Assembly: GCF_010122465.1 (NCBI RefSeq)
Contig: NZ_WLZY01000001.1
Location: forward strand, 1,149,010-1,213,009
DNA length: 64,000 nucleotides
Source of the DNA: Phytoactinopolyspora mesophila
Lineage (GTDB): Bacteria; Actinomycetota; Actinomycetes; Jiangellales; Jiangellaceae
Reading direction: 5' to 3'
Positions 1 to 64,000 of the stretch are shown here, in pieces. The notes below the pieces were generated by a model. It was not told where the DNA came from. It saw nothing but the letters and a program-made list of their open reading frames with translations, and searched no databases. Position 1 is the first letter of the stretch, and each line of letters opens with the position of its first letter. A program made the translations under genes and the position numbers.

Positions 1-871
1 CGCCGGCTGCCGGCCCGACTACTTCCCCGTCGTCGTCGCCGCCTGGGAGGCGATCTCCCAGGAGCCGCACCCACCCCGCGGCATTTGGCAGTCCACCACC
101 GGGACCGCCCCGTTCACTGTGGTCAACGGCCCGATCCGGCAGCGGATCGAGCTCAACAGCAAGGGCAGCATCTTCGGCTCCGGGTTCCGCGCGAACGCCA
201 CGATCGGCCGGGCCATCCGGCTCGCCCTCATCAACGTCTTCGGCCTGCGCCCGCACCAGCTCGACCAAGCGACCCAGGCGACGCCCGCCAAGTACACCGC
301 GTGCATCGGTGAGAACGAGGAAGAGAGCCCGTGGGCGCCGCTGCACACTGAGTACGGCTTCGCCGCCGGAGACGACGTCGTGACCGCGTTCGTGGTCCGG
401 TCGGTCATGCACATCGAGGCCCGGCATACCCAGATCCCGGAGCAGCTCGCTTTCGACTTCGCCGACACCATCCGCCGGACCGGCGCCCTCATCCACGAGT
501 ACAGCAACGCCCTGCTCGTCCTCTCCCCCGAGCACGCCCAGGTCTTCGCCGGGGCTGGATGGACCAAGGACGACCTGCGCTCAGCGATCTACCACAATGC
601 CGTGCGGACGCGGGTGGATCTGGCCGCGGTCGGCAAGGACGCTCTGTCGCGCCACACCCGGTGGCGGTTGCCTGGGGACCATCCGGACGCCATGCCCGAT
701 TCCGCGAGCACCAGCCCCTGCCCGGAACGGGTGCGGATCATGTCCGGCCCCGGGTCCGTACAGATCATGGTCGCTGGTGCGAACAACGCTGGGGTGTCCG
801 CCGTCGTCGAGATCTTCGGCCTGGCCCCTCGGGACCGTCCGTCGTCGTACAGCAAGATCACCACGCCCTGA
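1..871 (+). CDS. GWSDGLP-family protein, 3' part (paralogue of the gene at 46730-47767)
   Basis: The reading frame is already open at base 2, so the start lies outside the window; the stop is at 869-871. About 289 residues are visible. They align closely with the protein encoded at 46730-47767: CRPDYFP matches CKPEYFP, GIWQSTTGTAPF matches GGWQSTSGPAPF, and both have VVNGPIR / IVNGPIR, FRANATI / FRPNATI and an ENEEESPW / EDEEHSPW stretch. No transmembrane segment or known catalytic motif is evident. The function is unknown. From memory, proteins with this N-terminal signature occur near UGSC-domain redox proteins, and a UGSC gene does lie at 53546-54118. This copy is transcribed towards the minus-strand catabolic operon and ends in the repeat field at 872-1497. 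The paralogy is certain; the role is not. Confidence 0.8.
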   Translation, partial: AGCRPDYFPVVVAAWEAISQEPHPPRGIWQSTTGTAPFTVVNGPIRQRIELNSKGSIFGSGFRANATIGRAIRLALINVFGLRPHQLDQATQATPAKYTACIGENEEESPWAPLHTEYGFAAGDDVVTAFVVRSVMHIEARHTQIPEQLAFDFADTIRRTGALIHEYSNALLVLSPEHAQVFAGAGWTKDDLRSAIYHNAVRTRVDLAAVGKDALSRHTRWRLPGDHPDAMPDSASTSPCPERVRIMSGPGSVQIMVAGANNAGVSAVVEIFGLAPRDRPSSYSKITTP

Positions 872-897
872 CGGTCACCGACCGCCCACCCCTTCTC

Positions 898-985
898 GGT
901 GATCGTGAGCGGATTTTTGCTCTCATCGGTGCCCAGCAACCGCTTACCCGCGCCGCGCAACAACAACAATGCGCTCACGATCACC
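898..985. repeat. 14-bp perfect inverted repeat with a 60-nt loop
   Basis: GGTGATCGTGAGCG at 898-911 is matched exactly by its reverse complement CGCTCACGATCACC at 972-985. It starts 27 bp after the stop of the first gene. Confidence 0.85.
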
Positions 986-1008
986 AACATTCGCGGAGCG
1001 CGGTCCAG

Positions 1009-1363
1009 GGCAGGCGGTCGGTGCGTTGATCTCGGACGCGGGAGGAGTACCGGCAACCCGCCCGTGCACGAGGTGAGCGGCAGCGATCTGGGGGCGCCGC
1101 TCACGGTGGACGATCCAGCCGTGGTGGTCGAGGTGGTGAAGCTCGCCGAGGACCGGTCGGGCGACGTGAGCCCACCATGGCACGTTGAATACACGTTGGG
1201 AACCGGCCTCTCTACCGATTCAGCGTGTATTCAACGTGCCATGCTGATCGCCGAATACGGGTGAACGGAACTGCGCTGTCAACGGTGGCAGGCGGTCGGT
1301 GCGTCGATCGCGGACACGGGAGGGGCACCGGCTCAACCTGCCCGTGCGCGAGGTGAGCGGCAG
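1009..1363. repeat. Pair of about 75-bp imperfect direct repeats
   Basis: Copy 1 is at 1009-1083 and copy 2 at 1287-1363. Both run from GGCAGGCGGTCGGTGCG to GAGGTGAGCGGCAG, with scattered substitutions and a 2-nt insertion in copy 2. The 19-bp inverted repeat at 1177-1242 lies between them. Confidence 0.75.
1177..1242. repeat. 19-bp perfect inverted repeat
   Basis: ATGGCACGTTGAATACACG at 1177-1195 pairs perfectly with 1224-1242 across a 28-nt spacer. It is AT-richer than its surroundings and could form a long hairpin in RNA from either strand. Confidence 0.85.
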
Positions 1364-1406
1364 GCGGCAAGCGGGGACCGCGCCACAGGTTTCGCCCCCA
1401 ACCCCC

Positions 1407-1495
1407 GGTGATCGTCAGTACGTTGTGGTCGTCATCCCCCGACCACAACGTACTGACGATCACCTCACAGCGACCACACCGTACTGATGATCACC
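1407..1495. terminator. 24-bp perfect hairpin plus a decayed third arm
   Basis: The arms 1407-1430 and 1441-1464 are exact reverse complements around a 10-nt loop, giving a very strong stem. A further copy of the right arm with two mismatches follows at 1472-1495, ending just before the stop codon of the minus-strand ThDP gene. Neither side has a clear U-tract, so a bidirectional terminator is likely by position but not proven. Confidence 0.55.
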
Positions 1496-1497
1496 GA

Positions 1498-3144
1498 TCA
1501 GTGTTGGTGGCGGGCCATCATCCAGGACGTGTGCGCCGGGATCTTCGCATCGATGACCAACGGCCGGTCGCGTGGGCCGTCGAGCCACGCGGTGAGCGCT
1601 CCGAGGTCGTCCATGTGCCGAACGGTGATCGCCTCGCAGCCGTAGCCTCGCGCGATCGCGGCGATATCGGTGTCGGGAAAGCGGACGGTGCCGAGTTCGC
1701 CGGTCTGGTGCTGGAACAGATTGACCTCCGCGCCGTAGGCGTCGTCGTTGAACACGACGACGACCATGCCCAGGCCGAGCCGCACGGCGGTGTCGAGCTC
1801 GACCAGCGTCATCAGGAACGCGCCGTCGCCGGTGCCAAGGACCGGCATCCGCCCCGGCTGGGCGAGTCCGGCGCCGATCGCCGCGGACAACCCGAGGCCA
1901 ATCGACTGAAACGACAGAGGTATGCAGTAGCCGCGCTGATCCGGTACTCGCAGGTGGGCTCCGGCGTAGCAGTTGACGTTGCCGCCGTCGGTCACCACCA
2001 CTCGCTCCATCGGCAGCAAGGCGTCGATCGCGTTGACCAGCTCCTGAGGATCGACCAGACCCGGCTCGGCCCGGGAGGTGAACGGCTGGTCCTTCCAGTA
2101 GCGCACGGCCTGCACCTGCTCACGCACATCAGCGGTGCGGTAACCGGTCCGGCCGGGATGGCGTTCGGCGATCACCTCAGCGGCGGCCGCCGCCACCACC
2201 GCGGCATCGCCCAGAATGCCGACGTGGACCGGGTGGTGGAACCCGAGCGCGTGCTGGCGGTCGTCGACCTGGATGACGGTCTTGTCCCGCACGAGCCCGC
2301 CGTCCCGGGTGGTCCACTTGTTCAGCCCTGCTCCGAACGCGACCAGGAGATCAGCTCCGGCGATGAGCTCCGCCGCTCCCTCCGTGGCGAAGCCACCCAT
2401 GATGTCCAGTGCCCAGTCGTCACCGACGAACAACCCGCGCCCCGCGGCCGAGGTGGCCAGCAACGCACCCGAGACCTCGGCCAGCCGGCGCAGCTCAGCC
2501 ACCGCTCCCCAGGCTCCGCGCCCGCCGATGATCACCGGACGCTCGGCAGTGCCGAGCGCCTCGACCAGCTTCTCCAGCGCTTCGGGTGCCGGACCGGGGC
2601 GCAGACGCACCGGGACCGACGGGATGTCCGCCGCGTCGAAGTCGACAAGTTCGTCCTGGATATCGACCGGCATCGACAGCACCACCGTGGCGCGCTCCGA
2701 CAGTGCGGTGTGGAACGCCCTCGCCGCGTCTGAGACCGCAGTGGCAGCGGAATGGAGCCGGACCGGCGTGGCACCCATCGCAGCCACCGCGGCGTCCTGG
2801 TCGATGTAGAAGTTGTCCGTCACGTTCCCGGCGACGGTATCCCCGGTCAAGACCAGCAGCGGCGTATGGCATTTCGCGGCCTCGGCGACCCCCGTCAGCG
2901 CGTTCGTCAGGCCGCACCCCTGATGAACGCTGACGATCGATACGTCCCCGGTCGCTCTGCTGTAGGCGTCCGCCATACACGCCGCGCCCATCTCATGACG
3001 GGACGCCGTGAACGGCACGCCCGCATCGATCAACGCGTTTGTCACATGGAAGTTGCCGCTGCCGACGACGCCGAAGACGTGCGACGCCCCCAAACCGGCG
3101 ATCGTCCGGCCGACAGCCTCGGCAACGGTCATCCTCTCCGTCAT
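1498..3144 (-). CDS. Thiamine diphosphate-dependent enzyme, acetolactate synthase/benzoylformate decarboxylase type
   Basis: This 548-residue protein has the usual length and three-domain order of ThDP decarboxylases/ligases. The N-terminal PYR domain carries the catalytic-type glutamate E51 (SRHEMGA). A middle Rossmann-like domain follows. The PP domain has the cofactor motif from GDGAF (about residue 440) to FNDDAYG (about 472). The ATG at 3144 has GAGG about 8 nt upstream. It is the last gene of the minus-strand operon that starts at 13578. Its link to acyl-CoA enzymes suggests decarboxylation or C2-unit transfer on an oxoacid intermediate. Substrate-specific residues cannot be assigned, so ALS-like, oxalyl-CoA-like or sulfoacetaldehyde-type chemistry all remain open. 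Confidence 0.85.
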   Translation of the reverse strand: MTERMTVAEAVGRTIAGLGASHVFGVVGSGNFHVTNALIDAGVPFTASRHEMGAACMADAYSRATGDVSIVSVHQGCGLTNALTGVAEAAKCHTPLLVLTGDTVAGNVTDNFYIDQDAAVAAMGATPVRLHSAATAVSDAARAFHTALSERATVVLSMPVDIQDELVDFDAADIPSVPVRLRPGPAPEALEKLVEALGTAERPVIIGGRGAWGAVAELRRLAEVSGALLATSAAGRGLFVGDDWALDIMGGFATEGAAELIAGADLLVAFGAGLNKWTTRDGGLVRDKTVIQVDDRQHALGFHHPVHVGILGDAAVVAAAAAEVIAERHPGRTGYRTADVREQVQAVRYWKDQPFTSRAEPGLVDPQELVNAIDALLPMERVVVTDGGNVNCYAGAHLRVPDQRGYCIPLSFQSIGLGLSAAIGAGLAQPGRMPVLGTGDGAFLMTLVELDTAVRLGLGMVVVVFNDDAYGAEVNLFQHQTGELGTVRFPDTDIAAIARGYGCEAITVRHMDDLGALTAWLDGPRDRPLVIDAKIPAHTSWMMARHQH

Positions 3145-3167
3145 GTCTGCACCTCACTGGACCGTGT

Positions 3168-4349
3168 TCATCGGGTGAACGCGCTGAATCCGGTCACGGC
3201 ACGCCCGACGATGAGACTGTTGATCTCCCTGGTCCCTTCGAACGTGTAGACCGCCTCCGCGTCGGCGAAGTACCGAGCGACGTCGTTCGCGACGCGGATG
3301 CCCTCGCCGCCGCAGATCTCGCGGGCCAGCGCGACGGTCTCACGGAGACGGTCGCTCGTCCACGCCTTCGTCAGTGCCGAGTGCTCATCGCCAGCGGCGC
3401 CGCGGCTGCGCAGCTCGGTGAGCCGCGAGGCCATCGCCAGTGACGCGGTCGCGTTGCCGAGTATCCGGGCGAGCTTCTCCTGGATGAGCTGGTAACTCGC
3501 GATCGGCCGGCCGAACTGGTGGCGTCCCCGGGCGTAACGCAGAGCAGCTTCGTAGGCGCCCGCCTGCATCCCGGCGGCGTTCCAGGCGACGACGGGGCGC
3601 AACCCGGCAAGAATCGCGGCGATGTCGGCGAAGGAGTCGATCCGCTGCAACCGTTGCGACTCGTCGACCTCCACATCGGTCAGCCGGATGTCGGCGTTGT
3701 GGACCATACGCAGGCTGAGCTTGCTGCCCACGTCGGTGATCGTCACGCCGGGCGCCTCGCGCGGCACCAGGAAGGCCTTGACCGCGCCATCCGCCGTGTC
3801 CTTCGCGACGACCACGATCACGTCGGACAACGCCGCATTCCCGATCCAGCGCTTGTGGCCGTTGATACGCCACGTCTCGCCGCGCCGGGTCGCGCTGGTC
3901 TCGAGCCCGCGTGCCACGTCCGAGCCGTGCTCGGGTTCGGTGAGCGCGAAACATCCGGTGAGCTCGAAGGAGACGATCAGCGGATCGAGCTTCGCCGCCT
4001 GCTCGGCGGAGCCGCCCTCGCACACCACCGTGCGGAACATACCCACCTGCCCGCCGTAGAGGGTGGCGAGGGAAAGATCGCACCTGGCCAGCATGAAGTG
4101 GCGGAAACCCACGTACTGCGGGTTGAGTGTCCCGTCGGGACGGAGCAGCGCGGGGTCGTCCTCCAGCCGCAGGTTTGCGAGTTCTGTGCGCAGGTGCACC
4201 GGACACTCCGCCCGTTCCCACCACTCGGCGAGGTGAGGACGCACTCGTTCGTCGAGCAGGGCGTCGAGCGCCCGCAACTTGGCGCGTTCCGCCTCGCTCA
4301 GCTCCGCGGCGAAACCGAACAGGTCGGTGGCGGTGAACTCGCTGCTCAT
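3168..4349 (-). CDS. Acyl-CoA dehydrogenase, glutaryl-CoA-dehydrogenase-like
   Basis: An FAD enzyme of 393 residues that would oxidise an acyl-CoA to the enoyl-CoA. The flavin/substrate signature CFALTEPEHGSDVA is present. Near the C terminus, TFEGTREIN (glutamate at about 371) and GRAVTGFSAF match the catalytic-base region of glutaryl-CoA dehydrogenases. I chose the ATG at 4349, which has AGGAAAG just upstream; the frame stays open to 4412 but the extra residues are a low-complexity Glu/Arg stretch. A degenerate 12-nt repeat fills the 59 bp between this start and the ligase stop. The gene lies in the operon with a CoA ligase, SDR and MaoC hydratase, consistent with beta-oxidation-like steps. 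Confidence 0.88.
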   Translation of the reverse strand: MSSEFTATDLFGFAAELSEAERAKLRALDALLDERVRPHLAEWWERAECPVHLRTELANLRLEDDPALLRPDGTLNPQYVGFRHFMLARCDLSLATLYGGQVGMFRTVVCEGGSAEQAAKLDPLIVSFELTGCFALTEPEHGSDVARGLETSATRRGETWRINGHKRWIGNAALSDVIVVVAKDTADGAVKAFLVPREAPGVTITDVGSKLSLRMVHNADIRLTDVEVDESQRLQRIDSFADIAAILAGLRPVVAWNAAGMQAGAYEAALRYARGRHQFGRPIASYQLIQEKLARILGNATASLAMASRLTELRSRGAAGDEHSALTKAWTSDRLRETVALAREICGGEGIRVANDVARYFADAEAVYTFEGTREINSLIVGRAVTGFSAFTR

Positions 4350-4408
4350 CTTTCCTGCTCGCTCCCCTCGCCGCTCTCCTCGTTGCTCTACTCGCTCTTC
4401 TGGTCCGC

Positions 4409-6019
4409 TCACTGAGCCGCCTCGGCGAGCTCTGCGGTGGCCTCCCGCTTCAGGCGGGCCAGCTCGAGCTTGCCGTGTGGGCTACGTGCGAGCGAATCCC
4501 TGAAGAGGACGTGACGGGGCTTCTTGTAGCCGGCCAGCCGGAGGTCGAGGTGGTCCGCGATCTCCTGCGGATCGATAGACGCGCCGGGGGCGGGCACGAT
4601 GACAGCGGTGACCGCCTCACCGAATCGGCGGTCCGGGGTGCCGAACACCACGGCGTCGTGCACGTCCGGGTGTTCCATCAGCGCCTGCTCGACCTCGGCC
4701 GGGTAGACCTTCTCCCCTCCGGTGTTCACCACCGCACTGCCGCGCCCCAGGAGCTCGATGTATCCGTCGCCGAGGACCCGCGCCCAGTCGCCGGGCACGA
4801 CGTAGCGGTGGTCGCCGATCCCCCGGAATGTCTCGCGGGTCTTCGCCTCGTCACGGAGATAGCCTTTGGCGGCCGCGCCGCGGTACGCCAGCCGCCCCAG
4901 GGCGCCCACGTCGTCTTGGACCTCGACGCCGCGCTCGTCGATCACCGCGGCGTCGGGCATGAGCCGCAACCGGGCGGGCAGGTCGTCGACGCCGCTGCTG
5001 ATGGCGGTGGCGAACGGCCCGCCCTCGGTGGCCGCGAGCAGGTCGGCGATGGTCAGCTCCCCCAGCGTGTGCAGCCTGCGCTTGGTCTCGTCGGTCATCC
5101 ACATCCCGGAGCTGAGTACCGACCGTACCTGGCCGAGTCCGATACCAGACTCTTCCGCGGCGGTCACGAGCGGGAGCGCGACGGCCTCACCGGCGACGAC
5201 GAGGCGAGTGGCGCCTTCGTCGTGGATGAGCCGCAGCACCTCCTGGACGTCGAGGCGCGGCGAGGCGTGGATGATGACGGTGCCGCCGAGGACGAGTGTG
5301 TTGAGCGAGGTGAACAGGGCGGTGCCGTGGATGAACGGCGCCAGCGGCAACGAAGCCACCCGAGGCGTGGCCGGGTCGACGGCGATCGCGACGGCACCCT
5401 CCACCGTGTGCGGGGTGTCGATGCCCACCAGGGTGTAGGTCGAGAAGAGATGCCCTTCGAGCAGGTGGTCGGCGTCCCAGAGGACGGCCTTCGGCATCCC
5501 GGTGGTCCCACCGGTGTAGAGGCGCAGCTCGCCACCGGGCGGCGGGGCCGCAGGTAGCCGTCCTGGTTCCGCGATGGCATCGTCGTACTGAACGGCTGCG
5601 GGAACGGCGCGCGCTGCGCTGTCGTCGAGCTCCACCAGGGCAGGCGGCGGATCCAGCCGGGCGCTCGCCTCGGCCACGACCGCGCCGAGGGAGGCCGGGT
5701 AGACGAGCATCCGGGCTCCACAGTCGAGCAGCAGATCACCCAGCTCGGTCGCCCGGTAGCGGAAGTTGAGCGGCACCGGCGCGGCCCCGATCGCCAGGCA
5801 GGCATACAGCGCTACCAGGAATTCCGGCCGGTTGTATGTGTAGAGCACGACCGAGTCGCCCGGCCGTATCCCGCAGCGCTCGAGGTGCCGGGCCAGCGCG
5901 GCGGCCTCTTCGGTGAACTCGCCATAGGTCAGCCGCCGGGAGCGGCTGACGACGGCCGGCCGGTCCGGTGCGGCCTGGGTGATCCCCTGCCAAACGTCGG
6001 TGTGCCTGCCGAGTCTCAT
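4409..6019 (-). CDS. Acyl-CoA synthetase (AMP-binding, class I adenylate-forming)
   Basis: A 536-residue protein with the full ANL architecture. It has the P-loop YTGGTTGMPK at residues 168-177, the hinge region GRGSAVVNTGGEKVYPAE, and a C-terminal domain ending with YKKPRH and SPHGKLE, where the catalytic lysine is expected. It would activate a carboxylic acid as the CoA thioester via an acyl-adenylate. Its start overlaps the SDR stop by 4 nt (ATGA), so the genes are translationally coupled. The family includes fatty-acid, cyclohexane-carboxylate and aryl-acid ligases, and I cannot choose between them. Confidence 0.88.
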   Translation of the reverse strand: MRLGRHTDVWQGITQAAPDRPAVVSRSRRLTYGEFTEEAAALARHLERCGIRPGDSVVLYTYNRPEFLVALYACLAIGAAPVPLNFRYRATELGDLLLDCGARMLVYPASLGAVVAEASARLDPPPALVELDDSAARAVPAAVQYDDAIAEPGRLPAAPPPGGELRLYTGGTTGMPKAVLWDADHLLEGHLFSTYTLVGIDTPHTVEGAVAIAVDPATPRVASLPLAPFIHGTALFTSLNTLVLGGTVIIHASPRLDVQEVLRLIHDEGATRLVVAGEAVALPLVTAAEESGIGLGQVRSVLSSGMWMTDETKRRLHTLGELTIADLLAATEGGPFATAISSGVDDLPARLRLMPDAAVIDERGVEVQDDVGALGRLAYRGAAAKGYLRDEAKTRETFRGIGDHRYVVPGDWARVLGDGYIELLGRGSAVVNTGGEKVYPAEVEQALMEHPDVHDAVVFGTPDRRFGEAVTAVIVPAPGASIDPQEIADHLDLRLAGYKKPRHVLFRDSLARSPHGKLELARLKREATAELAEAAQ

Positions 6020-6957
6020 GCCGGCTCCGCCTTACGCGGTCCGGATCGCTGGGCATGCGCGCTGAGTGTTTCGCGCCAGGCCTCATCGATCCGCTCGGCC
6101 GTCCAGCCGCCGTCGTGGTCGATAGTGCGCAAAACCTGCGGATGCGAGTACAGCGTGAGGCGGTCACCGCCGATACCGAGGGCCTGGCCGGTGACGTCGC
6201 CGGAACGTTCAGAGGCCAGCCAGACGATCAACGGCGCGACATCCTCGGGCGTGCCCAGGGCGTGCTCCTTACGGAACTCCTCCGGAATCGGCTGGCCGGC
6301 AAGATAGTCCTCGTAGAGCTGGGTGTAGGCGGGAATGGTCGCCGTCATCGGCGACAGCGCCGTAGGCACGACCGCGTTCGCGGTGATGCCGAACCGGGCC
6401 AGTTCCAGCGACCAGGTCCGCGCCATGGCAACCAGCCCGGCCTTGACCGCCGCGTAGTTCGTCTGCCCGAAGCTGCCGAACTGGCCCGCCGGGGAGCCGA
6501 TGACGACGATGCGCCCACCTTCTTCCTGTTCGCGCATCGCGACAGCCGCGGCGCGACCGCAGGTGAAGGTGCCTTTGAGGTGGGTGTCGACGACCAGGTC
6601 GAAGTCCTCGTCGGACATCTTCCACAGGACCCGGTCACGGAGGACACCGGCATTGGCAACGAGGACGTCCAGCCGCCCGAACTCCGAACGCGCTGTCTCC
6701 ACCAGGGCGTCCGCCGTCGACGCGGGTCCGACCGGGGCCGCGACGGCCGTGGCATGGCCGCCGGCCGTGGTGATTTCCGTGACGACCTCTTTCGCGGCGT
6801 CGGCGTCGATGTCGTTCACGACGACGCCAGCACCGGCGGCCGCCAGGACCTTCGCGTAGGCCCTGCCGAGGCTGCGCCCGGCGCCGGTGACGATGACGAC
6901 GCGGCCGGCCAGGCTGATCCCGCCGCTCATGTTCTCTGGTCGCGTCTCGCCGCTCAT
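6016..6957 (-). CDS. Short-chain dehydrogenase, multifunctional-enzyme/3-hydroxyacyl-CoA type
   Basis: A 313-residue NAD(P)-dependent SDR. It shows the glycine motif TGAGRSLG (24-31), NAG in VANAGV, catalytic S155, Y168 and K172 (NYAAVK), and a long C-terminal tail as in MFE-2-like 3-hydroxyacyl-CoA dehydrogenases. The ATG at 6957 overlaps the MaoC stop as ATGA; the frame is open to 6990 but 6957 gives clean coupling, and another ATG at 6930 is possible. Its placement between a MaoC hydratase and an acyl-CoA ligase suggests oxidation of a 3-hydroxyacyl-CoA. Confidence 0.86.
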   Translation of the reverse strand: MSGETRPENMSGGISLAGRVVIVTGAGRSLGRAYAKVLAAAGAGVVVNDIDADAAKEVVTEITTAGGHATAVAAPVGPASTADALVETARSEFGRLDVLVANAGVLRDRVLWKMSDEDFDLVVDTHLKGTFTCGRAAAVAMREQEEGGRIVVIGSPAGQFGSFGQTNYAAVKAGLVAMARTWSLELARFGITANAVVPTALSPMTATIPAYTQLYEDYLAGQPIPEEFRKEHALGTPEDVAPLIVWLASERSGDVTGQALGIGGDRLTLYSHPQVLRTIDHDGGWTAERIDEAWRETLSAHAQRSGPRKAEPA

Positions 6958-7418
6958 GCGTAGTACCTCAGGACGAACTCGGCCACACACGCCGGCTTCT
7001 CGCCACCCTCGACCTCGTAGGTCACCGACGCCACGAGCTGCCAGCCGCCGGAGATCTCGGTCACCTCGGTGACCTGGCCGTGGATGCGGATCCGCGCGCC
7101 GGCCGGGACAGCCGCCGGAAATCGCACCCGGTTGAGGCCGTAGTTGATGCCCATCGAGGCGCCCGTCACCGAGAACACCTCGCGCATCATCGGCACCACG
7201 CTGCTGAGCGTCAGCAGACCATGGGCGATCCGGGTGCCGTACGGCGATTTCGCCGCGACGTCGGCGTCGACGTGGATCGGGTTGTCGTCGCCGGTGAGCC
7301 CGGCGAAGAGGTCGATGTCGTCCTGACCGATCACGTGCCAGGAGGACGGGCCGAACGTGGCCCCTTCGAGGGTTTCGATCTTGTCCACGGTTGTGGACAG
7401 GATTACGGACTCAGACAT
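6954..7418 (-). CDS. MaoC-like (R)-specific enoyl-CoA hydratase
   Basis: A 154-residue hot-dog-fold protein of typical single-domain MaoC length. The hydratase signature FAGLTGDDNPIHVD is at about residues 38-51, with the Asp (44/45) and His49 expected to activate water; YGTRIAHGLL follows. The ATG at 7418 overlaps the end of the ABC ATPase gene by 8 nt. Longer starts would extend back through the ATPase gene and are arginine-rich nonsense. It probably hydrates the enoyl-CoA made by the dehydrogenase at 3168-4349. Confidence 0.87.
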   Translation of the reverse strand: MSESVILSTTVDKIETLEGATFGPSSWHVIGQDDIDLFAGLTGDDNPIHVDADVAAKSPYGTRIAHGLLTLSSVVPMMREVFSVTGASMGINYGLNRVRFPAAVPAGARIRIHGQVTEVTEISGGWQLVASVTYEVEGGEKPACVAEFVLRYYA

Positions 7419-8322
7419 GCGTACTCCTGATCTCTTGGTGGCTATGGTCGGTTTGGGCGAGCGAGACCGCGTGTGCCCCGGATTCAGCGCCGGAGTCGAC
7501 GGTGTCCGCGTGGAATCCCCGCTTGGCCCGCTGGATCTGCTCATACACGTGGTGGCGCAGGTCCGCGAACTCCGGGCTGGACCGCGTCTCCAACTGGTCT
7601 CTCTCATCCGGCAGCGTCACCCGGAGGTCCTCCTGGACGACGGTCGGCGACGACGAGAGAACGATGATGCGCTGACCGAGGTACACGGACTCGTCGATGT
7701 CGTGTGTGACGAACAGGACGGTCAGGCCGAGCCGCTTCCAGACGTCGAGGACGAGATCCTCCAGGTCGGCCCTGGTCTGGGCGTCGACGGCGGCGAACGG
7801 CTCGTCCATGAGCAGCACCTCGGGCCGGAAGGCGGTCGCTCGGGCGATGGCGACGCGCTGCTGCATGCCGCCGGAGAGTTGCCACGGATAGGAACGCGGC
7901 ACATGGTCAAGCCCGACGGCCTCCAGTGCCTCGTCGACGCGGTCCCGGCGCTCAGCCTTGGCGACCCTGGCCGCCTTGAGCGGCAGTTCGACGTTCTCGG
8001 CGACCCGCAGCCATGGATAGAGCGAGCGGCCGTATTCCTGGAAGACGAGTGCCATGGTGCGCGGCGGGGCCGTGACCACCTCGCCGGCGAGCGTGACCCG
8101 CCCGGACGTCGGTGCCATCAGGCCGGAGATGCACTTGAGCAGTGTCGTCTTCCCGGAGCCGGACGGGCCTACGAGGCAGGTGAACTCGCCGTCGGACACG
8201 TCGAACGTCAGGTCACGGACGGCCTCAACCGGACCTGCCGGCGTTTGGTAGATCTTCTGGAGCTGCTCGACGGAGAGCAGGATTCGCTTCTCACCGGCGG
8301 TTCGCGTGGAATCAGCGCTCAC
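7411..8322 (-). CDS. ABC transporter ATPase, NitT/TauT (SsuB-like) family
   Basis: A 303-residue ATPase. It has Walker A GPSGSGKTT (52-60), the signature LSGGMQQR, Walker B VLLMDEPFAAVD and the switch histidine in VTHDID. It overlaps the upstream permease by 11 nt and the MaoC gene by 8 nt. It would power the importer formed with the two permeases (8312-9891) and the lipoprotein at 9888-10940. The family carries sulfonates, nitrate, bicarbonate, thiamine precursors and aromatic acids. Confidence 0.92.
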   Translation of the reverse strand: MSADSTRTAGEKRILLSVEQLQKIYQTPAGPVEAVRDLTFDVSDGEFTCLVGPSGSGKTTLLKCISGLMAPTSGRVTLAGEVVTAPPRTMALVFQEYGRSLYPWLRVAENVELPLKAARVAKAERRDRVDEALEAVGLDHVPRSYPWQLSGGMQQRVAIARATAFRPEVLLMDEPFAAVDAQTRADLEDLVLDVWKRLGLTVLFVTHDIDESVYLGQRIIVLSSSPTVVQEDLRVTLPDERDQLETRSSPEFADLRHHVYEQIQRAKRGFHADTVDSGAESGAHAVSLAQTDHSHQEIRSTHV

Positions 8323-9091
8323 TGGTCTCCACCTCTCGTTGTCCGTAGTACCACGACAGCAACCTGCGTTCTCCCCACCTGAACAGCACCGCGAGCAGTA
8401 CGCCGATCAGACCGAGCAGGACGACGCCCGCCCACATCGACACGTTCTGGAAGGTGCGCTGGAAGTAGATGATCGTGAAGCCGAGTCCGTCGCTCGCGGC
8501 GTACATCTCCGAGACGACCATGAGGATGATCGCGATAGGCAACGCGAGCCGGATGCCGGTGGCCACCCGCGGCATCGACGCGGGCAGGACGAAGTACCGG
8601 AACCGGGCGAAGCCAGTGATGCCGCAGGTGCGGGTGGTGTCGGAGAGCACCGGGTCGACGGCTCGCACCCCGTCGACGGTGTTGAGCAGGATGGGCCACA
8701 AGCAGCCCAGCACGATGAGAACTATCTTGGACCGGTCGTCGATGCCGAGGAGCATCATCAGGACCGGGAGCAGCACCGGCGGTGGTACCGCGCGGATGAA
8801 CTCCAGCAGCGGCCCGGTCAGATTGCGCAGTGTCACGCTCGAACCGATGAGGACGCCGAGTCCAACTCCGATGACGATCGCGAAGCCGAGCCCCAGACCG
8901 AGACGGGTGAGCGAGGGTACGACCTCCCCGATGAGGAGTCCGCCATGCCACCACACGTCCACGATGTTGGAGACGAGCGGCTCGGGTTTCGGGACGAACG
9001 GGTTGGTGTTGTCCCGCGTAACCAGCCACCAGACGATCACCAGGATGCCGGGAAGAGCGAGCGCCGCCGCGACCTTCTCGACGATCTTCAT
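8312..9091 (-). CDS. ABC transporter permease, NitT/TauT family (1)
   Basis: A 259-residue hydrophobic protein with about six membrane spans. The BPD-transporter coupling segment lies around LSDTTRTCGITGFARFRYFVLPAS. It overlaps the next permease by 4 nt and the ATPase gene by 11 nt. It differs from the neighbouring permease, so the importer probably has a heterodimeric membrane part. Confidence 0.88.
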   Translation of the reverse strand: MKIVEKVAAALALPGILVIVWWLVTRDNTNPFVPKPEPLVSNIVDVWWHGGLLIGEVVPSLTRLGLGLGFAIVIGVGLGVLIGSSVTLRNLTGPLLEFIRAVPPPVLLPVLMMLLGIDDRSKIVLIVLGCLWPILLNTVDGVRAVDPVLSDTTRTCGITGFARFRYFVLPASMPRVATGIRLALPIAIILMVVSEMYAASDGLGFTIIYFQRTFQNVSMWAGVVLLGLIGVLLAVLFRWGERRLLSWYYGQREVETSER

Positions 9092-9891
9092 GCGGCCTCC
9101 TCACGCACCGACGGATGCCAGCTGAGGACGGCGTTCTCCAGCCGGCGCATCGCCAGGTTGATGACTACCCCGAGGAAGCCGGTGACCAGCGCCAGGGCGT
9201 AGACCGTCTCGACGTTGCCCGCGCTCTGGTTCGTGGCGATCAGATCGCCGATGCCGGGGGTCGAGACCACCAGCTCGATGGTGATGGCGACGACGAGCGC
9301 GATCGTGGCCGACAGCCGCACCCCGGTCATGAGATAGGGCAGCACGGTCGGCCAGACCACGTGGCGGGCTCGTCGGAACCACCGCAGCCCGTAGCTTCGC
9401 GCCGTTGCGTCGCCGACCGGATCGACGTCGGCCACGCCGGCGATCACGTGGATGAGGATCACCCAGAAGCAGGCCCAGACGACGACGAACACCGTGGCTG
9501 ATGGCCTGATGCTGAACAGCACGATGGCGATCGGGATGAGCGCCACCGACGGGATCGGGCGGAGGAACTCGATGGTCGACGACGTGTATCGCCGGACGAA
9601 CCGGCTGGAGCCGATCGCGAAGCCGAGCGCGATCCCTGCGACCAGGGAGAGGACGAGCCCGATCAGCCACGATCGCATCGTGTCAGCCGTCGCCCCCCAG
9701 AAGTCCGCGACGCCGAGAAGGCTGACGAACTCCACCGCGACGTCGCTGAAAGGAGGCAGGTAGGTGGCGTCGACCACCCCAGCTCGTGGCCCGACCTCCC
9801 AGACAGTGAGGAAGACGAGCACGCCGAGGGCGCCCAGCACCGGGGCCGGCCAGCGGGCTCGCGGCTTCGACCTGGATGGATCGCTATTCAT
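9088..9891 (-). CDS. ABC transporter permease, NitT/TauT family (2)
   Basis: A 267-residue membrane protein with several hydrophobic spans and the coupling loop GDATARSYGLRWFRRARHVVWPTVLP. The open frame continues upstream to 10176 but that part is antisense-like, arginine-rich sequence. The ATG at 9891 overlaps the binding-protein stop by ATGA and begins MNSDPSRSKPRARWPAPVLG just before the first span, so it is the better start. Confidence 0.88.
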   Translation of the reverse strand: MNSDPSRSKPRARWPAPVLGALGVLVFLTVWEVGPRAGVVDATYLPPFSDVAVEFVSLLGVADFWGATADTMRSWLIGLVLSLVAGIALGFAIGSSRFVRRYTSSTIEFLRPIPSVALIPIAIVLFSIRPSATVFVVVWACFWVILIHVIAGVADVDPVGDATARSYGLRWFRRARHVVWPTVLPYLMTGVRLSATIALVVAITIELVVSTPGIGDLIATNQSAGNVETVYALALVTGFLGVVINLAMRRLENAVLSWHPSVREEAA

Positions 9892-10940
9892 CGCTGCCAG
9901 ATCAGCGCTTCGAGATCGACGGGGTTCTGGACGTAGCCGAACTCGAGCGCGGCGTCGGCGAGCGGCTGGATGTACTCCACGTCCAGCGGCAGCTTCCCGT
10001 AGGAGCCGAGGCGGATCTCCGCCGCGAGGTCCTGATCGATGCCGGTGAAGTCGGCGATGGCCTCCCGGAGCAGATCGTCGTTGTCGAGGGCGAACTGGTT
10101 CGCCTCCTCGAGCGCGTCGACGATGCGGCCGTAGTACTCCGGGTCCTCCTCGACCGCGGCACGGCTGGCGAACCATGCACCGGCGACGACGGCGCCGTCG
10201 TGCAGCAGTTCGTGCGGGTTGGCCACGGCCACGAAGCCTTCGGCCCGGCCGAGGGTGCCGAACGGTTCACCGGCGACAAAGGAGTCGATGGTGCCATTCG
10301 CCAGCGCGGCCGGCTGATCCGGCACGGGCAGCTCGACCCACTGGACCGCGTCCGGGTCGCCCCCTTCCCCGGCGACGGCGATCATCCCGAGCAGATGTGG
10401 GTACCCGCCGAGCGCGTTGACGGCGACCTGCCGGCCCTCCAGGTCCGCCGCGGACTCCAGACCGCTGTCCGGGAGCACGAGCAGGTCGTTGATGCCGTTC
10501 GCGGGGTCGTCGGCGGTGGCGCTCGCGGCGGCGATGACGACCAGGTCGATGCCCTGCTCCACGGCCTGGAAGACGGAGGTGATGCCGCCGTAGCCGATCT
10601 GGTAATCCCCGGACATGATGGCGGAGGTGATGTTGGGCGAGGCGCTGGCTGTCTCGATGGTCAGCTCGAGGCCGTGTGACTCGAAGATGCCCTGCTCCTG
10701 AGCCAGGGCGATGGGACCGGAGTCGGTCACCGGGATGACCCCTGCGGTCACCGGCGTCAGTTCACCCGAATCGCCCCCGGCGCCAGCGTCCTGGCCGCCA
10801 GCGTCAGCGCTGTCCGCGTTGTCCGCGCCGCCCGCGTCGCCCGCGTCGTCGCCCGCCTGTTCATCCCCGGAGCCGCAGGTGGCCAGGCCCAGGGCCAGGA
10901 CGGCCGCCAGGGCACCGGCACGCATCGGGATTCTTCTCAT
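9888..10940 (-). CDS. ABC substrate-binding lipoprotein, NitT/TauT (SsuA/ThiY-like)
   Basis: A 350-residue exported protein. The N terminus MRRIPMRAG is followed by a hydrophobic core and the lipobox LATC, then an Asp/Gly/Ala linker typical of actinobacterial lipoproteins. The NMT1-like body contains GLELTIETASASPN and a GDYQIGYGG loop. The ATG at 10940 has GGAGG 5 nt upstream; an in-frame ATG at 10952 would place that ribosome site inside the gene. It is the first gene of the importer and follows the ADH by 42 bp. Confidence 0.9.
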   Translation of the reverse strand: MRRIPMRAGALAAVLALGLATCGSGDEQAGDDAGDAGGADNADSADAGGQDAGAGGDSGELTPVTAGVIPVTDSGPIALAQEQGIFESHGLELTIETASASPNITSAIMSGDYQIGYGGITSVFQAVEQGIDLVVIAAASATADDPANGINDLLVLPDSGLESAADLEGRQVAVNALGGYPHLLGMIAVAGEGGDPDAVQWVELPVPDQPAALANGTIDSFVAGEPFGTLGRAEGFVAVANPHELLHDGAVVAGAWFASRAAVEEDPEYYGRIVDALEEANQFALDNDDLLREAIADFTGIDQDLAAEIRLGSYGKLPLDVEYIQPLADAALEFGYVQNPVDLEALIWQR

Positions 10941-10982
10941 AACTGCCTCCATCGCCAGCGCTGCGGGTAGTGGGATCGGGGA

Positions 10983-12098
10983 TCACGCGTGGATGATCAC
11001 GCCGCGGATGTTTCGTCCTTCGTCCAGGTCCTGGTACCCCTGGTTGATCTCGTCGAGGGTGTAACGGCGGGTGATGAGCTCGTCCAGCTTGAGCCGACCG
11101 TCGCGGTAGAGCCCGAGCAGCCGGGGGATGTCCTGCAGCGGATTGGACGCGCCGAAGACGTGGCCCTGGACCCGGCGCTGGTAACCGACAAGGGAGCCGT
11201 TGGCCGAGAGCCGGACATGGTCCTCGCCCGTCTGGCCGACCGAGGTGATGGTGACTTGCCCGCCCTTGCCGACGATCTCGACGGCCTGGGAGACGACGTC
11301 GTCGGCGAGGACGCCGACGGTGACGATCGCGTGGTCGGCCAGCTGTCCCCAGGTCAGGTCGACGACGGCGTCGTGTGCCTCTCGCGCCGTCGCGAAGGTG
11401 TGGGTGGCGCCGAACGCCACGGCACTGTCCCGCTTGAAGGCCACCGGGTCGACGACGACCACACGGCGGGCCCCTGCCATCGCGGCGCCCTGTACGGCGT
11501 TCATGCCCACGCCGCCGGCGCCGTAGACCACGACGGTGTCGCCAGGCGCGACGCGGGCCACGTTCACCGCTGAACCCCACCCGGTGGGAACACCGCATCC
11601 GGTCAGGGCCGCGACCTCGAAGGGGATGTCGTCGTCGACCTTGACGCAGGAGTTCTGCGAGACGACGGTTCGCTCCGCGAAGGTGCCGAGCATGCAGAAT
11701 CCGCCGTAGTCGTTGCCCTCGTCGTCGTGGAATCGTACGGTTCCGTCGCTCAGTAGGCCGGTTTGCATCTGCGCGCCCTCGTCGCAGAGGTTCTGCCGGC
11801 CACTCGAGCAGTACCGGCATGTGGTGCAGGCCGGGATGAAGGAGCAGACGACCCGATCGCCGGTGGCGACGCGGGTGACGCCCGGCCCGACCGCCTCTAC
11901 GACGCCCGCACCTTCATGACCACCGACCATGGGGAGGCGGCCGCTGCTGTGACCGGTCCGGATGTGCTCGTCGGAGTGGCACAGACCGGACACGGCGAAC
12001 TTGATCCGTACCTCGCCGCTGCGGGGGTCGTCGAGCTCCAGGTCGGTGACCTCCCAGGGTTTGCCCGGTTCCCGGACCACCGCTGCTCGTGTTCTCAT
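10983..12098 (-). CDS. NDMA-dependent (mycofactocin-associated) alcohol dehydrogenase 1
   Basis: A 371-residue zinc-dependent MDR enzyme of the Rxyl_3153/MSMEG type. It has catalytic zinc ligands C40, H61 and E62 (GGHEG), structural zinc cysteines C91, C94, C97 and C105, and the family hallmarks GYQRRVQGHVFG and ITRRYTLDEINQGYQDL. These enzymes hold NAD tightly and recycle it through mycofactocin rather than by exchange. The ATG at 12098 has AAGGAG about 8 nt upstream; the open frame back to 12497 is antisense of the ALDH gene. Its placement beside an ALDH (31-bp gap) suggests alcohol to aldehyde to acid oxidation. Confidence 0.9.
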   Translation of the reverse strand: MRTRAAVVREPGKPWEVTDLELDDPRSGEVRIKFAVSGLCHSDEHIRTGHSSGRLPMVGGHEGAGVVEAVGPGVTRVATGDRVVCSFIPACTTCRYCSSGRQNLCDEGAQMQTGLLSDGTVRFHDDEGNDYGGFCMLGTFAERTVVSQNSCVKVDDDIPFEVAALTGCGVPTGWGSAVNVARVAPGDTVVVYGAGGVGMNAVQGAAMAGARRVVVVDPVAFKRDSAVAFGATHTFATAREAHDAVVDLTWGQLADHAIVTVGVLADDVVSQAVEIVGKGGQVTITSVGQTGEDHVRLSANGSLVGYQRRVQGHVFGASNPLQDIPRLLGLYRDGRLKLDELITRRYTLDEINQGYQDLDEGRNIRGVIIHA

Positions 12099-12129
12099 GC
12101 GCAGGTTCTCCTTGGTAGGCGGGGCCGGG

Positions 12130-13578
12130 TCAGCTGAGAGTCTTGAGATAGACGGCCTTGGGCTCGGTGTAGAACTCGCGAGAATGGTCTCCGCCCTCGC
12201 GGCCGATTCCCGACTCCTTGAAGCCCCCGAACGGGGCGCGGCGGTCGCGGACGGCGAAGGTGTTGACCCAGAAATTGCCGGCGCGGACTTCGCGAGCGGT
12301 GCGCTGAGCTGTCTCCAGGCTCTGGGTCCAGAGCATGCCGGCGAGACCGTACGGGGTGTCGTTCGCGATGCGGATGGCCTCGTCGAGGTCGTCGAACGGC
12401 ATGACGGCCAGCACCGGACCGAAGATCTCCTCGCGGACGCAGCGCATGGAGTTGTCGACGTCGGCCAGCACCGTCGGCTCGACGTAGTTCCCGGCATCCA
12501 GTTCGGGCGCGCTGGGACGCCCGCCGCCGAGCAGTACTGTGGCGCCTTCCTGGCGGGCTATGTCGATGTAGCCCACCACTCGCTCGTACTGCTCGGTGGA
12601 GACCAGCGGGCCGAGTCTGGTCTTCGGGTCCAGCGGATCGCCAGGTGCCCAGGACCGTGCCTCGGCGAGGAGCCTTTCCAGGTACTCGTCGTAGATGCTG
12701 CGGTGGACCAGCGCGCGGGAGCCCGCGACGCAGATCTGGCCCGCGTTGTTGAAGGCTGCCAGCGCGGAGCCGGGGACGGCCTGGTCAAGATCGGCGTCGG
12801 CACAGACGATGTTGGCGGATTTGCCACCCAGCTCGAGCGAGAGCCGTTTGAGGGTGGAGGAGCCCGCGGCCATGAGGGCTTTCCCGGTTGCCGAGGCGCC
12901 GGTGAAGGCCACGCCGTCCACGTCGGGGTGGCGCACCAGGGCCTCGCCCACCGAACCGGGGCCGAATCCGTGCACGACGTTGACGACCCCGTCCGGCACG
13001 CCCGCGTCGCGGCAGATCTCCGCCAGGACGGTCGCGGTGACCGGACTCTGCTCGGCGGGTTTCATGACGACCGTGCAGCCGAAAGCCAGGGCGGGGGCCA
13101 GCTTCCAGGCCATCGCCAGCAGCGGCTGGTTCCAGGGGGCGATGGCGGCAACCACCCCGAGCGGCTCGCGTGCGGTGTACGACAGGACGCCGAGCTCCGG
13201 CCGGTGGTAGGCCTCGTCGCTCACGTTCTCCGCCCAAGCCCCGAAGAAGCGCATCACCTCGGCGGACTTGGGCACCGTGATCGCCGCGGTGTCCGAGATG
13301 GGCGCGCCCATGTCCCGGGTGTCCAGCTCGGCGAGCTCATCCGCTCTGGCGTCGATGGCGTCGGCGATCCGGTCCAGCATGAACCGGCGCTGTTGCACCG
13401 GCGTCCGCGACCAGCTCCCGAACGCGCGCCGCGCGGCACCGACAGCCTGGTCGACCTCGCCGGCACCGCCCAGCGCCACCGTCGCGACCACCGTGTTGTC
13501 GATAGGCGTGACGTCGTCGAAGATCTGCCCGTCTGCCGAGTCGACAAGGTGGCCGTCGATCAGGTGGCGAATATGCAT
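12130..13578 (-). CDS. Aldehyde dehydrogenase (NAD(P)+), ALDH superfamily 1
   Basis: A 482-residue ALDH of normal length. It has cofactor motif APWNQP (148-152), FTGASATG, general base E249 in LELGGK and nucleophile C283 in GQICVAGS. The ATG at 13578 has GGAGGT 7 nt upstream; upstream frame to 13725 lacks such a site and covers the promoter. The N terminus MHIRHLIDGHLVD resembles hydroxymuconic-semialdehyde-type dehydrogenases, but substrate assignment is not possible. This is the first gene of the operon running to 1498, and the promoter with the shared operator lies just upstream (13643-13693). Confidence 0.9.
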   Translation of the reverse strand: MHIRHLIDGHLVDSADGQIFDDVTPIDNTVVATVALGGAGEVDQAVGAARRAFGSWSRTPVQQRRFMLDRIADAIDARADELAELDTRDMGAPISDTAAITVPKSAEVMRFFGAWAENVSDEAYHRPELGVLSYTAREPLGVVAAIAPWNQPLLAMAWKLAPALAFGCTVVMKPAEQSPVTATVLAEICRDAGVPDGVVNVVHGFGPGSVGEALVRHPDVDGVAFTGASATGKALMAAGSSTLKRLSLELGGKSANIVCADADLDQAVPGSALAAFNNAGQICVAGSRALVHRSIYDEYLERLLAEARSWAPGDPLDPKTRLGPLVSTEQYERVVGYIDIARQEGATVLLGGGRPSAPELDAGNYVEPTVLADVDNSMRCVREEIFGPVLAVMPFDDLDEAIRIANDTPYGLAGMLWTQSLETAQRTAREVRAGNFWVNTFAVRDRRAPFGGFKESGIGREGGDHSREFYTEPKAVYLKTLS

Positions 13579-13642
13579 CCCGTGACCTCCACATCGAGGC
13601 TGACCAGTTGGTGAGCCGATGGTTGCTCGTGCACTGCGAAGC

Positions 13643-13693
13643 ACTCTCGCCGGGAAAGCACTCCACAACAAGGCCGTCTCCCGATGTGTGGAA
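13643..13693 (-). promoter_or_regulatory. Predicted promoter with shared operator, unit 13578-1498
   Basis: Operator TCCCGATGTGTGGAA is at 13679-13693. On the minus strand 7 nt follow, then TTGTTG (13671-13666), a 17-nt spacer and GAGAGT (13648-13643). The core is strikingly similar to the promoter at 16576-16626. Predicted transcription starts near 13636, about 58 nt before the ALDH ATG. Confidence 0.65.
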
Positions 13694-13728
13694 GGGGGCA
13701 GAGCACGCGGATTCAAGCCGCCCACATG

Positions 13729-14529
13729 TCAACGGTTGCGCAGCCCGTAAACGGACTCATGCCACGGGATGAAGAAGCGCTTGAGTTCGTTGACGATGAG
13801 GAAGAGCACCAAGCCCATGATCGACAACAGCAGGATCAGCGCGAACGTACGCGCGGCGTCGAGCGAGTTCATCGCCGAAACCACCATGAACCCCAGGCCT
13901 TGATTGCCGCCGAGATACTCGCCGACGATCGCGCCGGTAGTCGCCAGCACGATTCCCACCTCCATGCCCGCGAACAGGTAGGGCATCAGGCTGCGCATCT
14001 CCAGCTGGGTGAACGTCTGGCGTCGCGTCGCGTTCAGGCTCCGCATCACCTCGCGCTGCCCCTGCTCCACCGAACGGACCCCGAGCAGCACGTTCAGCAT
14101 GACCGGGAAGAACGCCAGAATGGTCGCGAGCAGGATCTTCGAGGTCATTCCGAAGCCGAACCAGATGATGAAGAGCGGCACGAACGCCACCTTCGGAGCG
14201 ACCTGGCTGATGATGATCAAGGGGCGGACGCTGACCTCGAGCCACGGGATCTTTCCGAGAACCACCCCGACCAGAATGCCGCTGGCCACGGCCAGGAGGA
14301 ATCCGACGACGATCTCGATGAGGGTTACCTGAGCGGCGGCCCATGTGCCGGCCTCGCCGAGCAGTGTCAGCAGCGCCTCGCCGACTTCCAGCGGCGGCGG
14401 GAAGATGAACGGGTTGACCTCGCCCACCGTCACGGCGACGTGCCAGCCCACGATGATCGCGACGGCAAGTGCCGGGGTGACGATCCACGGCAGCAGTTTC
14501 AATCGGTTCTTGGACACGTCACTCGTCAC
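13729..14529 (-). CDS. ABC transporter permease, NitT/TauT family (second importer)
   Basis: A 266-residue integral membrane protein with several clear hydrophobic spans (for example near TPALAVAIIVGWHVAVTV and ALILLLSIMGLVLFLI). The coupling segment is around RSLNATRRQTFTQLEMRSLMP. It lies 3 bp downstream of its ATPase gene. With 14533-15363 and 15461-16522 it forms a three-gene importer with a single permease type, presumably a homodimer. It is separate from the importer at 7411-10940. Confidence 0.88.
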   Translation of the reverse strand: MTSDVSKNRLKLLPWIVTPALAVAIIVGWHVAVTVGEVNPFIFPPPLEVGEALLTLLGEAGTWAAAQVTLIEIVVGFLLAVASGILVGVVLGKIPWLEVSVRPLIIISQVAPKVAFVPLFIIWFGFGMTSKILLATILAFFPVMLNVLLGVRSVEQGQREVMRSLNATRRQTFTQLEMRSLMPYLFAGMEVGIVLATTGAIVGEYLGGNQGLGFMVVSAMNSLDAARTFALILLLSIMGLVLFLIVNELKRFFIPWHESVYGLRNR

Positions 14530-14532
14530 TCC

Positions 14533-15363
14533 TCACTCATCCTCGTCCAGTTCCACCCGCAGCGCCCGGACCACCTCGTTGAACTCCGTGGTGGTCTGTA
14601 GATTGACGTCACGGGGTTTGTCGAAGCCCACCGGCAGAATCTTGTTGATCCGCCCGGGCCGCGGCGTCATCTGAACGACACGATCGGCGAGGAACACCGC
14701 TTCCGGGATGTCGTGGGTCACGAACACCACCGTCGACGCGGTCTCGAGCACGATGCGCTGCAGTTCGAGGTTCATCCGCTCGCGGGTCAGCGCGTCCAGC
14801 GCGCCGAACGGCTCGTCCATCAGCAGCAGTTCGGGCTCGGTGCTCAGCGCCCGGGCGATAGCCGCGCGCTGTCGCATCCCGCCGGAGAGTTCCCGTGGAT
14901 ATGAGCGTTCGAACCCGGTCAGGCCCACCAGTTCGGCGAGCTCTTCCGCGCGTGCGCGACGTGCCGCCTTCCCGGCGCCACGCAGCTTGAGCGGCAGCGC
15001 GATGTTGTCGATGACGTTGAACCACGGGAACAGGTTCGCCTCCTGGAAGACGAAGCCGAGCTTCGTCACGGCGGAGGAGTCGACTCGCTGATCACTCCAC
15101 AACGCCTTCCCGTCGACCTCGATGGTGCCCGTGGTCGGGGACAACAGTCCGCCGATCGCCCGCAGCAGCGTGGTCTTGCCGCATCCCGACCGTCCGATCA
15201 GGGCGACGAATTCGCCGCGCTGAATCGTCAGGTTGATGCCGGACACGGCATGTGTCACGCCGTTTCGGGTGTGGAAGTCCCGGCCGACGTCGGTGATGCT
15301 GAGCCGTGGCGTCTCCGCTCCGGCATCGCGCACGGCTAACCCTGCCGTCGTGTCTTCACGCAT
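14533..15363 (-). CDS. ABC transporter ATPase, NitT/TauT family (second importer)
   Basis: A 276-residue ATPase with Walker A GRSGCGKTT, signature LSGGMRQR, Walker B LLLMDEPFGALD and VTHDIPEA. The ATG at 15363 is preceded by GAGAGGTGG; the longer frame to 15522 adds a proline/arginine-rich stretch without a better site. It powers the permease at 13729-14529. Confidence 0.92.
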   Translation of the reverse strand: MREDTTAGLAVRDAGAETPRLSITDVGRDFHTRNGVTHAVSGINLTIQRGEFVALIGRSGCGKTTLLRAIGGLLSPTTGTIEVDGKALWSDQRVDSSAVTKLGFVFQEANLFPWFNVIDNIALPLKLRGAGKAARRARAEELAELVGLTGFERSYPRELSGGMRQRAAIARALSTEPELLLMDEPFGALDALTRERMNLELQRIVLETASTVVFVTHDIPEAVFLADRVVQMTPRPGRINKILPVGFDKPRDVNLQTTTEFNEVVRALRVELDEDE

Positions 15364-15460
15364 TGGGTTTCTGCCACCTCTCTTCGAACTGACCACCACG
15401 TCCGCGCGCGGAGCCGGATTCACAGACCACTCGGCGACCTGGTGCCCTGCGTGGGACGTC

Positions 15461-16522
15461 TCATGGCACGTAGTCGTTGGTGATCCAGCTCTGGGGGTCG
15501 GCGCCGCCCTCGAGGAGACCACCGTCGGTGAGGATGTCGTACGCCTCCTGGAACCGGTCGGGGTCGTTGTGCATCATCGGCGTGCCGGAGTCGTCCATCC
15601 AGGTCTGCGTCGTGTAGATCTCCAGCGCTGCTCGTGCGGTCTCGTCGTCGAACAGGGCCGGGAAGTCCCAGTCTTCGCTGTCGCGGAGGATGCGCAGCGT
15701 CTCGTCGAAATCGTTCTCCCGGTCGTCGACCATGAACTGAGCGGCATCTGCCATCGCCGCGAGGAAGGCCTCGACGGTCTCGGGGTCGTTCTCGATGTTG
15801 TCCGGGGTGGTGAAGAACAGCTGCAGGTCAGGTGTGACGTCGAGCCCCGCGGTACTGACCTCTGCGTCGTCGTTCTGCAGGTCGAGGGTGAGCCCGGTGT
15901 CGAGGCTGACGATGTACCCGGCGAGTTCACCGCGCCGCACCAGCTCGTACGTCGCACCGGTCACGGGGACGGCCTGGCGTTCGACAGCGGCGAGTTCGAC
16001 GTTCTCGTGCTGGAGTGCCAGGTCCAGCATCCGCTCGCTGGTACCGCCGACGGAGCCCATGCCGATGGCCTTGCCGGCCATGTCCGCGGGCCCGTGCACG
16101 GGGTCGCTATCGGTGGAGACGATCCGCAGGTTGGTCTGCCTCGACATAGTGCCCACGCCGACAATGGGCTGGCCCTGTTCCATCGCCGGCATGATGTCGA
16201 TGGTGCTGGCCCGGGTGATGAACGCCGCACCGCCGACCACCGACTGAATCGCGGCCGGGGTTCCTTGGACCGGCTCGAGGGTGACGTCGAGGCCGTGCTC
16301 CTCGAAATAGCCACCGGAGTAGGCCATCATCTCGGGGCCGAATGTGAACGACTCCAGCGGCAGGAACGTCACCACGGTGATCGGTGTCAGCTCTCCCCCG
16401 TCGCCGCCCTGCTCATCTCCATCGTTCGACGAGCAAGCGCTCAGGGAGAGCGCACCGGCCGAGATCGCCGCTGTTATCCGCGCTGCGCGCCTCCTACGGC
16501 GCCCGGTCTGTGCTGTGAACAT
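15461..16522 (-). CDS. ABC substrate-binding lipoprotein, NitT/TauT family (second importer)
   Basis: A 353-residue exported lipoprotein. A basic N terminus (TGRRRRRAARI) precedes a hydrophobic core and lipobox LSAC, followed by a Gly/Asp linker. The NMT1-like fold is recognisable (YFEEHGLDVTLEPVQGTPAAIQSVVGG). The ATG at 16522 has GGGAG 8 nt upstream. It is the first gene of the second importer, with the shared operator about 90 bp upstream. Its ligand pocket is too diverged from the SBP at 9888-10940 to assume the same substrate. Confidence 0.88.
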   Translation of the reverse strand: MFTAQTGRRRRRAARITAAISAGALSLSACSSNDGDEQGGDGGELTPITVVTFLPLESFTFGPEMMAYSGGYFEEHGLDVTLEPVQGTPAAIQSVVGGAAFITRASTIDIMPAMEQGQPIVGVGTMSRQTNLRIVSTDSDPVHGPADMAGKAIGMGSVGGTSERMLDLALQHENVELAAVERQAVPVTGATYELVRRGELAGYIVSLDTGLTLDLQNDDAEVSTAGLDVTPDLQLFFTTPDNIENDPETVEAFLAAMADAAQFMVDDRENDFDETLRILRDSEDWDFPALFDDETARAALEIYTTQTWMDDSGTPMMHNDPDRFQEAYDILTDGGLLEGGADPQSWITNDYVP

Positions 16523-16575
16523 GTCATCGACTCCCGTGTCGGACAGGCCGTCGCATCGAAGACGGAGTACGCAGC

Positions 16576-16626
16576 ACTCTTGCCCAGACAAACACTGCCA
16601 ACAAGGCAGGCTTCCGGTATGCGGGA
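16576..16626 (-). promoter_or_regulatory. Predicted promoter with shared operator, second importer
   Basis: Operator TTCCGGTATGCGGGA is at 16612-16626. On the minus strand come 7 nt, TTGTTG (16604-16599), 17 nt and AAGAGT (16581-16576). The predicted start is about 47 nt before the ATG at 16522. Confidence 0.65.
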
Positions 16627-16883
16627 GGCGCCGGGACGCGTGTCCTGAATGGCAGGAATCTGACTCAGGACATGATTACCTCGCCGAGCAGACCTTCGGA
16701 GGCGGACGAGCCGGAACGGGATTCGATCGGCGGCAAATCGAGATCGGATCTCCGGTAAACAAGAATCACTGGCCGGCGAATCTGATATCGCGGCACACAC
16801 TCACTCAGCTGCGTCAGGTCGACACTGCTCGCGGCTGTGCGATTCGGGATCGCCTCGTGGCTCAACCCCCGCAAGACGTCGTT

Positions 16884-16915
16884 GGTGTCGCGGACGCCGG
16901 CCTCTGGCCGACACC
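16884..16915 (-). terminator. Possible hairpin terminator after mftB
   Basis: GGTGTCG at 16884-16890 pairs with CGACACC at 16909-16915, with a smaller GCC/GGC pairing inside. It starts about 40 nt after the mftB stop. There is no T-run, so this is only a candidate. Confidence 0.3.
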
Positions 16916-16956
16916 AGACGCGAGGATCAGGCCGGGATCGGCGTCTCCCGCGCAAC

Positions 16957-17235
16957 TCAGGAGGAGCCGCGCCGGACGACCATCTTCGAGTCCACGAGCG
17001 TGCCCACCGCGCCGATGTATTTCTCGGCGGCGGCGGGGGTGACACCGGCGGCTTCGACGGCGGCCCGGGCGCTGGGCTGCTCGTCGAGCGAGCGCACGAT
17101 CTCCAGGAGCGTGCGGTCCTTGAGGAACGACAGTTTACGGGTGCCGAAGTGGTACAGAAGCGCCCCGAAGGGCTCGGGGCGCACCGCGACCTGCGGGTGC
17201 AGAGACCAGGCGTGATCCGGGTCGAAGTCAGCCAC
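16957..17235 (-). CDS. mftB: Mycofactocin precursor-peptide chaperone MftB
   Basis: A 92-residue PqqD-like protein that, in the known pathway, binds the MftA leader and presents the peptide to the radical-SAM enzyme MftC. The core around RPEPFGALLYHFGTRKLSFLKD is strongly diagnostic of MftB. The start is GTG at 17235, 21 nt after the mftA stop, with no strong ribosome site, so translation probably depends on mftA. It is the last mft gene on this strand; the expected mftC does not follow. Confidence 0.93.
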   Translation of the reverse strand: MADFDPDHAWSLHPQVAVRPEPFGALLYHFGTRKLSFLKDRTLLEIVRSLDEQPSARAAVEAAGVTPAAAEKYIGAVGTLVDSKMVVRRGSS

Positions 17236-17256
17236 GCAACACCGGCCGCGTGCGCA

Positions 17257-17373
17257 TCAGTAGACGCCGCACATGCCGTCGATCGAGACTTCTTCGATCA
17301 GCGCGTCCGCCTCGATCAGGCTCTGCGGCTCGGTCTCGTGCTCGGGTGTAGTGGGCTTCGCCTGGCCGCTCAT
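17257..17373 (-). CDS. mftA: Mycofactocin precursor peptide MftA
   Basis: A 38-residue peptide starting MSGQAKPTTPEHETEP and ending IEEVSIDGMCGVY. The C-terminal IDGMCGVY is the hallmark of MftA; the terminal Val-Tyr dipeptide is decarboxylated and cross-linked by MftC and becomes the redox cofactor mycofactocin. The ATG at 17373 has a strong AAGGAG 6 nt upstream. It is divergent from mftR across 120 bp containing a palindromic operator. It is short enough to be missed by ordinary gene calling. Confidence 0.97.
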   Translation of the reverse strand: MSGQAKPTTPEHETEPQSLIEADALIEEVSIDGMCGVY

Positions 17374-17462
17374 AAGATCTCCTTCTGTCGCGCACCACGT
17401 GCGTCGGCGGTGATGGACGATTGTCGGGCCTCGCGGTTCGAAGTAACGCGTACCATACTAAT

Positions 17463-17475
17463 GGCACTGAGTGCC
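17463..17475. promoter_or_regulatory. Candidate MftR operator in the mftA/mftR divergent region
   Basis: GGCACTGAGTGCC is a perfect palindrome around TGA. It lies 18 bp before the mftR ATG, directly after the -10-like CATACT (17454-17459). On the other strand TAGTAT next to it could serve mftA. A near-identical site, GGCACTTGGTGCC, occurs at 36344-36356. Confidence 0.6.
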
Positions 17476-17493
17476 GTATGGAAGGGTTGACGG

Positions 17494-18114
17494 ATGACAG
17501 CCGCACGCGAGCAGGCGCCCCGGACTGGACGCGCGCGCTCGACCACCGCAGCCGCACTCAGCCGGACGGGGCTCGAGTTGTTCATCGAACGAGGCTTCGA
17601 CGAGGTGACCGTCGACGAGATCGCGGCAGCCGCGGGTATCGGCCGGCGCACGTTCTTCCGCTATTTCCCCTCGAAGAACGATCTGCCGTGGGGCGACTTC
17701 GATGCGCTGCTCAGCCGGATGCGGGAGCATCTGGACGCGGTCCCCCACGAAACACCGCTCTTCGACGCGCTGCGAGCGGCCGTCATCGAGTTCAACACCT
17801 TCCCCGAGTCCGAGTTGCCGCTGCATCGTCAGCGCATGGAGATTCTGCTCAGGACGCCGACGCTGGTGGCTCACTCCGCGCTGCGCTACCAGTCTTGGCG
17901 GCAGGTCATCGCCGATTTCGTCGCGGCCCGCCTCGGTGTCCGGACAGACACGCTGCGGCCGCAGACCATCGGCTGGGCGTGCCTGGGCATCAGCCTTGCC
18001 GCCTATGACCAATGGCTCGCCCACGAGGATCAGGTGCTGACCGACCTCATTGATCAGGGCTTCACCGAAATGCGTGAAGTCTTCTGCTCCCGGGCGGCGC
18101 CCGGTGCGGTGTGA
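17494..18114 (+). CDS. mftR: TetR-family mycofactocin regulator MftR
   Basis: A 206-residue TetR-type repressor. The N-terminal helix-turn-helix includes EVTVDEIAAAAGIGRRTFFRYFPSKND, and the following LPWGDFDALL is typical of MftR. The C-terminal half is the ligand domain; the family is reported to respond to acyl-CoA. The ATG has GAAGGG 7 nt upstream. It is divergent from mftA, as in known clusters. A likely target is the palindrome at 17463-17475. Confidence 0.9.
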   Translation: MTAAREQAPRTGRARSTTAAALSRTGLELFIERGFDEVTVDEIAAAAGIGRRTFFRYFPSKNDLPWGDFDALLSRMREHLDAVPHETPLFDALRAAVIEFNTFPESELPLHRQRMEILLRTPTLVAHSALRYQSWRQVIADFVAARLGVRTDTLRPQTIGWACLGISLAAYDQWLAHEDQVLTDLIDQGFTEMREVFCSRAAPGAV

Positions 18115-18181
18115 CAGGGTAATCCTGACGTCCGGGACAGCTGGCACTCGGCCGAACCACGACTCCAGGAGCTAATCGCCG

Positions 18182-19645
18182 ATGCACAAGCCGACCGGCC
18201 CGCGCGGAATATGGACAGGAGTCGCTGTTCTCCTGGTCATGGCTGCAGCGATCGCCACCGTCCTCATGTGGCAGCCGTGGGACCGCGATGAGCTTCACGA
18301 AGCAGCCGGCGACATCGCGCGGGTCCCCGGGGTCGCGGCGGTCGATCTGGAGTACCGCGAGATCGAGGGCGCCGCCGCGGCGAAAGTGAGACCCGAGCCG
18401 TCCAAGGTCGACGTCATGGTCCGCCTCGAATCCACGCTGGCGCCCGACGCCGCCGCGGTCGCGGCGGAGCGTGCGCACGAGCTCCTCATCCCTGCTGCGG
18501 AGGCCGTCACACACGACAATGTGTCGGTGCACCTGCACGTGACCGCAGGTGAGCCGGAGAAGGCGCCCGGGATTCGCATCGATCCGCTCGAGGTGCCGTA
18601 CTCGCCCATCTCGGGTGCCGCCGACGTCGCCGATGCCTTCACGATCTGGCAGGCCGGACCTCGGAGTGTGCAGGTCTACGGTCTCGCGCCCGCGGTTGGC
18701 GAGGCAACAGCCGACTCCGGGTCCGGGAACGCACCTGACTCGCGCGCGGGCATCGGGATCGAGGCGGGAGCCGCTGCCGACATGGTGCCACTCGCCGAGC
18801 TCGCGGCCGGGCTGGGACGCACCGCCGACCTGCACTTCGGTGACGATGCGTACTACGCCGGGCACGGCGCCGTCGCAGACGTCGACGCGGTACGACTCAC
18901 AGTCGCCGCAGCGTCCCGGCGTGGCGTCGAGTCCGCGTTCTTCAGCAACTACTCGACGGCTCCACAACTATCCGTGCGTGCTGCCTGGCCGGCCGAGTCG
19001 CCCGAGACGCCTGAGCTCAAGCGGTGGCTCGAGGCACACGACTACGCCGCGAGCGCCGGGCGCCCGGTGGCGTTCACGATCTCCGAGCCGGGGTACGAAA
19101 CCCTCACCGAGGGCTGGGTTTCGGCGTTCGCGCCACCGGAACCCGAGCCACACCCGCTACCGCTGCCGGCCGGCGTCGAAGCCTGGCCCGACGACGTAGA
19201 CGCGCCCAGCTGCACCGGCGCGGATCTGGACGTCGGCTACGGCGGATCCGATGCGGCGACTGGAGCGCGTTACGCGCTGCTGCTCGCCCGCAATGTGTCG
19301 GACCGTCCGTGCGCCGTTGAGGGCATCCCCGGCATCGCGCTCCGCAACGCCGACGGCGCGGAGCAAACAGACATCCGGCTCGAACCGTATACGAGTAGCG
19401 CCGTCCCCGCCCGCCTGGTGGTGCCGCCCGGCGAGCAGCTTCTGGCGCCACTTCAGTGGCGCGCCATGTCGACGGCGAACGACCCGGACGTCACGACGTC
19501 GGTCGAGGTGACCGCCGTTCCGGGCGCCGAGCCCGTGCTGCTCGACGTCACCGACGGCGACGGCCCGTCCGCGGGCCTCGACATCCTGGACGGCGCGGAG
19601 CTGCGGCTCGGTCCTTGGGTGCAGGCTCTTGAGGGGTGGTCGTGA
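18182..19645 (+). CDS. Membrane-anchored protein with C-terminal DUF4232 domain
   Basis: A 487-residue protein of unknown function. One transmembrane helix (about residues 11-30, TGVAVLLVMAAAIATVLMW) follows a short basic N terminus, so the bulk is outside the cell. Residues of about 345-485 look like DUF4232: SCTGADLDVGYGG, LLLARNVSDRPCAVEGIPGI with paired cysteines. The middle part has no recognised domain. It lies between mftR and mftG, 67 bp after mftR, but I know of no role for it in mycofactocin biology. Confidence 0.75.
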   Translation: MHKPTGPRGIWTGVAVLLVMAAAIATVLMWQPWDRDELHEAAGDIARVPGVAAVDLEYREIEGAAAAKVRPEPSKVDVMVRLESTLAPDAAAVAAERAHELLIPAAEAVTHDNVSVHLHVTAGEPEKAPGIRIDPLEVPYSPISGAADVADAFTIWQAGPRSVQVYGLAPAVGEATADSGSGNAPDSRAGIGIEAGAAADMVPLAELAAGLGRTADLHFGDDAYYAGHGAVADVDAVRLTVAAASRRGVESAFFSNYSTAPQLSVRAAWPAESPETPELKRWLEAHDYAASAGRPVAFTISEPGYETLTEGWVSAFAPPEPEPHPLPLPAGVEAWPDDVDAPSCTGADLDVGYGGSDAATGARYALLLARNVSDRPCAVEGIPGIALRNADGAEQTDIRLEPYTSSAVPARLVVPPGEQLLAPLQWRAMSTANDPDVTTSVEVTAVPGAEPVLLDVTDGDGPSAGLDILDGAELRLGPWVQALEGWS

Positions 19646-19731
19646 CGCGATGAACGACGCGGGTTGGCCGACGGGGGACGGACGCGAGGTGGCGACCTGC
19701 GCGACGTCCTCGGTTCCGGGACGGTGACCCG

Positions 19732-21261
19732 GTGCGGTATGACGTGGTGGTCGTCGGTGGTGGAACGGCGGGGGCGCCACTGGCAGCACGGTTGAGCGAG
19801 GATCCCGACCGGACGGTCCTGCTCCTCGAAGCCGGACCCGCATCACACGGCGACGCCGTCCCCGCTGAAGTACGCGACGGCACCACCCTGCGCGCCGTTC
19901 TGCCCGGGCACCCGCTGACGTGGTCCTACCCCGCCCTGCTCGCGCCGGTACGGCCGTACACCGTGGCCCGGGGCCGGATCCTGGGTGGTTCGAGCGCGAT
20001 CAACGGCGGCAATTTCGTCCGGGCACGTCCGGAGGACTTCGACGGCTGGGCCGCGCTTGGCAACCCCGAATGGTCCTACGAGCAGGTCCTGCCGGTGCTG
20101 CGCGCCCTCGAGACCGACCTCGACCACGGCGACACCGCCATCCACGGAGGTTCCGGCCCCATGCCGGTGGCGCGGGCTCCCCAGCACAGTCCCGTGGCCC
20201 AGGCGTTTCATTCCGCGGCGGCCGAGCACGGCTTCGGCGCCGAACCGGACAAGAACGCACCAGGCGCTCCCGGTGTCGGTGCTCTGCCTCGCACCGTGGT
20301 CGCGGGCGTCCGCCGGAACACCGCCATGCAGTATCTCGATCCTGTGCGGTATCGCCGCAATCTCGTCATCCGCGGCGGCGCGCGCGTGCTCCGGGTGCGG
20401 GTCGAACGGGGCCGCGCGACCGGCGTCGAGCTGGAGACGGCCGGGCGCAGAGAGTTCGTCCACGCGCAGGAGGTGGTGCTCACGTCAGGCGCGATCGGCA
20501 GCCCGCACCTGCTCCTGGCCTCCGGGATCGGCCCCGCGGACGAGCTCACCGCACTCGGCGTGCCGGTGGTGGCGGACCTGCCCGGCGTCGGCCGCGACTT
20601 CACCGACCACCCGCAACTCGCCGTACAGTGGCACGGCCGCACATACCCGGCAGCCCGGAGACCGGAGTCATTCGTGGCCGCGCTCGACTTCTCCTCCCCC
20701 GGCGGCCCACCTCAAGGCGACCTCGAGATCCTCCTGGCCGAGCAGCCGCTCGAGGCCTTGCTCAGCGGCACACCCAACGAGTCCGGCGGCGGTACGCTGC
20801 TCGTCGGTCTCCAGATCCCCCAGTCTCGCGGCCGGATATCGCTCCGGGCCGCCGATCCGTACGCGCACCCGCGAATCGACTACCACTACTTGAACGAGCC
20901 GACCGACCGGGCGCGGCTACGACACGGCCTGCGCACGGCCCTCTCGCTGCTGCGGTCGGGCCCGTTCACCGGCCTCGTCGACCAGTTCATCGACCTCGAG
21001 CTACGAACGACGACCAGCGCCGAATTGGATCAGTGGATGGACACGCGACTGGGCACGGCGATCCATCTGTGCGGTAGCGCTCGCATGGGACCAGAGCACG
21101 ACCACGGCGCCGTCGTCGACCAGTACGGGCGGGTACGCGGGGTCGCCGGCTTACGCGTGGCCGACACCTCCATCCTGCCCACCGCACCGAGCCGGGGCCC
21201 GGCATCCACGGCCGTGCTGATCGGCGAGCTCGTCGCCCGGTTCATCCGCCGCGGCGACTGA
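19732..21261 (+). CDS. mftG: Mycofactocin-system GMC oxidoreductase MftG
   Basis: A 509-residue FAD-dependent GMC oxidoreductase. The dinucleotide motif VVVGGGTAGAPLAARL is at the N terminus, GSSAIN and the GMC signature TSGAIGSPHLLLASGIGPA lie in the middle, and HLCGSARMG plus ADTSILPTAPSRGP at the C terminus give the catalytic/FAD region. MftG is proposed to reoxidise mycofactocinol and pass electrons to the respiratory chain. The start is GTG at 19732 with only a weak ribosome site. Its placement in the mft locus supports the subfamily call. Confidence 0.88.
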   Translation: MRYDVVVVGGGTAGAPLAARLSEDPDRTVLLLEAGPASHGDAVPAEVRDGTTLRAVLPGHPLTWSYPALLAPVRPYTVARGRILGGSSAINGGNFVRARPEDFDGWAALGNPEWSYEQVLPVLRALETDLDHGDTAIHGGSGPMPVARAPQHSPVAQAFHSAAAEHGFGAEPDKNAPGAPGVGALPRTVVAGVRRNTAMQYLDPVRYRRNLVIRGGARVLRVRVERGRATGVELETAGRREFVHAQEVVLTSGAIGSPHLLLASGIGPADELTALGVPVVADLPGVGRDFTDHPQLAVQWHGRTYPAARRPESFVAALDFSSPGGPPQGDLEILLAEQPLEALLSGTPNESGGGTLLVGLQIPQSRGRISLRAADPYAHPRIDYHYLNEPTDRARLRHGLRTALSLLRSGPFTGLVDQFIDLELRTTTSAELDQWMDTRLGTAIHLCGSARMGPEHDHGAVVDQYGRVRGVAGLRVADTSILPTAPSRGPASTAVLIGELVARFIRRGD

Positions 21262-21513
21262 AGCCACGAGGACCGTTGGGGTCTTCGGGCGCAGCACACT
21301 CACGCGGTGTCGCGCCTGTTGGTGGCTTGAAGATCACCTACATGGAGACCTGTGACCTAGAGTAATGGTCAACCAGGTTGAATCGAACAAGGGTTTGAGT
21401 TAAAGTAATGGCTATGTAGCCGGGAGGGATCGCATCCCCTCCACAGTCGGCGTGATGGTGAGTGGTCGGTCTTACGGGTGTAGCCGGGGCCGTTTCGTGT
21501 CCACATTTCAGGC

Positions 21514-24222
21514 GTGTCCTCCGCTGGTCGCAAGTGTGCCTTGCTTACGCGGTGCGGTCTCGTCGGCCGTTCACGCTATTTGGGGGTGCTACCGGTGTTC
21601 ACCGACGGCTCCGATGACCAGTTCGACCCCGACTCGAACCCCGCGTCGGGCACCGACTCGACCCCTGAAGCCGGCTCAGGCCCAGGCCGGGACCAGGACC
21701 AGGACCAGGCGCAGGACAATGCTTCGGGGACGGAGTCGTCGCAGAGCGAGCCCGTATCGGTGCCGGAGGGGTTGGCGTCGATGGCCCCGGGTGGTGAGCT
21801 AGCCGCGGTGCTAGCCGCGATCCCGGTGCAGCGGGTGTCCGGGTTCGACACTGTGGAAGTGGTGAAGGCCGCCTATCGCCAGGCCAACCATGACCGTGCG
21901 ATATTCCTGCGAGCGGTGCTCGAAACCGGGCTACGCCAACCCCACACGCCGGACACGGTCGCCAGGGTGCAGCATCCGCACGAGTTCGCCCCCGAAGAAA
22001 CCAGAGCTGCTCTGGTGTTTTCTCGCCGGCGGGCCGATACCACGTTCACGCTGGCGTATGACGTGTTCTCCCGGCTGCCGATGCTGGGGGAAGCGATGTT
22101 GGCAGGCGAGTTGGACGAGCCCCGCGCAGTCGCGTTCTGCCAGTGGACGGTTGGTCTTACCGGTGATCAAGCCGCCCAGATCTGCCACGACCTGTTGTCG
22201 GTCGCGCCCGACATGATGGTGGGCGAGTTGATCGATGCGATCAAACGCGCCGCGATCGCGATCGATCCGGATTACGCCGAACGTCGCTACCGCCACGCCG
22301 TACAAGGCCGCCGCTTCGTCGGCTCCCGCAACGCCGACGGCACCGCGAACGTCGCGGGGTTGGACCTTCCCATTGATCGTGCCGCCGCGGCCTGCCACAG
22401 AGTGGACACGCTGGCCCGCACCTGCAAACGGTCCGGTGACACCCGACCCGCCAACCACATCCGCGCGGACATCTACCTCGGCATGCTGGACGGTTCATTC
22501 CAGGCCATGACCGACGCCGACATCATCGCCTACGTCCTCTCCAACCCTTTCAGCACGCCCGACGCGGCCGACGATGCCACCAACGATTCCGACACACCCG
22601 GCATCAATCACGACAACGGTGACAATGGCGACAGCGGTGACAGCGGTGGGAATGGCGACGGCCCCGACCCCGACGGACCAGAAAACGCTGGCCCGGCTCC
22701 CACTGCCACAGGCCCGGCGCCCACCGACACCGCCCCACCTCCCACCGACGGCGGCCCGGATGACGACGGCGACGGCCCCGACCCCGACGGACCAGACGGC
22801 GCTCACCCGCCTCCCTCTGACCCGAGTCCGGCGCCCACCGACACCGCCCCTCATCCTGTTGATGGCGGCACGTCTCCCCCTGACACCGCCCCTCATCCTG
22901 TTGATGGCGGCACGTCTCCCCCTGACACCGCCCCACCTCCTGCTGATGGCGGCACGTCTCCCCCTGACACCGCCCCACCTCCTGCTGATGGCGGCACGTC
23001 TCCCACCGACACCGCCCCACCTCCTGCTGATGGCGGCACGTCTCCCACCGACACCGCCCCACCTCCTGCTGATGGCGGCACGTCTCCCACCGACACCGCC
23101 CCACCTCCTGCTGATGGCGGCACGTCTCGAAATGACTTTCCCGAGGCCGGGCGGGCCGGGACGGGGGCGTACCCGGTGGGTGAGCTGCGGATCGAGCTGG
23201 CCAGCCTGCTCGGCTTGGATCAGCGCCCGGCCGAGCTGGCCGGGTGGGACTTCATCCCTGCTGGCCTGGCCCGGCAGATCATCACCACCATGATCGGCGC
23301 CGAATGGAGATGGGTACTCTGCGACGACGACGGCTACCCAATCGCCAGCGGCATTGCCACCGCACGCCCTCAATCCCCCGGTAGACCGCCAGCATCACCA
23401 TCACCACCAGCATCAGAATCACCATCACCAGCACCATCACCATCACCATCACCAGCGCTACCAGCAGCGGCCCGAGGGATCGTCGAGTTGCAGCTACGCA
23501 CCAGCGACATCCCCAGGATCGCCGCCGCGGTGTGCGCGAGGGAGACGAGGTACCGCCGGGTCGTCGATGACATTCTCACCCAGATCAAAACCGATACCGA
23601 CTTCGCCGAGACAACCTCGGCGGGCATCGAGGCTACGAGCTCAAGCGAGCGGCGCGGCCCGGTGAGCGGCGTGCTCGGGAGGGTAGGCGCGAGCGGTTCC
23701 AGCGGCGCCGATGCCAGGTCCGATGCGGGTGCGCGGCGTCGCACCCCCGGAGCAGGGTTGCGTCGCTGGATCCAGATCCGGGACAGACGGTGTACCTTTC
23801 CGGCGTGCCGGATCCCAGCCCGCTACACCGATCAGGACCACGCGATCGATTACGCCGACGGCGGGCTGACCACCGATGCCAACCTCGGTTGCTGCTGCCG
23901 TCGCCACCACCGGCTCAAACACGTGGGCGGCTGGGTGATCATCAGACCCGCACCGGACACCACCGTCTGGGTCACTCCGCTGGGGCACACGTACACCCAT
24001 CGGGCGCCACCAGTCATTTTCACCACGTCGGGAGCACGCCCGCACCCCCACCATCCCAACCTGTTCAATGCCAACCGCCTGGGCTGCGGATGCGTCAGCT
24101 ACTGCGGCTGCGGCGCCACCTTGCCTATGCCGCCGACAACCACCGAAAACGGCACACCGGCTCGGGAGCCCGCCCAGCCGTCCGGACGCGGATCCGAGGA
24201 CGACGACGCTCCACCCTTCTAG
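21514..24222 (+). CDS. DUF222 / HNH endonuclease (13E12 repeat family)
   Basis: A 902-residue protein with an N-terminal DUF222 domain (about residues 80-330), a variable Pro/Asp/Thr-rich middle and a C-terminal HNH nuclease (about 758-805; DQDHAIDYADGGLTTDANLGCCCRRHH). The middle holds seven 14-residue repeats at about 441-538 (TAPPPADGGTSP-type) and a Ser-Pro tract near 627-650. Function in the family is unproven; copies are numerous in actinobacteria and variable in the linker. The GTG at 21595 (GTGTTCACCG, after TGGGGG) is an alternative start. It is convergent with and overlaps the next gene by 4 nt at its 3' end. Confidence 0.88.
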   Translation: MSSAGRKCALLTRCGLVGRSRYLGVLPVFTDGSDDQFDPDSNPASGTDSTPEAGSGPGRDQDQDQAQDNASGTESSQSEPVSVPEGLASMAPGGELAAVLAAIPVQRVSGFDTVEVVKAAYRQANHDRAIFLRAVLETGLRQPHTPDTVARVQHPHEFAPEETRAALVFSRRRADTTFTLAYDVFSRLPMLGEAMLAGELDEPRAVAFCQWTVGLTGDQAAQICHDLLSVAPDMMVGELIDAIKRAAIAIDPDYAERRYRHAVQGRRFVGSRNADGTANVAGLDLPIDRAAAACHRVDTLARTCKRSGDTRPANHIRADIYLGMLDGSFQAMTDADIIAYVLSNPFSTPDAADDATNDSDTPGINHDNGDNGDSGDSGGNGDGPDPDGPENAGPAPTATGPAPTDTAPPPTDGGPDDDGDGPDPDGPDGAHPPPSDPSPAPTDTAPHPVDGGTSPPDTAPHPVDGGTSPPDTAPPPADGGTSPPDTAPPPADGGTSPTDTAPPPADGGTSPTDTAPPPADGGTSPTDTAPPPADGGTSRNDFPEAGRAGTGAYPVGELRIELASLLGLDQRPAELAGWDFIPAGLARQIITTMIGAEWRWVLCDDDGYPIASGIATARPQSPGRPPASPSPPASESPSPAPSPSPSPALPAAARGIVELQLRTSDIPRIAAAVCARETRYRRVVDDILTQIKTDTDFAETTSAGIEATSSSERRGPVSGVLGRVGASGSSGADARSDAGARRRTPGAGLRRWIQIRDRRCTFPACRIPARYTDQDHAIDYADGGLTTDANLGCCCRRHHRLKHVGGWVIIRPAPDTTVWVTPLGHTYTHRAPPVIFTTSGARPHPHHPNLFNANRLGCGCVSYCGCGATLPMPPTTTENGTPAREPAQPSGRGSEDDDAPPF
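22834..23127 (+). repeat. Seven 42-bp tandem repeats inside the DUF222/HNH gene
   Basis: Units begin at 22834, 22876, 22918, 22960, 23002, 23044 and 23086. The first two encode a HPVD variant, the other five PPAD; the last three are essentially identical. The unit length is a multiple of three, so copy-number change keeps the frame. Confidence 0.95.
23390..23465 (+). repeat. CCATCA/CACCAG hexamer tract coding for Ser-Pro repeats
   Basis: A low-complexity tract of ATCACC and AGCACC units within the DUF222/HNH gene, encoding SPSPAPSPSPSP-type sequence. It is probably a flexible linker. Confidence 0.7.
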
Positions 24223-25259
24223 GGCGCCGCGAGGGGGAAGTGGCAGGAGACCTCATGGCGGTCGCTCACTTTGGTGCGCTCGGGCTCTACCTCGGCGCAC
24301 ACGTCCTGCGCCCGCGCGCAGCGCGTCCGGAACCGGCATCCGCTCGGAGGGTTGAGCGGTGAGGGTGGTTCTCCTGGCAGCGCTACCGGCCGCTTGGCGA
24401 TGCCGGTCTCGATGTCCAGCACGGGAATGGAGTCGAGCAGGGCACGCGAGTACGGGTGCCGCGGTGCGGCATACACCTCGTCCACGGGACCGAACTCGGC
24501 AAGTTGCCCGAGATGCATGACGGCGACCCGGTCGCTGACGCGTTTCACGGTCGCCAGATCGTGGGCGATGAACAAATAGGCCAGGTTGAGTTCTTCCCGC
24601 AACTTCTCCAAGAGGTTCAGCACCTGAGCCCGGATGAGCACATCCAGGGAGGATGTCGCCTCGTCACAGATGATCAACGCCGGTCCGAGCGCGACGGCCC
24701 GGGCGATCGCCACCCGCTGCGCCTGGCCACCGGAGAGCTCCAGGGGCCTGCGGTGCCGGTAGGTCGAGGGGCGCAGCCCCACCAGCTCCAGCAGTTCGTC
24801 GACGCGTGCCGCACGTTGTTCACGGGTCATCGAGGTGTGTCCCAGCAACGGTTCGGCGATGACGTCGCTGACTCGCCACCGGGGGTTCAGCGAACCGAAC
24901 GGGTCCTGATAGACCATCTGCATGTTGGCGCGGACCTTCTTGATCTCGCGCTTCGACATGCCGACGAGGTCCTGTCCCTGGAATCGGACTGTCCCCGACC
25001 TCGGGGTCTCGACCTGGATGATGGCCCGCGCGAGGGTGGACTTACCGGAGCCGGTCTCGCCGACGATGCCGAGTGTCTCACCGGGCATGAGGTCGAACGA
25101 GACACCGCTGACGGCATGGACCACACCCGTTTTGACGCCGCCTGGCCCGCGGGTGACGTACTCCTGGACGAGATCGCGGACGGACAGCAGTGGCTCCCGT
25201 CCGTTCGTCGTCGCGACATCAGCGCCGGCCGGCGCGACGCGGACTGCGTGATCGGTCAC
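24219..25259 (-). CDS. Oligopeptide-type ABC importer ATPase (OppF-like), importer A
   Basis: A 346-residue ATPase with Walker A GETGSGKST, signature LSGGQAQR, Walker B IICDEATSSLD and the C-terminal OppD/F extension ending in a cysteine-bearing RFRTRCARAQDVCAE segment. The GTG at 25259 has AAGGAGGAG upstream and overlaps the OppD stop as GTGA; the longer frame to 25406 is not convincing. It is the last gene of the minus-strand operon from 36256. Confidence 0.92.
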   Translation of the reverse strand: MTDHAVRVAPAGADVATTNGREPLLSVRDLVQEYVTRGPGGVKTGVVHAVSGVSFDLMPGETLGIVGETGSGKSTLARAIIQVETPRSGTVRFQGQDLVGMSKREIKKVRANMQMVYQDPFGSLNPRWRVSDVIAEPLLGHTSMTREQRAARVDELLELVGLRPSTYRHRRPLELSGGQAQRVAIARAVALGPALIICDEATSSLDVLIRAQVLNLLEKLREELNLAYLFIAHDLATVKRVSDRVAVMHLGQLAEFGPVDEVYAAPRHPYSRALLDSIPVLDIETGIAKRPVALPGEPPSPLNPPSGCRFRTRCARAQDVCAEVEPERTKVSDRHEVSCHFPLAAP

Positions 25260-26350
25260 CGTGGCTCCTCCTTCGTGCCGGCGAGGCTCCCGCCACTGGC
25301 CGCCGGATGCCAGCACGCGTAGGAGTGCTCCGGCTCGTGCTCCTCCAGCGGCGGCTCGGCGCCGCACTGCTCCGTGGCGTTGGGGCAACGAGGCCGGAAG
25401 GAACAACCCTCGGGCAGCGAGGCCAAGTCGGGCGGATGCCCGCCGACGACGGTGAGCTGGGCATGCGCGGGGGTGGTCAGCTGCGGGATCGCGTCCAGAA
25501 GCGCCTTGGTGTACGGCATCCGGACGTTGCTGAACAGCGTCCTGGTCTGTGCGTACTCGACGGCTTTACCGGCGTACATGACGAGTACCTTGTGGGCATA
25601 GCAGGCGGCCAGTCCCAAGTCGTGGCTGATCATGATGACGGCCATGCCGAGCCGCTCCTGGATGTCGGCGAGCAGCTCCATGATCTGGGCCTGCGTCGTG
25701 ACGTCCAACGCGGTGGTCGCCTCATCCGCGATCAGGAGCTTCGGGTCCGACGACAACGCGATGGCGATGACCACCCGTTGCCGCATGCCACCGGAGAGCT
25801 GGTGTGGATACTGCTTGACCCGTTTCTCCGGCGACGGCATCCGCACGAGCTTGAGCAGCTCGATCGCCTTCTCCGCTGCCTCGCCGCGTTTGATCGGCGA
25901 GTGCATGCGGATCGCCTCGATGAGCTGGGCGCCAATGCTCATCGTGGGGTTCAGCGAGCTGGCAGGGTCCTGGAAGACCATGGCGATCTGCTGACCACGC
26001 ACCGCCCGCCAGGACTTCTCGTCCAGCCCCACCAGCTCGGTGCCGTCGAGCCGGGCCGATCCTTCGATGTGGGCGCTGGGCGGCAGTAGTCCCATCAAGG
26101 CTCGGACACTCACCGATTTCCCGGATCCGGACTCGCCGATGATCGCGAGGGTCCGTCCGGGATAGACGTGGTAGTTCAATCCGTTCACCGCGTGGACTAC
26201 CCGGCCATGGCGGGAGAACGTGACCCGGAGATCCTCGACGTTGAGGATCGGCTGGGACCCGCCGCCCGCCATGGCCGGCGCTTCGGCAGTGGCGTCCGGA
26301 ATACTCCCCGCGTCGCCGCTCATCGTTCCCGTTCGCGCTGCGTTCCTCAT
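25256..26350 (-). CDS. Oligopeptide-type ABC importer ATPase (OppD-like), importer A
   Basis: A 364-residue ATPase. Walker A is GESGSGKSVSVRALMG, the signature LSGGMRQR, Walker B LLIADEATTALD; the C-terminal extension has SFRPRCPNATEQC, the cysteine motif common in OppD proteins. The ATG at 26350 overlaps the permease stop by ATGA; an in-frame ATG at 26323 is possible. Confidence 0.92.
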   Translation of the reverse strand: MRNAARTGTMSGDAGSIPDATAEAPAMAGGGSQPILNVEDLRVTFSRHGRVVHAVNGLNYHVYPGRTLAIIGESGSGKSVSVRALMGLLPPSAHIEGSARLDGTELVGLDEKSWRAVRGQQIAMVFQDPASSLNPTMSIGAQLIEAIRMHSPIKRGEAAEKAIELLKLVRMPSPEKRVKQYPHQLSGGMRQRVVIAIALSSDPKLLIADEATTALDVTTQAQIMELLADIQERLGMAVIMISHDLGLAACYAHKVLVMYAGKAVEYAQTRTLFSNVRMPYTKALLDAIPQLTTPAHAQLTVVGGHPPDLASLPEGCSFRPRCPNATEQCGAEPPLEEHEPEHSYACWHPAASGGSLAGTKEEPR

Positions 26351-27231
26351 CGACCCGTCACCTCGTCTCGGATACTCTCCCCCAGCAGGTTGAACGACAG
26401 CACCGTCACCAGCAGCGCAAGGCTCGGCCAGAGCACCAGCATGGGCGTGGCGGACAGCGACTGCTGGGCGTCGAAGATCATGTTTCCCCAGCTGGGTCGT
26501 GGTGCCGGGATTCCGAGACCAAGGAAGCTGAGGGCACCTTCAGTCACCACCACGATCGCCATGCCGAGCATCGCGAAGGTGGTCAGCTGCGGGACGATGT
26601 TGGGGACCACGTGCCGGAACAGGATGCGCCACCACGGGCTTCCGCTGAGCTCAGCCGCCTGGAGATAAGGCATGCTCATCACCTTCATGGTGGCGGCGCG
26701 CGAGATCCGGGCCACCGCCGGAATACTGAAGGCGCTCAACGCGAGGATCGTGTTGGGAAGCGACGGCCCGAGAATCTGAGCGAGCACGATCACCAGGACC
26801 AGGGACGGGAAGGCGATGAGCACGTCCAAGGCGCGCATGATGATCGCATCGGCTTTGCCGCCGAGGTAGGCGGAGATCGCTCCGGCCGTCCCGCCGATCG
26901 TCAGCCCGATGATGTTGACGACGATGCCGACCAGCAGCGACGAACGGCCACCGTGGATGAGACGGGAGAGCACGTCGTTGCCGTTGACGTCAGTACCCAG
27001 CACATGCCCTGGACTGCCTGGCGGCAGTGCGCTCTCGAGCACGCTGCCACCGACGGGCGACGCAAGAGGCAACACGAACGGGCCCAGGAAGCACACGAGC
27101 AGCAGCAGTGTGACCACGCTGCCGGAGATCCAGATGGTGAGGCGACGCCGGAACGACGACCAGCGCGTGGCACGGGCCGCGAGCGGCGACGGCGACAACG
27201 CCGCTGGTCCGGGAGGACTAGTGACTGCCAT
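26347..27231 (-). CDS. Oligopeptide-type ABC importer permease (OppC/DppC-like), importer A
   Basis: A 294-residue membrane protein with the N-terminal OppC_N helix followed by five further spans. The coupling loop is around SRAATMKVMSMPYLQAAELSG. LGTDVNGNDVLSRLIHGGRSSL is the usual DppC/OppC periplasmic signature. It overlaps the OppB gene by 14 nt. Confidence 0.92.
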   Translation of the reverse strand: MAVTSPPGPAALSPSPLAARATRWSSFRRRLTIWISGSVVTLLLLVCFLGPFVLPLASPVGGSVLESALPPGSPGHVLGTDVNGNDVLSRLIHGGRSSLLVGIVVNIIGLTIGGTAGAISAYLGGKADAIIMRALDVLIAFPSLVLVIVLAQILGPSLPNTILALSAFSIPAVARISRAATMKVMSMPYLQAAELSGSPWWRILFRHVVPNIVPQLTTFAMLGMAIVVVTEGALSFLGLGIPAPRPSWGNMIFDAQQSLSATPMLVLWPSLALLVTVLSFNLLGESIRDEVTGR

Positions 27232-28261
27232 AACGAACCCTCGGGTCGAGAACGGCGTACATGACGTCGACGAACAAGTTGGCGAAGACAGCGGTGGCGG
27301 CGAAGATGAACACGCAGGTCTGCACGACGGCGACGTCGGAGGACATCACCCCTTCGAGCATCAGCGTGCCCATGCCGGGCATGGCGAAGATGCGCTCGAT
27401 GATGACCGTGCCACCGACCAGCGCGCCGATGTTCAGGCCGATCAGCGTCAGCAGACCGAAGCTTGAGTTCCGGAAGGCATGCAGCCACAAGATCCGCCAG
27501 CGTCCGGCTCCCTTGGAGCGCGCGGTGTCGATGTAGGCGGCAGCATTCAACTGCTCGACCAGGTCCCCCCGGAGGAAGCGCGCGTAGAAACACGCCATCG
27601 GCACCGCCAGCGAGAGCACGGGCAGGATCATCGAGCGCATGTTGGGCCAGAGCCCGCCCGAGAGCGGCACATACCCGATGGCTGGGAGCATCCCCAGAGT
27701 CACCGCGAATACCAGCACGAGCAGCAGTGCCATCACGAAGTTGGGCACGGCCAGCAGGGTCATCGAGCAGAACATGACGACCCGGTCGACCAGGCCACCG
27801 GGCCGGCGGGCCGCGGCCAGCGCAAGCGGCAGGGCGATGACGATCGACAACACGAACGCCATCCCGGCCATCTGCAAGGTGACCGGGAGACGTTCACCGA
27901 GCAGGGTCGTCACCTCCCGATCACTGATGATCGAGTGCCCCAGATCCCCGGAGAGCGCTCCACCGAGCCAGGAGAGATAACGCACGTAACCAGGGCGGTC
28001 GAGGCCCATCTGGGTACGGACGGCCTCGACCTGCTCCTCGGATGCATCCATCCCCGCCTGGATCCGTGCGGGGTCCCCCGGCAGCGCCTCCATCAGGAGA
28101 AATACCAGCGCGCTGACGACGAACAACAGCGGGACGACGATCATCAACCGGCGGGCGATCAGCCGCAGGATCGGCGACCCGGCAATCTGAGTCAGCGGGC
28201 CGTCACGCTTCTCTGCCCCGGTGTCCCTCTCCGCCACCGGCGGCCCGGTGGTGCGATTCAC
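27218..28261 (-). CDS. Oligopeptide-type ABC importer permease (OppB/DppB-like), importer A
   Basis: A 347-residue membrane protein. The first span begins RRLMIVVPLLFVVSALVFLL, followed by the family motif LPGDPAR. The coupling loop DTARSKGAGRWRILWLHAFRNS and a typical C-terminal LMLEGVMSSDVAVVQ are present. The start overlaps the binding-protein stop by 4 nt. Confidence 0.92.
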   Translation of the reverse strand: MNRTTGPPVAERDTGAEKRDGPLTQIAGSPILRLIARRLMIVVPLLFVVSALVFLLMEALPGDPARIQAGMDASEEQVEAVRTQMGLDRPGYVRYLSWLGGALSGDLGHSIISDREVTTLLGERLPVTLQMAGMAFVLSIVIALPLALAAARRPGGLVDRVVMFCSMTLLAVPNFVMALLLVLVFAVTLGMLPAIGYVPLSGGLWPNMRSMILPVLSLAVPMACFYARFLRGDLVEQLNAAAYIDTARSKGAGRWRILWLHAFRNSSFGLLTLIGLNIGALVGGTVIIERIFAMPGMGTLMLEGVMSSDVAVVQTCVFIFAATAVFANLFVDVMYAVLDPRVRYGSH

Positions 28262-30048
28262 GGCTGCTCGACCCAGACCCGGTCGTAGAGAACACCCTGG
28301 TTGACCGCGAGCGCCGGGATGGGCTCATCCAGGCCGGGTCCGTGTATTCCCTGCCGCATCACCTGAGCCGGGCTGAACGCCATGCCGAAGGGTCCGTACG
28401 CCTCATCGGATATGTATTGACTGATCGCCCTGTAGTGCTCCTCCCGTTCGGCCTCGTCGACGGTCAGAACCGCGGCTTCGAGCAGCACGTCCAACTCCGT
28501 TTGGAGCCCTTCGTCGATAGCCTGCTGGGCAGACTCCGCGCCTTCCGGCAGCGGTGTGCCGCTGAAGGGTGAGGTCGAACCGAATCGAACCGCCACCCCG
28601 ATTCCGACCGACGGATCCCACGCCCCGGCGGTCTGCAGGATGGCCTCCCACTCACCAGCCTGGAACTTGGTGATGATGTCCCCGAGCGGATAGGAGTGGA
28701 TGTCCACCACGATGCCGGCTTCCTGCCACTGGGTCTGCAGAGCGGTCATGACCCGGCGTGCGGTGGACAGGTCGGTGGTCATCAGATCGACATGGAGTCC
28801 GCCGAGCTCATCGACGATCTCCGCCGCGCGCTCCGGGTCGTACTCCCGGTAACCGGGAACCTCCGGGTGGTGGAACAGTCCGCCGGATGCGGTGAAGGAC
28901 TGGCTCATCTCACCGGCTCCCCCGAAGAGACCCTGGTTGATGGACTCGAAGTCCGTGGCGTAGTAGATGGCCTCGCGGGCTCGCTTGTCCTCGAACGGCC
29001 CGTTCCGGGTGTTGAGCTGGACGACGTAAGGCGAGGTCGGAGCTCCGAGATGCATTTCGAGATTCGGGTTGTTGTCGGCTTCCTCGATCAGGTTGATGTC
29101 ACTCAGGCCCTCGATGACGTCGCCCTGGCCGGCTTGCACGGTCTGGTAGGCCACCTGGTCACCCGCGACCGACTGGAAGGTAATCGCGTCCAGGTACGGC
29201 AGCCCGTCCTTGAAGTAGTTCTCGTTGCGCTCGAGTTCGAGCCGTTGATTCTGGGTGTTGCTCGTGACCACGAATGGGCCGGCCCCCACCGGGGTGGTGC
29301 TGAAGGCCTCCGCCCCCATCTCCGCGTAGGCCGTCGGCGAGCCGATGAGGTTGAGGTTCCCCGCGGGTAGACCGTTGACCAGCGAGCCGTTGGGCACAGA
29401 GAGGTACATCTCCACGGTCAGATCGTCCACTGCCTGGATAGCGCCGAGACGAGCCATGATGAGGTCTTCATCGACGTCCGCTGGAAGCGCGTCGAAAACG
29501 CTGTCGATGAACTCCTGGTCCAGATCCGGTGTTTCTCGGTCCAGGTCCAGGTTGATCGTCGGTGCGCTGGTGCTCCCGGAGCTGAGGGAACGGATCCAGC
29601 TCCACACCACGGCCTCGGCGTTCAACGGGGTCCCGTCGCTGAATTCGATCCCCTCGCGCAGCGTGATGGTGAGGGTCAGGCCGTCCTCGGACCATTCGTA
29701 GCTTTCGGCTTGGTTCGGCACGAGTTGGGCGTTGCTGCCGTCCGGGTCGGCTTCGAGGGTGAACAGGCCGCCGTAGATAGAGCTGTTCTGCGGCAGGTTC
29801 GCCCCTACGCCGTTGCTGGTGGAAGAGTCGAGCCCGGTGGACCAATCGCCGGCGAAGCCGGAGTCCAGAATCACGGTGATCTCGCCACCGGACTGCGCTT
29901 CGCCGGACGGCGGATCGTTGGCCTCACCCGCGTCGCCCGAACCGGAGCCGTTGGCTCCACACGCGGTAGCCATCAGCGCGACCCCCGTGACGAGGGCGCC
30001 TAAGCGCAACAACTGTCTTATCCGGTGGCCTTTACCATTAGTTCTCAT
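28258..30048 (-). CDS. Oligopeptide-type substrate-binding lipoprotein (SBP_bac_5), importer A
   Basis: A 596-residue secreted lipoprotein. The lipobox is MATAC after the hydrophobic LRLGALVTGVALM, followed by an Asp/Gly/Ser linker. The family-5 body shows LTITLREGIEFSDGTPLNAEAVVWSW and YEWSEDGL. Such proteins bind peptides, opines, nickel chelates and other small organics, so the ligand is open. It lies downstream of an amidohydrolase, separated by a tandem-repeat spacer. Confidence 0.9.
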   Translation of the reverse strand: MRTNGKGHRIRQLLRLGALVTGVALMATACGANGSGSGDAGEANDPPSGEAQSGGEITVILDSGFAGDWSTGLDSSTSNGVGANLPQNSSIYGGLFTLEADPDGSNAQLVPNQAESYEWSEDGLTLTITLREGIEFSDGTPLNAEAVVWSWIRSLSSGSTSAPTINLDLDRETPDLDQEFIDSVFDALPADVDEDLIMARLGAIQAVDDLTVEMYLSVPNGSLVNGLPAGNLNLIGSPTAYAEMGAEAFSTTPVGAGPFVVTSNTQNQRLELERNENYFKDGLPYLDAITFQSVAGDQVAYQTVQAGQGDVIEGLSDINLIEEADNNPNLEMHLGAPTSPYVVQLNTRNGPFEDKRAREAIYYATDFESINQGLFGGAGEMSQSFTASGGLFHHPEVPGYREYDPERAAEIVDELGGLHVDLMTTDLSTARRVMTALQTQWQEAGIVVDIHSYPLGDIITKFQAGEWEAILQTAGAWDPSVGIGVAVRFGSTSPFSGTPLPEGAESAQQAIDEGLQTELDVLLEAAVLTVDEAEREEHYRAISQYISDEAYGPFGMAFSPAQVMRQGIHGPGLDEPIPALAVNQGVLYDRVWVEQP

Positions 30049-30084
30049 CCTTGCTCCTCAATGAGCTGGAAAGTAGCGCCAATA

Positions 30085-30159
30085 GTGGTGTTGGGCATGT
30101 GGTGTTGGGCATGTGGTGTTGGGCATGTGGTGTTGGGCATGTGGTGTTGGGCATGTGGT
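30085..30159. repeat. 14-bp tandem repeat, five copies, in an operon spacer
   Basis: GTGGTGTTGGGCAT repeats exactly five times from 30085 to 30154, then GTGGT. It fills most of the 112 bp between the amidohydrolase stop (30161) and the binding-protein start (30048). On the transcribed strand it reads ATGCCCAACACCAC, so each unit contains an ATG. Confidence 0.95.
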
Positions 30160-30160
30160 C

Positions 30161-31165
30161 TCAGCCCTGCGGCTCGCGGCCAAGCCAGCGGAAGGCGTTG
30201 CGCCAGCCGATGTTCTCCCACTCGTCTCGCGGCAACCCCATCGATCGCAGAGTCTTCGCCGCGGGTTCCTCGCGGGGCATGGCGGGAAAGTCCGAGCCGA
30301 CCAGTAGCCGGTCCGCGCCGAGCAGGTCGATGAGATACCGGATGGTCCGGCGGTCGAAGACCATCGAGTCGTAATAGAAGCGGCGGGCGTACTCGAGTGG
30401 CGACGGGCCGTCGTCGGGCATCACCGCGCGCTCGAGGTCACGGGGTTCCTCGTTCCAGGCGCCACCCCAGAAGTAGTTGGCCCGTGGCAGTATCATCGCC
30501 AGCCCGCCAGCCGCGTGGCTGAACGAAATGCGTAGGTTGGGGCAGGCCGCCGCGGTGCCGCCGAGGATGAGCGAGGCCGCGGCGAGCATCCCTTCGATTC
30601 CTACGACGTAGGTGCCCATGCCCGACCCCGGCAACCGGTGCGTCGGTGCGGGCATCGCGTGCACGAGGATCGCGGCTCCGAGCCGCTCGGCCTCGGCGAA
30701 GAACGGCAGAAACTTCTCGTCTCCGATGGAGCTGTCCAGCACGTTGGAGGCGATCTCCACTCCGGCGAGCCCGGCGTCCATGATCGCGGCGAGCTCTGCG
30801 GTGGCGGTATCCGGATCCTGCATCGGCACCATGCCCAGACCGATCAGTCGCTCCGGATCGTGTGAGCACAGCTTCGCGGCGAACTCGTTCACATGGCGCG
30901 CCAGCGACAACCCGTCGGCCGCCGGCAGATCGTAGCGGAGCAACGGCGGCATGGGGCTGACCACCTCGGCGTCGACACCGGATGCGTCCATCGCTTCGAC
31001 GCGGCGTTCGGCCTCGAAGAAGACGTCCTTGGCGCGGAACTTCATCTGGCCGAACACGAGATGGCGGTCGGTGCTGTCCTGGATGGACTCCATCCGGGGG
31101 AAACACTCAGGAGCATCCTGCGGATAGTCCTTGGGGAGCAGGTGGGCGTGAGCGTCGACGATCAC
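30161..31165 (-). CDS. Amidohydrolase-2 family metal-dependent hydrolase/decarboxylase (ACMSD-like)
   Basis: A 334-residue TIM-barrel protein. Metal-site residues are visible in order: HAHLLP near the N terminus, LVHAMP, FSHAAGG and the conserved aspartate in GSDFPAM. The family includes ACMSD, gamma-resorcylate and 4-oxalomesaconate enzymes, which are decarboxylases or hydrolases of ring-cleavage products. The GTG at 31165 has GGAGGAG 8 nt upstream. It lies 15 bp after an ADH gene in the 36256 operon. Confidence 0.85.
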   Translation of the reverse strand: MIVDAHAHLLPKDYPQDAPECFPRMESIQDSTDRHLVFGQMKFRAKDVFFEAERRVEAMDASGVDAEVVSPMPPLLRYDLPAADGLSLARHVNEFAAKLCSHDPERLIGLGMVPMQDPDTATAELAAIMDAGLAGVEIASNVLDSSIGDEKFLPFFAEAERLGAAILVHAMPAPTHRLPGSGMGTYVVGIEGMLAAASLILGGTAAACPNLRISFSHAAGGLAMILPRANYFWGGAWNEEPRDLERAVMPDDGPSPLEYARRFYYDSMVFDRRTIRYLIDLLGADRLLVGSDFPAMPREEPAAKTLRSMGLPRDEWENIGWRNAFRWLGREPQG

Positions 31166-31180
31166 TTCAGGCTCCTCCGA

Positions 31181-32281
31181 TCAGTTGTTCGGATGCACGG
31201 ACACGTGGATGGCCGAGCCGTCACCGGCTGAGCCCGCGAGTGTGTCGATGGCCAGGCCCACGTCGTCGAGCCCGAAGGTGTGCGTGTGCAGCTTCTCCAG
31301 CGGGAAACGGCCCGACTCGAGCAGCTCGATCGCCTTCTTGTTGGCCGCGGCGTCGACACCGAAGGCACCCTTGATCACCAAGCCGCGATTGATGATGAGG
31401 TCGGTGACCAGCGGGATCTCCTTGTGCCCCTTCAGCCCGGCCAGCACCACACGCCCACCGTGGCGTACCGATTTGAGCGCGTCCGTGATGGGGCCGGCCG
31501 CCATGGGCGTGAGGTCGACGGCGACATCGACCATCTCCCCGTTGGTGATGTCCCGGACCGACTCGGGGACGTCCTGGGCGTCATCTCCATCCACGATCAA
31601 CGTGTGATCGGCACCCAGCTCACGAGCGATCTCGAGTTTGTGGGCGTCGGAGGCGAGCCCGGTCACGATGATCGTGCCGGCGCCCGCGGCTTTGGCGGCG
31701 ATGACCGCACCCAGCCCCCGCTGCCCGGCACCGAGCACGAGCAGGGTCGTACCGAGGCCGACCTCGCCTAGATCGACGGCCCAGCGCACGCCGGCGCCCA
31801 GCGGGTTGTACATGGCCGCGATCTCGGCCGGCAGAGACTTGTCGATCTTGTGCATGACCGTCGTCGGCGAGAGGTAGAGATGCTCGGCGAACCCGCCCCA
31901 GATGCTGGGGAGGACGTCGATGGGGGTCACGCCGTGCCCGTACTTGCGGAAGCGGCATGCCTGGTAGCGGCCGGTGAGGCAGTCCGCGCAGGCGCGGCAG
32001 GGAACGATCACCTCGAGCGCGACGCGGTCACCCTCCTGTACGCCCCAGCGCTCGGCCGCTTGCTCACCGATCTCCTCGATGATGCCCATCGGCTCGTGGC
32101 CCGGAATGAACGGCGGGCGCTCCCCCATGTGACCGTTGAAGATCTCGACGTCGCTTCCGCAGATCCCGTTCGCCTCGACGCGCAGCAGCCCGTCGTCGTC
32201 GCCGATCGAGGGCCGGGGAAACTCCTGCATCTCGATCTTGCGGGGTCCGGTCTGGACCGCAGCTCGCACCATCTGTGCCAC
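31181..32281 (-). CDS. Zinc-dependent medium-chain alcohol/polyol dehydrogenase
   Basis: A 366-residue MDR enzyme. The catalytic zinc site is C41, H62 and E63 (GHEPMG); structural zinc cysteines are C95, C98, C101 and C109. The Rossmann motif is VLGAGQRGLGAV. It lacks the NDMA-ADH signatures of the three other ADHs here and looks like threonine/sorbitol-type dehydrogenases using exchangeable NAD(P). The start is GTG at 32281, with an ATG 9 nt further in. It forms part of the 36256 operon. Confidence 0.87.
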   Translation of the reverse strand: MAQMVRAAVQTGPRKIEMQEFPRPSIGDDDGLLRVEANGICGSDVEIFNGHMGERPPFIPGHEPMGIIEEIGEQAAERWGVQEGDRVALEVIVPCRACADCLTGRYQACRFRKYGHGVTPIDVLPSIWGGFAEHLYLSPTTVMHKIDKSLPAEIAAMYNPLGAGVRWAVDLGEVGLGTTLLVLGAGQRGLGAVIAAKAAGAGTIIVTGLASDAHKLEIARELGADHTLIVDGDDAQDVPESVRDITNGEMVDVAVDLTPMAAGPITDALKSVRHGGRVVLAGLKGHKEIPLVTDLIINRGLVIKGAFGVDAAANKKAIELLESGRFPLEKLHTHTFGLDDVGLAIDTLAGSAGDGSAIHVSVHPNN

Positions 32282-32307
32282 GTCGTCCTCGCTCTCGGCT
32301 GGCCGTA

Positions 32308-32355
32308 CTCAGGCTTGTTCGTGCTCAGGCTTGTTCGTGCTCAGGCTTGTTCGTG
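32308..32355. repeat. 16-bp tandem repeat covering a gene's last codons and stop
   Basis: CTCAGGCTTGTTCGTG occurs three times without a break (32308, 32324, 32340). The rightmost copy contains the end of the ADH gene at 32341; the others repeat its final codons and stop in the spacer. On the transcribed strand each unit reads CACGAACAAGCCTGAG (His-Glu-Gln-Ala-stop). Confidence 0.95.
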
Positions 32356-33468
32356 CAGGATCACGCCGCGGATGTTCTTGCCGTCGATGAGGTCTTGATA
32401 GGCGTCGTTGACCTCGTCAAGGGTGTAAGTGCGGGTGATGAGCTCGTCGAGCTTGAGGTCTCCCTCCTGATACAGGCGCAGCAGACGAGGTATGTCGTCG
32501 AGCGGATTGCAGTCACCGAACAGCGCGCCCCGGATCTGCCGCTGGTAGCCGATGAGAAGACCAGCGCGCACGTGCACCGCGGTTTCACCGGCATGACCAA
32601 CCGCGGTGATGGTCACCTTGCCGCCTTTGCCGGTCATCAGCACGGCGGCATTGACCATCTCTTCGGTGACCGCGTCGGGGGTCATGATGGCGTGGTCGGC
32701 GAGCTGGCCCCAGGTGTGGGAGACCACGAAGTCGTGGGCTTCGGAAGCGGTCGCGAAGGCGTGGGTGGCGCCGAGCGTGAGTGCGTTCTCGCGTTTGAAC
32801 TCCACCGGGTCGACGACGATCACATCGCGCGCACCCGCATACGCCGCACCCTGGACGGCGTTGCTACCGACTCCACCGGCGCCGAAGACGACGACGGTCT
32901 GCCCGGCGCGGACGCCGGCGGCATAGACCGCCGACCCCCAGCCGGTGGGCACGCCGCAGCCGACGATCGAAGCGATCTTGAACGGGATCCAGTCCGGCAG
33001 CGGCACCACGGCGTACTCGGACACCACCGCGTACTCGGAGAAGGTCCCGAGAGAACAGAACCCGCCGAAATCCTCACCGTCCGCGTGGAAACGGAATGTC
33101 CCGTCCAGGAACATGCCGCTGCCCGCGTTGAGCCCCTTGACGCACATATTCTGATGCCCCTCGGAGCAGGGGCGACAGGTGCCGCAGGCCGGGATATACG
33201 AACAGACCACGCGGTCGCCGGGCTTGACCCGGGTGACGTGTTCGCCGATGGACTCGACGACGCCGGCCCCTTCGTGGCCTCCCACCATGGGGAACCGCAC
33301 CCCGGCATCACCGGCGGTGATGTGGTGATCTGAGTGGCAGAGCCCGGAGGCGTGGAACTTCACCCGGACCTCGAAGGCCTTGGGCGGATCGAGCTCCAGC
33401 TTGGTGATCTCCCAACCGATATGGGGACCGCGGGCGATGGCCGCACGGGTGGTGATCGTCGACGACAT
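32341..33468 (-). CDS. NDMA-dependent (mycofactocin-associated) alcohol dehydrogenase 2
   Basis: A 375-residue zinc MDR enzyme, clearly homologous to those at 10983 and 35093. It has catalytic ligands C44, H65 and E66, structural cysteines C95, C98, C101 and C109, GAGGVGSNAVQGA in the NAD fold, and GYQRQIRGALFG plus ITRTYTLDEVNDAYQDL. The ATG has GGAG 5 nt upstream. Its last codons form part of a 16-bp tandem repeat. It would oxidise an alcohol with bound NAD, using mycofactocin as electron acceptor. Confidence 0.9.
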   Translation of the reverse strand: MSSTITTRAAIARGPHIGWEITKLELDPPKAFEVRVKFHASGLCHSDHHITAGDAGVRFPMVGGHEGAGVVESIGEHVTRVKPGDRVVCSYIPACGTCRPCSEGHQNMCVKGLNAGSGMFLDGTFRFHADGEDFGGFCSLGTFSEYAVVSEYAVVPLPDWIPFKIASIVGCGVPTGWGSAVYAAGVRAGQTVVVFGAGGVGSNAVQGAAYAGARDVIVVDPVEFKRENALTLGATHAFATASEAHDFVVSHTWGQLADHAIMTPDAVTEEMVNAAVLMTGKGGKVTITAVGHAGETAVHVRAGLLIGYQRQIRGALFGDCNPLDDIPRLLRLYQEGDLKLDELITRTYTLDEVNDAYQDLIDGKNIRGVILHEQA

Positions 33469-33494
33469 AGGTCTCCGTTCTCTGGCTCTCGTTG

Positions 33495-33572
33495 CGGCCC
33501 GTCCTAGCGGCTTGTCTCAGCGGCCCGTCTCAGCGGCCCGTCTTAGCGGCTTGTCTTGGCGGCTTGTCTTAG
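33495..33572. repeat. 13-bp tandem repeat, six copies, covering an ALDH stop codon
   Basis: CGGCTTGTCTTAG-type units run from 33495 to 33572 in steps of 13 with one to three substitutions each. The stop codon of the aldehyde dehydrogenase (33569-33571) lies in the rightmost unit, so the gene tail is repeated into the spacer. Confidence 0.92.
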
Positions 33573-35059
33573 CGGCGTGGCAAACCGGCTTCGCTCATGG
33601 ACACGGCCTTCACCTGTGTCCACTCGAGTACGGAATCGGCGCCCATGTTGCGGCCAAAACCGGAGTTCTTGTAGCCGCCGAAGGGTGCGCCGATGGCGGC
33701 AGCGCCGAAGGCGCTGTTCACTCCGACCTGGCCGGCCTGCAATGCACGGCTGGCCCGGACGGCCCGGCCCACGTCACGGGTCCAGATGGAGGCGACCAGG
33801 CCGTAGTCGGTGCCGTTGGCGACCTCGAAGGCCTCGGCCTCGTCGTCGACCGGAATCACCGACAGGACCGGCCCGAATATCTCTTCACGGGCTATCCGCA
33901 TGTCCGGGTCCACCTTGTCGAAGATGGTGGGTTCGACGAAGAAGCCGTCGTCGAATTTGTCACCCGCGGGCACACCTCCGCCGAGGACGAGTTCGGCGCC
34001 GCTCTCCTTGCCGATGTCGATGTAACCCAGCACGCGCTCGTGCTGCTTCTTGTTCACCAGCGGCCCCATGGTGACTTGTTCGTACCAGGGCCCGACGGTG
34101 ATCTCCTCCATCTGTTTCGCCAGCCGCTCGACCACCTCCTGATGGATGCTGCGCTCGACCACCACGCGTGAGCCGGCGGCGCAGATCTGGCCGGTGTTCA
34201 GGGTGATCGACCAAGCCATTCCGCGGACGGCGGCGTCGAGGTCGGCGTCGGAGAAGACGACCTGGGGCGACTTTCCGCCCAGCTCGAGATGGAGCGGGGT
34301 GAGGTTCTGCGCGCAGGCGGCCATGATGATCCGGCCGGTCTCCGGGGAGCCGATGAAGGCCATCCGGCGGACCTTGGGGTGGGCCGGGATGGCCGCCCCG
34401 GCCTCGGCGCCGTACCCGGTGACGACGTTGATGACACCTGGCGGGATACCCACCTCGAGCGCGAGCTTGGCCAGCGCGAGCGGGGTCAGCGGGGCGTCCT
34501 CGGCAGGTTTGATGACGATGGTGTTGCCGGCGGCGATGGCGGCGCCGACCTCGACGGCGAACAACGGCCCTGGGGCATTCCACGGAATGACCGCCCCGAC
34601 GACGCCGTAGGGCTCGCGGAGCGTGAAACCGACGGCCTCCGGGTGGTGAGTGGGCAGCGAGACGCCGTGGACCTTGTCAGCCTGTCCGGCGATGAATCGG
34701 AGCTGACGCCCCATTCCTGGCGGGCCCCAGCTCGGCCGGCCGACCTCTTGCGACTCGAGGCTGTCGAGTTCGGTGCCCTTGGCGTCGATGAGGGCGGCCC
34801 ATTTGAAGATCAGCTCGCCGCGAGCGGTCGCGCTCATGTCCCGCCACGCGGGGAGGGCGCGTTCGGCCGCTTGGACGGCGTGCTCGACGTCGTTCTCATC
34901 GCTGCGTGGAATCCGGGCGATGACGTGCTGATTGGCTGGATTGATGACATCGATCGTGCGGCCGGTGGCGGAGGGGACCCACTCGCCGCCGATGAGCTGA
35001 ACGCCGTCGAGGAGGATGTCGGGGTCTACGGTGCCGCGGGTGCCGGAGGTGACGGTCAT
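33569..35059 (-). CDS. Aldehyde dehydrogenase (NAD(P)+), ALDH superfamily 2
   Basis: A 496-residue ALDH. It shows PWNAPGP (159-165), FIGSPETG, general base E259 in LELGGK and nucleophile C293 in GQICAAGS. The ATG has AAGGA 9 nt upstream. It lies between two NDMA-type ADHs, so it probably removes their aldehyde product. A shadow of its tail forms the repeat at 33495-33572. Confidence 0.91.
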   Translation of the reverse strand: MTVTSGTRGTVDPDILLDGVQLIGGEWVPSATGRTIDVINPANQHVIARIPRSDENDVEHAVQAAERALPAWRDMSATARGELIFKWAALIDAKGTELDSLESQEVGRPSWGPPGMGRQLRFIAGQADKVHGVSLPTHHPEAVGFTLREPYGVVGAVIPWNAPGPLFAVEVGAAIAAGNTIVIKPAEDAPLTPLALAKLALEVGIPPGVINVVTGYGAEAGAAIPAHPKVRRMAFIGSPETGRIIMAACAQNLTPLHLELGGKSPQVVFSDADLDAAVRGMAWSITLNTGQICAAGSRVVVERSIHQEVVERLAKQMEEITVGPWYEQVTMGPLVNKKQHERVLGYIDIGKESGAELVLGGGVPAGDKFDDGFFVEPTIFDKVDPDMRIAREEIFGPVLSVIPVDDEAEAFEVANGTDYGLVASIWTRDVGRAVRASRALQAGQVGVNSAFGAAAIGAPFGGYKNSGFGRNMGADSVLEWTQVKAVSMSEAGLPRR

Positions 35060-35092
35060 GAAAGTGTCCTTAAGGTCAGTGTTGGCTCGGAC

Positions 35093-36256
35093 TCACTCGT
35101 GATCGATGAGTACGACGCCGCGGATGTTCTTGCCGTCGAGCATGTCCTGGTAACCCTCGTTGACCTGGTCGAGGGTGTAGGTGCGGGTGACGAGTTCGTC
35201 GAGTTTGAGCTTTCCCGACTTGTACATGCTCAGCAGCCGAGGTACGTCGGTGAGCGGGTTGCAGGCACCGTAGATGTTGCCCTGGATGCGGCGCTGGAAG
35301 CCGATCAACGGGCCCGGATTCTCCTTGATCATGCCGGGACCGACAGCGGTGATAGTGACTTGACCGGACTTGCCGACGATGTTGATAGCGTCGTGAATCA
35401 CCTCGTCGTTCAGTACGCCCACGGTGATGATGGCGTGGTCGGCCAGTTCGCCCCACGTGACGCCGCGGACGAATTCGAAGGCTTCCTCCGCCGTCGCGAA
35501 GGTGTGGGTCGCGCCGAACGTGGGAGCCATCTCGCGCTTGAACCCGACGGGGTCCACAACGACGACCCGTTCGGCACCGGCCATCGCCGCACCTTGCACG
35601 GCGTTGGAGCCGACACCGCCGGCGCCGAAGATCACTACGGTCTGCCCGGCGCGGACTCCTGCCGCTCTGACAGCCGAGCCCCACCCCGTAGGCACCCCAC
35701 AGCCGACGAGACAGGCGACCTCGAAGGGGATGTCCTTCGCAATCTTGATGACAGAAGACTCGGAGACCACCGAGTACCGGGTGAAGGTACCGAGCACACA
35801 CAACCCGCCGTAGTCCTCGCCGTCCTTGTGGAAACGGAAGGTGCCGTCCTGCAGGACCCCGATACCGGCGTTCTTTCCGTCGTCGCAGAGGTTCTGCCGG
35901 CCGGAGGAGCAGTACCGGCAGCGGCCGCAGACCGGGATGAAGGATGCGACCACGTGGTCGCCGATCTCCACCCGCGTCACGCCCGGGCCGACGGCGTCGA
36001 TGACACCCGCGCCCTCGTGACCTCCGACCACCGGCATCCGCATGGGCGCGTCGCCCTTCTGGATGTGGTCGTCGGAATGGCACAGTCCTGCGGCGTAGAT
36101 CTTGATCCGGACCTCGTTGGCCTTGGGCGGGTCGAGCTCGAGTTCGGTGACCTCCCACGGCTTACCCGGCTCGCGGCACACCACGGCTTTGGTGGTCATC
36201 CTCGTGGATGACGTGTCGGGCGTCGATGGTTCGGCGATGCTCGCGGTAGTGCTCAT
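35093..36256 (-). CDS. NDMA-dependent (mycofactocin-associated) alcohol dehydrogenase 3
   Basis: A 387-residue zinc MDR enzyme, the closest relative being the one at 10983. Catalytic ligands are C59, H80 and E81; structural cysteines C110, C113, C116 and C124; GFQRRIQGNIYG and VTRTYTLDQVNEGYQDM are the family signatures. The ATG at 36256 has AAGGAG 6 nt upstream. A shorter form from 36199 matches the homologues' N termini, so the first 19 residues may be an extension. It is the first gene of the 36256-24219 operon. Its promoter carries both the shared operator and an MftR-like palindrome. Confidence 0.9.
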   Translation of the reverse strand: MSTTASIAEPSTPDTSSTRMTTKAVVCREPGKPWEVTELELDPPKANEVRIKIYAAGLCHSDDHIQKGDAPMRMPVVGGHEGAGVIDAVGPGVTRVEIGDHVVASFIPVCGRCRYCSSGRQNLCDDGKNAGIGVLQDGTFRFHKDGEDYGGLCVLGTFTRYSVVSESSVIKIAKDIPFEVACLVGCGVPTGWGSAVRAAGVRAGQTVVIFGAGGVGSNAVQGAAMAGAERVVVVDPVGFKREMAPTFGATHTFATAEEAFEFVRGVTWGELADHAIITVGVLNDEVIHDAINIVGKSGQVTITAVGPGMIKENPGPLIGFQRRIQGNIYGACNPLTDVPRLLSMYKSGKLKLDELVTRTYTLDQVNEGYQDMLDGKNIRGVVLIDHE

Positions 36257-36343
36257 GTGTCTCCTTCTCCCGCTGCTGGCCAAGGCCTTCGGAGCTGTAC
36301 CTCGATGATGGCTCAAGCGTGCGGGTGAGGCAGCTCCGTTGCT

Positions 36344-36356
36344 GGCACTTGGTGCC
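36344..36356. promoter_or_regulatory. Second MftR-like operator, at the start of the ADH3 operon
   Basis: GGCACTTGGTGCC differs from the palindrome at 17463-17475 only in the central bases and is extended to TGGCAC-TTG-GTGCCA. It directly abuts the predicted -10 hexamer (36362-36357) of the ADH3 promoter, so a bound protein would block the start site. Confidence 0.5.
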
Positions 36357-36407
36357 AATACTCGCCACGCCGGTCGGGCAGCTCAATACCCTTTCCATCT
36401 CGCGGAA
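36357..36407 (-). promoter_or_regulatory. Predicted promoter with shared operator, unit 36256-24219
   Basis: Operator TTCCATCTCGCGGAA is at 36393-36407; then 7 nt, TGAGCT (36385-36380), 17 nt and AGTATT (36362-36357) on the minus strand. The start site falls in the MftR-like palindrome next to it. Confidence 0.6.
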
Positions 36408-36443
36408 GGTTCGCATTCCGCGGGGCACGCACGTGGGCAAGCA

Positions 36444-36473
36444 AGAACCCGCGGACCGGGTTCCGCGGGTTCT
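36444..36473 (-). terminator. Rho-independent-type terminator after the IclR gene
   Basis: A 12-bp perfect stem (36444-36455 with 36462-36473) and 6-nt loop start 6 bp after the IclR stop. On the minus strand it is followed by TTGCTTGC, a weak T-rich tail. It separates the IclR unit from the ADH3 promoter. Confidence 0.75.
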
Positions 36474-36479
36474 AACTGG

Positions 36480-37301
36480 TCACGACGCGGCTGCGTGCCG
36501 GCTGCGGAACGCAAGCGTGCGAGCGCTGGGTTGCGGAGCACGTGCGGCCAGTGCCCGGGAGATACGCCTGGCCATCGCCCGGACAATCCCCACATAACGG
36601 TCCGGGTCGTGCCGGTCGAGGCTGCAGATCATCCCTACGGCCGCCTCGATGCCGCCTTCGGCGTTCATCACCGGGGCCGCGATCATGCCTTTGTCTCCGA
36701 CCGGTGTGTTGCGCGCGATGACGTGGCCGTCGGCCCGAGTCTGCTCGAGAGTCTTCAGCAGCGTGGGAACGTCACCGATGGTCTGCGAGGTGAAGCGCAG
36801 AAGCGGCTCGCGCACGTACAGGTCCACGAATCCCGGCGGCGCGTATGCGAGCAGCACGAGGCCCGTCGCGCCCACGTGCAGCCGTAGGCTCCCGCCGATA
36901 CGGTTCGCTCCGCCGTAGTTCGGATGCAGGCGCAGCGCCTCCAGATTCATCACGTTCAGCCCGTTGCGCACCGCGAGGTGGACCGTCAGGCCGGTGCGCC
37001 GCTGCAGGTCCACCAGGTATGGAAGTGCTGTCTCACGTAGCCGCAGGCCCTGTGTCGATACCGAGGCGAGTTCGATGAACTTCGCGCTGAGCCGGTACCG
37101 CCCGTCCTGGTCCACCTCGAGTCCGCCCCAGCCGAGCAGTTCCTGGACGAGACGGTGCGCGGTGGTGAGCGAGAGATCCGCGCGGCGGCTGAGCTCGGAC
37201 AATCTCAGCGCGCCATTGCCGTCCGAGAAGGCGCCGAGCAGAGCGAGCAGCCGGCCCGCCGCCGTTGGCTTGGGTGACTCGTGGGTAGAACCGCTGTCCA
37301 T
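36480..37301 (-). CDS. IclR-family transcriptional regulator
   Basis: A 273-residue regulator with an N-terminal winged helix (about 14-75; LRLSELSRRADLSLTTAHRLVQELL) and a C-terminal effector domain (about 85-255) containing GATGLVLLAYAPP and GGIEAAVGMICSL. The ATG has AAGGAGGAG 7 nt upstream. It follows the flavin monooxygenase by 75 bp on the same strand. As the only local regulator of the catabolic genes, it is the prime candidate to bind the nine TTCC-N7-GGAA sites; IclR proteins often bind such 14-15 bp inverted repeats and many activate aromatic or acid catabolism. Confidence 0.92.
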   Translation of the reverse strand: MDSGSTHESPKPTAAGRLLALLGAFSDGNGALRLSELSRRADLSLTTAHRLVQELLGWGGLEVDQDGRYRLSAKFIELASVSTQGLRLRETALPYLVDLQRRTGLTVHLAVRNGLNVMNLEALRLHPNYGGANRIGGSLRLHVGATGLVLLAYAPPGFVDLYVREPLLRFTSQTIGDVPTLLKTLEQTRADGHVIARNTPVGDKGMIAAPVMNAEGGIEAAVGMICSLDRHDPDRYVGIVRAMARRISRALAARAPQPSARTLAFRSRHAAAS

Positions 37302-37376
37302 CGCTCCTCCTTGAGACCACGTCCCTCGACGACGACAGCAACCTCCGGCTCAAGAGATGGGCGTGAGCCGCACCGG

Positions 37377-38717
37377 TCACATGACATATGTCGCGCGCTC
37401 GTTCTTGAGGTCCTGCTCCGTCAGTGTCAATCCCGAGCGTTCGCGGAAGGTGTCGCCGACGTACTCGTCCCGGAAGTAGCCGCGTTCCTGCAGCTCGGGG
37501 ACGAGCAGCCGCAACATGTTGTCCATCCCTTCCGGCACGCTGGGCGGGTTGAAGTTGTAACCGTCGCAGGCGCCGTCCTCGAACCACTCGATCATGCTCT
37601 CTGCGATCTTGTCCGGGGTGCTGATCATCACCCGGTGGCCCACGGCACGGGAAATGTGGACGATCAATTCCCACAGGCTCATCCGCTCCGCGAGCTCACG
37701 GAACAGGTACCAACGCTCCATCCGTTGCGGACCGTCGACGAAACGGTCCGGCGGAATCTTGTCATTGAGGTCGAGGTCGCTGACGTCGGCGTCGATCAGG
37801 CTCTGGATCATCGCCCGTCCGTTGTTCTCGTCGATGCAGTTGGCCAACTCATCGGCGAGTTCGTCGGCCTCGGCCTGCGTGCGGCCGGTGATCGGCATGA
37901 TCCCGGGGAGGATCTTGACCTTCTCCGGGTCCCGTCCCTTGGCCTTCACCTTCTGTTTGTAGTCCGCGTAGAACTCGATGGCCTTGGCCTTGTCCGGCTG
38001 CACGGTGTAGACGAGATCAGCGATGGACGAACCCAGCTCGATGCCGGCGGGTGACTGTCCAGCCTGAACCAGCACAGGCCGTTCCTGGGGCGAGCGCGGG
38101 ATGGCCAGCGGCCCTTGGACGCGGAAGTACTCCCCCACATGGTTGATGTCCCGGATACGGTCATTGTCGATCCAGAGTGCCCGCTGCTTGTCGTCGATGA
38201 TGGCGTCGGCGTCCCAGCTGTCCCAGAGTTTCTTGACGACCTCGACGAACTCCGTCGCACGCGCGTAACGCAGCTCGGGCAGCGGCATCTGCTCCCGTCC
38301 GAAATTCTCGTTCCCGTTGATCGAGGTGACGACGTTCCAGCCCACCCGGCCACCACTCAACACATCGAGTCCGGCGAACTGCCGCGCCACAGCGTACGGC
38401 TCGCCCCACGTCGTCGAATGCGTGCCGATCATGCCGATCTTCTCGGTGTGGCCGATCATCGCGCCTATGGTCGAGATGGGTTCGTAGACAGAGACACCCC
38501 GGAAACCACCACGCCGCAGGCCTGCGGCGCTGAAGCTGTCGGCGAAGAATATCGCGTCCAGCCGGGCGGCCTCGGCTGCCTGCGACATGTCGCGGATGAG
38601 TTCCAGTGTCCCGATCTCGCCCGACCGGCTCCGTGGGTGTCTCCACGCGTCGTTGTGGTAGCCGAATCCCACCATGAACATCGTCAGGGCAAGCTGGCGA
38701 TTCGATTGGCGAACCAT
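37377..38717 (-). CDS. Flavin-dependent monooxygenase, NtaA/SnaA/DszA (LLM) family
   Basis: A 446-residue luciferase-like protein of the NtaA/DszA/DmoA group: AAEAARLDAIFFADSF, ISTIGAMIGHTEKIGMIGTHSTTWGEPYAVARQF, SGGRVGWNVVTSINGNENFG and PVLVQAGQSPAGIELG are typical. Members use reduced FMN from a separate reductase and O2 to cleave C-S or C-N bonds or oxidise sulfones, dimethyl sulfide, nitrilotriacetate. The ATG has GAGGAGGAG 7 nt upstream. Reductases lie directly upstream at 38835-39970. It is the best clue to the initial attack on the substrate. Confidence 0.9.
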   Translation of the reverse strand: MVRQSNRQLALTMFMVGFGYHNDAWRHPRSRSGEIGTLELIRDMSQAAEAARLDAIFFADSFSAAGLRRGGFRGVSVYEPISTIGAMIGHTEKIGMIGTHSTTWGEPYAVARQFAGLDVLSGGRVGWNVVTSINGNENFGREQMPLPELRYARATEFVEVVKKLWDSWDADAIIDDKQRALWIDNDRIRDINHVGEYFRVQGPLAIPRSPQERPVLVQAGQSPAGIELGSSIADLVYTVQPDKAKAIEFYADYKQKVKAKGRDPEKVKILPGIMPITGRTQAEADELADELANCIDENNGRAMIQSLIDADVSDLDLNDKIPPDRFVDGPQRMERWYLFRELAERMSLWELIVHISRAVGHRVMISTPDKIAESMIEWFEDGACDGYNFNPPSVPEGMDNMLRLLVPELQERGYFRDEYVGDTFRERSGLTLTEQDLKNERATYVM

Positions 38718-38793
38718 GAAGGCTCCTCCTCATCGGGAATAGTCCCCGAGAAACACCCGGACACCGAATGGCACGTCAGCGCGTCTCTTTCGG

Positions 38794-38844
38794 ATCTTCC
38801 GCGGCGCGGACGCATTGGACAAGCAAGTCTTCCGTCATGCGGAA
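38794..38844 (-). promoter_or_regulatory. Predicted promoter with shared operator, monooxygenase unit
   Basis: Operator TTCCGTCATGCGGAA is at 38830-38844; on the minus strand come 7 nt, TTGTCC (38822-38817), 17 nt and GAAGAT (38799-38794). The operator contains the stop codon of the upstream flavin reductase gene. Confidence 0.65.
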
Positions 38845-39416
38845 CCACACGTTGATCGCGATCCGGCACTCGACCGGGCCATCCGCGTGCGACTCCTGAC
38901 CTCGAGATGGCAATAGGTGCTGTCGTAGAAGATCAACGGATCCCGGTCGGGCCACTCTCGAGGACCGAGCGCGTCGACGTGCCCGACAACGATGAAATGA
39001 TCGCCGGCTCTGTGCTCGTCCCAGATCTCGCAATCGAGCCAGGTCAAGGTGCCGTCGATAACGGGAATTCCGCGTGGCGAGGGACTCCAGCTCACACCCG
39101 ACCATTTGTCCGTGCCGCTCCGGGCGAACTTGTCCGAGAGCTCTCGCTGATCATCGGCAAGCACGTTGACCGCGAAGTGGCCGCTGGCCCGCAGCCGGGG
39201 ATACGTCGTCGACGATGTCGTGACGCTGAAGGAAACGAGCGGAGGTTCCAGCGACACGCTATAGAAGGACTGACATGTGAACCCGACCGGTTCGCCTCCG
39301 TGCCAGCCGCTGATCACGGTGACTCCCGAGGCATACTTCGCCAGGGTGTTCCGGAACCGGCGAACATCGAACTCCGTCGAACGACCCGTCGTATCGTCCA
39401 CTGGTCTCCCCCTCAT
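38835..39416 (-). CDS. Flavin reductase-like protein (HpaC/DszD type)
   Basis: A 193-residue FMN-binding split-barrel protein: FRNTLAKYASGVTVISG at the N terminus, GFTCQSFYSVSLEPPLVSFSV and GHFAVNVLADDQRELSDKFA are diagnostic, and DHFIVVGHVDAL follows. It would supply reduced flavin to the monooxygenase just downstream. The ATG overlaps the stop of the FMN reductase gene (ATGA). The C-terminal tail after HLEVRSRTRM is unlike the family, and the stop codon is inside the downstream operator. Confidence 0.9.
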   Translation of the reverse strand: MRGRPVDDTTGRSTEFDVRRFRNTLAKYASGVTVISGWHGGEPVGFTCQSFYSVSLEPPLVSFSVTTSSTTYPRLRASGHFAVNVLADDQRELSDKFARSGTDKWSGVSWSPSPRGIPVIDGTLTWLDCEIWDEHRAGDHFIVVGHVDALGPREWPDRDPLIFYDSTYCHLEVRSRTRMARSSAGSRSTCGSA

Positions 39417-39970
39417 GCCTCAACGACCTCGTCGGGCGACTCGGCGGCAAGCCGGCATGCAGGTGACAGCCGAGCGAGACGGGTGATGCTGTCGATACAC
39501 TCCGCGACCATCTCGTCGAGAACCTGGCCGCCCCGTGCCCACTCGGAAATGGGGATGTAGAGGCCACGTCCGGGAACCACGGCGCCCAGCTCCATGAGGA
39601 GGGGCGCCAGGGTGACGGTCGGCGCCATCGAGTGCGACAGATCCGCCCCGGTGTGCACCGGGATCACCACCACACCGGCTAGCGCGTTGGAGGAGTAACG
39701 ATCGAGGAATGCCTTGAGCAAGCCCGTGTAGGCCGCCTTGTAGGTCGGGGAAGCGACCACGACGAGATCGCTGTCGGCCACCGCGTTGTTCAATGCGTCC
39801 AACCGCTGCGACGGCCACCGGAATATCTCGTCGGCATAGTCGGCGAGGTCGATCACCGTGCACGTATACGTGCCGGGCTGCAAGACCTTGTCGACGACAC
39901 GCTCCGCGATCTCGCGGGTACGCGACATCGGTTTCGGATTTCCGACTACAACGGTCACTCCAACGGTCAT
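39413..39970 (-). CDS. NAD(P)H-dependent FMN reductase (SsuE/flavodoxin-like fold)
   Basis: A 185-residue protein with the NADPH-FMN reductase fold: VVVGNPKPMSRTREIAERV at the phosphate-binding loop, VVVASPTYKAAYTGLLKAFLDR and VVIPVHTGADLSHSMAPTVTLAPLLMELGA. This is the SsuE-type partner seen with sulfonate and sulfide monooxygenases. The ATG at 39970 lacks a ribosome site, but the predicted -10 ends only 6 nt before it, so the message is probably leaderless. It is first in a two-gene unit with the flavin reductase. Confidence 0.88.
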   Translation of the reverse strand: MTVGVTVVVGNPKPMSRTREIAERVVDKVLQPGTYTCTVIDLADYADEIFRWPSQRLDALNNAVADSDLVVVASPTYKAAYTGLLKAFLDRYSSNALAGVVVIPVHTGADLSHSMAPTVTLAPLLMELGAVVPGRGLYIPISEWARGGQVLDEMVAECIDSITRLARLSPACRLAAESPDEVVEA

Positions 39971-39976
39971 AGACCC

Positions 39977-40027
39977 ACGATCGCGACCACGCGTGTTGAG
40001 ATCAACGAAGCCTTCCGGGGCACGGAA
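39977..40027 (-). promoter_or_regulatory. Predicted promoter with shared operator, flavin-reductase unit
   Basis: Operator TTCCGGGGCACGGAA is at 40013-40027; 7 nt, TTGATC (40005-40000), 17 nt and GATCGT (39982-39977) follow on the minus strand, then GGGTCT and the ATG. Confidence 0.6.
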
Positions 40028-40061
40028 GTGGCAGCCACCGAGAATGCGGCAGCCGCCGGTA

Positions 40062-40499
40062 TCACTCGTCCTGGAGCGCGGCCAAAGCCTTCTCGATACG
40101 CCGCCGGCGCGTGTCGGGCTTCTTCGCGCTCTCGATGGCGCGCACATGCTCACGCTTGCGGCTGTACGAAAGATTGTCGTATGCGGCACGGGCGATTGGG
40201 TCGTCGTCCAATGCGCTGGCGAAGTCCGGAGGCTCGACGACGACGCGTGGTTCGGTGTCGAGCTCGAGTTCGACCTCCACCTCGTCACCGATCGCGACAC
40301 CCGCTGCCTGCCGGTTGGCGTTGCTGAGGCCGAGCAGGTGGCGCCCGCGCATGATCGCGATCCGGCTCTTCCAGGAATGGCCGTTGAGCGTGATCGTCAC
40401 TGGCGGCCGCGCGCCCCCGCCGAGCGCTTCCACCACCTCGGGCGGAACCTCTAGCCCCCGCATAGGCTCGGGCGGCTCGACGAGGGTGCGAAACTTCAC
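40062..40499 (-). CDS. DUF1905/YdeI-type protein
   Basis: A 145-residue protein. The N-terminal part is DUF1905 (VKFRTLVEP, GHSWKSRIAIMRGRHLLGLSNANR), and the C-terminal part has the YdeI/OmpD-associated pattern YDNLSYSRKREHVRAIESAKKPDTRRRRIEKAL. The family is linked to bacteriocin or peptide tolerance in other bacteria, with unknown mechanism. The GTG at 40499 has AAGGAG 6 nt upstream. It does not carry the shared operator and is probably unrelated to the catabolic regulon. Confidence 0.87.
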   Translation of the reverse strand: MKFRTLVEPPEPMRGLEVPPEVVEALGGGARPPVTITLNGHSWKSRIAIMRGRHLLGLSNANRQAAGVAIGDEVEVELELDTEPRVVVEPPDFASALDDDPIARAAYDNLSYSRKREHVRAIESAKKPDTRRRRIEKALAALQDE

Positions 40500-40527
40500 G
40501 ACGTTCTCCTTGCTGATCGGTGCGGAA

Positions 40528-40920
40528 TCAGGAGGCGTAGGTGGTGACCTTCCACAGATAGCCGTCTGGATCACTGAAGTAGCCGTAGTATCCGCCCCAC
40601 TGGGCGGCGGCCGCGTCCTTGACCACAGAACCACCGGCGGCCACCGCGTTGCGGATGGTCTCGTCCACCAGTTCCCTGGAGTCGGGGTTCAGGTGGAACG
40701 AGGCACCCCGGAAGCCCGACCCCTCCGCGGGGACGCCGGCATCCTGCGCCGCCGCGTCCCATTCGTACAGGGCCAGCTGCAGGGATCCGCCGCCCAGGCT
40801 GAACGAGACGAAGTTGCGAGTGTCCTTGTCGATCTTGAAACCCAGACCTTCAGCATAGAACTTCTTGGCGCGCTCCACGTCCTTGACTCCGAGCATGATG
40901 GCGCTCACGTCCAATAACAC
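40528..40920 (-). CDS. VOC (glyoxalase/bleomycin-resistance fold) protein
   Basis: A 130-residue protein with VOC motifs: IMLGVKDVERAKKFYAEGLGF at the N terminus, LQLALYEW in the middle and GGYYGYFSDPDGYLWKVTTY at the C terminus. The GTG at 40920 is preceded by AGGAGA; an ATG at 40974 gives a longer form lacking a good site. It is divergent from the ECF sigma gene, and its promoter region carries the ECF41-type -35 motif. ECF41 sigma factors commonly control such small oxidoreductase-like genes. Confidence 0.85.
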   Translation of the reverse strand: MLLDVSAIMLGVKDVERAKKFYAEGLGFKIDKDTRNFVSFSLGGGSLQLALYEWDAAAQDAGVPAEGSGFRGASFHLNPDSRELVDETIRNAVAAGGSVVKDAAAAQWGGYYGYFSDPDGYLWKVTTYAS

Positions 40921-40985
40921 GTCTTCTCCTAGTAGCGTCGATTTGCTGGGCGAACTCGTGGGCCGGTCATCCATCCAGCCCGCGA

Positions 40986-41012
40986 TGTCACACCGGCTCG
41001 GGTTGGCCGGTC
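40986..41012 (+). promoter_or_regulatory. ECF41-type promoter of the sigma factor gene
   Basis: TGTCACA at 40986-40992 is the known ECF41 -35 element. GGTC at 41009-41012 sits 16 nt downstream, one base from the consensus CGTC -10. It points towards the sigma gene, suggesting autoregulation. Confidence 0.6.
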
Positions 41013-41021
41013 ATTTGGTAT

Positions 41022-41048
41022 GACAGGCCGCGACGGAGGAATGTGACA
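41022..41048 (-). promoter_or_regulatory. ECF41-type promoter of the divergent VOC gene
   Basis: On the minus strand TGTCACA (41048-41042) is followed after 16 nt by TGTC (41025-41022). It lies just upstream of the sigma gene ATG and points to the VOC/YdeI genes. Confidence 0.5.
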
Positions 41049-41049
41049 G

Positions 41050-41976
41050 ATGATCGATCACGACTGGCTCAGTGAACGCTTCGCCGAGCATCATGACCGC
41101 TTGCACGCGGTCGCCTACCGGATGCTCCGCTCACCGCGCGATGCCGAGGATGCGGTGCAAGAGGCGTGGCTACGGGTCAGCCGCGCCGACACCGACCAGG
41201 TGGACAACCCGGCCGGCTGGCTGACCACGGTCGTCGCCCGGGTCTGTCTGAACATGCTGGAAGCACGCCGGGCACGGCGTGAGGAGCCGGCAGGAACGCT
41301 GCCGCCCGAGCCGGCCGCACCGCACGCGAGCTCCCACCCGAACAGCCTAAACGGCCTGAACGGCCCGGCCGGCCCCGAGGATGAGGCGCTGCTGGCCGAA
41401 TCGGTCGGGGCAGCCCTGATGGTGGTGCTGGACACACTGACCCCCGCCGAACGGCTCGCTTTCGTCCTGCACGACGTCTTCGACGTGCCGTTCGGCGAGA
41501 TCGCCGGCATCATCGACCGCTCCCCGGCGGCAGCCCGGCAGCTCGCCAGCAGGGCCCGGCGCCGGGTGCAGGGCGCGGCGACCGCGTCCGAGGCCGCCCG
41601 ATCCCGCAAGCGGGAGATCATCACCGCTTTCCTGGCCGCCTCGCGGAATGCCGACTTCGACGCGTTGCTCACGCTGCTCGACCCGGACGCCGTGACCGGC
41701 GATGTGCGCGGCGCCCAGGCGGTGGCGGAGTTCTTCGCCGGACGAGCTCAGGCCGCCCGGCCCGCTCTGGTCAACGGCGTTCCCGCGGCCGTATACGCGC
41801 AGCGGGGCCTCCCGAAGGCCGTCTTCACCTTCACCATCAGCAACGAGAAGATCACCGGCATCGCCATCGACGCCGACCCGGACCGGCTGCGCGAGCTCGA
41901 CATCGTCTTTCTCAGCTTCGGCAACAAGGCGCGGCAACGGTCCCCGGGACAGGACGAGACACCCGAACCGTTCTGA
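41050..41976 (+). CDS. ECF41-type RNA polymerase sigma factor with C-terminal SnoaL-like domain
   Basis: A 308-residue sigma factor. Region 2 (EHHDRLHAVAYRMLRSPRDAEDAVQEAWLR) and NPAGWLTTVVARVCLNML are followed by region 4 (LTPAERLAFVLHDVFDVPFGEIAGIIDRSPAAARQLASRARRRV). The C-terminal about 110 residues are the SnoaL-like regulatory domain in place of an anti-sigma partner. The NPDKL-type motif appears as ADPDRL. The family's DGGGK motif is missing and the domain is shortened, which may alter autoinhibition. The ATG follows GGAGGA. Confidence 0.9.
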   Translation: MIDHDWLSERFAEHHDRLHAVAYRMLRSPRDAEDAVQEAWLRVSRADTDQVDNPAGWLTTVVARVCLNMLEARRARREEPAGTLPPEPAAPHASSHPNSLNGLNGPAGPEDEALLAESVGAALMVVLDTLTPAERLAFVLHDVFDVPFGEIAGIIDRSPAAARQLASRARRRVQGAATASEAARSRKREIITAFLAASRNADFDALLTLLDPDAVTGDVRGAQAVAEFFAGRAQAARPALVNGVPAAVYAQRGLPKAVFTFTISNEKITGIAIDADPDRLRELDIVFLSFGNKARQRSPGQDETPEPF

Positions 41977-42056
41977 AGCTCCGCACTTACCCATCGCCCC
42001 GGCGCGGCCGCCGGCCAACACCCGTACCTGCCCTGCGGGAAGGAAACCCGACCAGA

Positions 42057-42527
42057 ATGGATATCAGGCTCACCTGTTGCACGCTCGCCGTCCACGACCT
42101 GAACGAGGCATTGCGCTTCTACCGCGACGTTCTTGGCTTCAAGGTGCACGATGACGTCGAATTCGCGGGGGTACGGTGGGCCAGCATCGGCCTGCCATCG
42201 CAGCCGGACGTGCGGATCATCCTCGAACCACCGGGCATGCACCGGGGCGCCACGGCGGCCGACCGGCAAGCGATCGCGGACCTCACGGCCCACGGCCTGC
42301 TCGGCCGGCTCGTCTTCATGACCGACGACTGCGATGCCACCTTCGAGCACATCGAGGCCACGGGCGCCGAGGTGATGCAAGAGCCGATCGATCAGCCCTT
42401 CGGCGTCCGGGACTGCGCCTTCCGCGACCCTTCCGGGAACATGTTGCGCTTCAGCCAACGTGGCGGCCGACAGGCAGGGTCCGTCGTCGGGTCAGGGCGC
42501 ATACTTCCAGATCGTCTGGAGCCATGA
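42057..42527 (+). CDS. VOC-family (glyoxalase-like) protein
   Basis: A 156-residue protein: CTLAVHDLNEALRFYRDVLGFKVHDD, a central region with DVRIILEPP and a C-terminal PFGVRDCAFRDPSGNMLRFSQR. It starts 80 bp after the sigma gene on the same strand and may be its target. Its 3' end overlaps the convergent MBL hydrolase gene by 77 bp. The last about 20 residues (GRQAGSVVGSGR) are non-homologous and created by that overlap. Confidence 0.87.
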   Translation: MDIRLTCCTLAVHDLNEALRFYRDVLGFKVHDDVEFAGVRWASIGLPSQPDVRIILEPPGMHRGATAADRQAIADLTAHGLLGRLVFMTDDCDATFEHIEATGAEVMQEPIDQPFGVRDCAFRDPSGNMLRFSQRGGRQAGSVVGSGRILPDRLEP

Positions 42528-43476
42528 CCCGTCCCGAGAAGGATTCGGCCATCTGCTCCCACGCCGGCCTAGGTGTGCTGTGCGGCACCAGATGATGTAA
42601 CGCGAGGGTGCGCACACCAGCTTTTTCGGCGATGGCAGCAGCCTGGGCGGGCGTGGTGTGAGCCGCTCGATGGTGCTCCAGCACCGCCTGATGCTCAGCC
42701 GTGGGAGACGCGGCATAGATCCGTTCGGCCCAATCCATGTCGAGCGCCTCGTGCAGCAACAGCTCGGCGCCGTCGGCGATACGAACCGTGTTGTCGGTCG
42801 GTGCCGTGTCGCCGGACACGACCACCGAACCTTCGTCACAGTCGAGGCGAAAGGCGAAAGCCGGGGCCAGCGGTGGGTGCTTGACCAAGATGCTCGTTAC
42901 GCGCACGGCGTCGTCCTCGAAGACCTGTATCGGTTCCATGGCAGGACAAGGGTTGAGGTTCGGATGGAAATCGAGTGTCGCGGGCAAGGTGATCTCCTGG
43001 GCCTCGAATAGCTCCCATGGGCTCGGCCGCTTCGCGTCGTAGCGGCGGTCGTTGATGTCGGTGGCGTACGCATGCAGGAGGTGCTCTACGGTGGCGCTGA
43101 TTCCGGGCGTCGGATGACCGGGCGACACCGGGAGCAGCCCGTCGGCGTCGCGCCAGGGCAAACACCCTCGGGAACCGGGCCCCACGATCGGGATAGGAGT
43201 GTCTCGCCGCTGGATCCGCATCATTCCGAAGATCATCAGGCTAGCGAGGTCGACGACATGATCGGAATGCAGGTGCGTGATGAAGATCGCCCGGAGGCTG
43301 GGCAGCGTGAGTCCCGCGTCGATGAGCTGCTTTCCGACGCCGGAGCCGGCGTCGATCAGGTAGGTGCGATCACCCACGACCACTGCGGTCGCGATGCCGG
43401 CCCGATCCGTGCCTTGGACCCACGACGGACCGCCGCCGGTGCCGAGGGTGATCACCCGTGCCGCTTCGTCGCGCAT
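42451..43476 (-). CDS. MBL-fold metal-dependent hydrolase (RNase Z/arylsulfatase-like)
   Basis: A 341-residue metallo-beta-lactamase-fold protein. The di-metal motif is THLHSDH (67-73), with a later GDTAPTDN aspartate, HEALDMDW and HHLVP histidines, typical of the RNase-Z-like subgroup that also includes arylsulfatases and dehalogenase-like hydrolases. The ATG at 43476 overlaps the amidohydrolase stop by 1 nt (TGATG); the longer frame to 43737 is antisense-like. It is the last gene of the 47767 unit. Confidence 0.85.
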   Translation of the reverse strand: MRDEAARVITLGTGGGPSWVQGTDRAGIATAVVVGDRTYLIDAGSGVGKQLIDAGLTLPSLRAIFITHLHSDHVVDLASLMIFGMMRIQRRDTPIPIVGPGSRGCLPWRDADGLLPVSPGHPTPGISATVEHLLHAYATDINDRRYDAKRPSPWELFEAQEITLPATLDFHPNLNPCPAMEPIQVFEDDAVRVTSILVKHPPLAPAFAFRLDCDEGSVVVSGDTAPTDNTVRIADGAELLLHEALDMDWAERIYAASPTAEHQAVLEHHRAAHTTPAQAAAIAEKAGVRTLALHHLVPHSTPRPAWEQMAESFSGRVMAPDDLEVCALTRRRTLPVGRHVG

Positions 43477-44354
43477 CAGCTCAGTCCGAGCAGGCCCGCA
43501 GCGTTGTCCCGCATGATCAGCTGGGTGACGTCCTCGTCGAAGCCCAGCTTCTCGAAGTCTCGTATCCACCGCTCGGGGGTCAGGACCGGATAGTCGGTCC
43601 CGAAGAGCATCTTGTGCTTGAGCAGCGTGCGGGCGTACTGGACCAGGTTCGGCGGAAAGTACTTCGGCGACCAGCCGGACAGGTCGATGTGCACGTGCGG
43701 CTTGTGCAGCGCCACCGAGAGCGCCTCGTCCTGCCACGGGAACGACGGATGCGCGAGGATGATCCGTAGTTCGGGGAAGTCGACGGCGACGTCGTCGGCG
43801 TACATGGGGTTGGCGTATTTGAGCCGGATGCCTCCGCCGCCGGGCCGCCCGGCGCCGGCTCCGGTGTGGCCGCTGTGAAACAGCGCGATCGTCCCGGTCT
43901 CCTCGATGGCCTCGTAGATCGGGTAGACGTCCCGGTCGTTGGCGTAGAAGGCCTGGCTGCTGGGGTGAAATTTGAAGCCGCGCGCGCCGTGCTCGGCGAG
44001 CCGGCGGACTTCACGGGCGGCCCTGCGGCCCGCGTGCGGGTCGACGGCGCCGAACGGGATGATCACGTCGGGGTATTCGGCGGCGAGGTCACACAACTCG
44101 TCGTTGCTGACCTCGGGCAGCTCACCGGTCGCCCAGCTGTTGTCCACCGTGAAGGCGACACACATCATCTTCAGCTCGCGGTAATAGCCGGCGAGGTCGT
44201 GCACGGTCGGGCGCGGCATGTCCGTCTTGAAGTACTTGGCCATGGCCTCGTCATGCTGTCTCGCCTCCTCCCCAGCTGATTTGCGCGCCGAGGAGAGGAC
44301 GTGTGTGTGGACGTCGATCGCGACGACGTCGTCGTTCAGCTTCACCACTGTCAC
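43476..44354 (-). CDS. Amidohydrolase-2 family hydrolase
   Basis: A 292-residue TIM-barrel hydrolase. It has DVHTH (14-18) for the metal, FHPS, LFHSGHTG, ILAHPSFPWQDE and FGTDYP. Close relatives are annotated as beta-ketoacyl-CoA hydrolases in phenylpropanoid side-chain degradation, which would fit next to a CoA-transferase, but that is not proven. Three GTG codons are possible; 44354 has AGGAG 5 nt upstream and overlaps the CoA-transferase stop by GTGA. Confidence 0.84.
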   Translation of the reverse strand: MTVVKLNDDVVAIDVHTHVLSSARKSAGEEARQHDEAMAKYFKTDMPRPTVHDLAGYYRELKMMCVAFTVDNSWATGELPEVSNDELCDLAAEYPDVIIPFGAVDPHAGRRAAREVRRLAEHGARGFKFHPSSQAFYANDRDVYPIYEAIEETGTIALFHSGHTGAGAGRPGGGGIRLKYANPMYADDVAVDFPELRIILAHPSFPWQDEALSVALHKPHVHIDLSGWSPKYFPPNLVQYARTLLKHKMLFGTDYPVLTPERWIRDFEKLGFDEDVTQLIMRDNAAGLLGLS

Positions 44355-45754
44355 CACTGCTCCTGAATGATGCGCGGATTCTCAGCCACCTGTAGGGGCA
44401 TTCCCGTGCGGGCGACGACTTCGTCCACGGTGAACCCGTCGGCGATCTCTTCGAGGACGAATCCGTCGTCGCCGCGGCGCAGCAACGCGAGGTCCGTGAC
44501 GACGACGTCGGTACAGCCTGCCGCGGTGATCGGGTAGTCGCAGCGCTCGACCAGCTTGGGCCGGCCCTTGGAGTCCACGTGCTCCATGGTCACGATCACC
44601 GACCGGGCGCCGACGGCGAGATCCATGGCGCCGCCGATGCCGCCTCCGGGCCGGCCCGGATGAGCCCAATTCGCGAGGTCGCCGTTGCTGCCGACCTGAT
44701 AGGCGCCGAGAATCACCGCGTCGAGGCGTTTGCCGCGGGCGATCTCGAACGATGTCACGGAGTCGAAGAAGCTGACACCGGGCAGCAGGCCGATGAAGTT
44801 CCCGCCGGCGTCGTGGAAGTCCGGATCGGCCTCCTCGAGTTCGATGAACTTTCCGTAGTTGAGGATGCCGTTCTCCGCGTGGAGCACGACGCCTCTGCCC
44901 TCGAGGTAGTTGACCACGCCGTTCGGCAGCCCAGCGCCCAGGTTGATCACCGCGCCGTCCTCCAGCAAGGCCGCGGCCCGGCGGCCGATCTCCTGCCGGG
45001 ACAGCGCCGGTTTGCCGTCGTACTCTCTGCGGGAGTCCGCCGGCCGGGCCGAGCGCTGCGGCAACTCGGAGACATCCACCCGAGTGGTCGTCTTGACCAC
45101 TCGGGCGATGAAGATCCCGGGCAGGTCGATCTCCTCGGGTCGCAGGCCGCCGACGTCGACGATCTCTTCGACTTCGATGATCGCGGTACGGGCGGCTTTG
45201 GCGAAGCTGTCATTGAAGTTCCGGCTACCGCCCCGGAACTGGACATTGCCGTAGCGGTCCGCGCGGTAGCCACGCAGGATCGCGTAATCAGTGGTGATGC
45301 CCCGCTCGAGGATGTGCGGCTCACCGTCGAAGTAGCGCACATCCTTGCCCTCGGCCACGGCGGTGCCGACGCCCACAGAGGTGTAGAACCCGGGAATTCC
45401 CGCACCCCCCGCCCGCATCCGCTCGACCAGGATGCCCTGCGGCACCACCTCGAACGCCATCGTTCCCGCCACGATCTGCTCCTCAGCGATCGTGGGTTTA
45501 CCCGGCCGGGATGAGAAGCTCGCCACCAGGTGGGAGATCTGCTCGTTCTCCGCCAGCAACTGTGCCGTCGGCGCGCCCGGCGAACCCAGACCGTTGCAGT
45601 AGACCGTCAGGTCCTTCGCACCGTGATCACGCAGGGCCAGGATCAGACTGGAAGGAAACCGATGCGAGATGCCGAAACCGGAGATCGCGACCGAGGCGCC
45701 GTCGGGGATGTCGGCCACAGCCGCCGCTGGGGAGTCGAAAACCTTGTCCGTCAT
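44351..45754 (-). CDS. 3-Oxoacid CoA-transferase, alpha and beta subunits fused
   Basis: A 467-residue class I CoA-transferase. The alpha half has ISGFGISHRFPSSLILAL; the beta half starts near LSRQEIGRRAAALLEDGAVINLGAGLPNGV and contains AENGILNYG, with the glutamate that forms the enzyme-CoA thioester. PGRPGGGIGGAMDL is the usual C-terminal part. Actinobacteria mostly encode the two subunits as separate genes; here they are joined in one frame. It would move CoA from succinyl- or acetyl-CoA to an oxoacid. The ATG has GAGGAG 9 nt upstream. Confidence 0.9.
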   Translation of the reverse strand: MTDKVFDSPAAAVADIPDGASVAISGFGISHRFPSSLILALRDHGAKDLTVYCNGLGSPGAPTAQLLAENEQISHLVASFSSRPGKPTIAEEQIVAGTMAFEVVPQGILVERMRAGGAGIPGFYTSVGVGTAVAEGKDVRYFDGEPHILERGITTDYAILRGYRADRYGNVQFRGGSRNFNDSFAKAARTAIIEVEEIVDVGGLRPEEIDLPGIFIARVVKTTTRVDVSELPQRSARPADSRREYDGKPALSRQEIGRRAAALLEDGAVINLGAGLPNGVVNYLEGRGVVLHAENGILNYGKFIELEEADPDFHDAGGNFIGLLPGVSFFDSVTSFEIARGKRLDAVILGAYQVGSNGDLANWAHPGRPGGGIGGAMDLAVGARSVIVTMEHVDSKGRPKLVERCDYPITAAGCTDVVVTDLALLRRGDDGFVLEEIADGFTVDEVVARTGMPLQVAENPRIIQEQW

Positions 45755-45802
45755 CCGTTGTTGCTCCTCACTCCTGAGATTTCTGCCCGGGGTCGCGGAC
45801 CG

Positions 45803-46672
45803 TCAGCCCTCAGACCTGGATTCTCGATGCCGTGGCGACCCGGCCGCGCCGCTGTTACGGACCGCGGCGAAACCACCACCGTCCACCGACAGCACCTGAC
45901 CAGAGATCCACCGGGCCTGGTCAGTCGAGAGGAAGTAGGCGGCCGAGGCGATGTCCCACGGGGTGCCTTCGGTCTGCAAGGCGACGTTCTTCCGGCGCAG
46001 CTCGCGCATCTCCTCGTCCATGCCCCGCGCGGCAAAGGCGCCCCAGATCATCCCGACCCGCACACAGTTGACCCGGATGCCGTGCGGGGCGAGCGAACTG
46101 GCCGCACCGACGCTGAGCTTCTCCAGCGCGGTTTTCGCGACGCTGTACGGCAGGCCTGGCCCGCGGCCCTCGGCGGCGCCTGAAGAAACGGTGACGATGC
46201 TGCCGCCCCGGTTCATGTGTTTGTACGCGTTGCGCATGAGCAGCAAGGCCGAGGTGCAGTTGACGTCGATCGCGGAGTACCACTCGTCGAGCGGAGCTTC
46301 GAGGATGGGGCTGATGCCGCCGCCGCCGATGGTGGTGGCGACGACGTCGATGTTCCCGAAGCGCTGCACCACCTCAGCGATGGCCCGGGCGACCGACGCG
46401 TCGTCGGTGATGTCGACGTCAAAGGTCTCGGCGTCACCACCCTGACCGCGGATGGCGTCCACCGTGCGCTGGCCGGCCTCCCGGTCGCGGTCGAGCACCG
46501 CCACCGAGGCACCGCCACGGGCATACAACCAGGCGATGCCGAAGCCGACGTTACCGAGCGGACCGCTCAGGCCACCGCCGGCCACGACGGCCACCTTGCC
46601 CGCCAGCCATTTCTGATCCCCGGAGGCGATCGGATCCTCGATGGGAAGCGGCCATGTCTCCTGCGACGTCAT
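45803..46672 (-). CDS. Short-chain dehydrogenase/reductase
   Basis: A 289-residue SDR. The cofactor loop is unusually long and glycine-rich (AGGGLSGPLGNVGFG, residues 31-45) compared with TGxxxGIG. Catalytic Ser (TVSSGAAEG) and Tyr/Lys (YSVAKTAL) are intact, and ISGQVLSVDGGGFAA near the C terminus is canonical. The ATG at 46672 has GGAG 8 nt upstream; a TTG at 46684 is less likely. It lies between the GWSDGLP protein and the CoA-transferase in one unit. Confidence 0.88.
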   Translation of the reverse strand: MTSQETWPLPIEDPIASGDQKWLAGKVAVVAGGGLSGPLGNVGFGIAWLYARGGASVAVLDRDREAGQRTVDAIRGQGGDAETFDVDITDDASVARAIAEVVQRFGNIDVVATTIGGGGISPILEAPLDEWYSAIDVNCTSALLLMRNAYKHMNRGGSIVTVSSGAAEGRGPGLPYSVAKTALEKLSVGAASSLAPHGIRVNCVRVGMIWGAFAARGMDEEMRELRRKNVALQTEGTPWDIASAAYFLSTDQARWISGQVLSVDGGGFAAVRNSGAAGSPRHRESRSEG

Positions 46673-46729
46673 GCGGTACTCCAATGAGCTTCGTTGCTGG
46701 GTTGGGCGAGGTGCGGAGATCCCGGCGGG

Positions 46730-47767
46730 TCACCGGATGGGCAGGGACTTCCCTGCCCAGGTGGAGAAGATCCGGACCACCATCGACATCGCCGCGTTGG
46801 GTGATCCGGCGACGATGATCGGCAGGTTGGCGGGGCTGGCGTCGGCGAACAGGGGGTGAAAATGGCCGGGATCGAACGGGCCGTCGGGCAGGTGGCTCAA
46901 ACTCTTGCCGACCGCTGCGAGCTGGGCCTCCGTCTTCCCAGCCCGGGCAACAATCCATTCCCGCACGTCCTGCTTGGACATCCCCGCCTCGGCGAAGATC
47001 CGGGCATGATCCGGATTCATCACGATCGCGGCCGCGGCGTGCCGGAAGATCCACGATCCTGACCGGGAGATGGTGTCGACGAAGTCACGCAACACCTCCT
47101 CTGGATCATGGAAATGCCGGTTGTCGACGAACTCGCAGGTGCGCACCAGCATGGTGCTCAGCGCGTTCTCGCCGGCCGCCAGGCCGCCCTCGACCGACAG
47201 CGGCTCCCAAGGGCTGTGCTCCTCGTCCTCGCCGATCAGCATGGTCCACCTGCCGGGCAGGCCCTGGGTGGCCTGCTCCAGGGCGTGCGGCACGACGCCG
47301 AAGCTGTTGCGAACGGTCAGGCCGATGGCCCGCGGGATGGTGGCATTCGGCCGGAACCCCGGGCCGAGCACGCCACCGGTGGAATTGATGCCGAGTTCAC
47401 CCCGGATCGGGCCATTGACGATGACGAACGGCGCCGGGCCGGAGGTCGACTGCCAGCCGCCGCCGAGCACCGACCGTTCAGCCGAGAGCGCATCCCACAG
47501 CGTGAGGACCAGCGGGAAATACTCGGGTTTGCAGCCCGCCATGACCGCGTGCGTGGCAACGTCGCGGATCACCGCCTCCCGGCCGAGCTGAGGCAACCTG
47601 GCGATGACCTCGTTCTCGTCACGGCTCGTGGTCGCGAGAAACTCCTGGACCGACTTCTCGGTAGCGGCGACCAACGGCAGCCCGTCGGACCAGCCCTGCT
47701 CATAGGTGTACTCGGTGACGTGGCGGGCCGCGACCGGGTCGAGCTCTACTGCCGTCCGATTGCTCAC
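46730..47767 (-). CDS. GWSDGLP-family protein (UGSC-associated, unknown function)
   Basis: A 345-residue protein with the motif GWSDGLP at residues 25-31 and a conserved core also found in the truncated gene at 1-871. It has no signal peptide or membrane segment. The function is unknown; by memory, such proteins accompany UGSC-domain redox proteins, and here both share the same type of promoter (CATAGT -10 at the same distance from the operator). The start is GTG at 47767, overlapping by 4 nt (GTGA) a 23-residue leader ORF. It heads the unit 47767-42451. Confidence 0.82.
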   Translation of the reverse strand: MSNRTAVELDPVAARHVTEYTYEQGWSDGLPLVAATEKSVQEFLATTSRDENEVIARLPQLGREAVIRDVATHAVMAGCKPEYFPLVLTLWDALSAERSVLGGGWQSTSGPAPFVIVNGPIRGELGINSTGGVLGPGFRPNATIPRAIGLTVRNSFGVVPHALEQATQGLPGRWTMLIGEDEEHSPWEPLSVEGGLAAGENALSTMLVRTCEFVDNRHFHDPEEVLRDFVDTISRSGSWIFRHAAAAIVMNPDHARIFAEAGMSKQDVREWIVARAGKTEAQLAAVGKSLSHLPDGPFDPGHFHPLFADASPANLPIIVAGSPNAAMSMVVRIFSTWAGKSLPIR

Positions 47768-47835
47768 GCGGCCTCACCCATGGCTGTTCCGGCGATCCGC
47801 GCGGATTCTGAAGTGTTGATGATTGCGTTTCTCAT
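47764..47835 (-). CDS. 23-residue leader ORF coupled to the GWSDGLP gene
   Basis: The ATG at 47835 has GGAGGG about 7 nt upstream and the 23-codon frame (starting MRNAIINTSES) ends in a TGA that overlaps the GWSDGLP gene's GTG as GTGA. The predicted transcription start is about 21 nt before this ATG, the same distance as in the UGSC gene. It probably drives translation of the next gene, which has only a poor ribosome site of its own. Confidence 0.6.
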   Translation of the reverse strand: MRNAIINTSESARIAGTAMGEAA

Positions 47836-47862
47836 GACCGTCCCTCCCATGCGTCACGGAAC

Positions 47863-47913
47863 ACTATGCGCGACGCCGGTGATCTCCCGCCGCTCCCTTT
47901 CCGTGACGTGGAA
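47863..47913 (-). promoter_or_regulatory. Predicted promoter with shared operator, GWSDGLP unit
   Basis: Operator TTCCGTGACGTGGAA is at 47899-47913. On the minus strand there are 7 nt, a poor -35 (GGCGGG), 17 nt and a good -10 CATAGT (47868-47863). The weak -35 next to the operator suggests activator dependence. Confidence 0.68.
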
Positions 47914-47957
47914 ACGGTTCTGACCAGGAAGGACGAAACGCGCGCAGGTGGCCCAGA

Positions 47958-49583
47958 TCACTCACCGACCCATTCCAGGCTCGCCCACGGAGTGTTGTTG
48001 GTCTGTCCCGAACCGTCGTCGAGGTTGGCCCATCGACTTGTGTTCACCGTGTGGTTCGACCCGTTGGTCCAGGCCAGCGGCGCCCAGAAGGTCAGCTCCT
48101 TGAGTCGCTCCTGAACGGTGTGAAAATGCGTCGCCCGCTCCTCGCGGTCGAGCGTGTTCAGTGCGGCGCCGGCAGCGGCGTCGAGCTCCTCGTCGCACAC
48201 ACCCGAGCCGTTGTTCAGCGGAACCCGGTCCGGGTTGCAGGTCACCCACCGGGTCAGGCCGATGCTGGGGTCCGCGCCGACCGTCGTTCGCAGGATGAAC
48301 ATCCCGAAGTCGCTCTCCTCGAACACCTTCTCCATCCACACCGGCTCCGCGGAGCCGACGAGGTTCACGTCGATGTTCACCTCGGCCAGCGAGGCCTGGA
48401 CGATCTCCGCGACGGCCGCGGCCTCGGAATGCGCCGAGATGAAGCGCACGTCCAGCGAGAAGCGGGAACCGTTCCCCTGGACCGGATATCCCGCCGCGTC
48501 GAGACCCGCGTTGATCGCGTCGATGTCACGCGGGAAGTCGGCGGAGAAGTTGATGCCTGGGTGCTGCGCCCATGCGAGCGTGTCCGGGTAGAAGGACTCG
48601 GCCGGCTCCCCCAGGCCACTGAGTCCGAGGCGGGTCACCGCCTCCCTGTCGATCGCGGCGAACACCAGCGCCCGGACCTCCGGATCCTCCAACTCGGGAA
48701 GGAGCCCGTTGAACGTCATCCCGATCAGCTGCCGGAACGCGCCCCGCTCCATCAGCTTCAGATCGGGATGAGCTGCTACCTCGTCCTGCTGTGCGGGATC
48801 TACCACCGCCACGTCGAGTTCACCTGACAGCAGCGAAAGGGTCCGGGTATTGACGTCACTCATCACCGGGTAGATCGCACGGTCGACCTGCGTCTCGCCA
48901 CGCCACCAGTTCGGGTTGCGCACCAGCACGACCTCATCACCCGGGTTGTAGGACTCGAACATCATCGGGCCGGTCCCGATCGGTGCCATGTTCGCCGGAT
49001 TGGTGACGTAGTCGGTGCCCTCGTAGATGTGCTTGGGAACAAGCGCCTGCTGGGACAGGGCCTCCAGCAACGGCCCGTACTGCGTGTTCAGGTGCAACAC
49101 GACGGTGTGCTCATCGGGGGTCTCGATCGAATCGATCGTCGCCGTGAGCGGACCGCCGAAGGTCTGCAGCGGCATGATCTCCTCGAAGTTGAACGCCACA
49201 TCCTCGGCGGTGAAGGCCTCTCCGTCGTGCCACTGAACCCCTTGTTCCAGGTAGAACGTTACCGTCGAGTTGTCGTCGGCGAACTCCCACTCACGGGCCA
49301 GCCCAGGAATGATCTCGTATTCGTCGGTGACCTCGAGCAGAGAACCCAGGATCGTGAACCCGAACCGTAGCGGGATCGGCCCTCCGGCGAACTGAGGGTT
49401 CAACGAAGTAGGGTCATCGCCGATCGCCTCGACGTACACCCGCTCGGCACCGGATCCGCCGTTGCCGTTTGCGCCGACCCCGTTCTCGCCGGCCCCGCTT
49501 CCGTCGTCGCTCTGCCCACACGCGCACAGGGCGACGGCCGCGGACGAGGCAATCGCCATCAATCGCTTCCTAGCACTCAACAT
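47958..49583 (-). CDS. Oligopeptide-type substrate-binding lipoprotein (SBP_bac_5), importer B
   Basis: A 541-residue lipoprotein: MLSARKRLMAIASSAAVAL and lipobox LCAC, then a Gly/Asn linker. Family-5 features include TVTFYLEQGVQWHDGEAFTAEDVAFNFE and MAPIGTGPMMFESYNPGDEVVLVRNPNWW. The ATG at 49583 has GGGGAG upstream; a longer start at 49616 is possible. Unusually, it is the last gene of its transport operon, after the ATPases. The ligand is unknown. Confidence 0.88.
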   Translation of the reverse strand: MLSARKRLMAIASSAAVALCACGQSDDGSGAGENGVGANGNGGSGAERVYVEAIGDDPTSLNPQFAGGPIPLRFGFTILGSLLEVTDEYEIIPGLAREWEFADDNSTVTFYLEQGVQWHDGEAFTAEDVAFNFEEIMPLQTFGGPLTATIDSIETPDEHTVVLHLNTQYGPLLEALSQQALVPKHIYEGTDYVTNPANMAPIGTGPMMFESYNPGDEVVLVRNPNWWRGETQVDRAIYPVMSDVNTRTLSLLSGELDVAVVDPAQQDEVAAHPDLKLMERGAFRQLIGMTFNGLLPELEDPEVRALVFAAIDREAVTRLGLSGLGEPAESFYPDTLAWAQHPGINFSADFPRDIDAINAGLDAAGYPVQGNGSRFSLDVRFISAHSEAAAVAEIVQASLAEVNIDVNLVGSAEPVWMEKVFEESDFGMFILRTTVGADPSIGLTRWVTCNPDRVPLNNGSGVCDEELDAAAGAALNTLDREERATHFHTVQERLKELTFWAPLAWTNGSNHTVNTSRWANLDDGSGQTNNTPWASLEWVGE

Positions 49584-49652
49584 CGAGTCTTCACTCCCCA
49601 AGGGATCAGAGAACACAACCGATTCGGTACACAGCAGCTCGGCGCCGTTGGC

Positions 49653-50444
49653 TCAGCGCTGGTCGATCACCTCCAAGACCGGGGAAGCCGCCAGCAAGGT
49701 CTTGGTGTACGGGTGATCAGGGTCGGAGAAGATCTTCTCTTTGGTGCCTTCTTCGACGATCTCGCCCGACTTCATGACGTAGACGTAGTCCGCTACCTTC
49801 TTCACCACCGGTAGATCGTGAGTGATGAAGACGTACCCGATGCCCAGCCTCTCCTTGAGGTCGTTCATCAAGCGCAACACCCCCGCTTTGACCGAGGCGT
49901 CCAGGGCTGAGACCGCCTCGTCGGCGACGATGATCTTCGGATCGAGCACGATGGCCCGGGCGATGAGCACGCGCTGGCGCTGGCCTCCGCTGACCTCGTG
50001 TGGGTAACGGTCCAGGACGGTCTCAGCCTGGTCGAACCCGACCAGGCGCAGCACCTGCATGACCTTCTCATCGACGGCCGCGCGCCCGCTGGCGATCCGG
50101 TGCAGCCGCACGATCTCCCCGATCGCGCGGCGAACCGTCTTTCGCGGGTTGAGCGATCCGGCAGGGTCCTGCAACACCGCCTGCACGCTTCGCCGATAAT
50201 GCCTCAACTCCGACCGGCTCATTCCGGCGAGGAGCACGCCGTCGAGCTCTATCCCGCCGGAGCTCGCCGGGATCAGCCCGAGCAACATCCGCGCGAGCGT
50301 GCTCTTACCACTCCCGCTCTCGCCCACGATCGCGACGAACTCCCCCGGCCGGGCCTGCAACGTCGCATCCTTGACCGCATGGACGGGACCGGAGCCGCGC
50401 GATGCGCGGAAGGTTTTCGAGGCGTGTTTCATCTCAAGCAGCAT
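49653..50444 (-). CDS. Oligopeptide-type ABC importer ATPase (OppF-like), importer B
   Basis: A 263-residue ATPase with Walker A GESGSGKST, signature VSGGQRQR, Walker B IIVADEAVSALD and VFITHDLPVVK. It lacks the long C-terminal cysteine extension of the importer A ATPases. Its start overlaps the OppD-like gene by 11 nt. Confidence 0.91.
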   Translation of the reverse strand: MLLEMKHASKTFRASRGSGPVHAVKDATLQARPGEFVAIVGESGSGKSTLARMLLGLIPASSGGIELDGVLLAGMSRSELRHYRRSVQAVLQDPAGSLNPRKTVRRAIGEIVRLHRIASGRAAVDEKVMQVLRLVGFDQAETVLDRYPHEVSGGQRQRVLIARAIVLDPKIIVADEAVSALDASVKAGVLRLMNDLKERLGIGYVFITHDLPVVKKVADYVYVMKSGEIVEEGTKEKIFSDPDHPYTKTLLAASPVLEVIDQR

Positions 50445-51366
50445 CCGGGCTTCCTCCCTTCCCCGAGGTCGCGTTCACCGGCCAGGCGGCTTCCTCGTCG
50501 AACGCGGACGCCGATGGCTGGTCTTCGAGCCAAGCCCGGAACGAGGGCGGGATGGAGTACAGCTCCACGCCGTCGTCGGTCAGGCTGCGCACGCTGCGAA
50601 GCAGTACTTGGGTGTAGGGATGCTGAGGGCTGTTCAGCACGTCCGTGGTCGGTCCGGACTCGACGACCCGTCCGCCGTACATCACATAGATCCGGTCCGT
50701 CATGCTGGCCACCACGGCCAGATCGTGAGAGATCAGGATCAGCGACGTCCCGAGTTCGGAGACCGTCTCGTCCAGGGTGCGCAGAACCCGTTGCTGGACG
50801 GTGGCGTCCAGGGCCGTCGTGGGCTCGTCGGCGACGATCAGCTCCGGGCGTTTGGCGATCGCGATCGCGATGAGGACGCGCTGGCGCATTCCACCGCTCA
50901 GTTCGTGCGGGAAACGCTGAGCCAGACCAGCCACGTTGTCGAGTCCGGCGAGCGAGAGGAACTCCAGGACCTCCGCGTTCACCTCCCGGCTCCGGGCGCG
51001 CCCAGCGGGAATCGACTCCTCGACCTGGCGCCCGATCCTCATCACCGGGTTCAAGAAGGTCAACGGATCTTGGAAGATCATTCCGACCTTCGAGGCACGG
51101 ATCTTCTGCCACGCTCTGGGACCGGCACCGACCAGCTCCTGCCCATCGAATTCGATCGATCCGGTGACCTTGACCCGAGGACTGGCCGGCAGAAGACCCG
51201 CGATCGAGCGTCCCGTCACCGACTTCCCGGATCCGGACTCACCCACGATCCCGACGCGCTCGCCCCGCCGGACACTCAAGCTCACATCCTTGACCGCTTC
51301 GATCTCGCCGCGCACGCCGGTGGGAAGGCGCACCGCCAGATTCGTGACCCTCAGCAGCTCACTCAT
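50434..51366 (-). CDS. Oligopeptide-type ABC importer ATPase (OppD-like), importer B
   Basis: A 310-residue ATPase beginning MSELLRVTNLAVRLPTGVRG. Walker A is GESGSGKSVTG, the signature LSGGMRQR, Walker B LIVADEPTTALD. The C-terminal cysteine segment of typical OppD is replaced by a short acidic tail. The open frame reaches 51996 but the ATG at 51366 overlaps the permease stop as ATGA and is clearly the start. Confidence 0.91.
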   Translation of the reverse strand: MSELLRVTNLAVRLPTGVRGEIEAVKDVSLSVRRGERVGIVGESGSGKSVTGRSIAGLLPASPRVKVTGSIEFDGQELVGAGPRAWQKIRASKVGMIFQDPLTFLNPVMRIGRQVEESIPAGRARSREVNAEVLEFLSLAGLDNVAGLAQRFPHELSGGMRQRVLIAIAIAKRPELIVADEPTTALDATVQQRVLRTLDETVSELGTSLILISHDLAVVASMTDRIYVMYGGRVVESGPTTDVLNSPQHPYTQVLLRSVRSLTDDGVELYSIPPSFRAWLEDQPSASAFDEEAAWPVNATSGKGGSPDAA

Positions 51367-52307
51367 CGCTTCACCTTGCCGATCGACGGGTTGAGCGAAT
51401 CGTTCAACGAGTCGCCGAGCATGTTCACCGCGAGGACGACGGTGAATATGCACAGGCCGGGGAACAACGCGAGCCACCAACCGGACTGCATGTACGACTG
51501 CGCCGAATTCAGCAACGCGCCCCAGCTCGGCCGGTTCGCATCGCCGATCCCGAGGAAGGCCAGGGCCGACTCGACCAGGATCGCGCGGCCCACCGTCATG
51601 GTCGTCGCGACGATCACCGGAGGCATGGCGTTGGGGATGACGTCGGACCACAGAATCCGGAGACTCTTGAAGCCCGCCGCCCTCGCCGACTCGACATAGC
51701 CGAGCTGCGCGATGCGCATCGTCTCGGCACGCACGATTCTCGCCACCGCCGGCCACAAGGTCAGCGACAGGATCGCCACGATGATCCACACATTGGCCCC
51801 CAGCAACGCCGCGGCGACCAACGCGAGAATGATGCCCGGGAGGACCTGGAAGAACTCCGCGACCTTCACCAGCAACGTGTCGGCGAACTTGCCATAGAAG
51901 CCGGCCAGCCCGCCGACGATCAACCCCAACGTCATACACAGGATCGCGACGGTGAACCCCACCAGCAACGACACCTGTCCGCCGCGCAGCACCCAAGCGA
52001 GGTAGTCACGCCCGAGCTGGTCGGTGCCCATCGGGTATTCCGAGCTCGGCGGCGCCAGAGTCGGATGGCTGACCGAGATCGGACTGCCGGCGAAGATCGG
52101 CCCGACGAACGAGATCAAGGTCATGATCACCAGCAGCGTCAGGAAGACGATTGTGCCCGGCTTTCGTATGTACGATTTCCAGACCGACTCCCGCTGCCCG
52201 GGTGGCACCCTCATGCTCATGCCTGGCGGCGGGTCCACGCGGGTGCCCCGCGGCGCACCCGTACCGGCGTCTCTCTTCCTTCTCTTCTTGCCCTGCAGGA
52301 CGGTCAC
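51363..52307 (-). CDS. Oligopeptide-type ABC importer permease (OppC/DppC-like), importer B
   Basis: A 314-residue permease with a basic N terminus, OppC_N helix, MGTDQLGRDYLAWVLRGGQVSLLVG and the coupling loop VRAETMRIAQLGYVESARAAG. The GTG at 52307 has GAGGAG 8 nt upstream and overlaps the OppB stop (GTGA); the frame extends to 52595 without support. Confidence 0.9.
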   Translation of the reverse strand: MTVLQGKKRRKRDAGTGAPRGTRVDPPPGMSMRVPPGQRESVWKSYIRKPGTIVFLTLLVIMTLISFVGPIFAGSPISVSHPTLAPPSSEYPMGTDQLGRDYLAWVLRGGQVSLLVGFTVAILCMTLGLIVGGLAGFYGKFADTLLVKVAEFFQVLPGIILALVAAALLGANVWIIVAILSLTLWPAVARIVRAETMRIAQLGYVESARAAGFKSLRILWSDVIPNAMPPVIVATTMTVGRAILVESALAFLGIGDANRPSWGALLNSAQSYMQSGWWLALFPGLCIFTVVLAVNMLGDSLNDSLNPSIGKVKR

Positions 52308-53284
52308 GAGTCGCTCCTCGCTGGCTGCGCGAACCTCGTCCGAAGCCGCGGATCGACGATGCCGTAGACCACGTCGGTCAGGATGTTCACGATCAGGATC
52401 ACGACGGTGATCATGATGACCACTCCGAGCACGACCTGATTGTTGTTGCGCTGGATGGCATCCAGAAGCAGCAGACCCATTCCCGGCCAGCCGAAAACCC
52501 GCTCGACCACAACGGAGCCCGCCAGGGCGAACCCGAGGCTGTAACCACTGACCGTGACCATGGGCAGCAGGCCGTTCGGCAGCGCATGACGCCACATCAC
52601 CCGGTTACCCGGCAGTCCTTTCGAGCGGGCGGTGTCGATGTAGTCCTGCCCGAGCGATTCGATCATCGATGAACGCATGATCCGCGCCTTGTAGGCCAGC
52701 TCACTCGTCGCCATCGTGAAAACCGGCAGGATCAGATATTCAATGGCAATCCCGCTTTCCCCATAGGGACTGTTTCCCTGGGTCGGTAGCCAGCCGAGAT
52801 TCATCGAGAACACCATGATCAGGAGCATTCCGAGCCAGAAATTCGGTATGGAGAAGAACGCCACTGCCCCGGCTGAGATGGTGCCGTCCAGCCACCGCGA
52901 CCGAGTACGCGCGGCGATCGCTCCGAGAAGGATGCCGCCGGCCGTGGAGAGCACGAATGCGGGAATGGCCAAAGCCAGGGTGTTCCAAATCCGGCTCATG
53001 ATCAGCTCGGCCACCGTCATAGATGAACCGAACGAATACCCCAGATTCCCGGTGAAGACATTGCCGAGGTAGATGAAATACCGTTCCCACACCGGCCGGT
53101 CGAGCCCGAATGTGGCCACCACTTGTGCCCGGAACTCATCCGAGACCGGGTTGTCGCCGATGAGGCTCTGGACTGGATCACCTGGTGCGATCTCGAGTAA
53201 CAAGAACAGTACCGTGATGACCACGACAAAGAGCAGCAACGAAGAAGCCAGAAGCCTCCCGTAATGGACGAAGATCGGCTTCAT
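52304..53284 (-). CDS. Oligopeptide-type ABC importer permease (OppB/DppB-like), importer B
   Basis: A 326-residue permease starting MKPIFVHYGRLLASSLLLFV, with LEIAPGDPVQSLIGD, the coupling loop DTARSKGLPGNRVMWRHALPNG and the C-terminal LLLDAIQRNNNQVVLG. The ATG at 53284 has a poor ribosome site but overlaps the stop of an 18-residue leader ORF (ATGA). A TTG at 53344 in frame would overlap its own GGAGGAG site and is unlikely. It is the first structural gene of importer B. Confidence 0.89.
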   Translation of the reverse strand: MKPIFVHYGRLLASSLLLFVVVITVLFLLLEIAPGDPVQSLIGDNPVSDEFRAQVVATFGLDRPVWERYFIYLGNVFTGNLGYSFGSSMTVAELIMSRIWNTLALAIPAFVLSTAGGILLGAIAARTRSRWLDGTISAGAVAFFSIPNFWLGMLLIMVFSMNLGWLPTQGNSPYGESGIAIEYLILPVFTMATSELAYKARIMRSSMIESLGQDYIDTARSKGLPGNRVMWRHALPNGLLPMVTVSGYSLGFALAGSVVVERVFGWPGMGLLLLDAIQRNNNQVVLGVVIMITVVILIVNILTDVVYGIVDPRLRTRFAQPARSDS

Positions 53285-53337
53285 CGCACCCCGCTGACCC
53301 GGCTCGATATCGAGCCACAAGCCCGAGATAGCACCAT
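53281..53337 (-). CDS. 18-residue leader ORF coupled to importer B OppB gene
   Basis: The ATG at 53337 has GGAGGAG 7 nt upstream. The 18-codon frame (MVLSRACGSISSRVSGVR) ends in TGA overlapping the permease ATG as ATGA. It has the same design as the leader at 47764-47835. Confidence 0.5.
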   Translation of the reverse strand: MVLSRACGSISSRVSGVR

Positions 53338-53465
53338 TCCACAACTCCTCCGCATCTTCATCGACGGCAGGAATACCACCATCCCGTCCGCGCGAGGCGA
53401 GCCTCTCCTATTGACCGGCAACTACCGGAATAGTCGACGCTGGATCATGGCGTTACGCCGAATTG

Positions 53466-53517
53466 ATCGTCGCCACACTCACGGGCTGAACTCAATGCGG
53501 CCTTCCACGTCACGGAA
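53466..53517 (-). promoter_or_regulatory. Predicted promoter with shared operator, importer B
   Basis: Operator TTCCACGTCACGGAA is at 53503-53517; then 7 nt, TTGAGT (53495-53490), 18 nt and GACGAT (53471-53466) on the minus strand. The -10 is the weakest of the set. Confidence 0.58.
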
Positions 53518-53545
53518 AACGGCGCCTCAGTCAGAATTTGACGCG

Positions 53546-54118
53546 CTAGTGGTCGTTCGTCGCCGTGAGCGTGCCCGACGGGAGGTGGCCGAGTAGCCGC
53601 GCCGCCACCTCAGGAGCCAGCTCACCGGCGCGGCGCTCGATCTGCTCGTTGGTGAGGTTGGCGACCGGGTGCTGGGTCAGGAGGAATCCGTAGTCCGCGT
53701 CACCCTGCAACTCAGCCATCGCCCGGGAGGTCGTCTCGAAGGCATCGGTGCAGATGACGGCTGCCGGCAGGCCGGCACGCTCCAGGGCGATCCCGTCCGC
53801 CACGGCCGCCGCGCTGCACGAGCCGCAGTCTCCGACTCCGACGACCACGACGTCACAGGCGTTCTTCAAGTCGGCGAGCAGTTCCTCGTCAAGCGGCATC
53901 GCGAACTGCGTCTTCGTTCGCCGCACCAGCTCGACGCCCCCATGCGCTTCGTCGAGCGCCGCGCCGACCGCGTCGAGAATCCGATCCGCGTTGCGTTTGG
54001 TGTTCTCCAGTAGTCCGACGCGCAGTCCGTCCAGGCTCGAGACGACGGGCGGCGTACCACGTTCCGCGGTGACCCGGTCGCGAGCTCGCGCGGTCGGGTC
54101 GATTATTCCGTCTACCAT
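53546..54118 (-). CDS. UGSC-family redox protein, cysteine form (CGSC)
   Basis: A 190-residue protein with the family motif as GVGDCGSCSAA: C98-G-S-C101. In many relatives the first residue is selenocysteine (U-G-S-C); here the codon is TGC, so cysteine. The surrounding VVVVGVGD and AVICTDAFETTSRAMA suggest a flavodoxin-like alpha/beta fold with the CxxC at a loop, as in thiol oxidoreductases. Function in the family is unknown. The ATG at 54118 has GGAGG 7 nt upstream, and the shared promoter ends about 28 nt before it. Neighbours are a NifU-like CxxC protein and a thioredoxin-reductase-like gene. Confidence 0.85.
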   Translation of the reverse strand: MVDGIIDPTARARDRVTAERGTPPVVSSLDGLRVGLLENTKRNADRILDAVGAALDEAHGGVELVRRTKTQFAMPLDEELLADLKNACDVVVVGVGDCGSCSAAAVADGIALERAGLPAAVICTDAFETTSRAMAELQGDADYGFLLTQHPVANLTNEQIERRAGELAPEVAARLLGHLPSGTLTATNDH

Positions 54119-54145
54119 GATCAACCTCCGATGTGTCGAGCACAA

Positions 54146-54196
54146 ACTATGAAGCGCGCCCGGAGCCGGGCGCATGCGTGCTTCCGTCTCGCGGAA
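54146..54196 (-). promoter_or_regulatory. Predicted promoter with shared operator, UGSC gene
   Basis: Operator TTCCGTCTCGCGGAA is at 54182-54196, inside a larger inverted repeat (ATGCGTGC 54174-54181 and GCACGCAT 54199-54206). On the minus strand come 7 nt, TGCGCC, 17 nt and -10 CATAGT (54151-54146), the same -10 as in the GWSDGLP unit. Confidence 0.7.
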
Positions 54197-54265
54197 AAGC
54201 ACGCATCGCCACGACCGCGCGCTACCGCCGGCCCTGTCGGGCCGGTCATCTCCTTGCCGCGCCGG

Positions 54266-54523
54266 TCACTTCTCGCTGGCGGGCAGCACCACATGATCGA
54301 GCCGGTAAGGGGTCGAGGCCAGCGCCTCGGACATGATCGCTTCCATGACCGGCTGCGGGACGAGGCAATCGGCGCAGGCACCCTCGCCGGCCTCGATCCG
54401 CACGACAACACCGTCGCCATCGGTCTTCGACCACGTCAGCAGATAGCCGTCGCTGGCCATCATCTCGCGGAACTTCCGTAGTGCCTCGTCCACGGCAGCA
54501 CTGCCGCCGCTGGCCTGTGTCAT
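54266..54523 (-). CDS. Small NifU-C-like protein with CxxC motif
   Basis: An 85-residue protein resembling the NifU C-terminal domain: ALRKFREMMASDGYLLTW, a strand DGVVVRIEAGEGACADC and VMEAIMSEAL. The paired cysteines are C50 and C53 (CADC), at the place of the NifU CxxC. Such domains carry an iron-sulfur cluster or act as thiol carriers. The ATG has GGGAGG 8 nt upstream. It lies just upstream of the UGSC gene with 147 bp between. No function is established. Confidence 0.72.
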   Translation of the reverse strand: MTQASGGSAAVDEALRKFREMMASDGYLLTWSKTDGDGVVVRIEAGEGACADCLVPQPVMEAIMSEALASTPYRLDHVVLPASEK

Positions 54524-54843
54524 CGCGAGCCTCCCGCCGGTTGCTCGCCCGCACCTGTGGGAGCGGGAACCGTCTGTCGCCCTCTCATCTCACTCGGTCT
54601 CCTCGTTGTACCGGTCCTTATGTGTGTCCTCTGAGCAGCAAAACACGTCGTCTGCACGTGACCGAGAGGACTTTCACCCGCCGGAAGGCCGGATTGCCCA
54701 GGCCCGCTCCGATCCCGTCCGGATGAGGTTCCCGTCCGGTGGAAAGGCAGGTCCCGGGCGTGAGTGCCGGGTGATAGTCAAGGGAAATGTCCAGCATCGG
54801 CATCCGGCTGCGAAGCCGTCGTCGCGAGAACGAGGAGCAACCG
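54524..54843. other. Divergent intergenic region between the NifU-like and reductase genes
   Basis: A 320-bp region without a convincing gene. It contains the shared operator at 54730-54744 facing the reductase, and a degenerate copy TTTCACCCGCCGGAA at 54672-54686 that might serve the NifU-like gene. The frame from 54787 may be a 5' extension of the reductase. Confidence 0.6.
54730..54778 (+). promoter_or_regulatory. Predicted promoter with shared operator, reductase gene
   Basis: Operator TCCCGTCCGGTGGAA is at 54730-54744; the -10-like GATAGT is at 54773-54778, 28 nt after the operator edge (30 in most other units). Transcription would start near 54786. Confidence 0.55.
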
Positions 54844-55809
54844 TTGCGCAACATGGTCATCGTCGGTTCGGGACCGGCCGCGTTCACCGCCGCGATCTAC
54901 GCATCCCGAGCCGGCCTTCAGCCACTGCTCGTCGCGAGCTCGGTAGAGGTCGGCGGCGAGTTGATGAACACGACCGAGGTCGAGAACTTTCCGGGCTTCC
55001 CGGAAGGCATCCTCGGGCCTGACCTGATGATGCGGTTCCAGGCACAGGCCGAGCGCTTCGGCACTGAGGTCGACGTCGAAGACGTCGTCGAACTCGACCT
55101 CGAGTCACGCGTCAAACGCGTGCGGCTCGGTAACGGAGTCGTCCACGAGTGCGCGACGGTGATCGTCGCGACCGGTTCGGCCTACCGCAAGCTCGGCCTT
55201 CCCGAGGAGGAACGCCTGTCCGGGCACGGCGTGTCCTGGTGCGCCACCTGTGACGGCTTCTTCTTCCGCGGCAAGACGATCGCGGTCATCGGTGGTGGCG
55301 ACTCGGCGATGGAGGAGGCGACCTTCCTCACCCGGTTCGCCAATCGGGTCTATGTCGTGCATCGCCGGGATACCCTGCGCGCGTCGCACATCATGCAACA
55401 GCGGGCCTTCGACGATCCGAAGATCACCTTCATCTGGAACTGCGAGATCACCGCCATTCACGGCGACGACATGGTCACTGGGGTGGCGCTGCGCGACACC
55501 GCCACAGGCGAGCGCCGCGACCTAAAGCTCGACGGCCTGTTCGTGGCCATCGGTCACGACCCGCGGACCCACCTGGTCCACGGCAAGCTCGACCTCACAT
55601 CCGACGGCACCATCGCGGTGCAAGGTCGCTCGTCACGGACGTCGGTCGAGGGCGTATTCGCCGCTGGAGACGTGGTCGACCCGCACTACCGCCAGGCGAT
55701 CACCGCCGCCGGCTCCGGCGCCGCCGCCGCCCTGGATGCCGAGGCCTACCTCGCCACCTTCTCCACAACCACGGCAAGCGCCGGCCAGGTGGCAGCCACG
55801 ACGGCCTGA
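54844..55809 (+). CDS. Thioredoxin-reductase-like NAD(P)H flavoprotein
   Basis: A 321-residue protein of usual TrxB length. It has the FAD motif GSGPAAFTAAIYASRAG (8-24), the redox-active CATC at 133-136, a NAD(P) motif GGGDSAMEEATFL and GVFAAGDVVDPHYRQAITAAGSGAAAALDAEAY at the C terminus. The TTG at 54844 follows GAGGAG and gives the standard N terminus (M)RNMVIVGSGP; an in-frame ATG at 54787 coincides with the predicted transcript start and could be a leaderless start. No thioredoxin gene is adjacent, so the UGSC or NifU-like protein may be its partner. Confidence 0.9.
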   Translation: MRNMVIVGSGPAAFTAAIYASRAGLQPLLVASSVEVGGELMNTTEVENFPGFPEGILGPDLMMRFQAQAERFGTEVDVEDVVELDLESRVKRVRLGNGVVHECATVIVATGSAYRKLGLPEEERLSGHGVSWCATCDGFFFRGKTIAVIGGGDSAMEEATFLTRFANRVYVVHRRDTLRASHIMQQRAFDDPKITFIWNCEITAIHGDDMVTGVALRDTATGERRDLKLDGLFVAIGHDPRTHLVHGKLDLTSDGTIAVQGRSSRTSVEGVFAAGDVVDPHYRQAITAAGSGAAAALDAEAYLATFSTTTASAGQVAATTA

Positions 55810-55826
55810 CCCCACCGGGACCTCTG

Positions 55827-55906
55827 GCACCGACTTCAATACCGCCAGGTGGGTTTAGCGGCATCTTCTGGCGTTCTGGGCGGCCTGGCGGTATTGAAGT
55901 CGGTGC
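55827..55906. repeat. 23-bp perfect inverted repeat between the reductase and recC
   Basis: Arms 55827-55849 and 55884-55906 are exact reverse complements with a 34-nt spacer. It starts 18 bp after the reductase stop. It could terminate the reductase transcript, or be another member of the palindromic elements seen at 872-1497 (both contain a TGGCAC...AATAC arm). Confidence 0.85.
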
Positions 55907-56030
55907 GCGGCTCCGGGGCGGCCTGCGTCACCGTACAGCGGCAGCAAGCGTTACGCCAGGCCACGAACCCTAGTGACCAATCAATGAAGCGCCGTCTCGA
56001 TGTGCCCGACCGACGTGGCATCCTGGGCTG

Positions 56031-59000
56031 GTGACCTTGCACATCCACCGCGCCGAGCGCACTGATGTGCTGGCTGACGGGCTGGGTGACCTACTCGCCA
56101 CGCGCCTCGCTGACCCGTTCGCCGGCGAGCTGGTGGTGGTGCCCGCGAAGGGTGTCGAACGCTGGCTTTCTCAACGGCTCGCGCACCGGTTGGGGGCCGC
56201 TCCGGGGCACGGGGACGGGGTGTGCGCCGGGATCCGGTTCACGTCCCCGCGGTCACTGGTCGCCGTACTGCTGGGCCTTACCGAGGACGACCCCTGGGCC
56301 GCGGAGGCGATGACCTGGCCGCTGCTGGCGGCGTTGGACGACTCCCTCGACGAGCCGTGGTGCGAGCCGGTCGCCCGGCACCTCGGGCATTTCGACGCCG
56401 GTGTCGAGGCCGAACTGAGGCGGGGTCGCCGATACGCCGTGGCGGCGCGGCTGGCCAGGCTCTTCGCCGCCTATTCGGTGCAGCGCCCGCACCTGCTGGC
56501 CGACTGGTTCGACGGTCGTGACACCGATGGTCGCGGCGGCGCGGTCGACGACGATCTGGCCTGGCAGCCCGAACTCTGGCGGCGGATGGTCGAGCGGCTC
56601 GGCGCACCCCCACCCCATGTTCGCCACGCCGCCACTCTCACGCAACTGCGTGACCAGCCCGAAGCGTTCGACCTGCCGGACCGACTCTCGTTGTTCGGGC
56701 ACACCCGGCTGCCGGTCACGGAAGTCGAACTCCTCGCCGCACTCGCCGAGCATCGCGACGTGCACCTGTGGCTGCCGCACCCCAGCGGCGCGCTGTGGGA
56801 TCGCCTGGCCGAGGCCCGCTGTGCGCCGGCCGACCGAGTCGCTGATACGAGCTACCAACAAGCCAGCCATCCACTGCTGGCCACGCTCGGCCGGGACAGC
56901 CGCGAGCTGCAGTTGACACTCGCCGCCGTCCAGGCCTCCGACACGCACATTCCAATGCCCGCAGCACCCGGCACACTGCTGGGCTGGCTGCAGAACGACA
57001 TCCGCGGCAACACCATTTCCCCTGGTGGGCGGCGCCTCGCCAACGGCGACCGCAGCGTGCAGGTACACGCCTGTCACGGCCCGGCCCGGCAGGTCGACGT
57101 TCTGCGTGAGGTCCTGTTGGGGATGCTCGCGGCCGACCCGACGCTGGAGCCACGCGACATCATCGTGATGTGTCCCGACATCGAGACCTATGCGCCGTTG
57201 ATCACCGCCGGTTTCGGTCTGGCCGACCTCGGCGAGGACGGCCACCCCGCCCACCGGCTCCGCGTGCGGCTGGCCGACCGGGCGCTCACCCAGACCAACC
57301 CGTTGCTCGGCGTCGCGGCGCAATTGCTCGACCTGGCCGGTGGCCGGGCCACGGCGAGTCAGGTGCTTGATCTCGCCCAGGCCAAGCCGGTCCGGCGCCG
57401 GTTCGCCTTCACCGACGACGACCTCACAACCATCACTGCCTGGGTTCGCGATTCGGGCGCCCGGTGGGCATTCGATCAGGACCACCGGGACACGTTCGGC
57501 CTCACCGACTACCTGCAGAACACGTGGCGCTTCGGCCTCGACCGGGTACTCACGGGGGTGGCGATGTCCGCCGACGCCCGGGCGTGGATCGGCACCGCTC
57601 TGCCACTTGACGATGTTGGTAGCGCCCGCATCGAGCTGGCCGGCCGGTTCGCGGAGTACCTCGACCGACTTCGGGCTGTGGCCGAGAGTCTCGACGGCAC
57701 GCGCCCGCTCTCCGAGTGGCTCGATGCGCTTCGCGACGGGATCGAGCGGCTGACCCGGGTCGGTAGGGACGAGGCATGGCAGACCGGCGAGGTCCGTCGT
57801 GAGTTCACCGGTGTCGGCGCCGCCGCCGGCACGCTGGCCGCCACCCCGCTGCGGTTGCCAGATGTCCGGGCACTGCTTTCTACTCGCCTCGCCGGCCGGC
57901 CGACCCGCGCCAACTTCCGCACCGGCACATTGACGGTCTGCACGATGGTGCCGATGCGTTCGGTGCCGCACCGGGTGGTGTGCCTGCTCGGGCTCGACGA
58001 CGGAGTGTTCCCCCGGTTCGGCCTGGACGACGGCGACGACGTCCTGGCCAGGTGCCCGATCACCGGCGAGCGGGATGTGCGGGCCGAAGACCGCCAGCTC
58101 ATGCTCGACGCCATCCTCGCCGCCACCGAGTCATTGGTGATCACCTACACCGGGGCCAACGAGTACACAGGCCAGCAGCGGCCGCCCGCTGTACCGGTGG
58201 GCGAGCTGCTGGACGCACTCGACCACGCCACCGAGGCCGACGTCCGCGAGGCTGTTCTCGTCAAGCACCCGTTGCAACCTTTCGACCGCAAGAATCTCGA
58301 GCCCGGCCGCCTCGGCACCCCCGGACCTTTCACGTTCGACCCGACCACACTGGTCGCCGCCCGGTCTGCGGCGGGTACGCGCCCGGCTCGCCCCGAGTTC
58401 CTGCCGGAGCCGCTGCCGCCCTCCGGCGACGACGACGTCACCTTGGCAGAGTTGCTGTCGTTCTTCCGGGATCCGGTCAAGGGATTCTTCCGGGCGCTCG
58501 ACGTCACCCTGCCGTGGGAGGTCGAGGGTGTCTCCGACGCGATGCCGGTCGAGATCGACAACCTCGAGAAGTGGTCCGTGGGCGACCGGATGCTCCTCGA
58601 CATGCTCGGCGGCACCCCGCCTGACCAGGCTCTGCAGGCAGAGTGGCGGCGGGGCGCGCTGCCTCCCGGCCGGCTCGGCTGGCGCACCGGCATGGAGATC
58701 CGTGACGAGGCGAAGAAGCTCGCCATCGTTGCGCTGACCCACCGGCAGGCCCAGCCTGAGGCTTTCGATGTGGACGTCGACCTCGGCGCCGGCCGCCGTC
58801 TCACCGGAACCGTCCCGAGTGTCTACGCACGCCGGCTCATATCGGTGAGCTACTCCCGTCTCGGCGCCAAGCACCTGCTCGCCACCTGGGTGCAACTACT
58901 CGCGTTGAGCGCCAATGACGACGACCACAACTGGACGGGTCTGGTCATCGGCCGCCGCCCGCAGGGTACCGAGCCGGCCACCAGGCTGTTCGGGCCGGTA

Positions 59001-59345
59001 GGGCCAGATGCACGTGATCTGCTCGCCGACCTGGTGGCGGTGTACGACGCCGGCCGCCGCGAGCCGTTGCCGCTGCCGCTCAAGACCTCGTTCGCGTGGT
59101 ACGAAGCCAGGCGGACGAACACCGACCAGCTCCGGGCCGCAATGAACCGGTGGCAGCCACGCAACTACGACGGCGAGAACGCCGATCCCGCCCATGTCCG
59201 GGTCTGGGGCTCCAACGCTTCACTCGACGCACTACTGAAACCGGCCAGTGCCGACGAAATGCAGCCCGGCGAGACCACCCGGCTCGGCGCCTACGCCGCC
59301 CGAGTCTGGGGACCGATGCTTCACCACGAGCGGCAGGCGCCGTGA
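56031..59345 (+). CDS. recC: Exodeoxyribonuclease V subunit gamma (RecC)
   Basis: A 1104-residue RecC, the Chi-recognition/scaffold subunit of the RecBCD nuclease-helicase. The N terminus ERTDVLADGLGDLLATRL and VVPAKGVERWLSQRLAHRLG is typical, and VPMRSVPHRVVCLLGLDDGVFPR is the diagnostic middle motif. The start is GTG at 56031. The stop overlaps the recB ATG by 1 nt (TGATG). The order recC-recB-recD is that of mycobacteria. Confidence 0.95.
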   Translation: MTLHIHRAERTDVLADGLGDLLATRLADPFAGELVVVPAKGVERWLSQRLAHRLGAAPGHGDGVCAGIRFTSPRSLVAVLLGLTEDDPWAAEAMTWPLLAALDDSLDEPWCEPVARHLGHFDAGVEAELRRGRRYAVAARLARLFAAYSVQRPHLLADWFDGRDTDGRGGAVDDDLAWQPELWRRMVERLGAPPPHVRHAATLTQLRDQPEAFDLPDRLSLFGHTRLPVTEVELLAALAEHRDVHLWLPHPSGALWDRLAEARCAPADRVADTSYQQASHPLLATLGRDSRELQLTLAAVQASDTHIPMPAAPGTLLGWLQNDIRGNTISPGGRRLANGDRSVQVHACHGPARQVDVLREVLLGMLAADPTLEPRDIIVMCPDIETYAPLITAGFGLADLGEDGHPAHRLRVRLADRALTQTNPLLGVAAQLLDLAGGRATASQVLDLAQAKPVRRRFAFTDDDLTTITAWVRDSGARWAFDQDHRDTFGLTDYLQNTWRFGLDRVLTGVAMSADARAWIGTALPLDDVGSARIELAGRFAEYLDRLRAVAESLDGTRPLSEWLDALRDGIERLTRVGRDEAWQTGEVRREFTGVGAAAGTLAATPLRLPDVRALLSTRLAGRPTRANFRTGTLTVCTMVPMRSVPHRVVCLLGLDDGVFPRFGLDDGDDVLARCPITGERDVRAEDRQLMLDAILAATESLVITYTGANEYTGQQRPPAVPVGELLDALDHATEADVREAVLVKHPLQPFDRKNLEPGRLGTPGPFTFDPTTLVAARSAAGTRPARPEFLPEPLPPSGDDDVTLAELLSFFRDPVKGFFRALDVTLPWEVEGVSDAMPVEIDNLEKWSVGDRMLLDMLGGTPPDQALQAEWRRGALPPGRLGWRTGMEIRDEAKKLAIVALTHRQAQPEAFDVDVDLGAGRRLTGTVPSVYARRLISVSYSRLGAKHLLATWVQLLALSANDDDHNWTGLVIGRRPQGTEPATRLFGPVGPDARDLLADLVAVYDAGRREPLPLPLKTSFAWYEARRTNTDQLRAAMNRWQPRNYDGENADPAHVRVWGSNASLDALLKPASADEMQPGETTRLGAYAARVWGPMLHHERQAP

Positions 59346-62300
59346 TGGAGCCATTCGACCTGTTCGGGCCGCTGCCCACCGGCACCACCGTGCTCGAAGC
59401 CAGCGCCGGGACTGGCAAGACCTACGCCCTGGCCGGGCTGGTGACCCGCTACGTCGCCGAAGGCGAGGCCCGGCTCGACGAGATGCTGCTGATCACCTTC
59501 GGCCGAGCGGCCAGCCAGGAGCTTCGAGATCGAGTGCGCTCTCAGCTCGTCGAAGCCGAGCAGGCGCTGGCTGTCCCTGGCCAACCGCAGGACAGTGACT
59601 TGCTGAGCTACCTTGCTCGCGGTGATGCTGATGAGGTCTCCGAGCGGCATGGTCGGCTACGCGACGCGCTGGCCAACTTCGACGCGGCCACCATCGTGAC
59701 AACCCACCAGTTCTGCCAGCTGGTGCTCCGCTCCCTGGGTGTCGCCGGCGACACTGACGCCGGGGTCACGCTCGTCGACGATCTCGGGGACCTCGTGACC
59801 GAGGTGGTCGACGACCTCTACCTTCGGCGCTTCGGCAACTCCGCGGAGCAGCCGAAGCTCACTCGTGCCGACGCGCTGGCGATCGCCACGAAGGTGGTCG
59901 GCAACCCGCACACCCGGCTGGTCCCCGAGGTATACGCCGAAGGCTCGCCCGAGGGTGTCCGCGTCGAGTTCGCCAAAGCCGTGCTGGACGAACTAGATCG
60001 CCGGAAGCGACGGCTCGGCATTCTCGGGTACGACGATCTACTCACCCGGCTCGCCGCCGCGCTCGAAGACCCCGGCGCCCCTGCCAGGCACCGGATGCGG
60101 CGACGCTGGGCGGTGGTGATGGTCGACGAGTTCCAGGACACCGACCCGGTGCAGTGGAAGGTCATCGACGCAGCGTTCAACGGCCACAGCACACTGGTCC
60201 TCATCGGTGATCCGAAGCAGGCCATCTACGCGTTCCGCGGCGGCGATATCGCGACGTACCTGACGGCGGCGGTCACCGCGGGCGAACGGCGCACCTTGGA
60301 CACGAACTGGCGAAGCGACCAGCCGCTCGTCGACAGCCTGCAGGTGGTGCTGGGCGGCGCCCAGCTCGGCCACGAGGACATCGTCGTTCGCGAGGTGGCC
60401 GCACGTCATCAGGGCAGCCGCCTGGCCGGTGCCCCGTCGGACGCGCCGTTCCGGCTCCGGGTCGTGCGGCGCGACCAACTCGGCACGGCCGCCGGCAGGA
60501 CGATCGGCATCGACACGCTACGCGAGCACATCTCCCGCGACCTCGCCGCCGACGTCGGCCGGCTGCTCTCCTCCGGAGCGGCCTATGGCGGGCGGCAGGT
60601 CCGCGCGGGTGACGTGGCGGTGATCGTCGAGGCACACAAAGACGCACGAGCCTGCCGGGAGGCATTGACCGCGGCCGGGATTCCCGCCGTCTACTCCGGT
60701 GACCTCGACATCTTCTCGTCGCGGGCCGCGCAGGACTGGTTGTGCCTGCTTGAAGCGTTCGACCAACCACATCGCTCCGGCCTGGTGCGGGCCGCGGCGA
60801 CCACGATGTTCTTCGGAGAGACCGCAGCCAGCCTCCATGCCGGCGGCGACGAACTGACCGACCGGATCGGGCAGACCCTGCGCGCGTGGGCGGATCACTT
60901 GCGCGCCCGAGGCGTGGCAGCGGTGTTCGAAGCCGCGCAACTCAGTGGTCTGGCGCAGCGGGTGCTGGCCTGGCGCGGCGGCGAGCGCGACATGACCGAT
61001 CTGGCGCACCTCGCCCAGTTGTTGCACGAGACCGCCCACCGGGAGCGGTTCGGCCTCCCGGCGTTGCTCGCCTGGCTTCGCGAGGAGTGCGCCGGTCAGG
61101 GACGCTCAGCCGAGCGGACCCGCCGCCTCGACAGCGACGCGGCAGCGGTGCAGATCATGACCGTGTGGGTGAGCAAGGGTATGCAGTATCCGCTGGTCTA
61201 TCTGCCGTTCGGCTTCAACCGGCACATCTACGACGACGAACTACTGCTCTTCCACGAGAACGGGGTGCGCAGCCTCGACATCGGCGGAAAACAGGGTGCA
61301 GGCTACAGCGCGAACAAGACTCGCTGGCGAGCGGAGGTTGCTGGTGACGACATCCGGCTCACCTATGTCGCGCTGACCCGCGCCCAGTCCCAGGTGGTGG
61401 CCTGGTGGGCACCATCGTGGGACGAGGTCAACGGGGGGATCTCCCGCCTGCTGCGCGGCCGCAAGCAGGGCGACCCGGTGGTGCCGAACAACCTGGACAA
61501 AGCGCCCAGCGACAACGACGTGCTGGCTTGGCTGCGGCGTTGGCAGCAGGCCGGTGGCCCGGTCGTCGAGGAGTCGGTGGTGGCAGACCACATCGAACCC
61601 GCTCGCGAGGAGCTGCCCGGCGGACTGGCGGTCGCGTCGTTCACCCGCGACGTCGACCTGGCCTGGCGTCGGACGTCGTACTCCGCGCTGGTCCGCGCCG
61701 CCGACCACCAGTCTGGTGGGGTGGCCAGCGAGCCGGAGGAGAGTGCGCTGGAGGACGAGGCCGTCGATCCGCTGCCAGCACCGGCAACCGCCGCGGCGGA
61801 GGCGTTGCCATCACCGATGGACGGAATGCCGGCCGGTGCGACGTTCGGGTCGCTGGTCCATGCCGTGCTGGAGGTGGCCGATCCGCACGCTGAAGACATG
61901 CACGCCGAGCTTGCCGACCGGGTCGGTGAACACCTGCCGTTCTGGCCGGTCGAGGTGGCTCCAGCCGCGCTGGCGGAGGCGTTGCTTCCGCTGCACGGCA
62001 CCCCGCTCGGGCCGCTGGTGCCCGGACTGACCCTCGGTGATGTGGGGCTGCGCGACCGGCTCTGCGAACTCGACTTCGAGATCCCCCTGGCCGGCGGCGA
62101 CGACGCCATCAAGGCCGACCTACGCCTGGGCGATGTCGCCCCGGTGATGCGCGCCCATCTGGCCGCGGACGACCCGCTGCTCCCCTATGCCGACCGGCTC
62201 GAGCAACCGCTGCTGGGACGGGAGACGATGCGCGGGTATCTCTCCGGCTCGATCGACGTGGTGCTCCGTGTCCCGCACGGTGACACGGACCGTTTCGTCG

Positions 62301-62635
62301 TCGTCGACTACAAGACCAACCGGCTCGGCGACCCCGAGCAGCCCGACACGTCCGCGAACTACGACCATCCTCAGCTGGCGTCGGCCATGCTGCACTCGGA
62401 CTATCCGCTGCAGGCCATGCTGTATTCGGTGGTGCTGCACCGATACCTGCGCTGGCGGTTGCCGGACTACGACCCGGAGCAACACCTCGGCGGCGTGATC
62501 TACCTGTACCTGCGGGGCATGTGCGGTCCGGAGACTCCCCTCACCGACGCTCACCCTGCCGGGGTCTTCAGCTGGCCGCTGCCGCCGGCACTCGTCCTGG
62601 CGCTGTCCCACCTGCTCGACGGGAGCGGCGCATGA
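59345..62635 (+). CDS. recB: Exodeoxyribonuclease V subunit beta (RecB)
   Basis: A 1096-residue UvrD-type helicase-nuclease. Walker A is EASAGTGKT (18-26), motif II VMVDEFQDTDPVQ, then LIGDPKQAIYAFRGGD and VSKGMQYPLVYLPF. The C-terminal nuclease domain has GSIDVVLR and FVVVDYKTNRLG, the essential Asp and Asp-Tyr-Lys. The ATG at 59345 is the start; the frame open to 59096 is inside recC. It overlaps recD by ATGA. Confidence 0.96.
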   Translation: MEPFDLFGPLPTGTTVLEASAGTGKTYALAGLVTRYVAEGEARLDEMLLITFGRAASQELRDRVRSQLVEAEQALAVPGQPQDSDLLSYLARGDADEVSERHGRLRDALANFDAATIVTTHQFCQLVLRSLGVAGDTDAGVTLVDDLGDLVTEVVDDLYLRRFGNSAEQPKLTRADALAIATKVVGNPHTRLVPEVYAEGSPEGVRVEFAKAVLDELDRRKRRLGILGYDDLLTRLAAALEDPGAPARHRMRRRWAVVMVDEFQDTDPVQWKVIDAAFNGHSTLVLIGDPKQAIYAFRGGDIATYLTAAVTAGERRTLDTNWRSDQPLVDSLQVVLGGAQLGHEDIVVREVAARHQGSRLAGAPSDAPFRLRVVRRDQLGTAAGRTIGIDTLREHISRDLAADVGRLLSSGAAYGGRQVRAGDVAVIVEAHKDARACREALTAAGIPAVYSGDLDIFSSRAAQDWLCLLEAFDQPHRSGLVRAAATTMFFGETAASLHAGGDELTDRIGQTLRAWADHLRARGVAAVFEAAQLSGLAQRVLAWRGGERDMTDLAHLAQLLHETAHRERFGLPALLAWLREECAGQGRSAERTRRLDSDAAAVQIMTVWVSKGMQYPLVYLPFGFNRHIYDDELLLFHENGVRSLDIGGKQGAGYSANKTRWRAEVAGDDIRLTYVALTRAQSQVVAWWAPSWDEVNGGISRLLRGRKQGDPVVPNNLDKAPSDNDVLAWLRRWQQAGGPVVEESVVADHIEPAREELPGGLAVASFTRDVDLAWRRTSYSALVRAADHQSGGVASEPEESALEDEAVDPLPAPATAAAEALPSPMDGMPAGATFGSLVHAVLEVADPHAEDMHAELADRVGEHLPFWPVEVAPAALAEALLPLHGTPLGPLVPGLTLGDVGLRDRLCELDFEIPLAGGDDAIKADLRLGDVAPVMRAHLAADDPLLPYADRLEQPLLGRETMRGYLSGSIDVVLRVPHGDTDRFVVVDYKTNRLGDPEQPDTSANYDHPQLASAMLHSDYPLQAMLYSVVLHRYLRWRLPDYDPEQHLGGVIYLYLRGMCGPETPLTDAHPAGVFSWPLPPALVLALSHLLDGSGA

Positions 62636-64000
62636 CGACGATGATGGAGGAGTATGACAGCTCGCTGGCGCTCGCCGCTTCCGGCAGTCTGCGCGCCTTC
62701 AATGACGCGGGAGTGCTGCACGCCGCCGATGTGCACGTCGCGTCTCGGCTCACAGCCATGCTGGGCGAGACCGACGAGTCCGTGGCCCTGGCGTGCGCCC
62801 TGGTGGTGCGGGCGGCGCGGTCCGGCTCGGTCTGTCTCGACCTCACCGCGGTGCGCGACGAGGCCGGCGACGACGGCGCTGGCCTGCCCTGGCCTGACCA
62901 GGACGGCTGGCTCGCGGCGCTCAACGCCAGCCCGCTGCTCGGGCCTCCGCATCCACTCCGCCTCGAAGACACCCGGCTGTATCTGGATCGGTACTGGCAA
63001 GAGGAGAAGCAGGTCGAGCGAGACCTGCGCGCCCGAGCCGGCCAGCCGCCCCCCGTGATCGCCGACGAGGCCGCCCTACACGCCGCTCTGCACAGGCTCT
63101 TTCCGGACGCGTCGTACGACGAGCAACGGGCTGCCGCGGACACCGCCGTGCGGCAATGGACAACGGTCTTGAGCGGCGGGCCGGGCACCGGCAAAACCAC
63201 GACCGTCGCGGGGCTGCTGGCTCTGCTCGCCGAGCAGGCGGAGAAGGCCGGTGACCGGCGGCTCCGGGTCGCCCTGGCCGCTCCGACCGGAAAGGCCGCT
63301 GCCCGGCTGGAGCAAGCGGTCCGGCACGAGATGATGTCCGATCGGTTCTCCCCGCAGGACACGAGCAGACTGGGCGGCTTCAACGCCCGGACGCTGCACA
63401 TGCTGCTCGGCCGCCGGCCCGACTCGTCGACACGGTTCCGCCACAACCGCGACAACCGGTTGCCGCACGACGTCGTCGTCGTCGACGAAACCTCGATGGT
63501 CTCGCTGACCATGATGGCCCGGCTGCTGGAAGCGGTGCGGCCGCAAACCCGGCTGATCCTGGTCGGCGACCCCTACCAGCTGGCCTCCGTCGAGGCCGGA
63601 GCCGTACTCGCCGACCTCGTCGACGGGCTCGTCGCCGGCGGGCACGTGAACGCGGCCGAGTTGCGCACCTCCCACCGGTTCGGCAGCGAAATCGGCGTCC
63701 TGGCCTCCGCGGTGCGCGAGAACCGGCCGGCTGACGTCCTCACACTCCTCCGGGACGGCGGCGAGCGGGTGCACTTCGTCGAGGAAGACGACCCGCGGGA
63801 GACATTGCGGGCGGCGTTGCTGCCCGGTGTGCTAGCGATCCGGGAAGCGGCCGAAGCCGGCGACGCCGACCACGCGCTCGCGGCCCTCGAGAACCACCGG
63901 CTGCTCTGCGCGCACCGCGACGGACCGTGGGGCGTCGAACGCTGGAACCGGACCGTGGAGCGGTGGATCACCGAGGAGACCGACGATCCACTCTGGGACA
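62632..64000 (+). CDS. recD: Exodeoxyribonuclease V subunit alpha (RecD), truncated by window end
   Basis: 456 residues are visible with no stop. Walker A is SGGPGTGKTTTVAGLL, followed by APTGKAAARLEQA, the DExx motif VVDETSMVS and VGDPYQLASVEAGAVLADL, then ELRTSHRFG. This is the SF1B helicase subunit. The ATG at 62632 overlaps the recB stop; ATG codons at 62641 and 62644 are also possible. The open frame is missing from simple stop-to-stop tracks because it leaves the window. Confidence 0.94.
   Translation, partial: MTTMMEEYDSSLALAASGSLRAFNDAGVLHAADVHVASRLTAMLGETDESVALACALVVRAARSGSVCLDLTAVRDEAGDDGAGLPWPDQDGWLAALNASPLLGPPHPLRLEDTRLYLDRYWQEEKQVERDLRARAGQPPPVIADEAALHAALHRLFPDASYDEQRAAADTAVRQWTTVLSGGPGTGKTTTVAGLLALLAEQAEKAGDRRLRVALAAPTGKAAARLEQAVRHEMMSDRFSPQDTSRLGGFNARTLHMLLGRRPDSSTRFRHNRDNRLPHDVVVVDETSMVSLTMMARLLEAVRPQTRLILVGDPYQLASVEAGAVLADLVDGLVAGGHVNAAELRTSHRFGSEIGVLASAVRENRPADVLTLLRDGGERVHFVEEDDPRETLRAALLPGVLAIREAAEAGDADHALAALENHRLLCAHRDGPWGVERWNRTVERWITEETDDPLWD

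Follow-up and report, generated by a model that had tools for sequence, protein, structure and literature searches.

A possible two-subunit selenocysteine/cysteine enzyme formed by UGSC and its partner family QGW, seen from a gene block of Phytoactinopolyspora mesophila

The window analyzed here, a stretch of 64,000 nucleotides from the genome of Phytoactinopolyspora mesophila, encodes UGSC_B, a UGSC-family (seleno)protein in its Cys form, together with a protein of about 345 aa whose family previously had no name and is named QGW here. On the basis of adjacency, gene fusion and correlated divergence across genomes, we infer that UGSC and QGW are two subunits of one enzyme. The window carries one complete QGW copy and the end of another (Table 1), both of which were overlooked in the original prediction for this DNA, as was a second UGSC gene, UGSC_A, located about 270 bases beyond the window start (G000:C1:1148230-1148736).

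Table 1. Features of the window discussed in the text, ordered by position
Feature	Position	Strand	Remarks
QGW_A, 3' part only, partner of UGSC_A	1..871	+	UGSC_A just outside window
Linked catabolic genes: amidohydrolase, three zinc alcohol dehydrogenases (two NDMA-type), aldehyde dehydrogenase	30161..36358	-	
Amidohydrolase, downstream of QGW_B	43476-44357	-	
Fused 3-oxoacid CoA-transferase, downstream of QGW_B	44351-45754	-	
SDR dehydrogenase, downstream of QGW_B	45803-46684	-	
QGW_B, 345 aa, GWxDGLP and NAVMAGC motifs	46730..47767	-	Cys79 codon 47531-47533
Operator TTCCGTGACGTGGAA, upstream of QGW_B	47899..47913		
Oligopeptide-type ABC importer, between UGSC_B and QGW_B	47958..53344	-	
Importer substrate-binding protein	47958-49616	-	SBP_bac_5 E 1.3e-69
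Importer ATPase ORF	49653-50444	-	ABC_tran and oligo_HPY
Importer ATPase ORF	50434-51996	-	Named by reading, not family search
Importer permease ORFs	52304-53344, 51363-52595	-	Named by reading, not family search
Operator TTCCACGTCACGGAA, upstream of importer	53503..53517		
UGSC_B, Cys form of UGSC (seleno)protein family	53546..54118	-	PF24696, NF041046
CGSC redox motif of UGSC_B	53816..53827	-	Cys codons 53825-53827 and 53816-53818
Operator TTCCGTCTCGCGGAA, between NifU-like gene and UGSC_B, upstream of UGSC_B	54182..54196		
NifU-like 85-aa CxxC protein, putative optional accessory	54266..54523	-	CADC at 54365-54376
Imperfect operator, NifU/TrxR divergent intergenic region	54729..54746		Recognisable in two same-genus genomes
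Thioredoxin-disulfide reductase (TrxR), genome's second copy	54787..55809	+	CATC at 55240-55251

UGSC_B is a member of the UGSC family by curated cut-off, both for PF24696 (E 4.4e-61, 206.4 bits, cut-off 25) and for NF041046 (162.8 bits, cut-off 125). Its ORF (53546-54202, minus strand) opens at GTG 54202, and the true start is likely the ATG at 54118, which gives 190 aa. At the position of the first Cys of its CGSC motif, 110 of 122 UGSC matches have an in-frame TGA (Sec) within a UG[SAG]C motif. In Geodermatophilus, UAG is recoded for Sec. Both Cys/Sec positions of the CxxC are invariant among 30 aligned members, and one locus outside this alignment (L136) has Ser at the second position.

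The association of UGSC with QGW was found well beyond the window. Among wider loci searched with tblastn, 36 of 37 UGSC genes had a QGW gene within 1500 bp, and UGSC was found within the same distance in 71 of 80 loci detected by QGW alone, a sample that is not unbiased since the QGW query was made from UGSC-adjacent copies. In all six QGW loci without UGSC, the host genome has UGSC elsewhere. The two proteins are fused as a single ORF in three loci (L043, L045, and L047), and their distance matrices over 95 single pairs were correlated (r 0.88, against at most 0.13 in 2000 permutations), part of which could be explained by vertical descent, as the comparison has no control gene pair. In addition, one UGSC occurs with several QGW in four loci (L080, L094, L126, and L194), as expected if the substrate is set by QGW. 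With an E limit of 1, QGW itself matched nothing in Pfam, NCBIfam, or PDB sequences. Its conserved residues are D28, G29, P31, C79, R146, and E180. A Trx-like domain is fused to QGW in 33 of 138 copies, with a CxxC in 30 of the 33, and such fusions in other lineages point to a thioredoxin step.

Several local features of the original prediction were borne out. Redox cysteine pairs are present in three neighbouring genes (CGSC, CADC, and CATC), and no thioredoxin gene lies between them; a PF00085 search of the organism's own genome placed no thioredoxin in the window, and trxA is located on a different contig, next to another trxB. The shared operator was also confirmed: the palindrome TTCCN7GGAA has six sites in 64 kb, compared with 0.49 expected and at most two in 100 shuffles; besides those in Table 1, a further site at 36393 lies by the linked catabolic genes. 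The view of a thiol redox module with shared operators, clustered with importer and catabolic genes in a single block, was likewise supported, and UGSC is indeed a known family to which no function is assigned in the available portions of PMC2398784 and PMC13188914.

The reductase of the window exceeds the cut-off of TIGR01292 (378.7 versus 343.45 bits) and has the CxTC site. Two reductases in the genome pass this cut-off, and the other one stands with trxA. Since the window enzyme is 61% identical to this trxA-linked trxB and both have CATC, it probably uses thioredoxin. It also looks dedicated to the UGSC module, because the other copy stands with trxA and because the gene is placed divergently to the UGSC/QGW operon in two genomes of the same genus (G407 and G408). 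The NifU-like protein scored 16 bits (E 0.013) with the NifU C-terminal domain PF01106, which is under its cut-off of 27; the CxxC is common to seven aligned copies, and G407 has a copy, 74% identical, adjoining UGSC/QGW.

Downstream of QGW_B, the SDR, CoA-transferase and amidohydrolase genes follow closely, with gaps of 45, 48, and -7 bases. Relatives of the SDR and the CoA-transferase adjoin UGSC/QGW in L194 and L196, the amidohydrolase does so in L196, and a CoA-transferase and an amidohydrolase occur with UGSC/QGW in L071. Relatives of two alcohol dehydrogenases (ADH31181 and ADH32341) flank the UGSC-QGW pair in L071 and L195. In G400, 27 of the 66 neighbouring ORFs encode family-5 binding proteins, and monooxygenase genes also occur near UGSC. 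No common substrate emerged from the neighbours, as 91 of the 123 listed operon neighbours yielded 109 Pfam families, each in at most five members. Two other assignments in the window were rejected: the gene at 35093-36358, considered as a P450, is an NDMA-type alcohol dehydrogenase, and the TPP enzyme at 1498-3144, considered as sulfoacetaldehyde acetyltransferase, was under every cut-off shown (best 234.7 bits versus 620).

The structural model of UGSC (pLDDT 91.6) contains five alternating beta-alpha units with the CxxC at a helix start, and its best matches in Foldseek and VIA-align were flavodoxin- and Rossmann-like. This alternating beta-alpha fold in the model makes the thioredoxin fold suggested for UGSC in the available part of PMC2398784 less probable; no thioredoxin was present among the Foldseek/VIA-align rows shown, which alone excludes nothing. 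When all NCBIfam models were compared with 30 UGSC members, 18 matched TIGR01917 (glycine reductase selenoprotein B; best E 1.2e-6), 13 matched the sarcosine GrdF model and five weakly matched TIGR04483 (PrdB); outside UGSC and this reductase group, no model was matched by more than three members. All GrdB/PrdB scores were far under the membership cut-offs of those families (16.0 versus 602.2 for TIGR01917, 13.8 versus 300 for TIGR04483), and UGSC_B itself matched a geranylgeranyl reductase model (E 7.9e-5) better than GrdB (E 0.0044). Profile comparison by hhalign aligned UGSC with GrdB/PrdB, Sec/Cys on Sec/Cys over 106 columns, at a probability of 82.3% (P 1e-5; 46% against two full GrdB), and eight column-shuffled controls gave at most 3.8%. 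In control comparisons with 30 unrelated neighbour-gene families, the probability was at most 11.4% for 28 of them, 41.4% for another (93 columns), and 73.3% for the last (P 3e-5; 32 columns, spanning the CxxC region); GrdB/PrdB still ranked first, but these two controls make the profile link weaker than it appears. Neither UGSC nor the one GrdB searched had a meaningful match among PDB sequences. Judged by these comparisons, the Sec/Cys site of UGSC possibly resembles that of the GrdB and PrdB subunits, the link being remote.

A GrdE-like pyruvoyl nature of QGW was considered but found no support, with an hhalign probability of 0.2% against two GrdE and PF09338 found in none of 27 QGW. PrdA belongs to PF09338. 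Because QGW is unlike GrdE and lacks a PF09338 match, UGSC-QGW may work without the pyruvoyl step of its known counterparts.

GrdB, GrdF, and GrdH (TIGR01917, NF040794, NF040795, PF07355) share with UGSC a UxxC-type Sec/Cys site, on which the profile matches are centred. As in the proposal for UGSC and QGW, the glycine, sarcosine, and betaine reductases have a second substrate subunit and the thioredoxin system as donor; according to the accessible text of PMC3091704, electrons of NADPH reach glycine reductase via thioredoxin reductase and thioredoxin. Unlike GrdB, a chain of about 430 aa, UGSC is a free protein of about 190 aa, and its partner is unrelated to GrdE. The PrdB of D-proline reductase (TIGR04483), like UGSC, is a short separate Sec subunit with UxxC and a separate partner subunit. 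The same text describes attack of the PrdB Sec on the substrate, opening of the resulting selenoether by the PrdB Cys, and a partner, PrdA, that is a pyruvoyl protein, whereas QGW has no PF09338 match; moreover, unlike PrdB, some UGSC have monooxygenase genes nearby. To the family descriptions, in whose available portions a Trx-like fold is suggested, the present analysis adds that UGSC has a constant partner, that its predicted fold is another one, and that it may be related to GrdB/PrdB. In the Global Ocean Sampling data, a fusion of UGSC with a conserved-Cys domain, Unknown_1, was described (PMC2398784, available part). As QGW also has a near-invariant Cys, Unknown_1 may be QGW, although this identification is a guess.

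We tentatively favor, at somewhat less than an even chance, a two-subunit enzyme acting on an imported substrate. QGW would bind a small substrate delivered by the importer of its own gene block, and the first Cys of UGSC (Sec in most relatives) would attack it, so that a C-N or other C-X bond is reduced or cleaved; disulfide formation with the second CxxC Cys would resolve the adduct. UGSC would be re-reduced by NADPH through the dedicated TrxR and thioredoxin, or, in other lineages, by the Trx-like domain fused to QGW. The NifU-like CxxC protein may serve as an optional thiol or metal accessory, and the product might be processed by the SDR, the CoA-transferase, and the amidohydrolase. Chemistry and substrate are both inferred here.

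The original prediction was a relay passing electrons from TrxR straight to UGSC or to the NifU-like protein, with the three genes as a functional unit. The three adjacent cysteine-pair genes, the CxxC of the NifU-like copies and the adjacency of TrxR in G407 and G408 and of NifU in G407 are in line with it. The proposed survey of co-occurrence gave a divided answer: the arrangement is found locally, in the two same-genus genomes (NifU in one), but not in the wider sample, where, of 120 loci covered by single-query tblastn, 6 had the NifU-like protein and 2 a related reductase adjoining UGSC/QGW. These counts do not support the trio as a conserved unit, in contrast to the nearly constant presence of QGW, and the window reductase probably uses thioredoxin, which makes a direct relay improbable.

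A thiol-disulfide system for detoxification or antioxidant defence, akin to a peroxidase or disulfide reductase rather than to a catabolic enzyme, would fit the CxxC/UxxC motif, the adjoining TrxR, and the Trx-like fusion. UGSC is grouped with Trx-fold redox selenoproteins in the available portions of PMC2398784 and PMC13188914, and peroxidase activity was reported for GrdB, judging from the title of a reference in the accessible part of PMC3091704. The importers and catabolic enzymes around UGSC and the combination of one UGSC with several QGW speak against such a role, and well over 100 copies in one genome, with a median identity of 28% in a sample of 31, fit substrate diversity better; we therefore regard it as unlikely. 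About equally unlikely is a nucleophilic role of the Cys/Sec in covalent catalysis like that of an isomerase, transferase, or lyase, in which no net redox change takes place, with QGW as the substrate pocket and the reductase only keeping the thiol reduced. The predicted position of the Sec between a strand end and a helix start of a Rossmann-like fold would suit this role, as would the CoA and keto acids processed by close neighbours, but it needs neither the invariance of both CxxC positions nor the mostly CxxC-bearing Trx-like domain on QGW.

If the two-subunit reading favored above is correct, UGSC-QGW could represent a widespread class of Sec/Cys reductases, built of two subunits and so far undescribed, that cleave many different imported compounds, with a distant ancestor in common with GrdB and PrdB, a new non-pyruvoyl substrate subunit, and well over 100 Sec-encoding copies in one Chloroflexota genome; this broader claim is somewhat more doubtful still. 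UGSC ranked among the top five selenoprotein families by number in the Global Ocean Sampling table, with 255 Sec sequences (PMC2398784, available part). The metagenome-assembled Chloroflexota genome JACPQD01 has 125 listed UGSC genes with in-frame TGA, which would double the published maximum of 63, the largest bacterial selenoproteome found in print (PMC13188914, available part); a literature search for selenoprotein expansion in Chloroflexota found nothing. The near-constant partner, the possible GrdB/PrdB link, and a Cys form with an apparently dedicated TrxR turn the function of the family into an enzyme question that can be tested without selenium. Should the enzyme cleave C-N or C-X bonds in a diverse range of imported molecules, a large route for degrading organic matter would have gone unrecognised so far.

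UGSC, a (seleno)protein family (PF24696) with a [U/C]GSC motif, was found to be paired with an unnamed family of about 345 aa, here called QGW. PF24696 was matched in 29 of the 396 genomes of the phylum sample (own genome counted), 27 of them above the cut-off. Forty stretches were fetched out of the 46 places listed, omitting five matches (three partial, two full but weaker) and the window copy; UGSC scored above 60 bits with our own profile in 37 stretches, and QGW lay within 1500 bp in 36 of these, the sole exception (L044) starting less than 0.8 kb from a contig end. A degenerate UGSC domain (22 bits) is fused to QGW in L048, and two stretches with sub-cut-off family matches (L049, L050) contain neither UGSC nor QGW by our own profiles. 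A reverse search, whose query was built mostly from QGW copies adjoining UGSC, covered named genomes from many phyla and took the best 80 of the 563 relatives: UGSC was located within 1500 bp in 71 loci, within 4 kb in three more, and was absent from the stretch in six (L107 and L113 of these end at a contig edge), all six genomes having UGSC elsewhere. Both families form one ORF in L043, L045 and L047. Their distances were correlated over 95 single pairs (r 0.88; best of 2000 permutations 0.13), to which vertical descent contributes. Among 27 QGW members, each Pfam or NCBIfam model matched at most two (best scattered match E 8.6e-4). Six stretches (L080, L092, L094, L126, L146 and L194) contain two to four QGW genes and a single UGSC, as if QGW were a substrate-specific subunit.

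The window genome has two UGSC genes and two QGW copies. UGSC_B and QGW_B are 5.8 kb apart. The importer's place between them points to a rearrangement in the window lineage, since two genomes of the same genus have UGSC and QGW adjacent and the importer after them.

Features of the UGSC-QGW system in the window
Feature	Position	Remark
QGW_A	1-871 (3' end)	directly after UGSC_A, just beyond window start
Two adjacent alcohol dehydrogenases	31181-33468	
TTCCN7GGAA sites	36393, 38830, 40013, 47899, 53503, 54182	
Gene read as IclR-type regulator	36480-37301	
QGW_B	46730-47767	same strand as UGSC_B
Rearranged segment	46730-53344	importer between UGSC_B and QGW_B
UGSC_B	ATG 54118 (probable start)	Cys form of the family
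Imperfect operator copy	54729	divergent region between NifU and TrxR

The original prediction had combined UGSC, a NifU-like protein and a thioredoxin-reductase-like enzyme into a three-gene redox-cysteine module, two of the three genes sharing an operator, and working as an electron relay. Sequence and family searches bore out the presence and description of all three genes: the 85-aa NifU-like protein keeps its CxxC (16 bits against a Pfam cut-off of 27), and the reductase (TrxR) exceeds the curated thioredoxin-disulfide reductase cut-off. The start of UGSC_B was placed at its probable ATG because a longer ORF would enclose the operator at 54182-54196. Co-occurrence of the trio persisted only in part. 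UGSC is present in two of four other genomes of the genus and in none of 17 listed as the same family but another genus. Within the genus, TrxR is divergent from NifU-QGW-UGSC-QGW-SDR-IclR-importer-CoA-transferase in G407 and from UGSC-QGW-UGSC-QGW-SDR-CoA-transferase-amidohydrolase-IclR-importer in G408, where a weak NifU relative (35%) lies some 6 kb away from UGSC at a second locus. In 120 wider loci, however, NifU-like copies were detected in six, a count from a single short query that may miss diverged copies, and TrxR relatives in two (identity 33% and 28%). In L072 a NifU-like gene accompanies two QGW, and the stretch contains no UGSC.

Two thioredoxin reductases exceed the cut-off in the window genome, TrxR and a trxB (61% identical) that adjoins trxA on contig C4. 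An upstream open frame of at least 110 aa extends 38 of 138 QGW copies; a profile made from 11 of these extensions matches 33, of which 30 have CxxC. In Pfam searches on ten extensions, TraF exceeded its cut-off once and Thioredoxin was matched several times below cut-off; these weak single matches suggest a thioredoxin-like domain. Six copies of the palindrome TTCCN7GGAA lie in the window (0.49 expected; at most two in each of 100 shuffles), and parts of the NifU/TrxR divergent region are identical across three genomes of the genus, one with a run of N. The putative IclR-type product, whose gene has relatives in L071, L194, L195 and L196, may bind this operator.

UGSC was hit above 60 bits 122 times; within a [U/C]G[SAG]C motif, the codon is an in-frame TGA in 110 of these hits and Cys in six. 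The remaining six comprise three whose TGA lies in a variant motif (UGSS in L136, UDGC in L047, UGNC in L097), one cut short (L118), and two that are halves of a single Geodermatophilus ruber gene (L074, 7390-7975), with TAG in place of the Sec-encoding TGA of its relatives; UAG is recoded for Sec in Geodermatophilus. SelA was matched in eight of 11 genomes tested, including the window genome, whose partial match (23 bits, cut-off 22.8) is not counted as SelA. Of the genomes without a match, G150 and G102 list only stop-free UGSC, and G036 has the TGA form.

A large expansion was observed in Chloroflexi bacterium NC_groundwater_644 (G400; loci L078, L090, L095, L111, L133 and L203-L210), a 5.0-Mb Chloroflexota MAG, in which 150 of 208 UGSC candidates and 150 of 232 QGW candidates were scored. 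By hand count it has at least 128 UGSC (128 of 150 matches listed), and in-frame TGA is present in 125 of these, as a single codon in 122, and absent from three; one 350-kb contig carries at least 18 among the matches listed (hand count). Many open frames of 550-650 aa fit UGSC-QGW fusions. In eight stretches picked for density (155 kb in all), each of the 31 UGSC has a single TGA, placed in a UGxC motif, and a QGW no more than 325 bp away. With a median of 28% in pairwise identity and a single pair above 90%, most are not strain duplicates. Neighbouring ORFs, with TGA treated as stop, number 67, and 21 end in TGA, so there is no sign of reassignment. SelA is present (469 bits). Family-5 binding proteins, to which that of the window importer belongs, account for 27 of 66 neighbour ORFs scanned. 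The largest bacterial selenoproteome found in print has 63 genes, with its authors' own caution on mixed strains (PMC13188914), which holds for the G400 count too.

The predicted UGSC model (pLDDT 91.6) is built of five beta-alpha units and places CxxC where a helix starts; its structural neighbours, flavodoxin- and Rossmann-like, score modestly (Foldseek E 9.6e-4 and Z 10.6 at best). In a scan of 30 UGSC members with E up to 1, glycine reductase selenoprotein B (GrdB; TIGR01917) was matched by 18 (best E 1.2e-6), GrdF by 13, PrdB by five, and GrdH and TIGR01918 by four each; the next unrelated model was matched by three. For the window UGSC, however, GrdB (E 0.0044) was outscored by a geranylgeranyl reductase model (E 7.9e-5). 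Profile comparison of 117 UGSC with nine GrdB/PrdB-type sequences, from nine of 19 fetched loci where our own pattern found the site, gave 82% probability (P 1e-5) with Sec/Cys sites aligned, and 46% (P 2e-4) against two full GrdB. Eight column-shuffled controls reached at most 3.8%, whereas 30 unrelated real families included one at 73% over 32 columns and one at 41% over 93. UGSC is no member of the GrdB/PrdB group; a remote relationship is likely but not proven. QGW appeared unrelated to the pyruvoyl partner GrdE in the same comparison (0.2%). PrdB-like Sec proteins with a UPxC motif also occur (L154, L155, L157, L158, L163-L165 and others); PF07355 picks them up in most of the 11 UGSC-bearing genomes tested (10 match, one of these having true GrdB as well), and PF09338 (GrdE type) matched one of five. 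They are another uncharacterised Sec reductase-like family.

The UGSC-QGW pair belongs with the catabolic gene set of the window, as indicated by gene arrangement in L071 (Streptosporangiaceae MAG) and L195 (G408), where it is flanked by relatives of the two alcohol dehydrogenases and accompanied by aldehyde dehydrogenase, NDMA-type dehydrogenase, amidohydrolase and importer relatives, with a CoA-transferase relative also in L071. The Sec or Cys of UGSC would attack, as nucleophile, a substrate held by QGW; the second Cys would then resolve the adduct, and UGSC would be re-reduced from NADPH via TrxR and thioredoxin. This sequence of steps is modelled on the one that PMC3091704 gives as proposed for D-proline reductase and states for glycine reductase.
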